Of a stretch of 64,000 bases of DNA, positions 1-64,000 are shown piece after piece. Source of the stretch: Phytophthora colocasiae (lineage: Eukaryota > Oomycota > Peronosporomycetes > Peronosporales > Peronosporaceae); contig JAGKQI010000095.1 of the NCBI GenBank assembly GCA_018806915.1, forward strand, positions 806,001 to 870,000, in the 5' to 3' direction. Position 1 is the first letter of the stretch. Every line of letters starts with the position of its first letter. Below the pieces are notes generated by a model. It ran no database searches, was not told the origin of the DNA, and saw only the letters and a program-made list of their open reading frames with translations. Both the position numbers and the translations under genes were made by a program.

Positions 1-3000
1 AGCCCTGCACACAGTGCTCATCCGAGGGTCACATTAACGTTGATGCGAGTGGGTCCCACTGCTGTGTGGTTCGTGGAACCGTTGGTAGCCTGGAAGGCTT
101 GCTCTGTGAATCACTGATCCAGTAGTATCATAGATACGCCACCTGTGGCCTTCTTCCCACGCCCGTAGAGCCCCTTGACTCGAGCCAGTAGGCTCATATG
201 CTTGGTAAGCATTGGGCCCAAGTGTGTGCCAAGTGGCATCGCGTACGGAGGCGTGAAACGCGCACGAGAGACAGCGCCGTCCACTCAAGGCAAGGTGCCG
301 TGGCCATCGGCCGATAATCGCGTCGTGTGTTTACACTTTCAGGATACGGTATCTGGAATCTTGGTGGGGGGGGGGAGTGTAACGGGGATGTTACACGAAT
401 GTTTCTCGTTGGTGTGTGACACACGTGGATACATTTATGTGGGTACATAAATGTAACGGATTTAGTATCTAGCATACTAAATCCTAATCAAAATGCAATG
501 TGTGGCTCTGAGCTTAACTGCCAGCAAATGGCTACATATGTGACGTGTGAGAATACAATGTGTCATACACAGATCTGTGACTTGTGCCTCCGGCCCGTGT
601 CTACCACACCAATGTAGCCATGGCACACCGTGCCGTGTAACCCCGTTACATTAGCTGTCTGGTGCTCGTTGTCGTGTCTACGACTGTGCTGAGCACGTGT
701 ATTCACAAGACACAGTGACACATAGTGGCGCTTGCGCTTGCTTCACGGGCAACTTGGGCATCAAGCCCTGCACAGTGCTCATCCGAGGGTCACATTAACG
801 TTGATGCGAGTGGGTCCCACTGCTGTGTGGTTCGTGGAACCGTTGGTAGCCTGGAAGGCTTGCTCTGTGAATCACTGATCCAGTAGTATCATAGATACGC
901 CACCTGTGGCCTTCTTCCCACGCCCGTAGAGCCCCTTGACTCGAGCCAGTAGGCTCATATGCTTGGTAAGCATTGGGCCCAAGTGTGTGCCAAGTGGCAT
1001 CGCGTACGGAGGCGTGAAACGCGCACGAGAGACAGCGCCGTCCACTCAAGGCAAGGTGCCGTGGCCATCGGCCGATAATCGCGTCGTGTGTTTACACTTT
1101 CAGGATACGGTATCTGGAATCTTGGTGGGGGGGTAACGGGGATGTTACACGAATGTTTCTCGTTGGTGTGTGACACACGTGGATACATTTATGTGGGTAC
1201 ATAAATGTAACGGATTTAGTATCTAGCATACTAAATCCTAATCAAATGCAATGTGTGGCTCTGAGCTTAACTGCCAGCAAATGGCTACATATGTGACGTG
1301 TGAGAATACAATGTGTCATACACAGATCTGTGACTTGTGCCTCCGGCCCGTGTCTACCACACCAATGTAGCCATGGCACACCGTGCCGTGTAACCCCGTT
1401 ACATTAGCTATCTGGTGCTCGTTGTCGTGTCTACGACTGTGCTGAGCACGTGCATTCACAAGACACAGTGACACATAGTGGCGCTTGCGCTTGCTTCACG
1501 GGCAACTTGGGCATCAAGCCCTGCACACAGTGCTCATCCGAGGGTCACATTAACGTTGATGCGAGTGGGTCCCACTGCTGTGTGGTTCGTGGAACCGTTG
1601 GTAGCCTGGAAGGCTTGCTCTGTGAATCACTGATCCAGTAGTATCATAGATACGCCACCTGTGGCCTTCTTCCCACGCCCGTAGAGCCCCTTGACTCGAG
1701 CCAGTAGGCTCATATGCTTGGTAAGCATTGGGCCCAAGTGTGTGCCAAGTGGCATCGCGTACGGAGGCGTGAAACGCGCACGAGAGACAGCGCCGTCCAC
1801 TCAAGGCAAGGTGCCGTGGCCATCGGCCGATAATCGCGTCGTGTGTTTACACTTTCAGGATACGGTATCTGGAATCTTGGTGGGGGGGAGTGTAACGGGG
1901 ATGTTACACGAATGTTTCTCGTTGGTGTGTGACACACGTGGATACATTTATGTGGGTACATAAATGTAACGGATTTAGTATCTAGCATACTAAATCCTAA
2001 TCAAAATGCAATGTGTGGCTCTGAGCTTAACTGCCAGCAAATGGCTACATATGTGACGTGTGAGAATACAATGTGTCATACACAGATCTGTGACTTGTGC
2101 CTCCGGCCCGTGTCTACCACACCAATGTAGCCATGGCACACCGTGCCGTGTAACCCCGTTACATTAGCTATCTGGTGCTCGTTGTCGTGTCTACGACTGT
2201 GCTGAGCACGTGTATTCACAAGACACAGTGATATGACAGTGGCGCTTGCGCTTGCTTCACGGGCAACTTGGGCATCAAGCCCTGCACACAGTGAGCTCAT
2301 CCGAGGGTCACATTAACGTTGATGCGAGTGGGTCCCACTGCTGTGTGGTTCGTGGAACCGTTGGTAGCCTGGAAGGCTTGCTCTGTGAATCACTGATCCA
2401 GTAGTATCATAGATACGCCACCTGTGGCCTTCTTCCCACGCCCGTAGAGCCCCTTGACTCGAGCCAGTAGGCTCATATGCTTGGTAAGCATTGGGCCCAA
2501 GTGTGTGCCAAGTGGCATCGCGTACGGAGGCGTGAAACGCGCACGAGAGACAGCGCCGTCCACTCAAGGCAAGGTGCCGTGGCCATCGGCCGATAATCGC
2601 GTCGTGTGTTTACACTTTCAGGATACGGTATCTGGAATCTTGGTGGGGAGGTAACGGGGATGTTTCTCGAATGTTTCTCGTTGGTGTGTGACACACGTGG
2701 ATACATTTATGTGGGTACATAAATGTAACGGATTTAGTATCTAGCATACTAAATCCTAATCAACATGCAATGTGTGGCTCTGAAGCTTAACTGCCAGCAA
2801 ATGGCTACATATGTGACGTGTGAGAATACAATGTGTCATACACAGATCTGTGACTTGTGCCTCCGGCCCGTGTCTACCACACCAATGTAGCCATGGCACA
2901 CCGTGCCGTGTAACCCCGTTACATTAGCTATCTGGTGCTCGTTGTCGTGTCTACGACTGTGCTGAGCACGTGTATTCACAAGACACAGTGACACATAGTG

Positions 3001-6000
3001 GCGCTTGCGCTTGCTTCACGGGCAACTTGGGCATCAAGCCCTGCACACAGTGCTCATCCGAGGGTCACATTAACGTTGATGCGAGTGGGTCCCACTGCTG
3101 TGTGGTTCGTGGAACCGTTGGTAGCCTGGAAGGCTTGCTCTGTGAATCACTGATCCAGTAGTATCATAGATACGCCACCTGTGGCCTTCTTCCCACGCCC
3201 GTAGAGCCCCTTGACTCGAGCCAGTAGGCTCATATGCTTGGTAAGCATTGGGCCCAAGTGTGTGCCAAGTGGCATCGCGTACGGAGGCGTGAAACGCGCA
3301 CGAGAGACAGCGCCGTCCACTCAAGGCAAGGTGCCGTGGCCATCGGCCGATAATCGCGTCGTGTGTTTACACTTTCAGGATACGGTATCTGGAATCTTGG
3401 TGGGGGGGGAGTGTAACGGGGATGTTACACGAATGTTTCTCGTTGGTGTGTGACACACGTGGATACATTTATGTGGGTACATAAATGTAACGGATTTAGT
3501 ATCTAGCATACTAAATCCTAATCAAAATGCAATGTGTGGCTCTGAGCTTAACTGCCAGCAAATGGCTACATATGTGACGTGTGAGAATACAATGTGTCAT
3601 ACACAGATCTGTGACTTGTGCCTCCGGCCCGTGTCTACCACACCAATGTAGCCATGGCACACCGTGCCGTGTAACCCCGTTACATTAGCTGTCTGGTGCT
3701 CGTTGTCGTGTCTACGACTGTGCTGAGCACGTGTATTCACAAGACACAGTGACACATAGTGGCGCTTGCGCTTGCTTCACGGGCAACTTGGGCATCAAGC
3801 CCTGCACACAGTGCTCATCCGAGGGTCACATTAACGTTGATGCGAGTGGGTCCCACTGCTGTGTGGTTCGTGGAACCGTTGGTAGCCTGGAAGGCTTGCT
3901 CTGTGAATCACTGATCCAGTAGTATCATAGATACGCCACCTGTGGCCTTCTTCCCACGCCCGTAGAGCCCCTTGACTCGAGCCAGTAGGCTCATATGCTT
4001 GGTAAGCATTGGGCCCAAGTGTGTGCCAAGTGGCATCGCGTACGGAGGCGTGAAACGCGCATCGAGAGACAGCGCCGTCCACTCAAGGCAAGGTGCCGTG
4101 GCCATCGGCCGATAATCGCGTCGTGTGTTTACACTTTCAGGATACGGTATCTGGAATCTTGGTGGGAGTGTAACGGGGATGTTACACGAATGTTTCTCGT
4201 TGGTGTGTGACACACGTGGATACATTTATGTGGTACATAAATGTAACGGATTTAGTATCTAGCATACTAAATCCCAATCAAAATGCAATGTGTGGCTCTG
4301 AGCTTAACTGCCAGCAAATGGCTACATATGTGACGTGTGAGAATACAATGTGTCATACACAGATTCTGTGACTTGTGCCTCCGGCCCGTGTCTACCACAC
4401 CAATGTAGCCATGGCACACCGTGCCGTGTAACCCCGTTACATTAGCTATCTGGTGCTCGTTGTCGTGTCTACGACTGTGCTGGAGCACGTGTATTCACAA
4501 GACACAGTGACACATAGTGGCGCTTGCGCTTGCTTCCACGGGCAACTTGGGCATCAAGCCCTGCACACAGTGCTCATCCGAGGGTCACATTAACGTTGAT
4601 GCGAGTGGGTCCCACTGCTGTGTGGTTCGTGGAACTGTTGGTAGCCTGGAAGGCTTGCTCTGTGAATCACTGATCCAGTAGTATCATAGATACGCCACCT
4701 GTGGCCTTCTTCCCACGCCCGTAGAGCCTCCTTGACTCGAGCCAGTAGGCTCATATGCTTGGTAAGCATTGGGCCCAAGTGTGTGCCAAGTGGCATCGCG
4801 TACGGAGGCGTGAAACGCGCACGAGAGACAGCGCCGTCCACTCAAGGCCAGGTGCCGTGGCCATCGGCCGATAATCGCGTCGTGTGTTTACACTTTCAGG
4901 ATACGGTATCTGGAATCTTGGTGGGAGTGTAACGGGGATGTTACACGAATGTTTCTCGTTGGTGTGTGACACACGTGGATACATTTATGTGGGTACATAA
5001 ATCGTAACGGATTTAGTATCTAGCATACTAAATCCTAATCAAAATGCAATGTGTGGCTCTGAGCTTAACTGCCAGCAAATGGCTACATATGTGACGTGTG
5101 AGAATACAATGTGTCATACACAGATTCTGTGACTTGTGCCTCCGGCCCGTGTCTACCACACCAATGTAGCCATGGCACACCGTGCCGTGTAACCCCCGTT
5201 ACATTAGCTGTCTGGTGCTCGTTGTCGTGTCTACGACTGTGCTGAGCACGTGTATTCACAAGACACAGTGACACATAGTGGCGCTTGCGCTTGCTTCACG
5301 GGCAACTTGGGCATCAAGCCCTGCACAGTGCTCATCCGAGGGTCACATTAACGTTGATGCGAGTGGGTCCCACTGCTGTGTGGTTCGTGGAACCGTTGGT
5401 AGCCTGGAAGGCTTGCTCTGTGAATCACTGATCCAGTAGTATCATAGATACGCCACCTGTGGCCTTCTTCCCACGCCCGTAGAGCCCCTTGACTCGAGCC
5501 AGTAGGCTCATATGCTTAGTAAGCATTGGGCCCAAGTGTGTGCCAAGTGGCATCGCGTACGGAGGCGTGAAACGCGCACGAGAGACAGCGCCGTCCACTC
5601 AAGGCAAGGTGCCGTGGCCATCGGCCGATAATCGCGTCGTGTGTTTACACTTTCAGGATACGGTATCTGGAATCTTGGTGGGGGGAGTGTAACGGGATGT
5701 TACACGAATGTTTCTCGTTGGTGTGTGACACGTGGATACATTTATGTGGGTACATAAATGTAACGGATTTAGTATCTAGCATACTAAATCCTAATCAAAA
5801 TGCAATGTGTGGCTCTGAGCTTAACTGCCAGCAAATGGCTACATATGTGACGTGTGAGAATACAATGTGTCATACACAGATCTGTGACTTGTGCCTCCGG
5901 CCCGTGTCTACCACACCAATGTAGCCATGGCACACCGTGCCGTGTAACCCCGTTACATTAGCTGTCTGGTGCTCGTTGTCGTGTCTACGACTGTGCTGAG

Positions 6001-9000
6001 CACGTGTATTCACAAGACACAGTGACACATAGTGGCGCTTGCGCTTGCTTCACGGGCAACTTGGGCATCAAGCCCTGCACACAGTGCTCATCCGAGGGTC
6101 ACATTAACGTTGATGCGAGTGGTCCCACTGCTGTGTGGTTCGTGGAACTGTTGGTAGCCTGGAAGGCTTGCTCTGTGAATCACTGATCCAGTAGTATCAT
6201 AGATACGCCACCTGTGGCCTTCTTCCCACGCCCGTAGAGCCCCTTGACTCGAGCCAGTAGGCTCATATGCTTGGTAAGCATTGGGCCCAAGTGTGTGCCA
6301 AGTGGCATCGCGTACGGAGGCGTGAAACGCGCACGAGAGACAGCGCCGTCCACTCAAGGCAAGGTGCCGTGGCCATCGGCCGATAATCGCGTCGTGTGTT
6401 TACACTTTCAGGATACGGTATCTGGAATCTTGGTGGGGCCGGGTAACGGGGATGTTACACGAATGTTTCTCGTTGGTGTGTGACACACGTGGATACATTT
6501 ATGTGGGTACATAAATGTAACGGATTTAGTATCTAGCATACTAAATCCTAATCAAAATGCAATGTGTGGCTCTGAGCTTAACTGCCAGCAAATGGCTACA
6601 TATGTGACGTGTGAGAATACAATGTGTCATACACAGATTCTGTGACTTGTGCCTCCGGCCCGTGTCTACCACACCAATGTAGCCATGGCACACCGTGCCG
6701 TGTAACCCCGTTACATTAGCTATCTGGTGCTCGTTGTCGTGTCTACGACTGTGCTGAGCACGTGTATTCACAAGACACAGTGACACATAGTGGCGCTTGC
6801 GCTTGCTTCACGGGCAACTTGGGCATCAAGCCCTGCACACAGTGCTCATCCGAGGGTCACATTAACGTTGATGCGAGTGGGTCCCACTGCTGTGTGGTTC
6901 GTGGAACCGTTGGTAGCCTGGAAGGCTTGCTCTGTGAATCACTGATCCAGTAGTATCATAGATACGCCACCTGTGGCCTTCTTCCCACGCCCGTAGAGCC
7001 CCTTGACTCGAGCCAGTAGGCTCATATGCTTGGTAAGCATTGGGCCCAAGTGTGTGCCAAGTGGCATCGCGTACGGAGGCGTGAAACGCGCACGAGAGAC
7101 AGCGCCGTCCACTCAAGGCAAGGTGCCGTGGCCATCGGCCGATAATCGCGTCGTGTGTTTACACTTTCAGGATACGGTATCTGGAATCTTGGTGGGGGAG
7201 TGTAACGGATGTGACACGAATGTTTCTCGTTGGTGTGTGACACACGTGGATACATTTATGTGGGTACATAAATGTAACGGATTTAGTATCTAGCATACTA
7301 AATCCTAATCAAAAATGCAATGTGTGGCTCTGAGCTTAACTGCCAGCAAATGGCTACATATGTGACGTGTGAGAATACAATGTGTCATACACAGATCTGT
7401 GACTTGTGCCTCCGGCCCGTGTCTACCACACCAATGTAGCCATGGCACACCGTGCCGTGTAACCCCGTTACATTAGCTATCTGGTGCTCGTTGTCGTGTC
7501 TACGACTGTGCTGAGCACGTGTATTCACAAGACACAGTGACACATAGTGGCGCTTGCGCTTGCTTCACGGGCAACTTGGGCATCAAGCCCTGCACACAGT
7601 GCTCATCCGAGGGTCACATTAACGTTGATGCGAGTGGGTCCCACTGCTGTGTGGTTCGTGGAACTGCTGGTAGCCTGGAAGGCTTGGTCTGTGAATCACT
7701 GATCCAGTAGTATCATAGATACGCCACCTGTGGCCTTCTTCCCACGCCCGGAGTGCCCCTTGACTCGAGCGAGTAGGCTCATATGCTGGGTCAGCATTGG
7801 GCCCAAGTGTGTAAGTGGCATCGCGTACGGAGGCGTGAAACGCGCACGAGTGACAGCGCAGTCCTCTCAAGGCACCGTCCCCTGGCCATCGGCCGATTCT
7901 CGCGTCGTGTGTTTACACTTTCAGGATACGGTATCTGGAATCTTGGTGGGGAGTGTAACGGGGATGTTACACGAATGTGTCTCGTTGGTGTGTGACACAC
8001 GTGGATACATTTATGTGGGTACATAAATGTAACGGATTTAGTATCTAGCATACTAAATCCTAATCAAAATGCAATGTGTGGCTCTGAGCTTAACTGCCAG
8101 CAAATGGCTACATATGTGACGTGTGAGAATACAATGTGTCATACACAGATCTGTGACTTGTGCCTCCGGCCCGTGTCTACCACACCAATGTAGCCATGGC
8201 ACACCGTGCCGTGTAACCCCGTTACATTAGCTATCTGGTGCTCGTTGTCGTGTCTACGACTGTGCTGGAGCACGTGTATTCACAAGACACAGTGACATTA
8301 CATAGTGGCGCTTGCGCTTGCTTCACGGGCAACTTGGGCATCAAGCCCTGCACACAGTGCTCATCCGAGGGTCACATTAACGTTGATGCGAGTGGGTCCC
8401 ACTGCTGTGTGGTTCGTGGAACTGCTGGTAGCCTGGAAGGCTTGCTCTGTGAATCACTGATCCAGTAGTATCATAGATACGCCACCTGTGGCCTTCTTCC
8501 CACGCCCGTAGAGCCCTTGACTCGAGCCAGTAGGCTCATATGCTTGCGCAAGCATTGGGCCCAAGTGTGTGCCAAGTGGCATCGCGTACGGAGGCGTGAA
8601 ACGCGCACGAGAGACAGCGCCGTCCACTCAAGGCAAGGTGCCGTGGCCATCGGCCGATAATCGCGTCGTGTGTTTACACTTTCAGGATACGGTATCTGGA
8701 ATCTTGGTGGGGGGGGAGTGTAACGGGGATGTTACACGAATGTTTCTCGTTGGTGTGTTACACACGTGGATACATTTATGTGGGTACATAAATGTAACGG
8801 ATTTAGTATCTAGCATACTAAATCCTAATCAAAATGCAATGTGTGGCTCTGAGCTTAACTGCCAGCAAATGGCTACATATGTGACGTGTGAGAATACAAT
8901 GTGCCATACACAGATCTGTGACTTGTGCCTCCGGCCCGTGTCTACCACACCAATGTAGCCATGGTACACCGTACCGTGTAACCCCGTTACATTAGCTGTC

Positions 9001-9754
9001 TGGTGCTCGTTGTCGTGTCTACGACTGTGCTGAGCACGTGTATTCACAAGACACAGTGACACATAGTGGCGCTTGCGCTTGCTTCACGGGCAACTTGGGC
9101 ATCAAGCCCTGCACACAGTGCTCATCCGAGGGTCACATTAACGTTGATGCGAGTGGGTCCCACTGCTGTGTGGTTCGTGGAACCGTTGGTAGCCTGGAAG
9201 GCTTGCTCTGTGAATCACTGATCCAGTAGTATCATAGATACGCCACCTGTGGCCTTCTTCCCACGCCCGTAGAGCCCTTGACTCGAGCCAGTAGGCTCAT
9301 ATGCTTGCAAGCATTGGGCCCAAGTGTGTGCCAAGTGGCATCGCGTACGGAGGCGTGAAACGCGCACGAGAGACAGCGCCGTCCACTCAAGGCAAGGTGC
9401 CGTGGCCATCGGCCGATAATCGCGTCGTGTGTTTACACTTTCAGGATACGGTATCTGGAATCTTGGTGGGGGGGGGGGAGTGTAACGGGGATGTTACACG
9501 AATGTTTCTCGTTGGTGTGTGACACACGTGGATACATTTATGTGGGTACATAAATGTAACGGATTTAGTATCTAGCATACTAAATCCTAATCAAAATGCA
9601 ATGTGTGGCTCTGAGCTTAACTGCCAGCAAATGGCTACATATGTGACGTGTGAGAATACAATGTGTCATACACAGATCTGTGACTTGTGCCTCCGGCCCG
9701 TGTCTACCACACCAATGTAGCCATGGCACACCGTGCCGTGTAACCCCGTTACAT
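1..9754 (+). repeat. Left tandem array of ~759-bp hairpin-rich units (~12.9 copies)
   Basis: Units repeat head to tail with a period of 755-763 bp; equivalent points fall at 34, 795, 1550, 2313, 3070, 3831, 4590, about 5345, about 6100, 6862, 7619, about 8380 and about 9140. The array enters the window in mid-unit and ends abruptly inside a unit at 9754. Copies are nearly identical except for a G-tract of variable length, scattered small indels, and one clearly diverged unit (about 7619-8380). The unit is packed with short perfect inverted repeats, the longest being two 11-bp stems (1943-1968 and 1971-1997 in the third unit). Short ORFs occur on both strands but overlap each other and are broken by indels, so I do not read them as genes. 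I know no named satellite that matches. It could be a structural satellite, a structured non-coding RNA array, or an expanded transposon-derived sequence. Confidence 0.97.
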
Positions 9755-9811
9755 CGTAGCTCGTCACCTATAGCACATACACGAACAACGTCAAGTACAC
9801 GTAGCACCGCA

Positions 9812-10120
9812 TCACACCATTCTTGCTGCCTCTCGTGAATGAGCCCTTGGGCCACCTGCAAGTAACGACCGGGAAGGAGCTACACGACGGTAGCGCCGAC
9901 GCGCGTGTTGTTCTCCGAAGAAGCATCGCGGGAAGGCTCTTACTATCTTGCCGTAGGTGCGCTTTAGACTTTCCATCCGAAGCCGGAGCTTCTTAGACGT
10001 CCGCGTCCCATGCATCTGCCGGGGTACATATGCCCATGTAACCCGCAGGCCTTCGTCCTCGAATTGGGCAGCAATCTGCACTAGTAGCTTGTCTTCTGCG
10101 TCTGAGAACGTAGTTCGCAT
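9812..10120 (-). pseudogene. SANT/Myb-like domain protein, 3' part cut off by the tandem array (left copy)
   Basis: The ORF of 102 residues starts at the ATG at 10118-10120. Residues ~1-65 resemble the SANT/Myb-like module found at the start of many oomycete proteins: acidic AEDKLL near residue 9, a helix ending in VTW, then a basic helix around LRMESLKRTYGK and the ending FPRCFF. The remaining 35 residues are arginine-rich, probably out of frame, and stop at 9812. Another frame (ending near 9765) stays open and reads into the array. The gene appears to have lost its C-terminal portion where the 759-bp array starts at 9754. Its inverted twin lies at 46300-46608, with Glu for Lys in the TSKK segment and Val for Gly in KRTYG. 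Role unknown; DNA or chromatin binding is only inferred from the fold. Confidence 0.5.
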
Positions 10121-10685
10121 TAGCCCAATATGTTAATAATAAATCCATGTACATATCTTACCTTTCTATTGGCGGGGGCAGGGGGGGGGATCCCAAATGA
10201 ACGGCAGAGAGACGATCAGACAGGATGATGAAGCTGCGCATCGATAAAAAAGGTCGTAGTTTATAAAACCGTAGCCGTAAGAAAACAAAGTGCAGTTATT
10301 GGTAGAAATTCTTTAAAGTACGTTTTTTTCTAAAAGGGCCTCTATGCGCCCTTCAATTTTTCGTACCTAAATAAAAACATACCCACCTGCACCGCAGAAG
10401 GGTTAAGACTGAATATATTAGATACTTGTTAGCCTGGTCTGCAATTCAAACTAAAAGATATCAATAGTGAAACCTAAATAGAGGAGCCATCTCACGTGTC
10501 ACCACGGTGTGTGGCACACCAAATGTATCCACTTCGGAAGAGTGACTAAGGTCGTTTCAGTGACGTACTTAACGAATATTCGCAGCAGCAGTTTTTAACG
10601 TTATTATTTTCATTGAGGTGGAAGTCAATGTGGCACACCTTCATCTCCGCTTAAATACGCTCGAAAATTCTCCCTCTTGTCTCTT
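10121..10685. other. Non-coding spacer between SANT-like gene and left CRN copy
   Basis: No convincing ORF is present. It holds a long G tract (around 10178-10188), several A/T-rich stretches, and a perfect hairpin at 10506-10520 (GGTGTG, 3-nt loop, CACACC) reminiscent of the stems in the flanking tandem units. The whole spacer is repeated in inverted form at about 45733-46299, so it belongs to the large inverted duplication. It should contain the upstream regions of two divergent genes. Confidence 0.7.
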
Positions 10686-10692
10686 TCATTCC
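10686..10692 (+). promoter_or_regulatory. Oomycete initiator-like element (TCATTCC) of left CRN copy
   Basis: TCATTCC fits the oomycete initiator consensus (YCAYTYY) and ends 16 nt before the CRN start codon at 10709. The same heptamer stands before the other two CRN genes in the window at a similar distance. Seen by pattern only; no transcript evidence. Confidence 0.45.
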
Positions 10693-10708
10693 ACCGGCTC
10701 GAGGAAAG

Positions 10709-13208
10709 ATGGTGAAGTTTTTCTGTGTGATCGATGGTGTGGCGGGCAACGCGTTCCCCGTGGATATTGGCGATGACCAGTCGGTGGGGACCTGAAAGAA
10801 GATCAAGGACAAGAAAATGTACCAGTTTCCTGCGGACGAGCTGCAGCTCTCTGGCGAAGAAGGGCGCAGGATGGCTACCAAGTAAGGAACTTCATGCGAT
10901 ACAAAAAGGAGAGCCTGTACCGGGTTTCAAAAGGGTATCACTGGTGGATACAGAGGAAGATCTGTACTCGACCTATTCGATTCGGGATGTGTTGGAGACG
11001 AATGAAATGCCACAGCCTGAAACGCGGCAAATTCACGTGCTGGTGGAGGTTCCGGAGGGGACAGACATCGAGCGCAACAGGGTGACAGTACCGATGGGGC
11101 GTGTTGTGAATGTAAATTCATGTGATGATATCCTCGCATTCTTGGAAAGTGAGATGACCAACAAGGAAGAAACATTGTCAAACCCTCACATTTTGGGTGC
11201 CGAAAGTTTACAGTTTCAATTGGTTGGGAGAGAAGATGCAATTAAGACCGCAGCGAATTGCTTCAACAGAATTATCGACGCTAGTCGCGATATCGGATCA
11301 GATCGCACACAGCGTCCTATACCTGTATGTTCTGGAATTTCGGGTTTGGGAAAAACGCGTATGCTGGAGGAAAGTAACACGATTTTTCAAGAGATGAGAT
11401 TGGACCCCAAGAGCGTTGTTCGTCTCATTGTTCCGTACTTCAATGGATATAGTCCGATACCAGTGGAGCGATCAATGCCTATCCAGGCGTCTTTCTCGTG
11501 GCGGCTTTTGTATCGTTTTTTTCTTGACCAAAACTGCGCGCTTCCATTTGCCGACTGGTTTGAGGCGCGACTGCCTTCTAATGGAGATAATCTGCGGTTT
11601 AGTAAGGCCATCAACGTCATTGAGCGCAAGTTGCGCAAGAGTGCGCAAGGACAAGAGAGATTGTACCTGTATCTTGGCATCGATGATTACCAAAAGATTG
11701 AGAGGCTAAGTACCCTGGAGTAAATACCGGCACATCAATACTACGCCAACTCGTGGAAGCTATAGCAGATTTCCTGTGTGAGAACTCGTCGGGTCTGGTT
11801 GTGCTGCCCATGTTTGCAGGGACAGATTTGGGCATCATTGCATCGGGTTCAATTGCTAATTCGTCGTATTACGTGACAGAGCGGCTCCCTATGACTCTTT
11901 TGACACATGGGCAAGTGGTCACCTTTGTGGAGAGCAATGCAAAATTTGCTGGATATCTGCAAGATAATCAGGTACAAAACCACTTGTTCGCTCTTGGAGG
12001 AGTTCCACGATGGGTTGTCGAGTATGTATTGAACTTGAAGATGTGCTCGGAGCCAGGAACAATAACACCGGAAAGTATCGGCAAGTGCTTTAAGAACGTC
12101 TGGACAAAGTACGTCGATGCTTACATGGATTCAATGGAAACCAAGCAGCTCGTCCGTTTGGCAGCCTTTGCCGTCTCGGGTCGACAAGTTCGACAACAGG
12201 ACAATTTCGATAAGAAATTCAAGTGGTCAAAACTTCGAGATTCCTCGTTATGTGTGCTCAACCCATCATCTGCATCTAAAGATTGCGATGTTCGGGTTCC
12301 CTACGCTCTGTTGCAGAGTATCGCGTCGAGTGATGATATGACAAGCAAGGCAGAAAAATGTTTTACAGCGGCTTTAAGTGACATGGAGAAACTAGTGGAT
12401 TCAGAATTGTTCGTCCGTGAACCGTGGCAGTCGTGGGAGATATTCGGTGCTTGTTTCTATGCGGTGAGGATCAATGCGTTGCTGGTGCTTGGGCACTCGA
12501 CTGTGACGCTGGAAGAGCTTCTGCCAGGGGCGCTGATAGCCGATAACATCTGTGGCATCTCTGTGAAACTGTCTCCGTCAAGAGTGTTCCAATGTAATGA
12601 ACAATTTGGTTTGTCAACCCCCAAAGTCGTTTCACGAAAAAACCACCCATCCGAAAAAAACGACTGGACGTCGAGTGGCAGCATCATTGTGAATGGAGTT
12701 GATGGAGAAGGGGTCGACATTTTCTTCGCTCTGAAGGACGCTCTCTCTGGGGACTTGATTGTCTTTGTCGACCAGCGGAAAAGACGCTTCGGAGCATTTC
12801 AGCCAAGCTCAGCAAAGAGCATCTTCGCCAGCTGAGGAAACACCGCCCCACATTTCTCAGGAAAAACACGCGTTTGGTGGGAGGGGTTATGAATTGTGTT
12901 GCCCCATCAAACCTTCAGACCTATGATGATTGCTTCCTCGTGACGCGAGATGAGACTGAGCGATTTCATGGAGCATTGGCTTATCATCCAGCGTGTTCAC
13001 CTCTCGTCCCAATTTATTCGGCTAACAAAACAGCCCTCATGTCGGTGCTCATTGGCAGCGAGGCACATAAAAAGCTGCAGAAGAAATTATAAGGAAGAGG
13101 AACGAACCTAGCGGAGGATTCATCGATTTCGGTGCAATGCGTTCGCGTTTCAAACACATGAAGTTGGAAGTTGAGATTGACTGTAACTTCGCAGTTTTGA
13201 CGCGTTGA
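10709..13208 (+). pseudogene. Crinkler (CRN) effector, NTPase type, decayed left copy
   Basis: The start MVKFF matches the CRN header domain, a ubiquitin-like secretion and translocation module. Compared with the inverted copy at 43189-45709, this copy has lost bases in short runs: G run near 10788 and A run near 10796 (leaving a stop soon after the start), CT repeat near 10853, C run near 11713, A run near 12817, and four A near 13070. A 9-base in-frame segment is also missing near 12925. Between these breaks, long open segments remain (10734-11723, 11753-12835), with the P-loop GISGLGKT, a Walker-B-like strand ending GIDD, and the C-terminal nuclease-like region near 12680-12790. CRN proteins of this build are thought to act in host cells as NTPase plus nuclease effectors. 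All disruptions are small indels in repeats, so assembly error is a real alternative to decay. Confidence 0.85.
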
Positions 13209-13335
13209 CAGCATCTATCCTCGTTGGCGTTGTTGCTGACAATACGAATACAAACCAGTAATCGAGACTCAACGTCAATTCTATCTTTTCGTGCCTTGTC
13301 TTGATAATCCTTGTCAAGTAAATGGCGTTGTACGA
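13209..13335 (+). other. Inner end of the left arm of the large inverted repeat
   Basis: Sequence after the CRN stop codon still matches the inverted copy (43069-43188) up to about 13335, where similarity stops within a few bases. In one frame both sides read into a segment that looks like the N-terminal side of the helicase relic which follows on the left only. The breakpoint of the duplication therefore seems to lie inside that relic. Confidence 0.7.
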
Positions 13336-13970
13336 TCTGACTTGCGCCCAGTACTAGTCGATTACTTGAAGCGTATTATTTGTTTCAATCACTCTAAGAG
13401 GTACCAGTGGTTGATGGAATATATTGGCAGCCTTTGTCACTATCCTTTGTCACTATCCAGACAGCAAAGCAAAGGTTATGCTCGTGTTATATTCAATGGA
13501 GAAGCAGATTGGAAAGTCGAACTTCTTTAACCTCCTTACTAGTCTTCTGGGAACGGCAAATACTCGCATGACTCAGCATCTCACCAATATCTTTGGAGAG
13601 CGTGGATCACCGCAACTTTGCCATAAGAAATTCAATTGCTGGTTTGAGGGAATAGCAGGCGACAAGCGCTCATTTCGTAATGGTGTCTTGAGTGAATGAA
13701 GTCTGCTATCACCGATTCCGTGCAATCTAGTCGAAAACTCTACCATGATGAAGAGGTACATGGGAACATCACTGAATTTATGTGTGCTTCCAACAACTTG
13801 ATTGGCATCGTCGAAGACAAGATGACAATTTTTGATGTAAATTCAGCAGAACAGCACAATGTCTATTATGGCGAGTTGATGGATGATGTGATCAAGAATG
13901 AAAATGAGATGAAGAAATTCTACACATATTTGAAGAGGTTTGCCAATCCCAAGCGAAAATCTTTCCTCAG
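13336..13970 (+). pseudogene. Relic of a viral-type superfamily 3 (D5-like) helicase
   Basis: Three open pieces in two frames (to 13530, 13424-13699, 13696-13970) together resemble the ATPase core of SF3 helicases from large DNA viruses and related elements: an aromatic-rich helix before the P-loop, a P-loop-like EKQIGKS at about 13503-13523, a segment with a conserved Lys and Thr near MKSAIT, a sensor-like ASNN near 13790, and a tail rich in Lys and Tyr ending near 13960. The glutamate expected in Walker B is not visible. A 13-base tandem duplication (CTTTGTCACTATC twice, about 13431-13457) coincides with the first frame change. No neighbouring virus hallmark gene is seen, so this is an old isolated fragment. 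Family assignment rests on motif order; confidence is moderate. Confidence 0.5.
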
Positions 13971-14053
13971 AACTCGTCTAGTTGCCAAGCATCAATTTCG
14001 ATATCGATTCACATCAGTCAGCCACCTTCGTGTCCGCCTCCATCCCTTCTTCC

Positions 14054-14060
14054 TCATTCC
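14054..14060 (+). promoter_or_regulatory. Oomycete initiator-like element (TCATTCC) of the kinase-type CRN gene
   Basis: TCATTCC ends 15 nt before the ATG at 14076 and matches the initiator consensus of oomycete genes. The same motif at nearly the same spacing precedes the other CRN copies. Confidence 0.45.
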
Positions 14061-14075
14061 AGAATCTGAGGGAAG

Positions 14076-15841
14076 ATGGTGGGGCTTTTCTGTGCGATCG
14101 TTGGTGAGGCTGGAAGCGCGTTCGAGGTGGACATCGCTGAAGACGCTTCGGTGTCGGCGTTGAAGGACAGGATCAAGGAGAAGAATGAAGACATCAAGGG
14201 TCCTGCGCGTGACCTGCAGCTTTTCCTGGCGATGACAGAGGACGGCATGTGGCTAGGGCTAGACGAGGCTGGCGCAGCATCAGTGGCGCTCGATAACGGG
14301 GGGCACCCTCAACACTTAAACAGGAAGCTTGTGGAGATGGGATCGATGAAACGTATCAACAAGTGCGTCGGAAAGCTCCCAGATCAGGACCAAGTTCACG
14401 TGCTGGTGAAGGTTCCTCTGGGTAATTCAAAGCGGCAATGGGTAGTGGAACTCCCACCTGACGAGTTCGATGTGAAGCGACAGAGAGTTGAGCATATCAC
14501 GACCCTCGCGGAGCTATGGGAGTACTCGGAGTTGCAACTGGAGGTTTGCCTGCTCCACACCAGCTGAAAGAGCTCCTCCAGAAGCCATTGCCGTTCAAGC
14601 TGACGCTGCGCGATCCAGTGGCTGCCGAAGGTGTCTTCAATCCGGATGGTCCACTCCTTACATGCCCGGTTCTCACGCTGTTGATGGACAATTTTCTGTA
14701 TTTGTGTAGCTCTCCTCCACCTGAAGCGTCGGAGAATTCATGGCAAGAGTACTATAATGCATTGCTCCGGATTCCGAACTCCATGTGCCGCGACAAGGGC
14801 TTCAGATTTCGAGGATGCAGACATTTCGCCGATGAAACAGAAACTACCATTCCACGAAAGCGACCGGACTACATCCTCCTATACAAGGGACTCGTCTTGT
14901 TGCGTGGAGAAGAAAATAATTCTTTAGTGCAAATATCTACGGCACGTGGGGAGTTAACTTCCAAGATGCGCCGGTGGAACGTGATGTTTTATGGGGATCT
15001 CCCGTACATTTTGGGTTACGCTACTGCCAGGGATGATATACAAGTGGTCGCAATCGAAAGATCCGACGGACCGTGTCGCGCAACTGAAATACTTAACTTT
15101 AGCGTCTACGAGGATAAAGCTGGTACGCTGAAGGTGTTTTACAACTTGGCGTTGTTGCTCCACCAGATGGCCAAGTTGACGAAGCGATCGTATGTGTGTG
15201 GTCTCGAGCCATTCGTACCCGATGAGAACGAGAAGCGGAAGATCGTGTTGCTGGATGGTTATATCGAACGGACGATCAAACGTACACAGAGCTGTGGTGA
15301 AATGGACGTTGAGCGACTCAAAAGCGTATACGAGACTCTGCAAGGATTAGATCAAAGCAGCTCCGTGACACATTTGCAGACCGTGGAAAAGTTGTCGAAG
15401 AAGCGAGACGGCCGTTTGGTCGTGGAACTGTCTCCGATTGGTTATGTGCGACTTCCAACAATCGATGAGCTGAGCGAGTGGTTGCGACACATGCTGACAG
15501 CATTGAAGTATTGGCACGGGTGCGGGTACTGCCACGGTGATATTCGTTGGCGTAACATTGTGCAGGTGCCGATCTCTGCATTCAGTTATTGGGTGTTGAT
15601 CGACATGGATGAGTCACGCCAACATAACACAACGATTATTCAGTGGAACCATCAGTATAATGGTCACAAACTACGATTCCAGCACGACTTGTGTCAGCTT
15701 GGTCACCTGATGGAGGAGCTTCCCTTCGAGTTATCCTACGATCAGAAGACTATGCAAGCGATGCTTCTATCGGCGGTAGATACGCCAGATATGACGGCGG
15801 AGGGTGCGCTCACCACCCTGAGGAGCACTTCTAGATATTAA
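14076..15841 (+). pseudogene. Crinkler (CRN) effector with nuclease-like and kinase-like C-terminal domains, one frameshift
   Basis: The first segment (14076-14567) has the CRN header: MVGLFCAIVG start, the LFLA motif near residue 49, and HVLV near residue 109 closing the DWL-type region. The frame changes at about 14540 and a long second segment runs to a stop at 15841. That segment carries a PD-(D/E)xK-like pattern (RPDY, then GEEN about 15 residues on, around 14860-14925) with Asn where Lys is expected. It then has a protein-kinase-like catalytic loop HGDIRWRN at about 15533-15556 and an IDMDES stretch in place of DFG. This nuclease plus kinase order is one known CRN architecture and the kinase resembles the CRN8 type. 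Effectors of this type are thought to act in plant nuclei. Either a pseudogene or a sequencing indel; the rest is intact. Confidence 0.82.
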
Positions 15842-16745
15842 AAGTTGGTTCCGAAAATTTTGGAACCCGAGCACCGCGGGTAAATTCCGCATTAACTCCA
15901 TCACAAAGATGAAGGCGCATTCCAAACGCCCTTCACTGGTCAGTCGGAATAAATCCAAGCTCCGAAGTTTGTCCACTGTCAAAACACCAATGACGTCCGT
16001 CACATCATATCAACGTTGCGATATAATTGCGGACACACGATCGAACAGACCCGGATCTACATGCTTTAGCTCGTCATTCACCTTTTTAATAACGGAGATT
16101 GGGTCCAATTCCTCCACATGCGCTCCTTCCTGCTGCAACATCAGGTCCAATGTCGACCATATCTCCCACCAACAGTTTCTTGGTCGGTGTTTCTGGTTTG
16201 AAAATGTCCTTACCATCTAAAGCAGGTGGAACCAGATACAATCGCTTCTGGGGAGATCCTGCAAGCGCTTCAGTAACAGGCTTATCAATTGTTGTCGAGC
16301 ACACACAAACAGTGAATGTTCTCGATGAATTCAAAAAGCCGCAGACCGAACGCATTGCCCTATTAAAAAGGTCAGTCTTTGGAGCCGTCGTTCATGTGCT
16401 GAAACGCATCCACACACAAAATCACAGCACGTCGTTCTTCTCCAATTTGGCCAGAATGCGAATCACTTCCGAGACGCTGCTCAGTAATTGTTTGCAAATG
16501 ATAAGAAAAAATATCCAAATGTCGTGTCCCCTGTCCATAGATGGCTTCTCCATTCTGTCGATGAGCATTTGATCCTTGGTTCGTACGGCAGCTTCATAAT
16601 ACAGCAATCCTTTCATTTCGTCTAGCATGCGCGATTCCCTGTCCCAGGCCCGCTCATCATCAAAATTTGATGGACGCACTTTTCCAGGCGTTGTAATGAC
16701 CGACCAACGCCTTGATATTTCCACGTGGATCCATGACTCGAACAA
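15767..16745 (-). pseudogene. Broken NTPase-like protein, possibly the C-terminal part of a CRN
   Basis: Several minus-strand segments in different frames join in order: 16745-16422, about 16440-16360, 16355-16086, 16216-16010 and 16003-15767. They include a hydrophobic strand ending VDAFQH (Walker-B-like) near 16400, then a stretch on short-range Thr/Ser (CSTTIDKPV) and a KRLYLVPPALDG segment similar in tone to the ATPase domain of CRN proteins. No header, P-loop or start could be found, so the 5' end is missing or mutated beyond recognition. It is convergent with the kinase-type CRN and only about 70 bases away. Assignment to CRN is tentative; an unrelated STAND-like NTPase is the main alternative. 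Confidence 0.4.
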
Positions 16746-16899
16746 CGTTCCACGATAGAGAACTCAATAGTTCTACCCGTTGCCGCTCTGGCTTACTCAG
16801 AGGAACTGCCTAGAATGCTAGACACAGAGGCCTGTGAAGTCTTAGTGTTGCTTGCAGAACCATTCCCTTGGCAATAGCACTAGTCGTAATCTGAGCACA

Positions 16900-17605
16900 A
16901 CACACAATATTTAGCTACCAAGTACAAACGATATCGACACGGTATGAGGAACATACGCTTGGCAGAATGTATCCAGCGATCGCCTCGACAGTACGAGCAA
17001 GCTCCCCGCGGTTGATAAGCCCCGGTCGAAAAATCGAAGTTCTTTTAAACGCCAAGTTCTTGATGTTCTCCCCCACTTCACCCTTCGTCTGTGGGTACAA
17101 GAACCAGAAAAGCACACGTCAAGAAGAATATCCTAAATACCTAACACTCTACTGTACACCAGGGATGTCAAAAGACCAAAGTACGGCACTCCTGCATTCT
17201 TCACATACTCGGCAAACTTGCTCGAGATCCACTATTTCAGTTATCCAAAAATTAGTTCCCTGATGCCATCCCAAATGTTAAAATTCCTCAAACCTTTGCG
17301 AAAAGCTTCGGCCGATCCCGCATCTTTACGAGTTGTGCCTAAACTCGAGAATGCTGCATCCACTTCGCCAGGGATTTTCTTCTAGTCCGCGACGCAGTTC
17401 TTCAAAGTTCACGGGAATAATTCGCGGCTTGGTTTGAGCTGCAGTCACGTCCATCGAAGGAAACGCATCCCCCCACTGAGTTTCTGAGACTTCTCGACGC
17501 GTAAGAGCAATCACTTTAGAACACGAAGAGGATTGCACCAGTTCGGCCACCAGTTCGCGACCGACGAAGCCTCCAAAAACCACAATTCGTATAAATTGGC
17601 CGGAC
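16900..17605 (-). pseudogene. Relic of a TIP30/HTATIP2-like NAD(P)-binding oxidoreductase
   Basis: Reading from 17605 down, a Rossmann start (IRIVVFGG-FVGREL, with the usual GATG shortened) is followed by helix LVAELVQSS, strand VIALTRRE, and further down SSLGTTRKDAGSAEAF, YVKNAGVPYFGLLTS, WFLYPQTKGEVGENI (the YxxxK pair of atypical SDRs) and TSIFRPGLI. This is the order found in HTATIP2/TIP30-like proteins. At least three frame changes (near 17385, 17240 and 17170) and a likely intron (about 17222-17290) separate the parts, and the segment between LLTS and WFLYP is too short. I read it as a decayed host gene. Family identity is fairly secure, function in this organism is not. Confidence 0.65.
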
Positions 17606-17678
17606 AGAGAAGTACATTGAATTCTTTAACTAACGCGACGAGAAGTGTAATCTTCTTCTTCAAAAGACGAACGCCAAC

Positions 17679-17796
17679 TTACACGCAACTGCTGCTGTCG
17701 GCCACGAACGTGCCGTCCGAGTTCTCGCAGCCACAGTCACCCGTTGTTGGGTCCTTGATACATCCAGTGCCCACGCCGGTATCAGTGCCATTGCCA
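17679..17796 (-). CDS. Possible last exon of a small Gly/Cys-rich protein
   Basis: A minus-strand segment preceded by a good acceptor (TTACAG at 17797-17802) reads about 38 residues rich in Gly, Thr, Asp and Cys (GTGC, GDCGCEN, SSSCV) and stops at 17679. A donor-like GTGAG lies at about 17860, giving an intron of about 65 nt. The upstream exon could not be matched in phase, so the gene model is incomplete. It might be a secreted or repeat-type surface protein; no family is recognised. Confidence 0.25.
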
Positions 17797-18060
17797 CTGT
17801 AACCACGAAATACAAACATAAGTATCTTTCAGCAAAAGAATCACATCGTTATCCTTTCTCACCTCCAGAGCAGTCGTCGTTGTCCTCCATACACCGATTG
17901 ACAGAATGCATGGTCCATATAAAAAGGGCGCCCGTGATATAGAATTGTGTACACATATTGTTATCAACCAATCAAATCACCCGTCGCAGCGTTCAATCGC
18001 TAAAATAAAACTCCACTAGCCACTCGATAAAACGGAGGTCTCCACCAGCCACTCGATAAA

Positions 18061-19231
18061 ATGGAGACAGCGGACGAGGAGTCCTCGCAGACCCCACCAC
18101 CCGCGACAGTATTGCAGGAGGGGAGGTTGCCATCACAGGCCTCCTTGAGGAGGTGTACGCGCCAGCCAAACAACGCCGCATGCACTACACAATAAGAGAA
18201 AAACGGCGTGTCCTCTTAGCGATAGAGGGCTAAGCCAACGAAAAGCTGCACAAGAGCAACAAATTCCGCGGAGGACCATCAATAACTGGCGCAAGATCAA
18301 GGATGATATATTTTCGTTTAAAGGCAGCGAGAAGACGCTGTCTCAAGCGCCAGGTCGTCCCGAAATTATCCCATTTCGGGGTGAACTTATCGTCTTCATG
18401 AAAGATGCACGCCGTGAGTCCCAGCCGCTGACGGTCACGTTGATGGCTGCCTACATTCGCGAGGAGCACCCGGGGTGGCTGGACAGCTACTCAAAGGTAA
18501 AGAAGGACGAGAATACGGCTTATAAGTCTTTACAACGGTTGCTCCAACGTTTCGCGTACCGGCACGGCTTCGTGCAGCGCACTCCGCACGGTTTGAAGGT
18601 ACTAACATGATGTACTTTGTATGATATTGTAAGCTAACAGAATATTTTTATTTTACGTTAATCTAGGAAAAGCTAGAGGACCTAGTGGAGATTCAGGACA
18701 ATTTTGCTAAGTTTTTCCAGGCCAACTATTGCGGCTATTCTGCCAGTCAAGTTTTTAACTGTGATGAAACAGGTATTTACTTTGATGCACCACCGGGAAA
18801 AATATTGGCGGAAAAGGGCAAGTCGTCAGCCATAACGGCTCAACAAAAGCACTCGGCTCGATTGACTGCGGTATGCACAATTCGTGCTGATGGTGTCAAG
18901 CTGCCATTGCTATTTATTTTGCGAGGGGAACCGAACGGAACCATCGAGATGGAAGAATTGCCAACATACCCCCAAGGTGAGTCTTTTAAATTTGTTTTAT
19001 TTCGTTTATTTATACTTACTGTTTAGACATGTAGGTCATGTGTATACTGTACAGACAAAAGCATGGATGGACTCTCGCGTGTGGAAGCTTTACCTACGCT
19101 CGCTTCTGCAGCAGCACATTACGCCCTCGGCTCTACTACTCGTAGATAACTTAGAGTGTCATGTCTCGGGCGTATCGAAAGCTATAGTTTCGGAGGAACT
19201 TGGCGCTGTTCTACAGCCATTGCCTAAAAAC
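18061..19231 (+). pseudogene. pogo/Tc5-like transposase, 5' part (interrupted by Gypsy element)
   Basis: Open reading starts at the ATG at 18061; a frame change and an in-frame stop around 18170-18230 break the N-terminal DNA-binding part. The later segment has a CENP-B/Tc5-type helix region (18330-18600), then after an intron (18599-18666, GT..AG) the DDE core: NCDETG near 18757 and, after a second intron (about 18977-19034), LLVDNLECH near 19140. The reading frame runs to the AAAC at 19228-19231 and resumes at 35338 with QPLDVG, the motif that normally follows in this family. The gene therefore predates the 16-kb retrotransposon inserted in it. Terminal inverted repeats of this element were not found. 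Confidence 0.8.
18599..18666 (+). other. Intron in pogo-like transposase
   Basis: Begins GTACTA and ends TCTAG, 68 nt, A/T-rich. Removing it joins HGLK to EKLEDL in frame, which matches the continuity of the transposase domain. Confidence 0.7.
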
Positions 19232-20673
19232 TGTGGTGGAGCGGATCTGGCCTAAATCTGGTTGAGGCCGATCGCGATCGCCACTTGCGCCCAGACACCG
19301 ACTAACGGAGGGGGTCCCCCGATGATCCGTGATCTTGTTGCGTGTAGTGTTCACCTTGTGTACCCGTCGGTAGGCGGGTTACGCTCTTCCAGGTAACTTC
19401 TGAAGATGTCTTGGGACGAGAAGAAGGTCTTGGGTGACGCAGGGGTTTGAGGCGGCGTGGAAGTTCTTCACTCCACCTCGGGGTACTTGATCCCGGTCGT
19501 AGGCGAGTTCTCGAGCCTTGATCCGGGTGCCTGGTTCGTGATCCAGGTCTTCCAATAGTCCAGTATTAGGGATTCGGTCCCTCCTTTACGTTGCTTGCCG
19601 CTTCCGATAGCGGGGATCTTGAGGGGGCGAGATTCGACGGGATCGTTAGGCCAAACAACCAATTCCTTCTGATCCGATGTATGCACTTAAAGGATAGTTC
19701 ACTAGATAGGGCAAAGCTGGCCAATATATTATCCAGACTTAACCGCTATACTAGGTCACGTATCCTTACCTTCCTGACGCTTGTAGGGCCAATGTAGTTC
19801 CCGGTTCCAGGCGTAGCGAAGACACTTGAGTGGTTCAGGGCAAATTCGAGTCTCCTTATGGTTATTCCTATGCCTACTAATCCCATCCTGATTTACTATC
19901 CTACGATCACATGACACTGGCTACAGAGCTGATCCTAAGCTTGATTCCCCTAACCCTGATCTTGAGCCGATTCCGTACTTAACCGAAGCTTGATCTCGCA
20001 CTTAACCGAAGCTTGATCTCGTACTTAACCGAAGCTTGATCTCGCACTTAACCGAAGCTTGATCTCGCACTTAACCGAAGCTTGATCTCGCACTTAACCG
20101 AAGCTTGATCTCGCACTTAACCGAAGCTTGATCTCGCACTTAATCGGGACTTGATCGCTGCCTGATCCCGCTTGGTGATCGCTTCAAAGAATCCGGATCA
20201 GGCCACAAGAAGAGTCTGCGTCGCGCCTGGGGTTGACCTTGATCCGGAGCTGATCTCGTACTTATACGGGAGAGGATCATTGCGCGATCTTGCGTGATCT
20301 CGCTTCGTCGCCGCCCGGGGAAGTTGGATCGTGCTGTTAGAGGCTTCGGGGCGCCAGGGTAAGCTGACCATGCTCGCTTGGGGCCCCGTCATCGTTGATC
20401 GCGCGAGAACATCCTTGATTTCCCATTCTTCCTCCGGCAGGATTCGGATCACCCACGAACACCACGGCAGGATTCGGATCACCCACGAACACCGCTCCAC
20501 CTGCTTCTTCGCCGGTGTCTCCGTTGCCTGTTCCCGGCGGGACCCATCGTACCTTCGTCTGATTCGACCCAGATCTGGCGATCACAGGTCCCCCTTGTCG
20601 CTCGTTCCGACTCTATTCGGGTTCGTGGCTGACATCGCCTCTCCGGGAAAAATTTTTCGTCCGCTTCACCACA
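19232..20673 (-). repeat. LTR of the Gypsy element (3' LTR in element orientation)
   Basis: Starts TGTGGTGGAGCGG and ends CCGCTTCACCACA, so its ends form a short inverted repeat. Contains seven copies of a 23-bp repeat (core TTAACCGAAGCTTGATCTCG, about 19979-20140), a direct duplication of a 30-bp segment near 20440-20500, and a high density of GATC. The 72-residue and 68-residue ORFs in it recur in the other LTR and are not credible genes. Confidence 0.95.
19979..20140 (+). repeat. 23-bp tandem repeat in LTR, 7 copies
   Basis: Core TTAACCGAAGCTTGATCTCG followed by CAC or TAC, seven copies plus a degenerate eighth. The other LTR has nine copies (34592-34798), accounting for most of the length difference between the LTRs. 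Confidence 0.95.
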
Positions 20674-20682
20674 TCCGCCCCC
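20674..20682 (-). other. Polypurine tract of the Gypsy element
   Basis: On the minus strand the sequence GGGGGCGGA directly abuts the TG of the 3' LTR, the position and composition expected of the primer for plus-strand DNA synthesis. Confidence 0.7.
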
Positions 20683-20776
20683 AGCACGTAAGTTGAGCTG
20701 CCGCAGCTCACTTCGGGTTTATTTCCACATTCACCACCTGGAACACAAGTCGTTCAAGCGCCACCACTTTCTCGAA

Positions 20777-22159
20777 ATGTCCGATCCGCCTTCCTCGCCC
20801 CCCTTGACGCCGAGAACGCCCTCGAGCGAGCACTCGATCCGATCCGCCCGATCCACGGCCTCCCGCTTCTCAACCCCCGGGGTAAACCCTGAGCTGGTCA
20901 CCTTGCAAGCGAGGCTGGCCCATAGCCAACGGATACGCGAGACCTTGAGTCGCGATCGGGACCACCTGGACGACACCGTTCGCCGGTTGCGATCCGACAT
21001 GGAGGATATGGAGCGCTTCCGGGACGACCAAGCGGAGGAGATTTTGCGGCTGAACGCCGAAATCGCTCATCTGCGATCGGGAACTGGAGATGCTATCGGT
21101 GGGGACGCGGTCGCCGCCTTGCAGGATCAGCGGGCCCAGCACGACGCCGAACGACGGGAATCTGAGCAGCGACTGGCCCGGATCCAGGCGCGGCTAGACT
21201 CTGCGCTCGAGGATCTCGACTTCCGGCTGGCCGAACTTCGCATAGCCGGGGAGACGGAGATTGAACTCCGGGATGAGCTTCAGGATCGCGAACGGGAGCT
21301 CGCCGCCGTGCGTCATGACCTGACCCTCACTCAGCGTAGCCTTGATCGCTGGCAGAGGAACGACTCCTCCCAAGGTCCACAAGCGGCTATGGCCATGCCT
21401 GCTGATCAGACTCGCCCGACGGCAGAGGAAGCTCGGTTGAGGTTGGAGTTGACGCGGACCCAAGCGGAGTTGCTCGCCGCTCGAGCCGAAGTCGCGTATC
21501 TGGAACGCGAGGCAGAGGATCACCAGGTTGAACTGGCTCGGGCACACCTCGCCTTGGAGGACGTATCCGCCCCGGATTCTCGCGCTCCGCCTCTGGGTGC
21601 AACCGCCGATGCCGCCGCCGTATCCAGCCTGGAGCAAGATCTGGCAGACGCCTTGGGAAATCTGGAAATAATCCAGCACGACCGGGACCAGCTCTCCGTC
21701 CAGCACCGTGCCGCCATTGCCGAGCGGGATCAGGCCGTCGCAGACCTGGATCAGGCCCGCCTCGACCGGGATCAGGCAATACAAGATCTCAATCGAGTAA
21801 CGGTAGACCGTGATCGAATCCAGGTCGACCTGGACGATGCCACCCAAGATCGTTTGTCTGCCCTCGCAGACCTTGACGTGGCTCGTTCCGCCCGGGATGC
21901 GGCGACACAGGAACTCGACCAACTCCAGCGACAGAACGCGGAGCTCCGACAGGCTCACCAAGAGCTGGACGCTGATTATGCCGAAGCCGAACAACAGCTG
22001 CACCACGCCGAGGATTCCTCTGCTCGGTTGTCTTCGTGGATCGCGGATCGACGGGCGGCTCGTGCCACCAAAGATCTCGAAGCGCCTCCGCTTCCCCGGC
22101 CGTTCCTCCTTCCTCACGCAAGCGTCCGGCTCGGAGCACCTCAGCTCCCCGTGATCTAA
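20777..22159 (+). CDS. Antisense ORF 1 of the Gypsy element: long coiled-coil protein
   Basis: Starts at the ATG at 20777, about 100 bases inside the element from the LTR, and encodes about 460 residues on the strand opposite to gag-pol. The first 45 residues are Ser/Pro-rich; from about residue 50 to 430 there is an almost continuous coiled coil rich in Arg, Glu, Asp, Gln and Leu with repeated units such as ERDQAVADLDQARLDRDQA. No family is recognised. Its last 40 codons overlap the next ORF in another frame (from 22036), and the acidic/Pro-rich next ORF looks like a continuation, so a single larger protein with one frame change near 22100 is likely. The extreme GATC content may bias codon choice. 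Antisense ORFs at this position are known from plant Tat-lineage elements. Confidence 0.6.
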   Translation: MSDPPSSPPLTPRTPSSEHSIRSARSTASRFSTPGVNPELVTLQARLAHSQRIRETLSRDRDHLDDTVRRLRSDMEDMERFRDDQAEEILRLNAEIAHLRSGTGDAIGGDAVAALQDQRAQHDAERRESEQRLARIQARLDSALEDLDFRLAELRIAGETEIELRDELQDRERELAAVRHDLTLTQRSLDRWQRNDSSQGPQAAMAMPADQTRPTAEEARLRLELTRTQAELLAARAEVAYLEREAEDHQVELARAHLALEDVSAPDSRAPPLGATADAAAVSSLEQDLADALGNLEIIQHDRDQLSVQHRAAIAERDQAVADLDQARLDRDQAIQDLNRVTVDRDRIQVDLDDATQDRLSALADLDVARSARDAATQELDQLQRQNAELRQAHQELDADYAEAEQQLHHAEDSSARLSSWIADRRAARATKDLEAPPLPRPFLLPHASVRLGAPQLPVI

Positions 22160-23280
22160 AACCTGCAGCTACCGAAGCTCCCGGGTCAACCCAGCCTGTC
22201 ACACCCACGGTGGTCCCGACCCCGGCAGGATCAACGGCAAGTCCGCTGGATCTGTTGGCGGATCAAGCTTCTGGGCAAGCCGGAGGGGAGGAAACCGACA
22301 CTCCAGCCCCTGATCCGACCCCAGCGCCTACGGATCAGTCCGGATCGCTCCCCGCCGAGGGTGATTCGCCGGATGAGGACGAGGAAGACTCCGACTACGA
22401 TCCCCAGCACCCATTCTCATCGCCGTCCGAAGAGGACGAAAGTCCAGAACCCAGCAATGGAACTAGTTCTGAAGCCGAATCGGAACGTTCCAACGAGGCG
22501 GAGGACTCCGAGGAGGACGAGACTCTGCACATGGGCCGCCAACGGTCTATCTCGACGCACCGGCGCGAGTCCGGTCAGGTTCCGAGAGCCGGACCTTCTG
22601 GCACCCGTGGATCGGGGTCTCCGGACGGCTCAAGCCCATCTCCAGATGGATCAGGTCCGCCGTCTCCAGGATCACCTCCGGGTTCCCCGTCACCGCCGTC
22701 ACCTCCTCCCGGCGGTTCCTCGTCCCCCGGGCTCCGACCACCCCTGTTCCCGGTCGCCTCTTTCATTCCAGGGTACGATCGGCAGCGTACCTTCGCGGCC
22801 GCTGACATCGTGCCGTGGGATCCGCAGGTGATCGGGCAGTATTCGATCGTGGGTCTGATCGCCAGTTCTCTGGGCAAACGGTTGTTGATCCCTTCGGGTT
22901 GGCTGTTTCCTTCCCAGATACAGGCTGGGCCTGCACCGACCCCCGGCACCGAATACCTCCACGAGTTGATCACGGGCGTGAACGTGCTTGATCTGCTGGC
23001 TCTGGAGCCGTGGAACGACTTCGCGAACCCGGGTCCCCTTACGTTCGACCTCGATCTGCATGAGAGGGAGGGAACACCCCTCGCGGCCGTGGCCGCCACC
23101 TATCGCGTTCTGGAGGAACGGCACCGTCAAGCATTTTGGGAGGCCACCCACAACTTCGAGATCACCTCTGCCATGCAGGATGCGGATCTTGAACTGCAGC
23201 GGTATTACGTTGCTCGCAAGGCCCGGCGGAGTCGGGCTGGGTCTGCTGGCGCCAATTCCTCGCCTCCTTCCCCGCCATAA
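22036..23280 (+). CDS. Antisense ORF 2 of the Gypsy element: acidic, Pro/Ser-rich linker plus globular C-terminal part
   Basis: The open frame runs to the TAA at 23278-23280. Residues up to about 240 are low complexity: Pro/Thr-rich, then a strongly acidic Ser/Asp/Glu tract (22360-22530), then Ser-Pro-Gly repeats (22590-22735). From about 22740 there is a more globular segment of some 150 residues with aromatic and hydrophobic positions (FIPGYDRQRTF, IVPWDPQVIGQYSIVGLI, LELQRYYVARKARR). This part has no match I can name but resembles the C-terminal fold-like regions of capsid or gag-like proteins only in general feel. No ATG near the start is needed if the protein is a continuation of ORF 1. 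Confidence 0.5.
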   Translation: MDRGSTGGSCHQRSRSASASPAVPPSSRKRPARSTSAPRDLKPAATEAPGSTQPVTPTVVPTPAGSTASPLDLLADQASGQAGGEETDTPAPDPTPAPTDQSGSLPAEGDSPDEDEEDSDYDPQHPFSSPSEEDESPEPSNGTSSEAESERSNEAEDSEEDETLHMGRQRSISTHRRESGQVPRAGPSGTRGSGSPDGSSPSPDGSGPPSPGSPPGSPSPPSPPPGGSSSPGLRPPLFPVASFIPGYDRQRTFAAADIVPWDPQVIGQYSIVGLIASSLGKRLLIPSGWLFPSQIQAGPAPTPGTEYLHELITGVNVLDLLALEPWNDFANPGPLTFDLDLHEREGTPLAAVAATYRVLEERHRQAFWEATHNFEITSAMQDADLELQRYYVARKARRSRAGSAGANSSPPSPP

Positions 23281-23708
23281 TGCGCGATCAGTGGTTCGAT
23301 CTCGACATCCTGCTGGATCCGTTCTTCCTTCACCTCCCCATTCCGTCGGTGGATGTGGTTCGTTGGTATCCCGGCGTGGTCTCTCGGCGTGCCAACCTGG
23401 CGGATCCCAACGCGAACGTCCCAGAGCCGGCGAACCTGATCGAGGCTCTGGAGGAGTGTGACGAGGCGGATCCGTGGCGTAACCAGTATCGGCAAGACCC
23501 GGTCAACCATCCCGCCACCAGGATTCCCCGCCTTATCGGCAAGTTCAATCCTCCTCCCGCTGGGGCTAACTTCTCCGTAAGTCGTGCGAACTTCGATCAC
23601 CTGCAGCAAGGCTCGGGGCTTCTCCCCGAGTTCGGATTCGGAACCCCTTCCAGGGCCGTTCTACATTCTTCCATCTCCATTCGTAATTCTCATAATCTCC
23701 ACTCGTAA
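23280..23708 (+). CDS. Antisense ORF 3 of the Gypsy element, start overlaps stop of ORF 2
   Basis: Its ATG (23280-23282) overlaps the preceding stop in the sequence TAATG. It encodes 142 residues: a hydrophobic start (WFDLDILLDPFFLHLPIP), a Trp/Tyr segment, an acidic segment and a basic C-terminus with SRANFDHLQQGSG. No family is recognised. The TAATG overlap is used for stop-and-restart translation in some bicistronic retroelements, so the two ORFs may be coupled. A chance overlap is possible. Confidence 0.4.
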   Translation: MRDQWFDLDILLDPFFLHLPIPSVDVVRWYPGVVSRRANLADPNANVPEPANLIEALEECDEADPWRNQYRQDPVNHPATRIPRLIGKFNPPPAGANFSVSRANFDHLQQGSGLLPEFGFGTPSRAVLHSSISIRNSHNLHS

Positions 23709-23933
23709 TCCGTAATCTCCATTCCCACAGTCATTCCATCGTACTCTATCATTTTAGGAATGTGATCCCCTTTCATCTCCATCTCGACATCCCGGATCAC
23801 CATCTTCCAACGTCAAATTCCCTACGCACATGCATATACACAAAATATAAAACTCTCGCTCTGATCTGGATTCTCCTCCACATCAGCTTCTTCGATCCCG
23901 GCGAGGTAACCCTGTCACTTCACCTGGCTTCCC
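23709..23933. other. Spacer between convergent antisense ORFs and integrase/chromodomain
   Basis: A/T-richer than the rest of the element, with no ORF of note. It lies between the ends of two convergent coding units, so it should contain the 3' ends of both transcripts. Confidence 0.5.
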
Positions 23934-24224
23934 TTACACTTCTTCATGCGACTGCATCACGCCGAACCGGTTCCGATTAGCATGGTCACGTAGGAACGCG
24001 CTCAACATGGCCCCACAGTTAAGATCAGCTTCGTCGACCCACGTTGGCTCATCATAACCGACCCAGTGCACCAGGAATTCACGATAGATCCGGCCGTAGC
24101 GAGTTCGTTTCCCACTTCGCATGTCCGAGATCCGTTCGACTTCGTACTCATCGGCATCCAGATCCGGAACCCAACTGTCCTCCGGAAGGAAGGATCTCAT
24201 CGAAATCGAGCCGATCTGCTTCAT
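23934..24224 (-). CDS. Chromodomain at the C-terminus of integrase
   Basis: The segment YEVERISDM, FLVHWVGYDEPTWV and DEADLNC has the order and aromatic residues of a chromodomain (three strands and the start of the helix), with Trp and Tyr of the usual methyl-lysine cage. It is in a different frame from the preceding integrase segment, with the shift near 24190. Chromodomains in this position target insertion in chromoviruses. The stop at 23934 ends the pol reading. Confidence 0.8.
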   Translation of the reverse strand: MKQIGSISMRSFLPEDSWVPDLDADEYEVERISDMRSGKRTRYGRIYREFLVHWVGYDEPTWVDEADLNCGAMLSAFLRDHANRNRFGVMQSHEEV

Positions 24225-24768
24225 CTACCGTCAACTCGATCCGCGGACGATCTGGGAAATTCCGTACCAGCTTTAGCTTAGAAACATGAACCACCGGAAA
24301 GATATGGTAATCAGAGCCCGCGATCTCCAGCTTGATCGTGAATTCATTGAGCTTCTCTGCAACACGGAACGGGCCGTGCCAAAGGTGGGCGAGTTTACGG
24401 GCATACCCTTCCTTCACACGATCTAGGTATAGCCAAACTCGTGATCCAGCTTCGATCTGATGCGGATCGACATCCTCATTGTGCCGATCAGCTCGGTCCG
24501 CGATCGCCTCTCGCAGCTTAGCGTTGACCTGTTCTCTCGACTGCTGGTAGTATCTCTGAACGCGATATCTCCACCGTCTTGGATCGCGATCGTGGCGTCT
24601 GGTCGACCCGATCGGGATCGTTGCTTCCAACGTCGATCTTGGATCCCATCCGTGTACCAAATAGTGAGGGGTATCTCCCCGGACCCGATCGTGAGCCGTG
24701 TTAATGGCGAAAGTCAATCTCTCCGCATATTCATCCCAGTCCTTTTGATCGAGATCTTGAACATACAT
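24148..24768 (-). CDS. Integrase C-terminal part (GPY/F-like module)
   Basis: Continues the integrase after a frame change near 24750. It holds the end of the catalytic domain (AINTAHD, then PHYLVHGW), a basic linker, and the GPF-type module HLWHGPFRV followed by HVSKLKLV, typical of Ty3/Gypsy integrases. Confidence 0.85.
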   Translation of the reverse strand: MYVQDLDQKDWDEYAERLTFAINTAHDRVRGDTPHYLVHGWDPRSTLEATIPIGSTRRHDRDPRRWRYRVQRYYQQSREQVNAKLREAIADRADRHNEDVDPHQIEAGSRVWLYLDRVKEGYARKLAHLWHGPFRVAEKLNEFTIKLEIAGSDYHIFPVVHVSKLKLVRNFPDRPRIELTVDEADRLDFDEILPSGGQLGSGSGCR

Positions 24769-25767
24769 CTTGATTGCCCTAGTACCATCCGTTCCGCAGT
24801 CCCATTGGCCTGTGGTCGGTAGGCCATCGTCGCCCGTTGTCGCTGCCCCAGGATCCTATTGAACGATCTGAAGAAGTCGGACATGAAGCCCGGCTCTCGA
24901 TCGTGCCTGATCATCTCGCTAGCGCCAAATCTGCGGAACACGCATTCTTCATAAGATTCCGCGACGGTCTGGGCCGATCGGGAGGAACTAGCCTTTGCGA
25001 TCACATATCCCGTGAACAGATCCACCCAGATCAGCAGTTCAGTATTGCCTTTGTTGGATCTGGGCAGAGAGGGTATGTGATCCATCGCTATGATCTGGAA
25101 GGGGTATGTAGCTTGCAGATTCCCAGGTGACTCGCCCCGGATCGTGGGTCTCCCCTTTCCGGTCTCACAGTCTACACACTCGCCTACGTATCGCTGCACA
25201 CTCCGATATAATCCCCTCCAGTGGAAATGATCTCGGATCCGCTGATAAGTGCGTCCGATCCCTTGATGTCCCCCTTCCAGAGTCGTATGGTAGTGGTGGA
25301 GGACATCCTGCTGTAGCGTTTCTGGAACCACGAGTCTCATCAGGCGGTCGCGATCACCTCTTGATCTCGGCCCTGGTGGGCAATAAAACAACAGATCCTG
25401 TTCATCTACCTCGTACTCGGAAGCGATCTTGGCGTAGGATCCAGACTCGGCTCGAGTAAGATCCGCGATCTGCCCAGCCAGGTACTTCTTTAGTCCGGCG
25501 ATCCAGACCTCCTCGTCCTGGGCTCGCCTGATCCGATCCACTCGCATCTCCCGGATCAGTTCCTCTCGCAGGACGGCGGCATCGGGTCGCGCTCGGGCTG
25601 CACCCGTAGCTACGGCCGACACTTGCACCGTTCGATCTTCAACTCGAGGGATCAACACCTCATCAAGCCGATTTAGGGTGACCAGATCGCACCGATCTGC
25701 TTCATCGTGGACCTCGATCCCGCTTCCTCGCTGCAGCGCGGCACTCGCCAAGCTGTCTGCGCTCCCA
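24714..25767 (-). CDS. Integrase core, with HHCC and DDE motifs
   Basis: Zinc-binding HHCC (HYH, GGHQG, CVDC) at about 25220-25330 is followed by the catalytic triad: MDHI near 25080, HDREPGF near 24895, and GTAERM near 24800. It catalyses insertion of the cDNA. The segment directly upstream is the end of the second RNase H (NGSADSLA), separated by the nonsense codon at 25768-25770. Confidence 0.9.
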
Positions 25768-26363
25768 TTTCAGTCTCTCTTCACATGGACTAGCTCATGA
25801 TCTCCCCAATTCCGCAAGTGATCTAGCACCTTCTGTTTCAGTAACGTCAATCCTGGCGCCTTGCAGTCGATCTCGCCCCGGACTTGTCGGATCACTAGGT
25901 TCGAATCGCCACAAATGACCAAACGGCGGCGTTCTAACTGTGCGATCATGCCAAGTCCTAGCAAGAGCCCACGGTATTCCGCTTCATTGACAGTAAGACT
26001 CTCCGCATAGTCTGATCTAGCTTTGATTACTTTCCACTCCGGCAAACTCCACACGATCGCGCTGAAAGCGCCTCCTCCTCGTTTCACGCGTGCCGAACCG
26101 TCGAAACTTACTACCCATAGCTCCTCACCTGGATCTACGGTGGGAATCGGCATCTGGATCTTACGTCTTGGTTCCTTCTGTGGCGCGATCGCGATCAGGG
26201 CTTCGTCGATCTCCGATCTAGGCGTTATATTAGCTGCGATCGCCCCCAGTATCTCATCCTCTCTCCTTCGTACACTTCGTGATCTCGAGTGTCCATGGGG
26301 ACAGAAGAGCAGACCATTGTCCCAGACGCCCTTGGAGGCCGGCAGACTTGAACAGCCAGGCAA
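25768..26363 (-). CDS. Second RNase H domain (archaeal-like aRNH) of pol
   Basis: Shows the full type-I RNase H pattern: FDGSAR, then NEAEYRGLLLGL, then CGDSNLVIRQVRGE, and HVKRD followed by the expected NGSAD after a stop codon. It is additional to the Ty3-type RNase H encoded just upstream in the same pol. Such a dual set is known from plant Tat elements and from oomycete Gypsy elements. The stop at 25768-25770 is TGA where TGG (Trp) would keep the frame, so the integrase is separated from the rest by a single base change. The start is a frame change near 26280 rather than a true initiation. Confidence 0.88.
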
Positions 26364-29300
26364 GCGTGGAATGTCTGGTTAGGACCTTGATCCGGCGTCC
26401 CACCAACAGGGTGTAATGTAGATCCAAGATCCGAAGTAGAGCCAACACCTCCTTTTCGGCAACATTATAGTTCAACTCGTTCGTCTTCAAGGTTCGGCTG
26501 GCAAACGCGACCGGGTGGTAGATCTGGTCGTGTTCTTGCATTAGTGCGGCGGAAATCGCCCAGTCACTGGCATACACGATCACCACGGGTAACTTCGTCA
26601 TGTCGAAGTGGCGAAGGATCGGGGTCGATGCGATCTTGGTTTTCAGGGCTGTAAACGCCCTGTGTGCCCTACCCCACCTTTCGTCGCCAGCCCTTTGTGC
26701 CAGATTGGCTTCGACCTTGCTTGAACAGGGGGGAGGCGTCGCCCCCAAGTCAGGATCCGGTGTACTATTCCCCTTTTGAGTCAAGGTGTCGGGTGATCCA
26801 TCCTGATTCGACTTAAGCGCCACGGGATCTCGATTGATCGGGTCCATACCATCCATGATCTTTCGAAGATCTGGTCGCTTCTTCAGTTCTGCGAACTCCA
26901 CTTCACGTAGTTCATATAGGACCGATGCATAGATCGCATAATCCTCGATGAACCGACTATAGTAATTCAGACTTCCCAGGAATCGGAGCGACCCAGGGAA
27001 TGGCAGATCCGTCAGAGACTTCAGGTCTTTCGGGTTTGCCTCCAATCCGTCGATCGACACTTTGTGTCCGAGATATTCCACCTTATCCATGCCCCAGAAG
27101 CTCTTCGCCACACTGATCGAGAGATTCCACTTATCACAGGCCTCCAATAGGTCTTCCACCCGATCGCACATTTGATCCCATGTTCCAGCCGTGATCAAGA
27201 TATCGTCGATGTAGGATCTCCGTCCTAGAACCGACGGGCGACCAGGATCTTCCGGGACCCCTGATTCAAACACATCTGTAGAGTCTTCCGTATTCCCTGA
27301 CTGGGAGATCTTCAAAAATCCATATAGGGCGTTGTCCACAAGACGTTGATAGATCTGAGGGGCGTTCTTCAGCCCGAACAGCATGCGATTCCACTCGAAG
27401 AGGCCGAACGGGGTGATGAAAGCTGAGATCGCGCGAGCTCGATCGGTCATTGATACGACCCAGAATCCACTCGCCATGTCTAATGAACAGTACCACAGAA
27501 CCTTGTCAAGATCTTCTAACAGGTCATTGATCAGAGGCATTGGGTAGATCATCAGCCTCGTGAGACCGTTCACCAGCCGATAATCGATACATAGTCGGAT
27601 GTCTACACCGTTCTTCTTGATGATCACCACGATCGGCGATGCCCATGGCGAGGTCGATGGCCGGATGATCTTGGCAGCTAGGAGTCCTTTGATGAGATCC
27701 GATACTTTCTCGCGGAACTGTGGCGCCACCTTTCGGACTCGTTGTGCGATCGGCTTTGCATCACCCACGTCGATATCGCATATAACACCCTTGGCCGCTG
27801 GAGGAAGTGCGTTTCCCTTTCCGATCAGGAGATGTCGCTTCTTCCAAATAATCTGTCGAAGTTTCTCGATCTCCTCCGGGGTAGCCGATCCCGGATTTCC
27901 TACTTGCAGATCTTCGATCCTGACTTCTTCAGTGGTGGAAATCTGGATCTCCGGTACTACTGCGAGATTATCGGCTAGATCTTCGGCCGAAAAATCGCCA
28001 CTTTCGTGTAGGTGGGTCTGATCGGCGTTCTCGATCCCTTCAGGAGATGTCGGATCGGGTTCGTTCGTTAATGGATCAGGGAGTCTATCGTCCTTGGCCG
28101 TCAGGATCGGGGTGTCCTCAACCATGGGGACGGCATCGGCGTCGGATACATGTTGGATCTCGATTTGAAAATCCGGTTTTTCTGTTTTTACCTCGATCTC
28201 TTCTTCGCATGTCCGATCTGTCCGATCTGGGGCCTGATCTGGCAAGCTCTCATTCGTCTCAGTCTCACCGCCCCCAGCTTCGCCACTCGGGGTCTTGTCG
28301 GAACTGATCGTGATCGGTGGGGTATCCATGGGATCCGGTTGGGGATCGATGAATGCGACCTTGACTTCGGCCGTATCGGTCGGTGATCGCGGTTCCAATG
28401 TCGATATTGGTGCAGGATCAGGATCGGTCTTGATTGCCCCACCTCGACGGAGTATAGATCGCGGCGTAACGTAGGTCGGCCGTTCGACCGACGGTAAGGG
28501 GATCTCTACGGTTTCCTGAGGTTCCGGTCTTGCGTCCACCGTCGCTTCTAGAGCTAGATTCTGCCACTCCATGTAACGCCGGGACCCGACCGACACAAAC
28601 CCGGGGTAGCGAGGAACTTTTTCTTGATCAAGTACCATCCCGACATGTAATCTGTGATCCAGTCGTAAAATCTTCTCGCTCAAATTCGTGATCACTAAGT
28701 ACTGAGTTCGGCCGGGTCCATTTATCACGGTAGGTACCCATCGGTCACCTCTAGTCACCCACAATTTCTCCGTCGCCGATAATTTCACTCTCGATGCCGT
28801 CTCTTCAGATCCCCCAACTGGGATATGTAGATCTTCCTCCAATTTTACCGATCTTACCTTCTCCCCGTATAATCTCTTGCGACCACTAAGTGGGATCCCC
28901 ACTTCATTAGGTAAGCACATCGATCCCTTCGCTAGATCCATCCGGACCCCAGCCGGGATCATGAAATCCATACCCAGGATCGCATCCTGCCCGGATAGAT
29001 CCCCGATCCAAATATCGAAAAAGTAGACCAAGTATCCCGCAAGCGTGATTTTGATCCTCGTTCTTCCCTCGGTGGTGTACACATTATCACCGATCCCAAC
29101 ACACTCCTGTCTCTGACTAGTGTCAAAGTGGCACCCAACCTTACGAGCAAAGGTGGTATCCAAGATGGATACCTCGGCGCCAGTGTCCAGGAGCAAGATC
29201 GCTCTTTCATGATTAATCTTGCCTGAGATCTTGGCTTGGCGGAACCATTTTCCTGGTGCGTGGTATTTCCAGTAACCCCTGGATTCTCCTTCCTTGAGAT

Positions 29301-29604
29301 CCAAGGCCACTTCCGCACCAGATCGCGAGAACTCATCGATCCGGGGAAGACTCGCGATCTTAGCAGTATACGAATGCAACTTACATGTATTACCGCGCAG
29401 ATCCGAATTCTCCCTATCTTGATCTCTCGATTTCTTGTTCACATATGCATAGATGCAGTACTCAGAACGCTCGGCCCGTACCGGTTTCCAAACCGGCGAG
29501 CGTCCTAGTTTAACATCTTTTCCACCTTCTCGGGAAACAGTCCGGCATGTCGGGTCGGATCGTACCACTTGCGGATCTGGTTGTAGAATTCTTCCATGGG
29601 GCAT
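26254..29604 (-). CDS. Pol polyprotein: aspartic protease, reverse transcriptase, Ty3-type RNase H
   Basis: A 1116-residue open frame. The protease is at residues ~120-230 (LLDTGAEVSIL near 29180 and ILGMDF downstream). A long linker rich in Asp, Pro and Thr follows. Reverse transcriptase is at residues ~620-900, with SLDMASGFW near 27470 and the catalytic YIDD near 27205. Ty3-type RNase H (YASDWAISAALM, then AEKEVLALL) spans 26590-26400. There is an insertion of about 30 residues before YIDD and a 60-residue Pro/Asp-rich insertion near 26700-26850, unusual in length. The first ~35 residues overlap gag in another frame, so the true pol start may depend on frameshifting or splicing. Confidence 0.93.
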   Translation of the reverse strand: MPHGRILQPDPQVVRSDPTCRTVSREGGKDVKLGRSPVWKPVRAERSEYCIYAYVNKKSRDQDRENSDLRGNTCKLHSYTAKIASLPRIDEFSRSGAEVALDLKEGESRGYWKYHAPGKWFRQAKISGKINHERAILLLDTGAEVSILDTTFARKVGCHFDTSQRQECVGIGDNVYTTEGRTRIKITLAGYLVYFFDIWIGDLSGQDAILGMDFMIPAGVRMDLAKGSMCLPNEVGIPLSGRKRLYGEKVRSVKLEEDLHIPVGGSEETASRVKLSATEKLWVTRGDRWVPTVINGPGRTQYLVITNLSEKILRLDHRLHVGMVLDQEKVPRYPGFVSVGSRRYMEWQNLALEATVDARPEPQETVEIPLPSVERPTYVTPRSILRRGGAIKTDPDPAPISTLEPRSPTDTAEVKVAFIDPQPDPMDTPPITISSDKTPSGEAGGGETETNESLPDQAPDRTDRTCEEEIEVKTEKPDFQIEIQHVSDADAVPMVEDTPILTAKDDRLPDPLTNEPDPTSPEGIENADQTHLHESGDFSAEDLADNLAVVPEIQISTTEEVRIEDLQVGNPGSATPEEIEKLRQIIWKKRHLLIGKGNALPPAAKGVICDIDVGDAKPIAQRVRKVAPQFREKVSDLIKGLLAAKIIRPSTSPWASPIVVIIKKNGVDIRLCIDYRLVNGLTRLMIYPMPLINDLLEDLDKVLWYCSLDMASGFWVVSMTDRARAISAFITPFGLFEWNRMLFGLKNAPQIYQRLVDNALYGFLKISQSGNTEDSTDVFESGVPEDPGRPSVLGRRSYIDDILITAGTWDQMCDRVEDLLEACDKWNLSISVAKSFWGMDKVEYLGHKVSIDGLEANPKDLKSLTDLPFPGSLRFLGSLNYYSRFIEDYAIYASVLYELREVEFAELKKRPDLRKIMDGMDPINRDPVALKSNQDGSPDTLTQKGNSTPDPDLGATPPPCSSKVEANLAQRAGDERWGRAHRAFTALKTKIASTPILRHFDMTKLPVVIVYASDWAISAALMQEHDQIYHPVAFASRTLKTNELNYNVAEKEVLALLRILDLHYTLLVGRRIKVLTRHSTLAWLFKSAGLQGRLGQWSALLSPWTLEITKCTKERG

Positions 29605-32600
29605 TCTCCAGCTTCATGGATCTCCCCACAACCACGGCATGTATATAGACAGCGATCCGTTGGGTGGCCCCTCTTTCCGCACTTGTCACAGGTTAGACGT
29701 CTCCAGCAGTCCAGATCCGTGTGCTTCCGCGACCCACAATGCGAACAGCGACCTCTATCGTGATCTGGTTGTCTGCGATCCGTGGTCCGGCCTCGGTCCT
29801 GCACGTTCGTGTGCGATCGCGACTGATCCTGTTGGTGGGGAGCGCCCCCAGTACCGATCGGCTTGTCTTCTGACGCGGCGAGATATATCCTCCGGAGATC
29901 GCCTTCAGAATCGGATCCATCCGATCCGGATATTTCTTCTGATTCTGAGCTCGGATCTTGAGTTTGGATCGCCCGTACCACCGCTCGGGTGGGAGCTGCC
30001 GGGGCACTGGCCGGTGCCTTTTGTCTGTACTTCGATCCGAACGCAGATTTACGCTGCCTGCTTTTCGCCCGTTCCCGGGCACGGAGTACCTCCTCCAGCT
30101 CCTCGACGTCACTCAGTCGGAGTAGGGTCAGCCGATCAGCTAACTCCGGATCTCCCAATGTCTCTATGTAGTGGTCCACATGTTCTCGGCGGGCCTTAGG
30201 GCTCCCGTCCTTGATCTTCAGTCTAGCACGTAAAGCCGCCACGTTGAGCCGGTAGAGATAATCGAGAGGGTTTCTTCCGATCGCTTGCGAGCGTGATAGT
30301 ATTGCCACGCGACCGACATACCCAACCCACAATATTGGGTCTGAAACTGTCCAACAGATCCGCCCACTTGGTTTTCGTCGTTCGACTGAGCTGCCTGTAC
30401 CAGTTCTTTGCCGGCCCCACCATCAGATCTGCAAACGTGAGGCATTTCTCTTCTTCCGTAGCCTGATCGCGTTGGAACGCCGACTTGACTTTACTGATCC
30501 AGGCCCGAGCGCGATCTTCGTCCAGATCTTTACCCGCAAAATCTTTCAGATCCGAGATCGCTGAGATCCGGACCCGCTGGATCATCGACGATCCTCCTTG
30601 ACCGATCACCGCGGATGCGATCGTGGCTCGGCTCGACATCTGTCCCCCGGAACTTGGTATGCCCAGATCGTCCGGATCGTATTCCCACGCATCCGGGTCC
30701 GAGGCCGTGACGGACTCCATTTCAACATCTAACTCCCCTTTGATCGGCGATCGGGGTGTCGCGAGATTCCGTTCTTTCAAGAAACGATCCATCGCCATTT
30801 GAAAGTAGTCGTCCAACTTGTTGCTCGATCCAGTGGAGTTAGTCGTCGGCGCGGTCTGGTCCGTCCGGATCCGTCGATTTTCTTGCTGATCGGGCATCTT
30901 GACCTCCAGCTTCGCAGCCACCGATCGTGTATCCTGTTTCTTCATACGCGATTTCAGGAACTTGGCGCCGGAGGGCCCTAACGACATGCGTTGCAGCCTT
31001 CTCGGGCTATCTGAGTCTGGTTCCGAGGTCGCTGACGCGTAGCATGACGACCCAGTCTGATAGCCTGGGTCGGGCGTCAGTGGGCGCTCGCCGACCAAGA
31101 TCTTGAGGGAATCGAATAGATCCTGGGTCGCAGATTGAATCGCTTGCAGTTCCAAGTCAAATAGAGAGTTCGGGTCGAACTCTCCAGCCACCAAACCAGC
31201 TTCTTGGAGCAGATCAAGTAGGATCTTCACCGCGTTCAGGCGGTCAGAGCTAGTCCGGGGCTTCGACACTGGTCCGGTGAGGTTACCGATCTGGCGGACT
31301 TGTATGATCGTGAGAACGGGATCGTTAACCCTTCTAACCCGAGCCGTTATTCTGTATTCTACAGAATAAGCAATTATCTTGATTAAAGTATGAACGATAA
31401 CCTGCGAAAAGTATGCCGTTGGAAGCCCTTTCGTGCTCGGCGAGGCATATTCTGTACATAAAGTGTACATCATCGGCTATAGCATGCACAATGTATCCAA
31501 CATCTGCGAAACTGGCGATCTCCTATTGGCTCCCTGGCGGACAAAACATGTTCAAAACCTCTCACTCGGCAACCCCCGTCAAATTTGAAACGACTCCGTA
31601 CTGTGCGGCACTCTTGGCGCCAACCAACCATCCGCCAAAAGCGCGCTAAGTGCAAAGCGCGCGAAGAGGAAGAATTTGCCCAGTTCCTAACTAACGGAGT
31701 AGTGAGGAGGAACTGGGCAAATGCCTTCTCTGCAGGCTCCAGCAAGACCTACTGCAAAGTACGTGGTGCTAACTAGTTGTCCTTCTTATTCCTCGTCTTT
31801 ACTTTCTCTCTTACGTTTGCGGAATCTAATCATCTTTTTAGGCTCGGTGGAATGCTCTTCCCGTCACCCGAGGTATCGTGCCATTTCTGATAGCACGTGA
31901 GCGTGAACGTGGCAGAGCGGTACGACCGCCTAAACCATTGCTGACAGAAGGTGCTCAAAGGCGGAACGCACCTTACACAAGTACTGCCTGCGTTTGTTCT
32001 GCTTGGTGATCCGATGTGTTCACTAACGTGTGCTTCTAGCGTGATATGACAAACACCAGTTCCTCGGCGTTGATATGAGTCTAAAGTTGATTCTGCGCAG
32101 CGCCAGTAGCTGGATGTGTCGAATTATTCTGTAGCATCCCGACATACGGCTGTGGGAAATTCCCTGTGCGGGCAACATCCAGAATTAGTAAAGCACCACT
32201 CGAGTTATTCTGTAGCATCCTGACTTACGGCTACGGAAATTCCGTGTGCACACGCAACATCCAGAACTAGTAAAGCACCACTCGAGTTATTCTGTAGCAT
32301 CCTGACTTACGGCTATGGGAAATTCCGTGTGCACACGCAACATCCAGAATTAGTAAAGCACCACTTGAGTTATTCTGTAGCATCCCGGCTTACGGCTGTG
32401 CTCCTCATTGTATGTGATCTATCCATACTCTGGGATATCGCAGAGATCACCTGTCAAGTCAAAGTTACTAGTTTCCGGAACGTTGTCATTTATTTCAGGT
32501 CTTCTACATCTTCTTCTACACTTTCCTCAAGTGGACCACCTCGTTGTCTGCCATAATGTCTTCTTCGTCGGCGTTGGAATCGGAATCGCTGACATCAGCG

Positions 32601-33848
32601 GTCTCCACGAGATTCACGTCATCGATAGCTGTAGAGCCAAACAGTCGCTCCTTTCGGAGCCTCTCCATGAAATTGTCGCTACCAAACACGTCCGAGTCGA
32701 TGAGGCCGTCGGCTCCCGTTTGGTTCATCGGTCTCGCTCTTTGCTTCTTCATCAGCAGCCATGCACTCACTTGAATCGAATTCTGGATCATCCGGAAAAA
32801 GGCATTGGTCGCGCCGTCTTGCTCCGTATCATCCGGTATAGCTGCTGGTAGTTCACCTGTAGCGCCCACCTCCTCTGTGTCGACAACTGTGGTGGCACAA
32901 AAATAAGGCCACTAACCTTCAAAGAAGTTTATGCCACGTCTGGCTTCGTCGAGACGGCCCTTCACCCCGGCTTCACGTAGCGTTGATTCTAGGTCATCCC
33001 TGTCGGCTTACGAGCCTTCCAGCCTTCCTCGCAGATCTCGCGCCATAGTTGCTTGAACGGCTTCTCTGCTGGGCCGTTCATTTTTTCGAATGACAATGTG
33101 AGGTAGCTTCTGACACGTGAACCGATGGGCTTTCGACAGAATTTTCAAACCTGTTGGGGATTTATATGCGTCTTTCTATCCTCCTTGAATAATACCCGTC
33201 TATCATCCCATCGCCGATCTGTTAGGAAAGTGCACCATACAATAATCTTCATGCGGAGTTCTGGAGCGCTGATGAGTTTGCTGGATATTAAATCCTGTAC
33301 AATATATTATTCTGTAGGATACAGAATACCGGGTTAGAGGGGTTAAGCAAGGTCTCGCTTAGCCTCTTCCTGTAGTAGGCCTGCTCGATCGCATCCCTGG
33401 TGATCGTTGATCCTGGGTTGATCACATCTTCTGGCTCTGAGTCTGGAGCTTTCAATTTCGTCCGGGTGCTCTTGATCTTCTTTTTTTTGGTCGATCTTGA
33501 GGCAACAGTGGACTTGGTGAGCAGATTAGGTTTCAGCTTTGCTGATTCCTTATCGCTCGTGTGCGGATCTCGATTCTCGTCGAGATCCGCAATGGCCCTC
33601 GACGGGGCCTGGGGAGGAATTCGAGGTTTTTCTTCGAGATCTGGATTGCGATCCAGGTCTGCCTCGTGCCTGTCAGTAGAGATCCTCCCAGAACTCTGCT
33701 GATCTGTGGATCTTTCTGTTTTCATCGGTGCCTCCGTCGATCCAACCTTCGTAGGCACTTCTTCCCCTTGTTCTTCTTTAATCTTGACATCTTCTTGGGA
33801 CTCACGGTGATATCCGAAGTCACCAGAAGATCCGGGCACGCGCACCAT
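29505..33848 (-). CDS. Gag of the Gypsy element, split by a piggyBac-like insertion
   Basis: Reading starts at the ATG at 33846-33848, one base after the LTR, runs to the TTAA at 33343, and resumes in frame at 31328 once the 31329-33342 element is removed, restoring LLNDPVLTII across the junction. The upstream part is charged and Lys-rich. The middle holds a retrotransposon-gag-like domain (RARAWISKVKSAFQRD, NWYRQL, WADLLDSF). The end has three CCHC knuckles at about 29640-29760: CSHCGSRKHTDLDC, CDKCGKRGHPTDRC and CRGCGEIHEAGEC. Two frame changes near 30370 and 30290 separate the capsid-like part from the knuckle part. Function: particle assembly and RNA binding. Confidence 0.85.
31674..31722. 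repeat. 15-bp inverted repeat in piggyBac-like element
   Basis: ATTTGCCCAGTTCCT at 31674-31688 and its exact reverse complement at 31708-31722, with a 19-nt spacer. It could be a subterminal protein-binding site or a remnant of a nested insertion. Confidence 0.9.
32120..32400 (+). repeat. 82-bp tandem repeat in piggyBac-like element (~3.4 copies)
   Basis: Copies start at about 32120, 32202, 32284 and 32366 with GARTTATTCTGTAGCATCC and end in AGTAAAGCACCACT. They share the TTATTCTGTA string with the terminal repeats, which suggests transposase-binding subterminal repeats. Confidence 0.9.
32516..33070 (-). pseudogene. Fragment of a piggyBac-family protein, N-terminal region only
   Basis: From about 33070 downward the minus strand reads FKQLWREICEEGWKARKPTG, then a stop, KPGVKGRLDEARRGINFFEG, a donor-like GTTAGT at about 32915, and an acceptor before the ORF 32869-32516 (117 residues, acidic, DSDSNADEED). 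The GW..KRPTG pattern is typical for the start of oomycete piggyBac-like ORFs. Catalytic parts are lacking. Confidence 0.5.
33830..33847 (-). other. Primer-binding site of the Gypsy element
   Basis: On the minus strand TGGTGCGCGTGCCCGGAT follows the 5' LTR after one base. It begins with TGG and is the complement of a plausible tRNA 3' end (CACGCGCACCA). The tRNA was not identified. The site overlaps the gag ATG. Confidence 0.7.
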
Positions 33849-35333
33849 TGTGGTGGAGCGGATCTGGCCTAAATCTGGTTGAGGCCGATCGCGATCGCCA
33901 CTTGCGCCCAGACACCGACTAACGGAGGGTCCCCGTTGATCCGTGATCTTGTTGCGTGTAGTGTTCACCTTGTGTACCCGTCGGTAGGCGGGTTACGCTC
34001 TTCCAGGTAACTTCTGAAGATGTCTTGGGACGAGAAGAAGGTCTTGGGTGACGCAGGGGTTTGAGGCGGCGTGGAAGTTCTTCACTCCACCTCGGGGTAC
34101 TTGATCCCGGTCGTAGGCGAGTTCTCGAGCCTTGATCCGGGTGCCTGGTTCGTGATCCAGGTCTTCCAATAGTCCAGTATTAGGGATTCGGTCCCTCCTT
34201 TACGTTGCTTGCCGCTTCCGATAGCGGGGATCTTGAGGGGGCGAGATTCGACGGGATCGTTAGGCCAAACAACCAATTCCTTCCGATCCGATGTATGCAC
34301 TTAAAGGATAGTTCACTAGATAGGGCAAAGCTGGCCAATATATTATCCAGACTTAACCGCTATACTAGGTCACGTATCCTTACCTTCCTGACGCTTGTAG
34401 GGCCAATGTAGTTCCCGGTTCCAGGCGTAGCGAAGACACTTGAGTGGTTCAGGGCAAATTCGAGTCTCCTTATGGTTATTCCTATGCCTACTAATCCCAT
34501 CCTGATTTACTATCCTACGATCACATGACACTGGCTACAGAGCTGATCCCTAGCTTGATTCCCCTAACCCTGATCTTGAGCCGATTCCGTACTTAACCGA
34601 AGCTTGATCTCGCACTTAACCGAAGCTTGATATCGTACTTAACCGAAGCTTGATCTCGCACTTAACCGAAGCTTGATCTCGCACTTAACCGAAGCTTGAT
34701 CTCGCACTTAACCGAAGCTTGATCTCGCACTTAACCGAAGCTTGATCTCGCACTTAACCGAAGCTTGATCTCGCACTTAACCGAAGCTTGATCTCGCACT
34801 TAATCGGGACTTGATCGCTGCCTGATCCCGCTTGGTGATCCTTCAAAGAATCCGGATCAGGCCACAAGAAGAGTCTGCGTCGCGCCTGGGGTTGACCTTG
34901 ATCCGGAGCTGATCTCGTACTTATACGGGAGAGGATCATTGCGCGATCTTGCGTGATCTCGCTTCGTCGCCGCCCGGGGAAGTTGGATCGTGCTGTTAGA
35001 GGCTTCGGGGCGCCAGGGTAAGCTGACCATGCTCGCTTGGGGCCCCGTCATCGTTGATCGCGCGAGAACATCCTTGATTTCCCCATTCTTCCTCCGGCAG
35101 GATTCGGATCACCCACGAACACCACGGCAGGATTCGGATCACCCACGAACACCGCTCCACCTGCTTCTTCGCCGGTGTCTCCGTTGCCTGTTCCCGGCGG
35201 GACCCATCGTACCTTCGTCTGATTCGACCCAGATCTGGCGATCACAGGTCCCCCCTGTCGCTCGTTCCGACTCTATTCGGGTTCGTGGCTGACATCGCCT
35301 CTCCGGGAAAAATTTTTCGTCCGCTTCACCACA
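33849..35333 (-). repeat. LTR of the Gypsy element (5' LTR in element orientation)
   Basis: Near-identical to 19232-20673, differing by a few substitutions, a short indel near 33927 and two extra 23-bp repeats. Ends are TG and CA, and the AAAC target duplication follows at 35334-35337. It should carry the promoter for gag-pol transcription on the minus strand. Confidence 0.95.
34592..34798 (+). repeat. 23-bp tandem repeat in LTR, 9 copies
   Basis: Same 23-bp unit as in the other LTR but nine copies instead of seven. One copy carries an A for C (GATATCG). The difference must have arisen after insertion. Confidence 0.95.
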
Positions 35334-35337
35334 AAAC

Positions 35338-35547
35338 GCTACCTCTGTTTGCCAGCCCTTAGACGTTGGCATTATGGGGCCTCTCAAGGCGAAGCTGAAG
35401 GCGTTATGGCTGTTTGAAAAGGCTACTGCTTCGACGGCGAAAGAAAAGCGCTTGGCTACGATAAAGCGTACCATTTCAGCCTGGGAATCCATTGAAGCGG
35501 GTACCGTCACTAGTGCATTTAACAAGGCACTTAAAACCAACTTTTAG
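35338..35547 (+). pseudogene. pogo/Tc5-like transposase, 3' part
   Basis: Continues in frame from 19231 across the retrotransposon: ATSVCQPLDVGIMGPLKAKL, a helix-rich tail, and a stop at 35545-35547. QPLDVG is a hallmark near the third catalytic residue of the DDE superfamily transposases of the pogo/Tc5 type. Confidence 0.85.
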
Positions 35548-35558
35548 TGCAAATACAG

Positions 35559-35960
35559 CTACTCTCTATCTTTTACCAAAATCGTTATTAATTCGTTCTC
35601 ACATAACCAGTCTACACACGCAGGACAGACTTTGCACCTGCGGGAAAGTGGTTCATGCATTCTGTCGATCGGTGTATCATCCGACGTGGGCGATTCACAT
35701 ACGTACGCCGAACACGTGCCGTACGGGTAACCGTTGTTGCCGTCATACTGATGGTCCGTCACGAAAACGGCGAAAGTTTGAGTCGTGGACGTACGGGTGT
35801 TGTGCGAGCACTCGGCAGCTTGAATGGCCTTGGAGACCTTGGTTGCGCTGCAGTTGTACGTGCTTGGGCATTTGCCCTTGGTGTTGGAGCTGCATGGGTC
35901 GAGTGTTGCAACAACTAGAGCGGGGGCGGCGACAAAAGCGAGGAGATAAGTGAAACGCAT
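35559..35960 (-). CDS. Small secreted cysteine-rich protein, candidate effector
   Basis: Starts at the ATG at 35958-35960, chosen because a textbook oomycete core promoter ends 12 bases upstream and the first residues form a signal peptide (MRFTYLLAFVAAPALVVA, cleavage likely before TLDPC). The mature chain is about 115 residues with ten cysteines, several in pairs typical of disulfide-rich secreted proteins (CSAYVC, CKVCPAC). It ends at 35559. Its tail lies 11 bases from the end of the transposase gene on the other strand. Neighbouring an amine oxidase gene and transposons, it sits in the kind of repeat-rich place where oomycete effectors are common. No RXLR motif is seen and I cannot name a family. 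Confidence 0.7.
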   Translation of the reverse strand: MRFTYLLAFVAAPALVVATLDPCSSNTKGKCPSTYNCSATKVSKAIQAAECSHNTRTSTTQTFAVFVTDHQYDGNNGYPYGTCSAYVCESPTSDDTPIDRMHEPLSRRCKVCPACVDWLCENELITILVKDRE

Positions 35961-35971
35961 GTGCTGTAAAA

Positions 35972-35989
35972 GGCAAAATGTAAAGTGAG
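35972..35989 (-). promoter_or_regulatory. Oomycete Inr plus FPR core promoter
   Basis: The minus-strand sequence CTCACTTTACATTTTGCC matches the combined initiator (YCAYTYY) and flanking promoter region (CAWTTTNYY) consensus of oomycetes at every position. It lies 12 bases upstream of the secreted protein start. Confidence 0.8.
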
Positions 35990-36020
35990 TTGGCTGCTTG
36001 GCGCATGTCCTTTTCGACAT

Positions 36021-36304
36021 CTTGACAACGCACGAGGAGGTTTTCCAGTGTTGCGAGTCGTTTACATTTTTACATCCGAACCGATCCTACGTTTTGTGGT
36101 CTTCGACTGACAAAGAGGTAGGTCTTGTGCCAGCTTTACAGTGTCGTGCAGATAGAATCCCATAGTTAGGAGCTTACGTGCTGCACGTCAATGATTTCCA
36201 GATGACTTAATCTAAAATCTAAGGATATCCATCGAGAAAACCATGTACCATGTACGTGTACGAAATTGTGTTAGCTTGAATCCAACTACAAACTTGGTAC
36301 CAGC
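36021..36304. other. Intergenic region between amine oxidase 3' end and secreted protein gene
   Basis: A/T-rich, no ORF; contains CATGTACCATGTACGTGTACG near 36240, a run of overlapping short palindromes. It probably holds the amine oxidase terminator and the upstream region of the cysteine-rich gene. Confidence 0.5.
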
Positions 36305-36946
36305 CTACGGGCACGCACACTCCCATCTCTCCGAGAACTCTTTGCCATTGGGGTCTTCCGGCACGTCCAGCGTCGGGTTGCGGTCGAAGAAGCCGTCCGG
36401 ACGGAATCCAAAGCCGGCGTAGTCAACGGGCATGATCGGCCAGTCCTCGACACGAGGGAAGTGCGTCAAGCCGAAAGTGTGCCAGACGACAATGTCTTCG
36501 CCGTTGACCGACCGGTTGGCCTTGGCATACGTCGGTAGGCCAGAGTAACCAGGGTGTTGGTTGGGTGTATAACCAGCAGCCCACATCTCGTCCCGCGCGT
36601 ACTGCGTGACCCACAAGTGCTTCGTAGCGTACTGCGCACGCTTTGCAATGGAACTATCATCTGCTGCGAGCAACAAGGGAGCACCTTCAGGGAACAACAC
36701 GTAGGCCGTCATGTTCCCAAGGCGGTTCTGCTTTTCACTGGACGCAACGAGCCACGCACGCCCCAGCTTGTTGTCGGCTTCACGTTGAGCGTCGCTCTCA
36801 CGTTCCAAACGTGTAGCCACCCGTTTAAAGGCGTTGCCGACGGGGTTTTCAGGGCTGATAGGGAGACGCTGCACCTCCAGTTCATCGACGTGGCACTTGT
36901 TACCATCAATTGCTACATCCAAACGAGCCGAGAACAAGTGCTGGTG

Positions 36947-39183
36947 GTAGATTTTTAAACAGGTCTTATTTTGTGCAGGTCTTGGATTTTCCCTCGGTGG
37001 ACTTTTTTCTGAACTCATGAATGGATCTCAGCCAACAGCCCACTTCCGATTTGGAGACGCAGTGAGCAAGCAGTCACCCTCTGGAGAGGCGGTCATGGGG
37101 AAGTCGAACAGCATCTCCAAGGCACAGAAGCATCGCTCGAAGGCGACAAAGGCTGTGCTTTCATCTCCGGAAGGACAGACAAAGAGAAGGCCAGAAATGG
37201 AACTATGTACAACGTCCTCCTCATCCGCTAGCTCATCTTCGACTACAGTCTCCGAGCGAGTCTCTGTCAGCCTCGTGCTTCACGTTCGCTCCCTCGCCGT
37301 CGCCACCGACTTCTCCCGTGTCACTAGCGGTTTCTTCGCCCGCATCCACGATATCCCCCCCTCCTCCAGAGTCTCCACCGACATCATCCCAGCTATTTGA
37401 TCCAGAAGTTCCCTCCATTCTGCCGTCACCGCACACATCGTGGCAGTGGCCAACTCCATCGCACGTGCCCATAGCGTCGTCACCTCAACTTGCAATGCAA
37501 GCCGCTCCCTCCCCCAGCGTTCCACAACCTCAGCCGACACTTGATATCCCAGCGTCATCTGCTGCATCAGTGGGTGGGATACATTCAAGCTCTCCTGACA
37601 TCACAGTTGAGAGTAGCGAAGCCGTGCGAACAAAGTATCAGGGCGTCATCATGCTCAACGGTTTCCAGTATACAAAGGCGGGGACATCATCCAAGAAAGT
37701 ATCCTACAGATGTAGTTTCTATCGTCGGAAGGTGAAATGCAAAGGCCGCGTGGACTTCACGATTAAACACATGGCTTTTACAAACTTTCGAGAGCATATA
37801 TGCCATTTGGGTGTCGTCGTCCCCAACGTTCGCAACGTGGAAAAGGAAATGAAGGATGCTGTTATCGACATGGTGCTTCAAAACCTGTCCATGGCGGCTG
37901 AGCGAGTGTGGGAAAGCATGCGTGACAAGTTCTATTCGTCTGATAACGTTGCTGTACATGGATTAACCCGTGAACAAGTCCACCAACAAGTGTATCGCAC
38001 GCGCCGAGAGTACTTTGGTGGTTCCATGCACGGACTGGTGGAAGTCCCTCCTCTCTATGGTACAAGGGACTGCCATGAGCTTTTTCCAGTTTCACCGTGT
38101 GTACGCCGATAAGAGTTCCAATGGTACTGGTGTTGAGCGTCTGATAGGTTGGGGGCATCCCGCACTCATCGACAAGCTGAAATACAAGGGTGTTACGCTG
38201 TTTATCGATGGGACTTTCCGTTGTGTTCCACGACCATTTTACCAATGCGTCGTAATTATGGTGCACGATCAAGCATCTGACTGCTATCTACCTGCGTTCT
38301 ACGTGCTATGTAGTTCTAAGGAGTCTGACATGTACTGGAATGTCATTGATCATGTGATTCAAGCGACGGATCAAAAGCTCGACCCAGCCACCGTCATTTG
38401 TGACTTCGAGGCAGGGCTACTCAAGGCCGTTCTCACTCAATTTCCGGATGCCAGGGTGAGTGGATGCTACTTTCATTTTAAACAAGCTTTGCTGCGGCGC
38501 ATGAAAAGGGAAAGAATCCCTGCACCTGAAATCAAGATTGCGGTGGCACCTGGTTGCGTTGATACACTGGCTGTCATCGACAGAGCTAAGGTAGCTACTC
38601 AAGGGATCAACTACGTTCGGAAGTTGATTCGCGAACAATGTGAGATCGATGGGATTCCTTACTCCGAGAACAAGTGGGATGCCTTTTGGATGTATTTTCA
38701 CAAGCAGTGGGTGCTACGCTACACTCCAGACTTGTGGAACGTGGATGGTCTGAACAAACAGGTTGTTGCACGAACTAACAATCCACTTGAACGGTTCAAT
38801 CGAGAACTTAATGGCGCATTCCCTCCTCATCCCAGCCTACCAAGGTTTGTGGCAGGTATTGAAGTCCTTGCCCGTCGTCATGTGCAAACTCTTCAGGACA
38901 TTTCAGCCAACCATGCCAGGGCGCCCCATCGCCGAGAGAAGTTCATGTTGCCTGATAAGGTAAATCTGCCCAGCGACGAGTAATGTAAGGTCGTACGCCT
39001 CATTGCTGGTATCGTAGTGATAGATCAAACTGTATAAGGGGCTCTGTTCTAAAGGAAACAAGACACTCTCTGGCTAAGTTCAAACGAAATGGTTGTTTTG
39101 ATCAGGTCTTGCGATTCGGTCTCACAATCGTCGAGATCCAAATCCAAGACCTGCACCAAATAGGAACCGCAAAAAAGACAACC
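36947..39183 (+). mobile_element. MULE (Mutator-like) DNA transposon, 2237 bp
   Basis: A 9-bp target duplication GTGCTGGTG flanks it. Terminal inverted repeats of about 45 bp are imperfect at the outer ends and perfect in an inner core GTGCAGGTCTTGGATTT (36973-36989, complement at 39140-39156). It encodes a FLYWCH zinc finger plus MULE transposase on the plus strand, opposite to the host gene. Two frame changes in the transposase suggest it is inactive. Confidence 0.95.
37017..38983 (+). pseudogene. MULE transposase with N-terminal FLYWCH-type zinc finger
   Basis: The reading starts with the ATG at 37017, changes frame near 37330 and again near 38075, and ends at 38983. After a Ser/Pro-rich leader (37318-37620) the FLYWCH-type finger reads FQYTKAG, YRCSFYRRKVKC and REHICH at about 37660-37800. 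The transposase domain follows: LFIDGTF near 38200 (first Asp), VICDFEAG near 38395 (second Asp) and GCYFHFKQAL near 38462, as in the MULE family, with a helical C-terminal part containing the candidate Glu (NNPLERFNRELN). Catalyses cut-and-paste movement. The frame changes argue against activity. Confidence 0.9.
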
Positions 39184-40510
39184 GTGCTGGTGACAGGGAG
39201 CTCCGAGCCGAGGAGCCATCTTGGTGGCGAAATCGTACTCACCCTCCGGACGTCCAGACGAGAAGACGATGCCCGTAGCCTTGCACTCGAGCTCGATCTT
39301 GCCGTCCAGGTAGAAGTACCAGTAGAATCCGTAGTCGTAGTTCCCGACCGTCACGAAGAACGAGATGACAAGGCGCCGCTGACGACGGACAGTACCAGCA
39401 TTTGCGAATACATCCGTGTGCTTCCAAAGCGTACCGAAATCCTCCTCGTGGATGCAGATGGCATTTTTCAGTAGAACGGGGTTGCCAAAGTCGTCGGCAA
39501 TGGTAGCATCGAGGTACTGAATCTTTCCGAGGCAGTCGCACCCCAACACTAAGCAGTTAGCGAGACGACCGAATTGGTATTCACCGGCATCGAAGTAGTT
39601 CTGCCACTCGTGTGTAGGCTGTGGTTCTCCATAAGGTACAACCATCTCGGAGACGGCTGCACGGTTTAGAATCGGGCGTTTGGTTCCCTGGTCGTTGAAC
39701 GAGACGTCATGCAGCGTGGGTCCTTCTCGTCCGTTGAAGCCGATACGGACTTCCCAGTTCTGCCAGTTGAGCACGTGATTCTTGACTGTGAAGCTTGCAC
39801 CTTCAGGTTGCGTGATACGAAGCGGCTTCATATCCGTGCGGAGTGGCCCGGAAAGCTTTGGATCAAGATAGTCGCCCGAGTCCATCGGAATATGGTCGTA
39901 ACCAGTATCAACAAGGCGAATGACACGTTCACTGGTGAGATCGACATGAGCAACGACACCATCAATGGGGTGGGCGAACATTGAGTGCGTGTTCTCCGTC
40001 GCCAAGAAGCTCAAGACGCGAATCATTCGACAGCCAACTTCTTCCTCATAGCCGAACACACCTGCAGACAGCGGCACGCACGACACTTAAGTCGGTGATT
40101 CCTCTTTTTGCCAAAGCTGCGACGTATCCTGGATCGGCCTTGGTGATGGTCTCGGCAGCCACGTAGTCTTCGTCCAAGATGGGACCCCAGCCATCCGTGG
40201 CAGGGTTCAGCTGACGGTTGTGGATCACCTGGTGGGCTGGGATATCAACGATCATCTCACGTGCCACATTGCTGGTCTTGTCCAGTACCAGCACTCCGAT
40301 CTCTCGAGGGATTTCGTCACCAACTTGCCAGACACCCAGCGTCTTGTGGTCCGGTTCACGCAACATCACGTACGAGTAGCGGAAGTTGGGGCCTTCGTAG
40401 CCAGCCTCACCCACAATTTGCTTCATACTCTGCACCTCCGAGGCTGTAAGAGGGTCGAGCGGGTGCAGGACGACGTCCTTGAACTCGGGAGTGTTGGAGT
40501 GGGAACACAT

Positions 40511-40963
40511 TAGTGAAGTGCGCAATTGACGGAAGATCCGAAAGTGAGTCGTGTAGCGATGCTAAAGGTTTCAATAGGTAAGGAGAAGCGTCTTCTAGCT
40601 ACAGGCACTTCACCATGTTCCAGATACGATACCTTTTCGTGCTTGTTGAGCAGATTACCAGGTCATGAGCGGAGTCCCGTCATCCGCTTTCGCTTTGGTA
40701 CCGTTGACCTGGGAAGATCATAGGGCTTGGAAGTGGTGACTCGTTCAGCGTCATTGTTGAAGTGACTGCGTTCCGGTGATTGCCAGGCCACCGGAAGCGT
40801 ACCACAATCGAGCGGTGGACATGGACAGAAGCAAGAAGGACACTTTTTCATCAGTCGAAGGTGTCCATAGGCTCGACTAGCGCTGACGAAGGCCTCGTCA
40901 GCGTTACGAATTTTAACCAATAGGAAACATGATCAGATCTGATTCCAATTGCTAGGCTTGTAG
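40511..40963. other. Region between amine oxidase and folate gene
   Basis: No ORF here is supported by family resemblance; a 65-codon plus ORF (40526-40723) and an 85-codon minus ORF overlap each other and look like chance. The 5' exon(s) of the folate gene may lie here, since the first recognisable exon starts with an acceptor at 40963. Confidence 0.4.
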
Positions 40964-41307
40964 CCATTGCCTCCATCCGCGCGTGTGTATGCTGCGCTAG
41001 GAACGAACCTAGGTGCGTTATGTATGATATGATCTACCTGCTGGTTCTACCTCTAACCGTTCTACCTTTATTCTTTATCTCAAGGTGACAAGCTCACGAA
41101 TCTGGAGAATGCGCTGGCGATGTTGAGCCAAATGGTAGGGCCGGTAGAAGCGACCTCCCGACTCTACACTACGGCGCCTCAGTACGTGGAGGACCAACCT
41201 GCCTTCCTCAACCTCGTAGCCAGACTTTATACGGATCTCAAACCAAAGGAACTACTGGGGGCTTTTAAAACAATCGAAAGGGAGGTTGGACGTACTCCGT
41301 CGCTCAG

Positions 41308-41375
41308 GTGCGAAATTTGTCGAATGGTAGAACGGTAGAACATCTTACTGATGAATTGTTATACCGACTTTACAG
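41308..41375 (+). other. Intron in HPPK part
   Basis: GTGCGA to TTTACAG, 68 nt. Removal joins PSLR to WGPRLID, the conserved HPPK motif, in frame. Confidence 0.85.
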
Positions 41376-41524
41376 ATGGGGACCGAGACTTATTGACGTG
41401 GATATCCTGCTCTACGATGATTTAACCCTTAACACGGATACGGAAGAAGGACCTTTGATCGTCCCCCACGAACGGATTGCCGAGAGAGATTTTGTACTCG
41501 CTCCACTATGCGATTTGGCTCCAG

Positions 41525-41583
41525 GTAGAGTGTTCTACCCTTTCCAATTAGAAAATGGTAGAATCTAATTGATTTTACTGTAG
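41525..41583 (+). other. Intron between HPPK and DHPS parts
   Basis: GTAGAG to CTGTAG, 59 nt. Removal gives DLAPELVHPVLN, the normal end of HPPK. Confidence 0.85.
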
Positions 41584-42083
41584 AATTGGTGCATCCAGTG
41601 CTTAACAAGACCATACAGACGCTGTACGACACATTGAAAGCTGGTGAACAGCGGTATGTGCCTCCTGTGCCAATGCTTCCAGTCCATAAGAGCGAACCCT
41701 GGGCATTAGGCAGTAAAACGTTCATTATGGGCATTGTGAACGTCACTCCTGACAGTTTTAGTGATGGGGCGGAGCTGGAGACGGTGAATGCTGCCGTGCA
41801 TAAAGCATTAAAGATGGAGAAAGCTGGTGTGGATATTATCGACATTGGGGGCGAGTCAAGTCGTCCTGGAGCGGAGCCGGTGACGGAAGAAGAAGAACTG
41901 AAGCGCGTTCTACCTGTGATCCGTAGTATTCGTGAGAAGAGCAAAGTTGCTATCTCAATTGATACTACCAAGGCAGAGGTTGCACGTCAAGCGGTAGAAG
42001 CAGGAGCGAACATCATCAACGACATTTCTGCAGGTTTGAAAGACTCGGAAATGCTGAAAACTGTCGCGAAACTACGTGTTCCG

Positions 42084-42149
42084 GTAAGTTGAACACATCC
42101 AAATCTAATTCTACTCTTAGTTCTAACGTCAGTGGATACTGTTCTACAG
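42084..42149 (+). other. Intron in DHPS part
   Basis: GTAAGT to CTACAG, 66 nt, phase 0; joins KLRVP to IVLMHMRGTP. Confidence 0.9.
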
Positions 42150-42200
42150 ATTGTATTGATGCACATGCGAGGTACACCCAAGACAATGACTCAACTCAAG

Positions 42201-42261
42201 GTTAGTACTTCTTATAGTACTTTAGTAGTATTCCTATCTAACAATCCCATTTCTGTTGTAG
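42201..42261 (+). other. Intron in DHPS part
   Basis: GTTAGT to TTGTAG, 61 nt, phase 0; joins TMTQLK to KYEDV. Confidence 0.9.
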
Positions 42262-42437
42262 AAATACGAAGATGTTACTACTGAAGGTAGCGACGTACTT
42301 AACGAACGTGTAGAAGCTGCTGAGGCTGCTGGCATCTTCCGTTGGAACATCATCCTGGATCCAGGCATTGGATTCGCCAAAGCTCGTGTTCTTAACCTGC
42401 AGTTGTTGCGAAAGCTCTCCACTGTCAAAGAGACTTG

Positions 42438-42498
42438 TCATGGATTGCCACCTGGTAACGATTTATGAAAGAAATCGTTACCAGGTGGCAATCCATGA
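42438..42498. repeat. 27-bp perfect inverted repeat over a predicted splice donor
   Basis: Arms 42438-42464 and 42472-42498 are exact reverse complements with a 7-nt loop. The left arm contains the end of a DHPS exon and the GGTAAC donor candidate at 42454-42459. Confidence 0.97.
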
Positions 42499-42710
42499 GA
42501 GAGATCATACTAATCTCGTCTATTCAGGTGGGATCGTCTCGCAAAGGCTTCCTTGGTGAGACCTGTGGACGTCCAGAAGCGAAAGACCGTGCTTGGGGCA
42601 CCGCTGCTACATGTTACGCTGCTATCACAACAAGGAACTAACATTCTGCGCGTTCATGATTCAGCTGAGAAGAATGAACTACCCTCGCAAATAAGTTAGA
42701 CGTAGTTCTA

Positions 42711-43068
42711 CCTTCTGACTATTCCAGCTGAAGTACGACGATCGATCAAAACGGCATCCTGTTCCTACACCTGCAGTTTAGCACTGCATACACCCCAGGA
42801 ATATTAACAAGTCGCTTGAAGCGACTCGCTTTGGACCTTAAAGAACTCGCAACAGTTATCTTCTTTTTCTGCCTCCACTGCATTCTCGGGATAGCAAACA
42901 GAAATTCCATTATAGAAAGTGATGAAGTTGACCTGTGCTGTAGATGTCGAATTGGGAAGTGCCGTAGAACAGGATTGACTTCACTCCAATTAGGAGTTTC
43001 GTATTAATTAATACACGTGTACTCCAAGCGGTTGTGGCTTGCTGCAAGACAATGAACTTGCAGCTCGG
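42711..43068. other. Intergenic stretch between folate gene and right inverted arm
   Basis: No supported gene. Only short ORFs (about 60 codons) on both strands without family features. The inverted-repeat arm begins at about 43069. Confidence 0.5.
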
Positions 43069-43188
43069 TCGTACAACGCCATTTACTAGGATTATCAAGA
43101 CAAGGCACGAAAAGATAGAAATGACGTTGAGTCTCGATTACTGGTTTGTATTCGTTGTCAGCAACAACGCCAACGAGGATAGATGCTG

Positions 43189-45709
43189 TCAACGTGTCAA
43201 AACTGCGAAGTTACAGTCAATCTCAACTTCCAACTTCATGTGTTTGAAACGCGAACGCATTGCACCGAAATCGATGAATCCTCCGCTAGGTTCCTTCCTC
43301 TTCCTTATAATTTCTTCTGCAGCTTTTTTTTTATGTGCCTCGCTGCCAATGAGCACCGACATGAGGGCTGTTTTGTTAGCCGAATAAATTGGGACGAGAG
43401 GTGAACACGCTGGATGATAAGCCAATGTTCCATGAAATCGCTCGGTCTCATCTCGGGTCACGAGGAAGCAATCATGCGGCACAACATAGGTCTGAAGGTT
43501 TGATGGGGCAACACAATTCATAACCCCTCCCACCAAACGCGTGTTTTTCCCGAGAAATGTGGGGCGGTGTTTCCTCAGCTGGCGAAGATGCTCTTTTGCT
43601 GAGCTTGGCTGAAATGCTCCGAAGCGTCGTTTCCGCTGGTCGACAAAGACAATCAAGTCCCCAGAGAGAGCGTCCTTCAGAGCGAAGAAAATGTCGACCC
43701 CTTCTCCATCAACTCCATTCACAATGATGCTGCCACTCGACGTCCAGTCGTTTTTTTCGGATGGGTGGTTTTTTCGTGAAACGACTTTGGGGGTTGACAA
43801 ACCAAATTGTTCATTACATTGGAACACTCTTGACGGAGACAGTTTCACAGAGATGTCACAGATGTTATCGGCTATCAGCGCCCCTGGCAGAAGCTCTTCC
43901 AGCGTCACAGTCGAGCGCCCAAGCACCAGCAACGCATTGATCCTCACCGCATAGAAACAAGCACCGAATATCTCCCACGACTGCCACGGTTCACGGACGA
44001 ACAATTCTGAATCCACTAGTTTCTCCATGTCACTTAAAGCCGCTGTAAAACATTTTTCTGCCTTGCTTGTCATATCATCACTCGACGCGATACTCTGCAA
44101 CAGAGCGTAGGGAACCCGAACATCGCAATCTTTAGATTTAGATAGTGGTTTGAGCACGCATAACGAGGAATCTCGAAGTTTTGACCACTTGAATTTCTTA
44201 TCGAACTCGTCCTTGTTGTCGAACTTGTCGACCCGAGACGGCAAAGGCTGCCAAACGGACGAGCTGCTTGGTTTCCATTGAATCCATGTAAGCTTCGACG
44301 TACTTTGTCCAGACGTTCTCAAAGCACTTGCCGATACTTTCCAGCGTTATTGTACCTGGCTCCGAGCACATCTTCAAGTTCACTACATACTCGACAACCC
44401 ATCGTGGAACTCCTCCAAGAGCGAACAAGTGGTTTTGTACCTGATTATCTTGCAGATATCCAGCAAATTTTGCATTGCTCTCCACAAAGGTGACCACTTG
44501 CCCATGTGTCAAAAGAGTCATAGGGAGCCGCTCTGTCACGTAATACGACGAATTAGCAATTGAACCCGATGCAATGATGCCCAAATCTGTCCCTGCAAAC
44601 ATGGGCAGCACAACCAGACCCGACGACTTCTCACACAGGAAATCTGCTATAGCTTCCACGAGTTGGCGTAGTATTGATGTGCCGGTATTTACTCCAGGGG
44701 TACTTAGCCTCTCAATCTTTTGGTACTCATCGATGCCAAGATACAGGTACAATCTCTCTTGTCCTTGCACACTTTTGCGCAACTTGCGCTCAATGACGTT
44801 GATGGCCTTACTAAACCGCAGATTATCTCCATTAGAAGGCAGTCGCGCCTCAAACCAGTCGGCGAATGGAAGCGCGCAGTTTTGGTCAAGAAAAAAACGA
44901 TACAAAAGCCGCCACGAGAAAGACGCCTGGATAGGCATTGATCGCTCCACTGGTATCGGACTATATCCATTGAAGTACGGAACAATGAGACGAACAACGC
45001 TCTTGGGGTCCAATCTCATCTCTTGAAAAATCGTGTTACTTTCCTCCAGCATACGCGTTTTTCCCAAACCCGAAATTCCAGAACATACAGGTATAGGACG
45101 CTGTGTGCGATCTGATCCGATATCGCGACTAGCGTCGATAATTCTGTTGAAGCAATTCGCTGCGGTCTTAATTGCATCTTCTCTCCCAACCAATTGAAAC
45201 TGTAAACTTTCGGCACCCAAAATGTGAGGGTTTGACAATGTTTCTTCCTTGTTGGTCATCTCACTTTCCAAGAATGCGAGGATATCATCACATGAATTTA
45301 CATTCACAACACGCCCCATCGGTAATGTCACCCTGTTGCGCTCGATGTCTGTCCCCTCCGGAACCTCCACCAGCACGTGAATTTGCCGCGTTTCAGGCTG
45401 TGGCATTTCATTCGTCTCCAACACATCCCGAATCGAATAGGTCGAGTACAGATCTTCCTCTGTATCCACCAGTGATACCCTTTTGAAACCCGGTACAGGC
45501 TCTCCTTTTTGTATCGCATGAAGTTCCTTACTTGGTAGCCATCCTGCGCCCTTCTTCGCCAGAGAGAGCTGCAGCTCGTCCGCAGGAAACTGGTACATTT
45601 TCTTGTCCTTGATCTTCTTTTTCAGGTCCCCCACCGACTGGTCATCGCCAATATCCACGGGGAACGCGTTGCCCGCCACACCATCGATCACACAGAAAAA
45701 CTTCACCAT
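43189..45709 (-). pseudogene. Crinkler (CRN) effector, NTPase plus nuclease-like type, nearly intact right copy
   Basis: From the ATG at 45707-45709 a frame of 503 residues is open, then a one-base insertion near 44207 (relative to the left copy) shifts into a second frame open to the stop at 43189-43191; about 840 residues in all. Header: MVKFF start, LSLAK at residues 48-52 (variant of LFLAK), HVLV at 111-114. NTPase: P-loop GISGLGKT at 211-218 and Walker-B LGIDEYQ with Asp327 and Glu328. The C-terminal region (43760-43640) has VDIFFAL then IVFVDQRKRR, a nuclease-like pattern known in CRN proteins, followed by a conserved tail (DCFLVTRDETERFHG). CRN proteins are secreted and act inside plant cells, often in the nucleus. 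No separate signal peptide is obvious. A single base separates this copy from an intact gene, so a sequence error should be excluded. Confidence 0.88.
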
Positions 45710-45725
45710 CTTTCCTCGAGCCGGT

Positions 45726-45732
45726 GGAATGA
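45726..45732 (-). promoter_or_regulatory. Oomycete initiator-like element of right CRN copy
   Basis: TCATTCC on the minus strand, 16 bases before the start codon, as in the other CRN genes of the window. Confidence 0.45.
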
Positions 45733-46299
45733 AAGAGAAAAGAGGGAGAATTTCCGAGCGTATTTAAGCGGAGATGAAGGTGTGCCACATTGACTTCCAC
45801 CTCAATGAAAATAATAACGTTAAAAACTGCTGCTGCGAATATTCGTTAAGTACGTCACTGAAACGACCTTAGTCACTCTTCCGAAGTGGATACATTTGGT
45901 GTGCCACACACCGTGGTGACACGTGAGATGGCTCCTCTATTTAGGTTTCACTATTGATATCTTTTAGTTTGAATTGCAGACCAGGCTAACAAGTATCTAA
46001 TATATTCAGTCTTAACCCTTCTGCGGTGCAGGTGGGTATGTTTTTATTTAGGTACGAAAAATTGAAGGGCGCATAGAGGCCCTTTTAGAAAAAAACGTAC
46101 TTTAAAGAATTTCTACCAATAACTGCACTTTGTTTTCTTACGGCTACGGTTTTATAAACTACGACCTTTTTTATCGATGCGCAGCTTCATCATCCTGTCT
46201 GATCGTCTCTCTGCCGTTCATTTGGGATCCCCCCCCCCCTGCCCCCGCCAATAGAAAGGTAAGATATGTACATGGATTTATTATTAACATATTGGGCTA
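45733..46299. other. Non-coding spacer between right CRN copy and SANT-like gene
   Basis: Inverted copy of 10121-10685; includes a C tract near 46229 and the hairpin-forming GGTGTG segment near 45898-45912. No ORF. Confidence 0.7.
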
Positions 46300-46608
46300 A
46301 TGCGAACTACGTTCTCAGACGCAGAAGACAAGCTACTAGTGCAGATTGCTGCCCAATTCGAGGACGAAGGCCTGCGGGTTACATGGGCATATGTACCCCG
46401 GCAGATGCATGGGACGCGGACGTCTAAGGAGCTCCGGCTTCGGATGGAAAGTCTAAAGCGCACCTACGTCAAGATAGTAAGAGCCTTCCCGCGATGCTTC
46501 TTCGGAGAACAACACGCGCGTCGGCGCTACCGTCGTGTAGCTCCTTCCCGGTCGTTACTTGCAGGTGGCCCAAGGGCTCATTCACGAGAGGCAGCAAGAA
46601 TGGTGTGA
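46300..46608 (+). pseudogene. SANT/Myb-like domain protein, 3' part cut off by the tandem array (right copy)
   Basis: A 102-residue ORF, inverted twin of 9812-10120. It has TSKELRLR where the left copy has TSKKLRLR, and KRTYVK for KRTYGK. As on the left, the better continuation after FPRCFF is in another frame (46559 onward: VAQGLIHERQQEWCDAVL) and reads into the array at 46666. Being cut at the same base on both sides shows the array joined this gene before the duplication. Confidence 0.5.
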
Positions 46609-46665
46609 TGCGGTGCTACGTGTACTTGACGTTGTTCGTGTATGTGCTATAGGTGACGAGCTACG

Positions 46666-49600
46666 ATGTAACGGGGTTACACGGCACGGTGTGCCATGGC
46701 TACATTGGTGTGGTAGACACGGGCCGGAGGCACAAGTCACAGATCTGTGTATGACACATTGTATTCTCACACGTCACATATGTAGCCATTTGCTGGCAGT
46801 TAAGCTCAGAGCCACACATTGCATTTTGATTAGGATTTAGTATGCTAGATACTAAATCCGTTACATTTATGTACCCACATAAATGTATCCACGTGTGTCA
46901 CACACCAACGAGAAACATTCGTGTAACATCCCCGTTACACTCCCCCCCACCAAGATTCCAGATACCGTATCCTGAAAGTGTAAACACACGACGCGATTAT
47001 CGGCCGATGGCCACGGCACCTTGCCTTGAGTGGACGGCGCTGTCTCTCGTGCGCGTTTCACGCCTCCGTACGCGATGCCACTTGGCACACACTTGGGCCC
47101 AATGCTTACCAAGCATATGAGCCTACTGGCTCGAGTCAAGGGGCTCTACGGGCGTGGGAAGAAGGCCACAGGTGGCGTATCTATGATACTACTGGATCAG
47201 TGATTCACAGAGCAAGCCTTCCAGGCTACCAACGGTTCCACGAACCACACAGCAGTGGGACCCACTCGCATCAACGTTAATGTGACCCTCGGATGAGCAC
47301 TGTGTGCAGGGCTTGATGCCCAAGTTGCCCGTGAAGCAAGCGCAAGCGCCACTATGTGTCACTGTGTCTTGTGAATACACGTGCTCAGCACAGTCGTAGA
47401 CACGACAACGAGCACCAGACAGCTAATGTAACGGGGTTACACGGCACGGTGTGCCATGGCTACATTGGTGTGGTAGACACGGGCCGGAGGCACAAGTCAC
47501 AGATCTGTGTATGACACATTGTATTCTCACACGTCACATATGTAGCCATTTGCTGGCAGTTAAGCTCAGAGCCACACATTGCATTTTGATTAGGATTTAG
47601 TATGCTAGATACTAAATCCGTTACATTTATGTACCCACATAAATGTATCCACGTGTGTCACACACCAACGAGAAACATTCGTGTAACATCCCCGTTACAC
47701 CCCCCCCCCCACCAAGATTCCAGATACCGTATCCTGAAAGTGTAAACACACGACGCGATTATCGGCCGATGGCCACGGCACCTTGCCTTGAGTGGACGGC
47801 GCTGTCTCTCGTGCGCGTTTCACGCCTCCGTACGCGATGCCACTTGGCACACACTTGGGCCCAATGCTTACCAAGCATATGAGCCTACTGGCTCGAGTCA
47901 AGGGGCTCTACGGGCGTGGGAAGAAGGCCACAGGTGGCGTATCTATGATACTACTGGATCAGTGATTCACAGAGCAAGCCTTCCAGGCTACCAACGGTTC
48001 CACGAACCACACAGCAGTGGGACCCACTCGCATCAACGTTAATGTGACCCTCGGATGAGCACTGTGTGCAGGGCTTGATGCCCAAGTTGCCCGTGAAGCA
48101 AGCGCAAGCGCCACTATGTGTCACTGTGTCTTGTGAATACACGTGCTCAGCACAGTCGTAGACACGACAACGAGCACCAGACAGCTAATGTAACGGGGTT
48201 ACACGGCACGGTGTGCCATGGCTACATTGGTGTGGTAGACACGGGCCGGAGGCACAAGTCACAGATCTGTGTATGACACATTGTATTCTCACACGTCACA
48301 TATGTAGCCATTTGCTGGCAGTTAAGCTCAGAGCCACACATTGCATTTTGATTAGGATTTAGTATGCTAGATACTAAATCCGTTACATTTATGTACCCAC
48401 ATAAATGTATCCACGTGTGTCACACACCAACGAGAAACATTCGTGTAACATCCCCGTTACACTCCCCCCCCCCCACCAAGATTCCAGATACCGTATCCTG
48501 AAAGTGTAAACACACGACGCGATTATCGGCCGATGGCCACGGCACCTTGCCTTGAGTGGACGGCGCTGTCTCTCGTGCGCGTTTCACGCCTCCGTACGCG
48601 ATGCCACTTGGCACACACTTGGGCCCAATGCTTACCAAGCATATGAGCCTACTGGCTCGAGTCAAGGGGCTCTACGGGCGTGGGAAGAAGGCCACAGGTG
48701 GCGTATCTATGATACTACTGGATCAGTGATTCACAGAGCAAGCCTTCCAGGCTACCAACGGTTCCACGAACCACACAGCAGTGGGACCCACTCGCATCAA
48801 CGTTAATGTGACCCTCGGATGAGCACTGTGTGCAGGGCTTGATGCCCAAGTTGCCCGTGAAGCAAGCGCAAGCGCCACTATGTGTCACTGTGTCTTGTGA
48901 ATACACGTGCTCCAGCACAGTCGTAGACACGACAACGAGCACCAGACAGCTAATGTAACGGGGTTACACGGCACGGTGTGCCATGGCTACATTGGTGTGG
49001 TAGACACGGGCCGGAGGCACAAGTCACAGAATCTGTGTATGACACATTGTATTCTCACACGTCACATATGTAGCCATTTGCTGGCAGTTAAGCTCAGAGC
49101 CACACATTGCATTTTGATTAGGATTTAGTATGCTAGATACTAAATCCGTTACATTTATGTACCCACATAAATGTATCCACGTGTGTCACACACCAACGAG
49201 AAACATTCGTGTAACATCCCCGTTACACTCCCCCCCCACCAAGATTCCAGATACCGTATCCTGAAAGTGTAAACACACGACGCGATTATCGGCCGATGGC
49301 CACGGCACCTTGCCTTGAGTGGACGGCGCTGTCTCTCGTGCGCGTTTCACGCCTCCGTACGCGATGCCACTTGGCACACACTTGGGCCCAATGCTTACCA
49401 AGCATATGAGCCTACTGGCTCGAGTCAAGGGGCTCTACGGGCGTGGGAAGAAGGCCACAGGTGGCGTATCTATGATACTACTGGATCAGTGATTCACAGA
49501 GCAAGCCTTCCAGGCTACCAACGGTTCCACGAACCACACAGCAGTGGGACCCACTCGCATCAACGTTAATGTGACCCTCGGATGAGCACTGTGTGCAGGG

Positions 49601-52600
49601 CTTGATGCCCAAGTTGCCCGTGAAGCAAGCGCAAGCGCCACTATGTGTCACTGTGTCTTGTGAATACACGTGCTCAGCACAGTCGTAGACACGACAACGA
49701 GCACCAGACAGCTAATGTAACGGGGTTACACGGCACGGTGTGCCATGGCTACATTGGTGTGGTAGACACGGGCCGGAGGCACAAGTCACAGATCTGTGTA
49801 TGACACATTGTATTCTCACACGTCACATATGTAGCCATTTGCTGGCAGTTAAGCTCAGAGCCACACATTGCATTTTGATTAGGATTTAGTATGCTAGATA
49901 CTAAATCCGTTACATTTATGTACCCACATAAATGTATCCACGTGTGTCACACACCAACGAGAAACATTCGTGTAACATCCCCGTTACACTCCCCCCCCCC
50001 ACCAAGATTCCAGATACCGTATCCTGAAAGTGTAAACACACGACGCGATTATCGGCCGATGGCCACGGCACCTTGCCTTGAGTGGACGGCGCTGTCTCTC
50101 GTGCGCGTTTCACGCCTCCGTACGCGATGCCACTTGGCACACACTTGGGCCCAATGCTTACCAAGCATATGAGCCTACTGGCTCGAGTCAAGGGGCTCTA
50201 CGGGCGTGGGAAGAAGGCCACAGGTGGCGTATCTATGATACTACTGGATCAGTGATTCACAGAGCAAGCCTTCCAGGCTACCAACGGTTCCACGAACCAC
50301 ACAGCAGTGGGACCCACTCGCATCAACGTTAATGTGACCCTCGGATGAGCACTGTGTGCAGGGCTTGATGCCCAAGTTGCCCGTGAAGCAAGCGCAAGCG
50401 CCACTATGTGTCACTGTGTCTTGTGAATACACGTGCTCAGCACAGTCGTAGACACGACAACGAGCACCAGACAGCTAATGTAACGGGGTTACACGGCACG
50501 GTGTGCCATGGCTACATTGGTGTGGTAGACACGGGCCGGAGGCACAAGTCACAGATCTGTGTATGACACATTGTATTCTCACACGTCACATATGTAGCCA
50601 TTTGCTGGCAGTTAAGCTCAGAGCCACACATTGCATTTTGATTAGGATTTAGTATGCTAGATACTAAATCCGTTACATTTATGTACCCACATAAATGTAT
50701 CCACGTGTGTCACACACCAACGAGAAACATTCGTGTAACATCCCCGTTACACTCCCCCACCAAGATTCCAGATACCGTATCCTGAAAGTGTAAACACACG
50801 ACGCGATTATCGGCCGATGGCCACGGCACCTTGCCTTGAGTGGACGGCGCTGTCTCTCGTGCGCGTTTCACGCCTCCGTACGCGATGCCACTTGGCACAC
50901 ACTTGGGCCCAATGCTTACCAAGCATATGAGCCTACTGGCTCGAGTCAAGGGGCTCTACGGGCGTGGGAAGAAGGCCACAGGTGGCGTATCTATGATACT
51001 ACTGGATCAGTGATTCACAGAGCAAGCCTTCCAGGCTACCAACGGTTCCACGAACCACACAGCAGTGGGACCCACTCGCATCAACGTTAATGTGACCCTC
51101 GGATGAGCACTGTGTGCAGGGCTTGATGCCCAAGTTGCCCGTGAAGCAAGCGCAAGCGCCACTATGTGTCACTGTGTCTTGTGAATACACGTGCTCAGCA
51201 CAGTCGTAGACACGACAACGAGCACCAGACAGCTAATGTAACGGGGTTACACGGCACGGTGTGCCATGGCTACATTGGTGTGGTAGACACGGGCCGGAGG
51301 CACAAGTCACAGATCTGTGTATGACACATTGTATTCTCACACGTCACATATGTAGCCATTTGCTGGCAGTTAAGCTCAGAGCCACACATTGCATTTTGAT
51401 TAGGATTTAGTATGCTAGATACTAAATCCGTTACATTTATGTACCCACATAAATGTATCCACGTGTGTCACACACCAACGAGAAACATTCGTGTAACATC
51501 CCCGTTACACTCCCCCCCCCACCAAGATTCCAGATACCGTATCCTGAAAGTGTAAACACACGACGCGATTATCGGCCGATGGCCACGGCACCTTGCCTTG
51601 AGTGGACGGCGCTGTCTCTCGTGCGCGTTTCACGCCTCCGTACGCGATGCCACTTGGCACACACTTGGGCCCAATGCTTACCAAGCATATGAGCCTACTG
51701 GCTCGAGTCAAGGGGCTCTACGGGCGTGGGAAGAAGGCCACAGGTGGCGTATCTATGATACTACTGGATCAGTGATTCACAGAGCAAGCCTTCCAGGCTA
51801 CCAACGGTTCCACGAACCACACAGCAGTGGGACCCACTCGCATCAACGTTAATGTGACCCTCGGATGAGCACTGTGTGCAGGGCTTGATGCCCAAGTTGC
51901 CCGTGAAGCAAGCGCAAGCGCCACTATGTGTCACTGTGTCTTGTGAATACACGTGCTCAGCACAGTCGTAGACACGACAACGAGCACCAGACAGCTAATG
52001 TAACGGGGTTACACGGCACGGTGTGCCATGGCTACATTGGTGTGGTAGACACGGGCCGGAGGCACAAGTCACAGATCTGTGTATGACACATTGTATTCTC
52101 ACACGTCACATATGTAGCCATTTGCTGGCAGTTAAGCTCAGAGCCACACATTGCATTTTGATTAGGATTTAGTATGCTAGATACTAAATCCGTTACATTT
52201 ATGTACCCACATAAATGTATCCACGTGTGTCACACACCAACGAGAAACATTCGTGTAACATCCCCGTTACACTCCCCCCCCCCACCAAGATTCCAGATAC
52301 CGTATCCTGAAAGTGTAAACACACGACGCGATTATCGGCCGATGGCCACGGCACCTTGCCTTGAGTGGACGGCGCTGTCTCTCGTGCGCGTTTCACGCCT
52401 CCGTACGCGATGCCACTTGGCACACACTTGGGCCCAATGCTTACCAAGCATATGAGCCTACTGGCTCGAGTCAAGGGGCTCTACGGGCGTGGGAAGAAGG
52501 CCACAGGTGGCGTATCTATGATACTACTGGATCAGTGATTCACAGAGCAAGCCTTCCAGGCTACCAACGGTTCCACGAACCACACAGCAGTGGGACCCAC

Positions 52601-55600
52601 TCGCATCAACGTTAATGTGACCCTCGGATGAGCACTGTGTGCAGGGCTTGATGCCCAAGTTGCCCGTGAAGCAAGCGCAAGCGCCACTATGTGTCACTGT
52701 GTCTTGTGAATACACGTGCTCAGCACAGTCGTAGACACGACAACGAGCACCAGACAGCTAATGTAACGGGGTTACACGGCACGGTGTGCCATGGCTACAT
52801 TGGTGTGGTAGACACGGGCCGGAGGCACAAGTCACAGATCTGTGTATGACACATTGTATTCTCACACGTCACATATGTAGCCATTTGCTGGCAGTTAAGC
52901 TCAGAGCCACACATTGCATTTTGATTAGGATTTAGTATGCTAGATACTAAATCCGTTACATTTATGTACCCACATAAATGTATCCACGTGTGTCACACAC
53001 CAACGAGAAACATTCGTGTAACACCCCGTTACACCCCCCCCCCCCCACCAAGATTCCAGATACCGTATCCTGAAAGTGTAAACACACGACGCGATTATCG
53101 GCCGATGGCCACGGCACCTTGCCTTGAGTGGACGGCGCTGTCTCTCGTGCGCGTTTCACGCCTCCGTACGCGATGCCACTTGGCACACACTTGGGCCCAA
53201 TGCTTACCAAGCATATGAGCCTACTGGCTCGAGTCAAGGGGCTCTACGGGCGTGGGAAGAAGGCCACAGGTGGCGTATCTATGATACTACTGGATCAGTG
53301 ATTCACAGAGCAAGCCTTCCAGGCTACCAACGGTTCCACGAACCACACAGCAGTGGGACCCACTCGCATCAACGTTAATGTGACCCTCGGATGAGCACTG
53401 TGTGCAGGGCTTGATGCCCAAGTTGCCCGTGAAGCAAGCGCAAGCGCCACTATGTGTCACTGTGTCTTGTGAATACACGTGCTCAGCACAGTCGTAGACA
53501 CGACAACGAGCACCAGACAGCTAATGTAACGGGGTTACACGGCACGGTGTGCCATGGCTACATTGGTGTGGTAGACACGGGCCGGAGGCACAAGTCACAG
53601 ATCTGTGTATGACACATTGTATTCTCACACGTCACATATGTAGCCATTTGCTGGCAGTTAAGCTCAGAGCCACACATTGCATTTTGATTAGGATTTAGTA
53701 TGCTAGATACTAAATCCGTTACATTTATGTACCCACATAAATGTATCCACGTGTGTCACACACCAACGAGAAACATTCGTGTAACATCCCCGTTACACTC
53801 CCCCCCCCCACCAAGATTCCAGATACCGTATCCTGAAAGTGTAAACACACGACGCGATTATCGGCCGATGGCCACGGCACCTTGCCTTGAGTGGACGGCG
53901 CTGTCTCTCGTGCGCGTTTCACGCCTCCGTACGCGATGCCACTTGGCACACACTTGGGCCCAATGCTTCCCACGCATATGAGCCTACTGGCTCGAGTCAA
54001 GGGGCTCTACGGGCGTGGGAAGAAGGCCACAGGTGGCGTATCTATGATACTACTGGATCAGTGATTCACAGAGCAAGCCTTCCAGGCTACCAACGGTTCC
54101 ACGAACCACACAGCAGTGGGACCCACTCGCATCAACGTTAATGTGACCCTCGGATGAGCACTGTGTGCAGGGCTTGATGCCCAAGTTGCCCGTGAAGCAA
54201 GCGCAAGCGCCACTATGTGTCACTGTGTCTTGTGAATACACGTGCTCAGCACAGTCGTAGACACGACAACGAGCACCAGACAGCTAATGTAACGGGGTTA
54301 CACGGCACGGTGTGCCATGGCTACATTGGTGTGGTAGACACGGGCCGGAGGCACAAGTCACAGATCTGTGTATGACACATTGTATTCTCACACGTCACAT
54401 ATGTAGCCATTTGCTGGCAGTTAAGCTCAGAGCCACACATTGCATTTTGATTAGGATTTAGTATGCTAGATACTAAATCCGTTACATTTATGTACCCACA
54501 TAAATGTATCCACGTGTGTCACACACCAACGAGAAACATTCGTGTAACATCCCCGTTACACCCCCACCAAGATTCCAGATACCGTATCCTGAAAGTGTAA
54601 ACACACGACGCGATTATCGGCCGATGGCCACGGCACCTTGCCTTGAGTGGACGGCGCTGTCTCTCGTGCGCGTTTCACGCCTCCGTACGCGATGCCACTT
54701 GGCACACACTTGGGCCCAATGCTTACTAAGCATATGAGCCTACTGGCTCGAGTCAAGGGGCTCTACGGGCGTGGGAAGAAGGCCACAGGTGGCGTATCTA
54801 TGATACTACTGGATCAGTGATTCACAGAGCAAGCCTTCCAGGCTACCAACGGTTCCACGAACCACACAGCAGTGGGACCCACTCGCATCAACGTTAATGT
54901 GACCCTCGGATGAGCACTGTGTGCAGGGCTTGATGCCCAAGTTGCCCGTGAAGCAAGCGCAAGCGCCACTATGTGTCACTGTGTCTTGTGAATACACGTG
55001 CTCAGCACAGTCGTAGACACGACAACGAGCACCAGACAGCTAATGTAACGGGGTTACACGGCACGGTGTGCCATGGCTACATTGGTGTGGTAGACACGGG
55101 CCGGAGGCACAAGTCACAGATCTGTGTATGACACATTGTATTCTCACACGTCACATATGTAGCCATTTGCTGGCAGTTAAGCTCAGAGCCACACATTGCA
55201 TTTTGATTAGGATTTAGTATGCTAGATACTAAATCCGTTACATTTATGTACCCACATAAATGTATCCACGTGTGTCACACACCAACGAGAAACATTCGTG
55301 TAACATCCCCGTTACACTCCCACCAAGATTCCAGATACCGTATCCTGAAAGTGTAAACACACGACGCGATTATCGGCCGATGGCCACGGCACCTTGCCTT
55401 GAGTGGACGGCGCTGTCTCTCGTGCGCGTTTCACGCCTCCGTACGCGATGCCACTTGGCACACACTTGGGCCCAATGCTTACCAAGCATATGAGCCTACT
55501 GGCTCGAGTCAAGGGGCTCTACGGGCGTGGGAAGAAGGCCACAGGTGGCGTATCTATGATACTACTGGATCAGTGATTCACAGAGCAAGCCTTCCAGGCT

Positions 55601-58600
55601 ACCAACGGTTCCACGAACCACACAGCAGTGGGACCCACTCGCATCAACGTTAATGTGACCCTCGGATGAGCACTGTGTGCAGGGCTTGATGCCCAAGTTG
55701 CCCGTGAAGCAAGCGCAAGCGCCACTATGTGTCACTGTGTCTTGTGAATACACGTGCTCAGCACAGTCGTAGACACGACAACGAGCACCAGACAGCTAAT
55801 GTAACGGGGTTACACGGCACGGTGTGCCATGGCTACATTGGTGTGGTAGACACGGGCCGGAGGCACAAGTCACAGATCTGTGTATGACACATTGTATTCT
55901 CACACGTCACATATGTAGCCATTTGCTGGCAGTTAAGCTCAGAGCCACACATTGCATTTTGATTAGGATTTAGTATGCTAGATACTAAATCCGTTACATT
56001 TATGTACCCACATAAATGTATCCACGTGTGTCACACACCAACGAGAAACATTCGTGTAACATCCCCGTTACACTCCCCACCAAGATTCCAGATACCGTAT
56101 CCTGAAAGTGTAAACACACGACGCGATTATCGGCCGATGGCCACGGCACCTTGCCTTGAGTGGACGGCGCTGTCTCTCGTGCGCGTTTCACGCCTCCGTA
56201 CGCGATGCCACTTGGCACACACTTGGGCCCAATGCTTACCAAGCATATGAGCCTACTGGCTCGAGTCAAGGGCTCTACGGGCGTGGGAAGAAGGCCACAG
56301 GTGGCGTATCTATGATACTACTGGATCAGTGATTCACAGAGCAAGCCTTCCAGGCTACCAACGGTTCCACGAACCACACAGCAGTGGGACCCACTCGCAT
56401 CAACGTTAATGTGACCCTCGGATGAGCACTGTGTGCAGGGCTTGATGCCCAAGTTGCCCGTGAAGCAAGCGCAAGCGCCACTATGTGTCACTGTGTCTTG
56501 TGAATACACGTGCTCAGCACAGTCGTAGACACGACAACGAGCACCAGACAGCTAATGTAACGGGGTTACACGGCACGGTGTGCCATGGCTACATTGGTGT
56601 GGTAGACACGGGCCGGAGGCACAAGTCACAGATCTGTGTATGACACATTGTATTCTCACACGTCACATATGTAGCCATTTGCTGGCAGTTAAGCTCAGAG
56701 CCACACATTGCATTTTGATTAGGATTTAGTATGCTAGATACTAAATCCGTTACATTTATGTACCCACATAAATGTATCCACGTGTGTCACACACCAACGA
56801 GAAACATTCGTGTAACATCCCCGTTACACTCCCCCCCCCCCACCAAGATTCCAGATACCGTATCCTGAAAGTGTAAACACACGACGCGATTATCGGCCGA
56901 TGGCCACGGCACCTTGCCTTGAGTGGACGGCGCTGTCTCTCGTGCGCGTTTCACGCCTCCGTACGCGATGCCACTTGGCACACACTTGGGCCCAATGCTT
57001 ACCAAGCATATGAGCCTACTGGCTCGAGTCAAGGGGCTCTACGGGCGTGGGAAGAAGGCCACAGGTGGCGTATCTATGATACTACTGGATCAGTGATTCA
57101 CAGAGCAAGCCTTCCAGGCTACCAACGGTTCCACGAACCACACAGCAGTGGGACCCACTCGCATCAACGTTAATGTGACCCTCGGATGAGCACTGTGTGC
57201 AGGGCTTGATGCCCAAGTTGCCCGTGAAGCAAGCGCAAGCGCCACTATGTGTCACTGTGTCTTGTGAATACACGTGCTCAGCACAGTCGTAGACACGACA
57301 ACGAGCACCAGACAGCTAATGTAACGGGGTTACACGGCACGGTGTGCCATGGCTACATTGGTGTGGTAGACACGGGCCGGAGGCACAAGTCACAGATCTG
57401 TGTATGACACATTGTATTCTCACACGTCACATATGTAGCCATTTGCTGGCAGTTAAGCTCAGAGCCACACATTGCATTTTGATTAGGATTTAGTATGCTA
57501 GATACTAAATCCGTTACATTTATGTACCCATATAAATGTATCCACGTGTGTCACACACCAACGAGAAACATTCGTGTAACATCCCCGTTACACTCCCCCC
57601 CCCACCAAGATTCCAGATACCGTATCCTGAAAGTGTAAACACACGACGCGATTATCGGCCGATGGCCACGGCACCTTGCCTTGAGTGGACGGCGCTGTCT
57701 CTCGTGCGCGTTTCACGCCTCCGTACGCGATGCCACTTGGCACACACTTGGGCCCAATGCTTACCAAGCATATGAGCCTACTGGCTCGAGTCAAGGGGCT
57801 CTACGGGCGTGGGAAGAAGGCCACAGGTGGCGTATCTATGATACTACTGGATCAGTGATTCACAGAGCAAGCCTTCCAGGCTACCAACGGTTCCACGAAC
57901 CACACAGCAGTGGGACCCACTCGCATCAACGTTAATGTGACCCTCGGATGAGCACTGTGTGCAGGGCTTGATGCCCAAGTTGCCCGTGAAGCAAGCGCAA
58001 GCGCCACTATGTGTCACTGTGTCTTGTGAATACACGTGCTCAGCACAGTCGTAGACACGACAACGAGCACCAGACAGCTAATGTAACGGGGTTACACGGC
58101 ACGGTGTGCCATGGCTACATTGGTGTGGTAGACACGGGCCGGAGGCACAAGTCACAGATCTGTGTATGACACATTGTATTCTCCCACGTCACATATGTAG
58201 CCATTTGCTGGCAGTTAAGCTCAGAGCCACACATTGCATTTTTGATTAGGATTTAGTATGCTAGATACTAAATCCGTTACATTTATGTACCCATATAAAT
58301 GTATCCACGTGTCACACACCAACGAGAAACATTCGTGTAACATCCCCGTTACACTCCCCCCCCCACCAAGATTCCAGATACCGTATCCTGAAAGTGTAAA
58401 CACACGACGCGATTATCGGCCGATGGCCACGGCACCTTGCCTTGAGTGGACGGCGCTGTCTCTCGTGCGCGTTTCACGCCTCCGTACGCGATGCCACTTG
58501 GCACACACTTGGGCCCAATGCTTACCAAGCATATGAGCCTACTGGCTCGAGTCAAGGGGCTCTACGGGCGTGGGAAGAAGGCCACAGGTGGCGTATCTAT

Positions 58601-59806
58601 GATACTACTGGATCAGTGATTCACAGAGCAAGCCTTCCAGGCTACCAACGGTTCCACGAACCACACAGCAGTGGGACCCACTCGCATCAACGTTAATGTG
58701 ACCCTCGGATGAGCACTGTGTGCAGGGCTTGATGCCCAAGTTGCCCGTGAAGCAAGCGCAAGCGCCACTATGTGTCACTGTGTCTTGTGAATACACGTGC
58801 TCAGCACAGTCGTAGACACGACAACGAGCACCAGACAGCTAATGTAACGGGGTTACACGGCACGGTGTGCCATGGCTACATTGGTGTGGTAGACACGGGC
58901 CGGAGGCACAAGTCACAGATCTGTGTATGACACATTGTATTCTCCCACGTCACATATGTAGCCATTTGCTGGCAGTTAAGCTCAGAGCCACACATTGCAT
59001 TTTGATTAGGATTTAGTATGCTAGATACTAAATCCGTTACATTTATGTACCCATATAAATGTATCCACGTGTGTCACACACCAACGAGAAACATTCGTGT
59101 AACATCCCCGTTACACTCCCCCCCCCACCAAGATTCCAGATACCGTATCCTGAAAGTGTAAACACACGACGCGATTATCGGCCGATGGCCACGGCACCTT
59201 GCCTTGAGTGGACGGCGCTGTCTCTCGTGCGCGTTTCACGCCTCCGTACGCGATGCCACTTGGCACACACTTGGGCCCAATGCTTACCAAGCATATGAGC
59301 CTACTGGCTCGAGTCAAGGGGCTCTACGGGCGTGGGAAGAAGGCCACAGGTGGCGTATCTATGATACTACTGGATCAGTGATTCACAGAGCAAGCCTTCC
59401 AGGCTACCAACGGTTCCACGAACCACACAGCAGTGGGACCCACTCGCATCAACGTTAATGTGACCCTCGGATGAGCACTGTGTGCAGGGCTTGATGCCCA
59501 AGTTGCCCGTGAAGCAAGCGCAAGCGCCACTATGTGTCACTGTGTCTTGTGAATACACGTGCTCAGCACAGTCGTAGACACGACAACGAGCACCAGACAG
59601 CTAATGTAACGGGGTTACACGGCACGGTGTGCCATGGCTACATTGGTGTGGTAGACACGGGCCGGAGGCACAAGTCACAGATCTGTGTATGACACATTGT
59701 ATTCTCACACGTCACATATGTAGCCATTTGCTGGCAGTTAAGCTCAGAGCCACACATTGCATTTTGATTAGGATTTAGTATGTTAGATACTAAATCCGTT
59801 ACATTT
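46666..59806 (-). repeat. Right tandem array of ~759-bp hairpin-rich units (~17.3 copies), inverted
   Basis: Same unit as the left array, in the opposite orientation; equivalent points at 47026, 47788, 48552, 49315, 50078, 50836, 51598, 52361, 53124, 53887, about 54643, 55399, about 56160, 56919, 57681, 58442 and 59204. Copies here are more uniform than on the left. Differences include the C-tract length (3 to 11 or so), CACAGAATCTGTG for CACAGATCTGTG at about 49025, a shortened loop near 53025, and shared variants among 57530, 58290 and 59050 (ATAT for ACAT), which shows local homogenisation. The array ends at the retroelement junction near 59806. Confidence 0.97.
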
Positions 59807-61900
59807 AGGATTAGGGCAATAAAGTCAATAAAAATCAGTTTGCATTTTATACAGTTAGTGTTAGTTCCTTTATTATAGGGACGCTGATTGTGTGAGTCCC
59901 GTATTTAGTGGCCTACTTGGTTCTTGTATAGAACCGAAGGCTAGTGCCTTGCAAGCAGGACTCTACGAGTCCAGAAAACTTCCTCTGTGCTGTGCACATC
60001 TACGCAGCCCCGCTGCATCTGGTAGCACTTGTATTCAATCCAACTCCTGCGTTGAAGACTGTTTCTCTGTGAGAATGGATCAAGACGCGTACGCCCACTT
60101 GACTCCGAGTCAGCAGGCTACACTTAACAAGCTTACGTCCTTGCTGGGCCCAGAAGGTATGGCGCACCTTGCGTCTCAAGGGCTGGAGGCCGTCAACGCG
60201 CGCCTGGAGGCATTTGCCTCGTACGAGTACGCTCTCGTCGAGCAGGAATGTAAAAGGGGTTACCTCCGCTCCGAGAGCTAAGCCCGTCACGCTCAGCGTG
60301 AAGACCTTCCACGGGCAGGACGGGGAGAACCTCTTGCTGTGGACCCGAGAGGTCGAAATGGCCATGGGGGCTGCTATGCTCCAGTTGGAGGGACACGCGT
60401 GGCGTTTGCCATCTCTAAGCTCGAAGGTCGAGCGCGAGAATGGGCTTTGACGTCTGGGACGTCAGTGGAAGCGGCCTTCCCCACCTGGGGGGAGCTAAAA
60501 GCTAAGCTCACGCAAGTATTTGCTCCGCTCAACCAGGCGTATCGCGTGCGATCACGCTTCCTTGCTTGCCGTCAAGGCAAGAAGGACCTGATGGACTACG
60601 TCCAAGAGCTACGCACGCTCATCGCCGGTATGGCCGCCGACCCTCTACCTGAGGTGGTCGCTGTGACCGTCTTCATGGAAGGTTTGCGAGCTGGCGTGGC
60701 CAGGACGGAGGCATTCCGTCAGAGCCCCCGCAGCTTCGAGGACGCTGTCAGCGTGGCATTGAATACCGAACACAACTTTAAGTTGTTTAAGGGTCGGTGC
60801 TAACAGCACAGGGTCCGGTGGGCCCGAGCCCATGGATCTCAGTTATGCTGAGGATGAAGTAGCGGAGCTACGAGCTGCGGTGCAGCGTATGAGCACCCGT
60901 CGGTGCTACACGTGTGGTAGTCCTACACATCAAAGGCCAAACTGCCCTTTGCGCAAAGAGCGCGGTGGCCAGAATGGTCGCAACCCTGCCGCGGGTCCCG
61001 CTTTGGGTTCTGCCCAGGGAAACGCCGGCTCCCAGTAGACGCGGGGCGGTCTACTGGGGGAGAACTGAGTTCAGCAGTGCGTGAGAGGCACTGGGGCTCA
61101 GCCCCGAAGAGCTCCGTGCTCTTTAACACGGAACGTGTGAGCAAGCAGGGATTGCTGGTCGTCCATGTGGACGTGAAGGGCTTTGGGAAGCCGTGGATCG
61201 TGTTGACAGCATTATGCTGAGGCGCTACGAGCGTGAAGAGGTGACACAGACACTGTCCGTTTAGCGACGGGCGTCCGTGTCACGGTGGCCAAGGTCCCCA
61301 AGGACCTGCGGCTGAAGTTCTTGGACTTCGATAGCGTGGAACGCTGCTTGGTCCTGGACCTGGATTCGAGGTACGACCTCATCCTTGGCATGGTGTGGCT
61401 GGAACGCCACGAACCATGGATTGATTGGAGGTCGAAGACCTTAGGTGCTACGCACTTCTCTGCTAGTGGAGCTTTGGTGAGTCATGAACCCACCTCTGGT
61501 AGGAAGCAGAAGCGCTATTGGCGCGAGCATCGAGCCGAGTCGGCTATGATGCTGGAAGTCGGCGTGTCCGAGTTAGTGGACAGCACCGAGTGCGAGGACC
61601 GCAGTCCTGTTGAGCGCGTAGCGCTGGTTGACAGTGAGACAACGTGTGGGCAAAGCCCACGTAACCCCTGTGGGGCGGCACGTACTCCGCCGAGTGACGC
61701 CGGTCATGGACCGTCACTGGTTGCCGATGGCATCGGGCCTTACCAGGCCGTGAACTGTGGGGCGGCACGTACTCCGTCGAGTGATATTGGTCGTAGACCA
61801 AGTCGATCACTGAGTGTCTGTCGCGAAGTCGGTGCAACTTTTACCGCGGTGCAGGGGCGTACAGTGAACCTGGAAGTGTGACTACTGGTAGTGATACCAG
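59807..61900 (+). mobile_element. Truncated Gypsy-like retroelement: LTR remnant, gag, protease, no reverse transcriptase
   Basis: An LTR-like stretch with AATAAA (59817-60070) leads into a gag reading from the ATG at 60075. Gag and a protease-like segment follow, and then the element stops near 61900 without reverse transcriptase, RNase H or integrase. A matching second LTR was not found in the window. The left end is fused to the last 759-bp unit, so the insertion or recombination has removed the true boundary. Confidence 0.7.
60075..61881 (+). pseudogene. Gag and protease-like remnants of the truncated Gypsy-like element
   Basis: Segments in order: 60075-60281 ([14 protein letters not shown]), about 60270-60400 ([22 protein letters not shown], the usual start of the gag capsid domain), 60390-60803 (REWALTS, FPTWGELKAKL, RSRFLACRQGKKDLMDYVQEL, typical retrotransposon gag), 60832-61038 with one zinc knuckle CYTCGSPTHQRPNC, and 61285-61881 with a protease-like end (LDSRYDLILGMVWLERHEPWIDW). 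Frame changes near 60285, 60400 and 60800 break it. The DTGA active site is not seen; the region where it should be (61150-61280) is out of frame. Confidence 0.75.
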
Positions 61901-62839
61901 AGTCGCACAGCAAGGTGGGCGTGTGTTACCTTGCGCTGTCCTCGTAGGTTCGTTGTCTTGGTAATGAGACCCTCGCCGGGGTCGTGAGAGTTTGTGTGAG
62001 AGTGAGGGTTCCTTGCGTAGACCGTCGGATGTCCTTCTGGTCCTCACAGGAGCGCTTGAGAGTCGAACGTTTTCCGGTGAACACTTGTGTACACCAGAGA
62101 TTTCTGAAGGCAAAAGAGAAATTAATACAATGGGAAGTCCTGTCACTAGACTTCCGAGATAACCGCAATATAGAGTTCCGATATACAAATATGTAGCTGC
62201 TCTTATTCTTTCCTGGCCCTTGAGCAGTGGGCTAGTTCTCCAGGTCAACTAGGGAAATGTTCACCAGACACCTGGTCTGTCTGGTATTCCCGTAACTTTC
62301 GCGCACCACCCTCTAATGTATAGAGGGAAAATAAACCAATACACTATCAGTTATATAACAGTCTACCGAGCGTCTTGAGAGCGACTGTCTAGCTCCCAAA
62401 ACCTGTCCAAACGTACAATATGAAATGGGCTACTGTTAGAGACAAGACAAACGACCCAACTAGTAAATGGAATAGGTGGGTCCTCTCAGGTCTCTACGTT
62501 ACGCTGATCTCCACCTAAAGGGGCTTGATAGGTGAGAGATCACACGACTCAAAGCTTTGTCGTGGCCTAATACTTACAAGAAGCAGCAGGCAGATAGACT
62601 TGTTCGTGACAAGATAAATTGAACTCTGGTTACATATCTCGTATCTCTCTGTCTTCTATCTTCCATATTCTCATATACACTTGGTCTCAGTATAACTCAG
62701 GAATCTTCACTTGGGCTCACTATGGTAGTCGGTACAGCGGATCTTGTCGAGTCGACACTTAATGATGTCATTACAGGGATGAGTGGGTTGCATTTCACTT
62801 GATTGCGTGAGGTCGTGTTGGGTACACTTGGTTTCAGTA
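61901..62839. other. Stretch with no recognised gene
   Basis: Only short ORFs of about 70 codons without family features. The segment 62400-62760 is A/T-rich and may be degraded retroelement or intergenic DNA. Confidence 0.5.
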
Positions 62840-62879
62840 TGGGGTGGACTTCAGAGTGTCAGAGTCTGGTATCTTGTTC

Positions 62880-63145
62880 ATCAGGGTCTGGAATCATGTG
62901 CGTCGGAGACATGTTCATCGGAACCATGTACTCCGGAATCATGTACATCAGAGTTGTAGTACCAGAGTCGTGACACTTGGGTCTGATCATCGGAGTCTTG
63001 TACGTCGGAGTCTGTTCATCGGAAACTGGTAATGTCTGGAATATTGCTTGTATAAGCCGGACACATCAGACTTGTGTTGCCAGAATCATGTTCGTCAGAC
63101 TCATGTACGTCGGACTCATGTACGTCAGACTTCATGGTGTGATAT
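62880..63145 (+). repeat. Degenerate 15-bp minisatellite
   Basis: Two clusters of imperfect 15-bp units with consensus close to GTACGTCGGACTCAT: at 62895-62955 and 63085-63135, with looser copies between. It keeps a three-base multiple, so it could come from a coding repeat, but no long ORF runs through it. Confidence 0.65.
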
Positions 63146-64000
63146 CAGAGTTTCCATGCGTGATACCAGAAATCCATGAGTGTTTTTAGGGTGCGGAGCA
63201 CGTATGCTACAACGCACGAAGTCCAGTTGGGATATGCGCGGGGTGCGCTACGTCCGGTGCGCGATACTTGGTATCTTGTGGGTAAAATTGTATTCCTTGA
63301 ACCATCATCGTCACACAGGACGGCAACGGGATGAGGTCTCTCAGAGATACGTTCTTCTGAGAGACTTTCTGCCAACCTTTAGGCACTCATCGTCGGGGAA
63401 AGTCCGGCGATCAGACTGAGTGTTGTTGTCTCTCGGAGTTTGTGCACTTTTCCGAGGAACACTTCTGATCTCTTGGGCCCCTTTGCAGTACAGGTGAAGG
63501 TTAATATATATAGCACTTTTCTTCCACAGATCCATCATTGTCGCACGGGACATAACCTCGTCCCACATCTCCCTTTCTCCCACAATCCAGTGTATATCCA
63601 ATCACATCACAGCGTAACGTCCATATCCACTCGAAAAATCGTAATTAGCAACGTGTCAACCGCCCCTCCTGGTCATAATTCGTCAGTGCGGAACTTTCTC
63701 CAAACTGAGCATCATGGCCAGGCCAGTACGTCAGAGGTCCCGTGAACATAGTGTAGCTGTGACGCTCTCAAAACTTCCGGGATTTCAGAGTCTCTGGTGT
63801 CCTGTCGCTCAGTCTGATTCCATCAGACTCAGAAATAGCCAACTGTCGTATCCAATAAACGGTCACATTCCGATTTCCTTTCTGACACACACCTCAGAAG
63901 AAGATCCAGCAACCATGGGTTCTCCATCGGCTTCTACTATTGGCGACGCCTCGGGCACTGAACCCGCTTCGGCATCCGTAGCATCATCATAATCCATTCG
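63146..64000. other. Right end of window, no supported gene
   Basis: Contains a 92-codon plus ORF (63714-63992) ending in a Ser/Ala/Thr-rich tail after an internal ATG with a good context (63914). It could be the start of a further retroelement gag or a chance ORF; nothing identifies it. Confidence 0.4.

What the first reader, a model, noticed from the sequence alone, without database searches (positions are those of the whole stretch)
1564..2212. The 759-bp satellite unit is tiled with perfect short hairpins
In the unit at 1550-2310 I find 20 inverted repeats with perfect stems of at least 5 bp and loops of 0-6 nt: 1564-1576, 1584-1596, 1603-1615, 1641-1653, 1654-1665, 1698-1711, 1714-1728, 1728-1737, 1743-1754, 1822-1831, 1859-1869, 1890-1909, 1925-1937, 1943-1968, 1971-1997, 2081-2092, 2135-2147, 2149-2163, 2184-2197 and 2199-2209. 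My rough estimate for random sequence is about five; for stems of 6 bp or more it is about 1.3 against eight seen, and two stems are 11 bp. No protein in the unit is credible. This suggests selection for structure (RNA or cruciform DNA) or a hairpin-making mutation process. I know of no described satellite like this.
Basis: partly seen in the sequence, partly recalled or inferred. Interest (0 to 1): 0.88.

Follow-up and report, generated by a model that had tools for sequence, protein, structure and literature searches.

The report
Retrotransposons tiled with perfect hairpins
The hairpin-covered satellite is a rearranged scrap of a jumping gene whose whole length, protein-coding parts included, is tiled with short perfect hairpins that selection appears to keep.

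Summary
Observation confirmed: all 20 hairpins exist. The unit holds 19 non-overlapping stems against 4.4 in dinucleotide shuffles; 0 of 2000 shuffles reach 19.

The satellite is not the source. It is a rearranged piece (3'UTR, purine tract, LTR start) of a Ty3/gypsy chromodomain retrotransposon, family 1. In the 7.17-kb copy used as reference, LTR, ORFs and UTRs all carry about 14-16 hairpins per 500 bp; background is about 3. A related family 2 is more extreme: a 1618-codon ORF holds 59 perfect stems of at least 9 bp, against 0.7 after synonymous shuffling. Three related copies and a Copia region are nearly untiled.

Changes shared by two or more copies avoid stems (family 2: 20/2360 stem, 96/3092 spacer, 47/693 loop sites; family 1: 102/2324 against 318/4231). 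Private changes in family 1 do not (112/2324 against 216/4231). G·U is not favoured over A·C, so sense-RNA folding alone does not explain it.

Best reading: selection during retrotransposition for hairpins that fold in both strands, perhaps against small-RNA silencing (inferred). Template switching is the main rival.

The parts
1..9761 (+). Satellite array, left; continues at least 10 kb beyond the window start (L018 is satellite throughout)
   Evidence: blastn of the unit to the window, units 95.9-100% identical over full-length matches; L018
1550..2308 (+). The 759-bp unit examined
1564..2212 (+).
1550..1890 (+). Unit 1-341: 3'UTR sequence of the family-1 retrotransposon, ending in a purine-rich tract (1879-1890, like a polypurine tract; recognised from memory)
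   Evidence: 94% to el 6828-7170
1891..1963 (+). Unit 342-414: first 73 bp of the family-1 LTR
   Evidence: 100% to el 1-73
1961..2025 (-). Unit 412-476: LTR segment, inverted relative to the retrotransposon
2026..2163 (.). Unit 477-614: found outside the arrays only at C22:4039359-4039559 (88%, as part of 412-614) among the listed matches; origin not settled
2164..2308 (+). Unit 615-759: 3'UTR sequence of family 1
   Evidence: 90% to el 6676-6823
46659..59807 (-). Satellite array, right, opposite orientation
59743..61819 (+). Family-1 retrotransposon fragment (LTR right part and 5' internal part), also hairpin-tiled (9-15 per 500 bp)
   Evidence: 90.4% to el 148-2285; density

Best explanation
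SHOWN: the satellite is an amplified, rearranged 3'UTR/LTR piece of a Ty3/gypsy chromodomain retrotransposon, and its hairpins are mostly inherited. Two related families in this oomycete-like genome are tiled along their length, coding sequence included, with short perfect Watson-Crick hairpins: family 1 mostly with 5-6 bp stems and 3-5 nt loops, family 2 often with 8-11 bp stems, both about one per 34-35 nt. SHOWN STATISTICALLY: stems change less than spacers and loops in the changes that copies share, and much less so (family 1, family-2 noncoding: not at all) in private changes; so a force acts on stems while the lineage replicates. I take it to be selection (about 0.75). INFERRED: since G·U on the sense strand is no better tolerated than A·C, what is kept are hairpins able to fold in both polarities (genomic RNA and antisense RNA or minus-strand cDNA). 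INFERRED, weakest step (about 0.35): the benefit is protection from homology-dependent silencing, because neither the target nor small RNAs of either strand stay open for pairing and sense-antisense duplexes form poorly. How tiling first arose is not known; point mutations kept by selection fit the gains and losses seen.
For: Tiling of the whole reference copy and of ORFs beyond synonymous shuffles. Excess confined to hairpins a single strand can form: loop >=3, >=4-5 bp. Shared changes avoid stems: family 2 20/2360 against 96/3092, also at third codon positions (8/654 against 34/792) and outside the main ORF (4/415 against 31/699); family 1 102/2324 against 318/4231. Private changes: family 1 equal, family 2 outside the main ORF equal (15/415 against 26/699). 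Noncoding unit-to-element comparison: stems 3/167, spacers 24/350, p 0.018. Subfamilies 5-9% apart share more hairpins than neutral simulation. Double changes at pairs mostly keep pairing. Small RNAs of both orientations along two Gypsy elements in P. infestans (PMC3522703, passages).
Against: No expression, small-RNA or probing data. One genome only; no other oomycete DNA could be searched. Private changes in family 2 still avoid stems overall (93/2360 against 168/3092, p 0.01) and at third codon positions (29/654 against 79/792), so 'unprotected after insertion' holds cleanly only for family 1 and for family-2 noncoding sequence; many private changes may predate insertion. Subfamily group C shows no four-fold-site constraint (3/66 stem, 0/107 spacer), nor does the L016 3'UTR (11/293 against 18/564). 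Several double changes lie in internal repeats (el 2134-2533, f2 1746-1940) where misaligned repeats could mimic compensation. Loop inversions show that template switching does occur. Small RNAs do map to Gypsy elements in P. infestans, so silencing is not simply absent there; whether those elements are tiled is unknown.
Confidence: 0.55

Rival explanations
1. Template switching during reverse transcription (or host replication) makes and maintains the hairpins: the growing strand folds back and copies one arm into the other. Families differ because their reverse transcriptases differ.
For: Strict Watson-Crick pairing without G·U preference. At one 10-bp hairpin of family 2 (f2 4010) two loop pairs are exact reverse complements; 4 of 26 multi-change loop pairs are reverse complements (2 of these equally plain complements), 0 plain reversals. 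[quoted passage not shown]
Against: Of 271 hairpin gains or losses compared (pairwise, not independent), 180 are one change in one arm and only 2 are three or more changes confined to one arm. Family 1 shows no loop inversion among 29 multi-change loop pairs. Arm copying alone does not predict slower stems in noncoding sequence. Density is as high in coding as in noncoding parts.
Confidence: 0.25
2. Selection for folding of the sense genomic RNA only (packaging, compaction or RNA stability), as in genome-scale ordered RNA structure of viruses.
For: Sense-strand folding is stronger than shuffled everywhere in family 2 on average (z -3.85 per 120 nt); stems conserved.
Against: Antisense folds at least as far beyond its own shuffles (z -4.67; paired difference 0.82+-0.21; family 1 -1.63 and -1.90). 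G·U is not favoured: near-perfect stems GT 1.7x, AC 1.5x; family-2 one-mismatch stems GT 12, AC 21; lineage-level stem changes GT 26, AC 28 and GT 6, AC 5. G·U share of predicted pairs is below shuffled.
Confidence: 0.12
3. The satellite itself is selected for hairpins, for example as a centromeric or transcribed structural repeat.
For: High hairpin density; 40 of 40 scored matches to the array-specific stretch lie on one contig, C81 (788 candidates).
Against: 12 of 14 testable hairpins are inherited from the retrotransposon; distinct variants per site do not avoid stems in 40 units. No Rfam match.
Confidence: 0.04

Closest known systems
Ty3/gypsy chromoviruses of Phytophthora and downy mildews
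   Same: Protease, RT, RNase H, integrase and chromodomain matches (family 2; family 1 RNase H, integrase, chromodomain in the broken reference copy); pol relatives at 54-86% identity among the best 120 of 1600 hits, in P. cactorum, P. ramorum, P. infestans, P. sojae, Peronosclerospora and others
   Different: Hairpin tiling of the whole element; whether the named relatives are tiled is unknown because only their proteins were available
[quoted passage not shown]
   Same: Folding beyond chance along the entire genome, coding included; suggested shielding from host recognition (PMC9784701, passages)
   Different: Short perfect stems, strand-symmetric, no G·U preference, in an LTR retrotransposon
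Satellites derived from LTR retrotransposons (known kind, recalled)
   Same: Tandem unit derived from LTR and 3'UTR
   Different: Includes an inverted LTR segment; carries inherited hairpins
Hairpins made or kept by template switching
   Same: Perfect stems, compensated pairs, some loop inversions
   Different: Gains and losses mostly single changes; genome-long tiling confined to certain element families

Membership tests
Ty3/gypsy chromovirus (source element) | RT-RNase H-integrase order | tested here: met
   Family 2 ORF: RVP_2, RVT_1, RT_RNaseH, Integrase_H2C2, rve in this order. Family 1 reference copy: RT_RNaseH, Integrase_H2C2, rve
Ty3/gypsy chromovirus (source element) | Chromodomain at the 3' end of pol | tested here: met
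   PF00385 in family 1 and family 2 (in the next ORF)
Ty3/gypsy chromovirus (source element) | LTRs | tested here: met
   Family 1: two direct copies 7.17 kb apart, repeated stretch ends together. Family-2 LTRs not mapped
Genome-scale ordered RNA structure | Folding energy beyond shuffled along the whole genome | tested here: met
   Mean z per 120 nt -1.63 (family 1), -3.85 (family 2)
Genome-scale ordered RNA structure | Sense-RNA structure, with G·U tolerated | tested here: not met
   GT no commoner than AC; antisense z at least as strong
Non-autonomous short LTR element (TRIM) as the satellite unit | Complete LTRs with internal primer-binding site and purine tract | tested here: not met
   Unit has only the first 73 bp of the family-1 LTR in normal orientation; primer-binding site not tested
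Retrozyme or other ribozyme satellite | Self-cleaving ribozyme motif | tested here: not met
   No Rfam match up to E 5 in window 1-12000
Template-switch hairpins | Multi-base one-arm copying of the other arm | tested here: not met
   2 of 271 gains or losses
Template-switch hairpins | Loop (spacer) inversion | tested here: inconclusive
   Family 2: 4 of 26 multi-change loop pairs (2 ambiguous); family 1: 0 of 29
Centromeric satellite | Centromeric histone occupancy | not testable with these tools
   No chromatin data

The most novel reading that the evidence does not exclude
Some LTR retrotransposons have evolved a genome-long armour of perfect, strand-symmetric hairpins with a family-specific stem length (about 5 bp in one family, about 9 bp in another), written into their protein-coding sequence and kept by selection, so that neither their RNA, their antisense RNA nor their cDNA offers an open stretch to small-RNA guides: silencing resistance by structure.
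Probability: 0.35. Interest if true: 0.95.

Novelty: new variant of a known kind. Interest (0 to 1): 0.86.

Why it matters
A 1618-codon retrotransposon reading frame holding 59 perfect stems of at least 9 bp, where codon choice alone predicts under one, is a coding constraint that none of my ten library searches turned up. If selection keeps it, it makes a general question testable: can mobile elements escape RNA silencing by structure alone, and at what cost to codon choice? If a reverse transcriptase makes it, it is a hairpin-writing polymerase. Either way it gives a computable signature (hairpin density against synonymous shuffles) to look for in other genomes, and warns that hairpin-rich satellites may inherit structure from transposons.

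Tried and rejected
Chance: rejected. Satellite-specific selection: not needed, since the parent element is equally tiled. Ribozyme or known RNA family: no match in window 1-12000, the only stretch searched. Codon usage or composition: rejected by synonymous, codon-order and dinucleotide shuffles and synonymous and dinucleotide shuffles. Genome-wide host mutation process: background is near expectation (loop 3 1.49x, other loops 0.96-1.28x over 16 stretches; loop 3 was 92 against 46 in seven loci), and family-1 private changes ignore stems. A trait of all retroelements: rejected (window gypsy 1-6 per 500 bp; L029-L031 mean 4.3-4.7; Copia region 3-7). Shared recognition sequence: inner stem 5-mers are mostly different. 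Regular spacing: family 2 slightly more regular than random placement (CV 0.371, null 0.437+-0.031), family 1 less regular (0.697, null 0.591+-0.041). Single origin of tiling: unresolved, support 51/0. DNA relatives elsewhere: none in viral contigs or genome contigs with the pol query, none for the unit in plasmids; other oomycete genomes are not held, so cross-species conservation was not tested. Host species not named; an oomycete is inferred from the Crinkler match and Phytophthora relatives.

Rows left out of counts, and limits: one search scored 36 of 946 candidates, 75 of 5959, 70 of 5434, 50 of 5266, 40 of 788. One search used alignments of at least 600 bp and not the window's own family-1 fragment; pieces of at least 1100 alignment columns, substitutions only in the simulation. 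One search used alignments of at least 400 bp and 90% identity (so two L013 pieces under 90% were dropped). One search used pieces of at least 600 bp from L008, L014-L016, L034-L036 (at most 96.6% identity) and L033, L037-L041; L013 was not given to it, and hairpins crossing gaps were dropped. The sums 180 and 271 were added by hand from its table. Double-change counts count copies, not events; by site, family 2 has 6 pairs with a double change, 5 of them paired in the copy. The 10 background loci (L019-L028) were chosen at arbitrary coordinates.

Full report
Observation. Dinucleotide shuffles give 4.4+-1.9 and none of 2000 reaches 19; stems of 6 bp or more number 8 against 1.2. Both satellite arrays of the window have this density (8-14 per 500 bp). 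Between and beyond them 500-bp windows hold 0-7, except a stretch after the right array with 9-15 that is a fragment of the parent element. Shuffled sequence gives about 3.

What the satellite is. In the window's own genome (G000, 92.5 Mb, 105 contigs) the 36 scored candidates outside the arrays (of 946) match unit 1-414 at 95-96%, usually preceded by 615-759 and followed by 412-476 in inverted orientation. In the C44 copy this block lies 3' of a Ty3/gypsy polyprotein ending in a chromodomain, and the seven loci L002-L008 and L001 align to the same 3' part of that element. On C44 the element recurs at a 7.17-kb period, 99.7% identical. The unit is 3'UTR, a purine-rich tract, the first 73 bp of the LTR, an inverted LTR segment, and a stretch of unsettled origin. 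Matches to the array-specific stretch were all on contig C81 (40 scored of 788). Of the 19 unit hairpins, 14 lie in element-homologous sequence and 12 of these are hairpins in the element. Among 40 array units, distinct variants per site do not avoid stems (15/228 stem, 39/482 spacer); counted per copy, stems look lower (20/9120 against 185/19247), which a few common variants could cause. So the satellite mostly inherited its hairpins.

The element itself is tiled. The family-1 reference copy (el, 7170 bp) has 211 non-overlapping hairpins. Density per 500 bp is 15.4 in the LTR, 16.1 in the 5' internal part, 14.4 in an upstream ORF without Pfam match, 14.7 in the RNase H-integrase ORF, 14.9 in integrase-chromodomain and 13.9 in the 3'UTR. 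In the two 1734-bp ORFs, 50 and 51 hairpins compare with 13.5 and 13.1 after shuffling synonymous codons (maxima of 300 shuffles: 22 and 24). Ten arbitrary background loci average 2.5-4.2. By loop length the excess is 12.6x at loop 3, 2.3x at loop 6 and small beyond. By stem length at loop 3 it is 1.0x for 3 bp, 3.2x for 4 bp, 11x for 5 bp. Stems written with loop 1 or 0 behave as if their inner pairs were lost. What is enriched is thus a hairpin that a single strand can physically form.

A second, stronger family. A related family (L032, L033, L037-L041) has, in L032, a 1618-codon ORF with protease, RT, RNase H and integrase domains, followed by a chromodomain ORF. Its halves hold 36 and 23 perfect stems of at least 9 bp; synonymous shuffles give 0.4 and 0.3. 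Over 6.3 kb there are 89 stems of 8 bp or more, and 120 of 187 centre-to-centre distances fall in 24-40 nt. Mean folding z per 120 nt is -3.85 sense and -4.67 antisense; family 1 gives -1.63 and -1.90; L029, L030, the window gypsy and one background locus give -0.73 to +0.13 sense. L029-L031, at a similar DNA distance, have means of 4.3-4.7 per 500 bp, and a Copia region 3-7. A pol tree does not settle whether tiling arose once (51/0). Hairpin positions coincide only weakly between the two families (7 of 38 within 1 nt; null 3.0+-1.7, max 8).

Evidence that something maintains the stems. Between family-1 copies 5-9% apart more hairpins are shared than after neutral simulation (39 against 21.5+-2.9; 34 against 21.0+-3.1; 77 against 62.7+-4.0). 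Copies under 2% apart match the simulation, and an old degraded copy (L013) falls below it. Double changes at paired sites keep Watson-Crick pairing in 18 of 23 (family 1, 90-96.5% identity, 3.8 doubles expected; none in young copies or in pieces under 90%) and in 12 of 13 (family 2, about 1.3 expected). These count copies, not events, and several lie in internal repeats where misalignment could mimic compensation; the changes at el 2860 and 5158 do not. The sharpest test separates changes seen in two or more copies from those in one. Family 2, shared: 20/2360 stem, 96/3092 spacer, 47/693 loop sites (p 3e-9); third codon positions 8/654 against 34/792; outside the main ORF 4/415 against 31/699. 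Family 2, private: 93/2360 against 168/3092 (p 0.01), still avoiding stems at third positions (29/654 against 79/792) but not outside the main ORF (15/415 against 26/699, p 1). The shared-to-private ratio differs between stem and spacer (p 0.00025). Family 1: shared 102/2324 against 318/4231 (p 5e-7); private 112/2324 against 216/4231 (p 0.64). 'Private' only approximates post-insertion change. Weaker or contrary results: subfamily group C has no four-fold-site constraint (3/66 against 0/107), although pooled groups do (12/215 against 43/392, p 0.027); the L016 3'UTR shows none (11/293 against 18/564).

Which nucleic acid? If sense RNA alone were selected, G·U should be tolerated over A·C. It is not: near-perfect stems GT 1.7x, AC 1.5x; family-2 one-mismatch stems GT 12, AC 21; lineage-level stem changes 26 against 28 and 6 against 5. 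Predicted pairs in family 2 have about half the shuffled G·U share on both strands. The structure is strand-symmetric, which suggests folding in both polarities or a process that sees only Watson-Crick copies.

Mechanism. I favour selection during retrotransposition for hairpins that form in both RNA polarities, or in RNA and cDNA. The most plausible benefit is shielding from small-RNA silencing; small RNAs of both orientations are reported along two Gypsy elements in P. infestans (PMC3522703, passages). This last step is inference, and the fact that small RNAs are made there also shows that silencing reaches such elements. The main rival, template switching, explains strict pairing and a few loop inversions (precedents PMC8604942 passages, and PMC8794818 abstract and start of introduction). 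It predicts one-arm multi-base copying, seen in 2 of 271 gains or losses while 180 are single changes, and it does not by itself predict slower stems in noncoding sequence.

Known or new. The element is a Ty3/gypsy chromovirus by domains and LTRs. It resembles genome-scale ordered RNA structure (PMC9784701, passages) in pervasive folding but fails the sense-strand wobble test. Ten library searches listed no title or abstract start describing a hairpin-tiled retrotransposon; the library lacks most subscription journals and preprints. Other oomycete genomes were not available as DNA.

Noticed in passing
9001-13335 and 43069-47417: Inverted duplication, 98.4% over 4.36 kb, that includes the inner ends of both satellite arrays and a Crinkler-effector-like ORF (Pfam Crinkler on 44198-45709; the other copy, 10734-11723, has no Pfam match). 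Described only.
   Followed up: partly
19232-20673 and 33849-35333: Direct repeats, 96.2% over 1489 bp, flanking an untiled gypsy element (24-31 kb); they contain 23-bp and 30-bp tandem repeats. Probably long LTRs of a 16-kb element.
   Followed up: partly
36305-40086: The two halves of a copper amine oxidase domain (39049-40086 and 36305-37018, minus strand) are separated by FLYWCH and MULE transposase matches on the plus strand, so a MULE seems to interrupt the gene.
   Followed up: no
C81:563087-581000, 768706-774992, 788297-814326 of G000: Further satellite stretches in both orientations on the window's contig, suggesting repeated inversion or inverted duplication of the arrays.
   Followed up: no
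L032 reverse strand 4010-4032 (f2): A 10-bp hairpin whose 3-nt loop occurs as TGC, GCA, GCT and AGC in different copies: two reverse-complement pairs.
   Followed up: partly
L010:1200-5500 and L028: Excess of loop-0 palindromes (18 against 4.4 and 27 against 10 expected) without the loop-3 excess of the tiled families; unexplained. L010 holds a repeat next to a family-1 copy.
   Followed up: no
C44:921501-932441 and C31:802304-810178 of G000: Family-1 elements in tandem at a 7.17-kb period, as if neighbouring copies share an LTR.
   Followed up: partly
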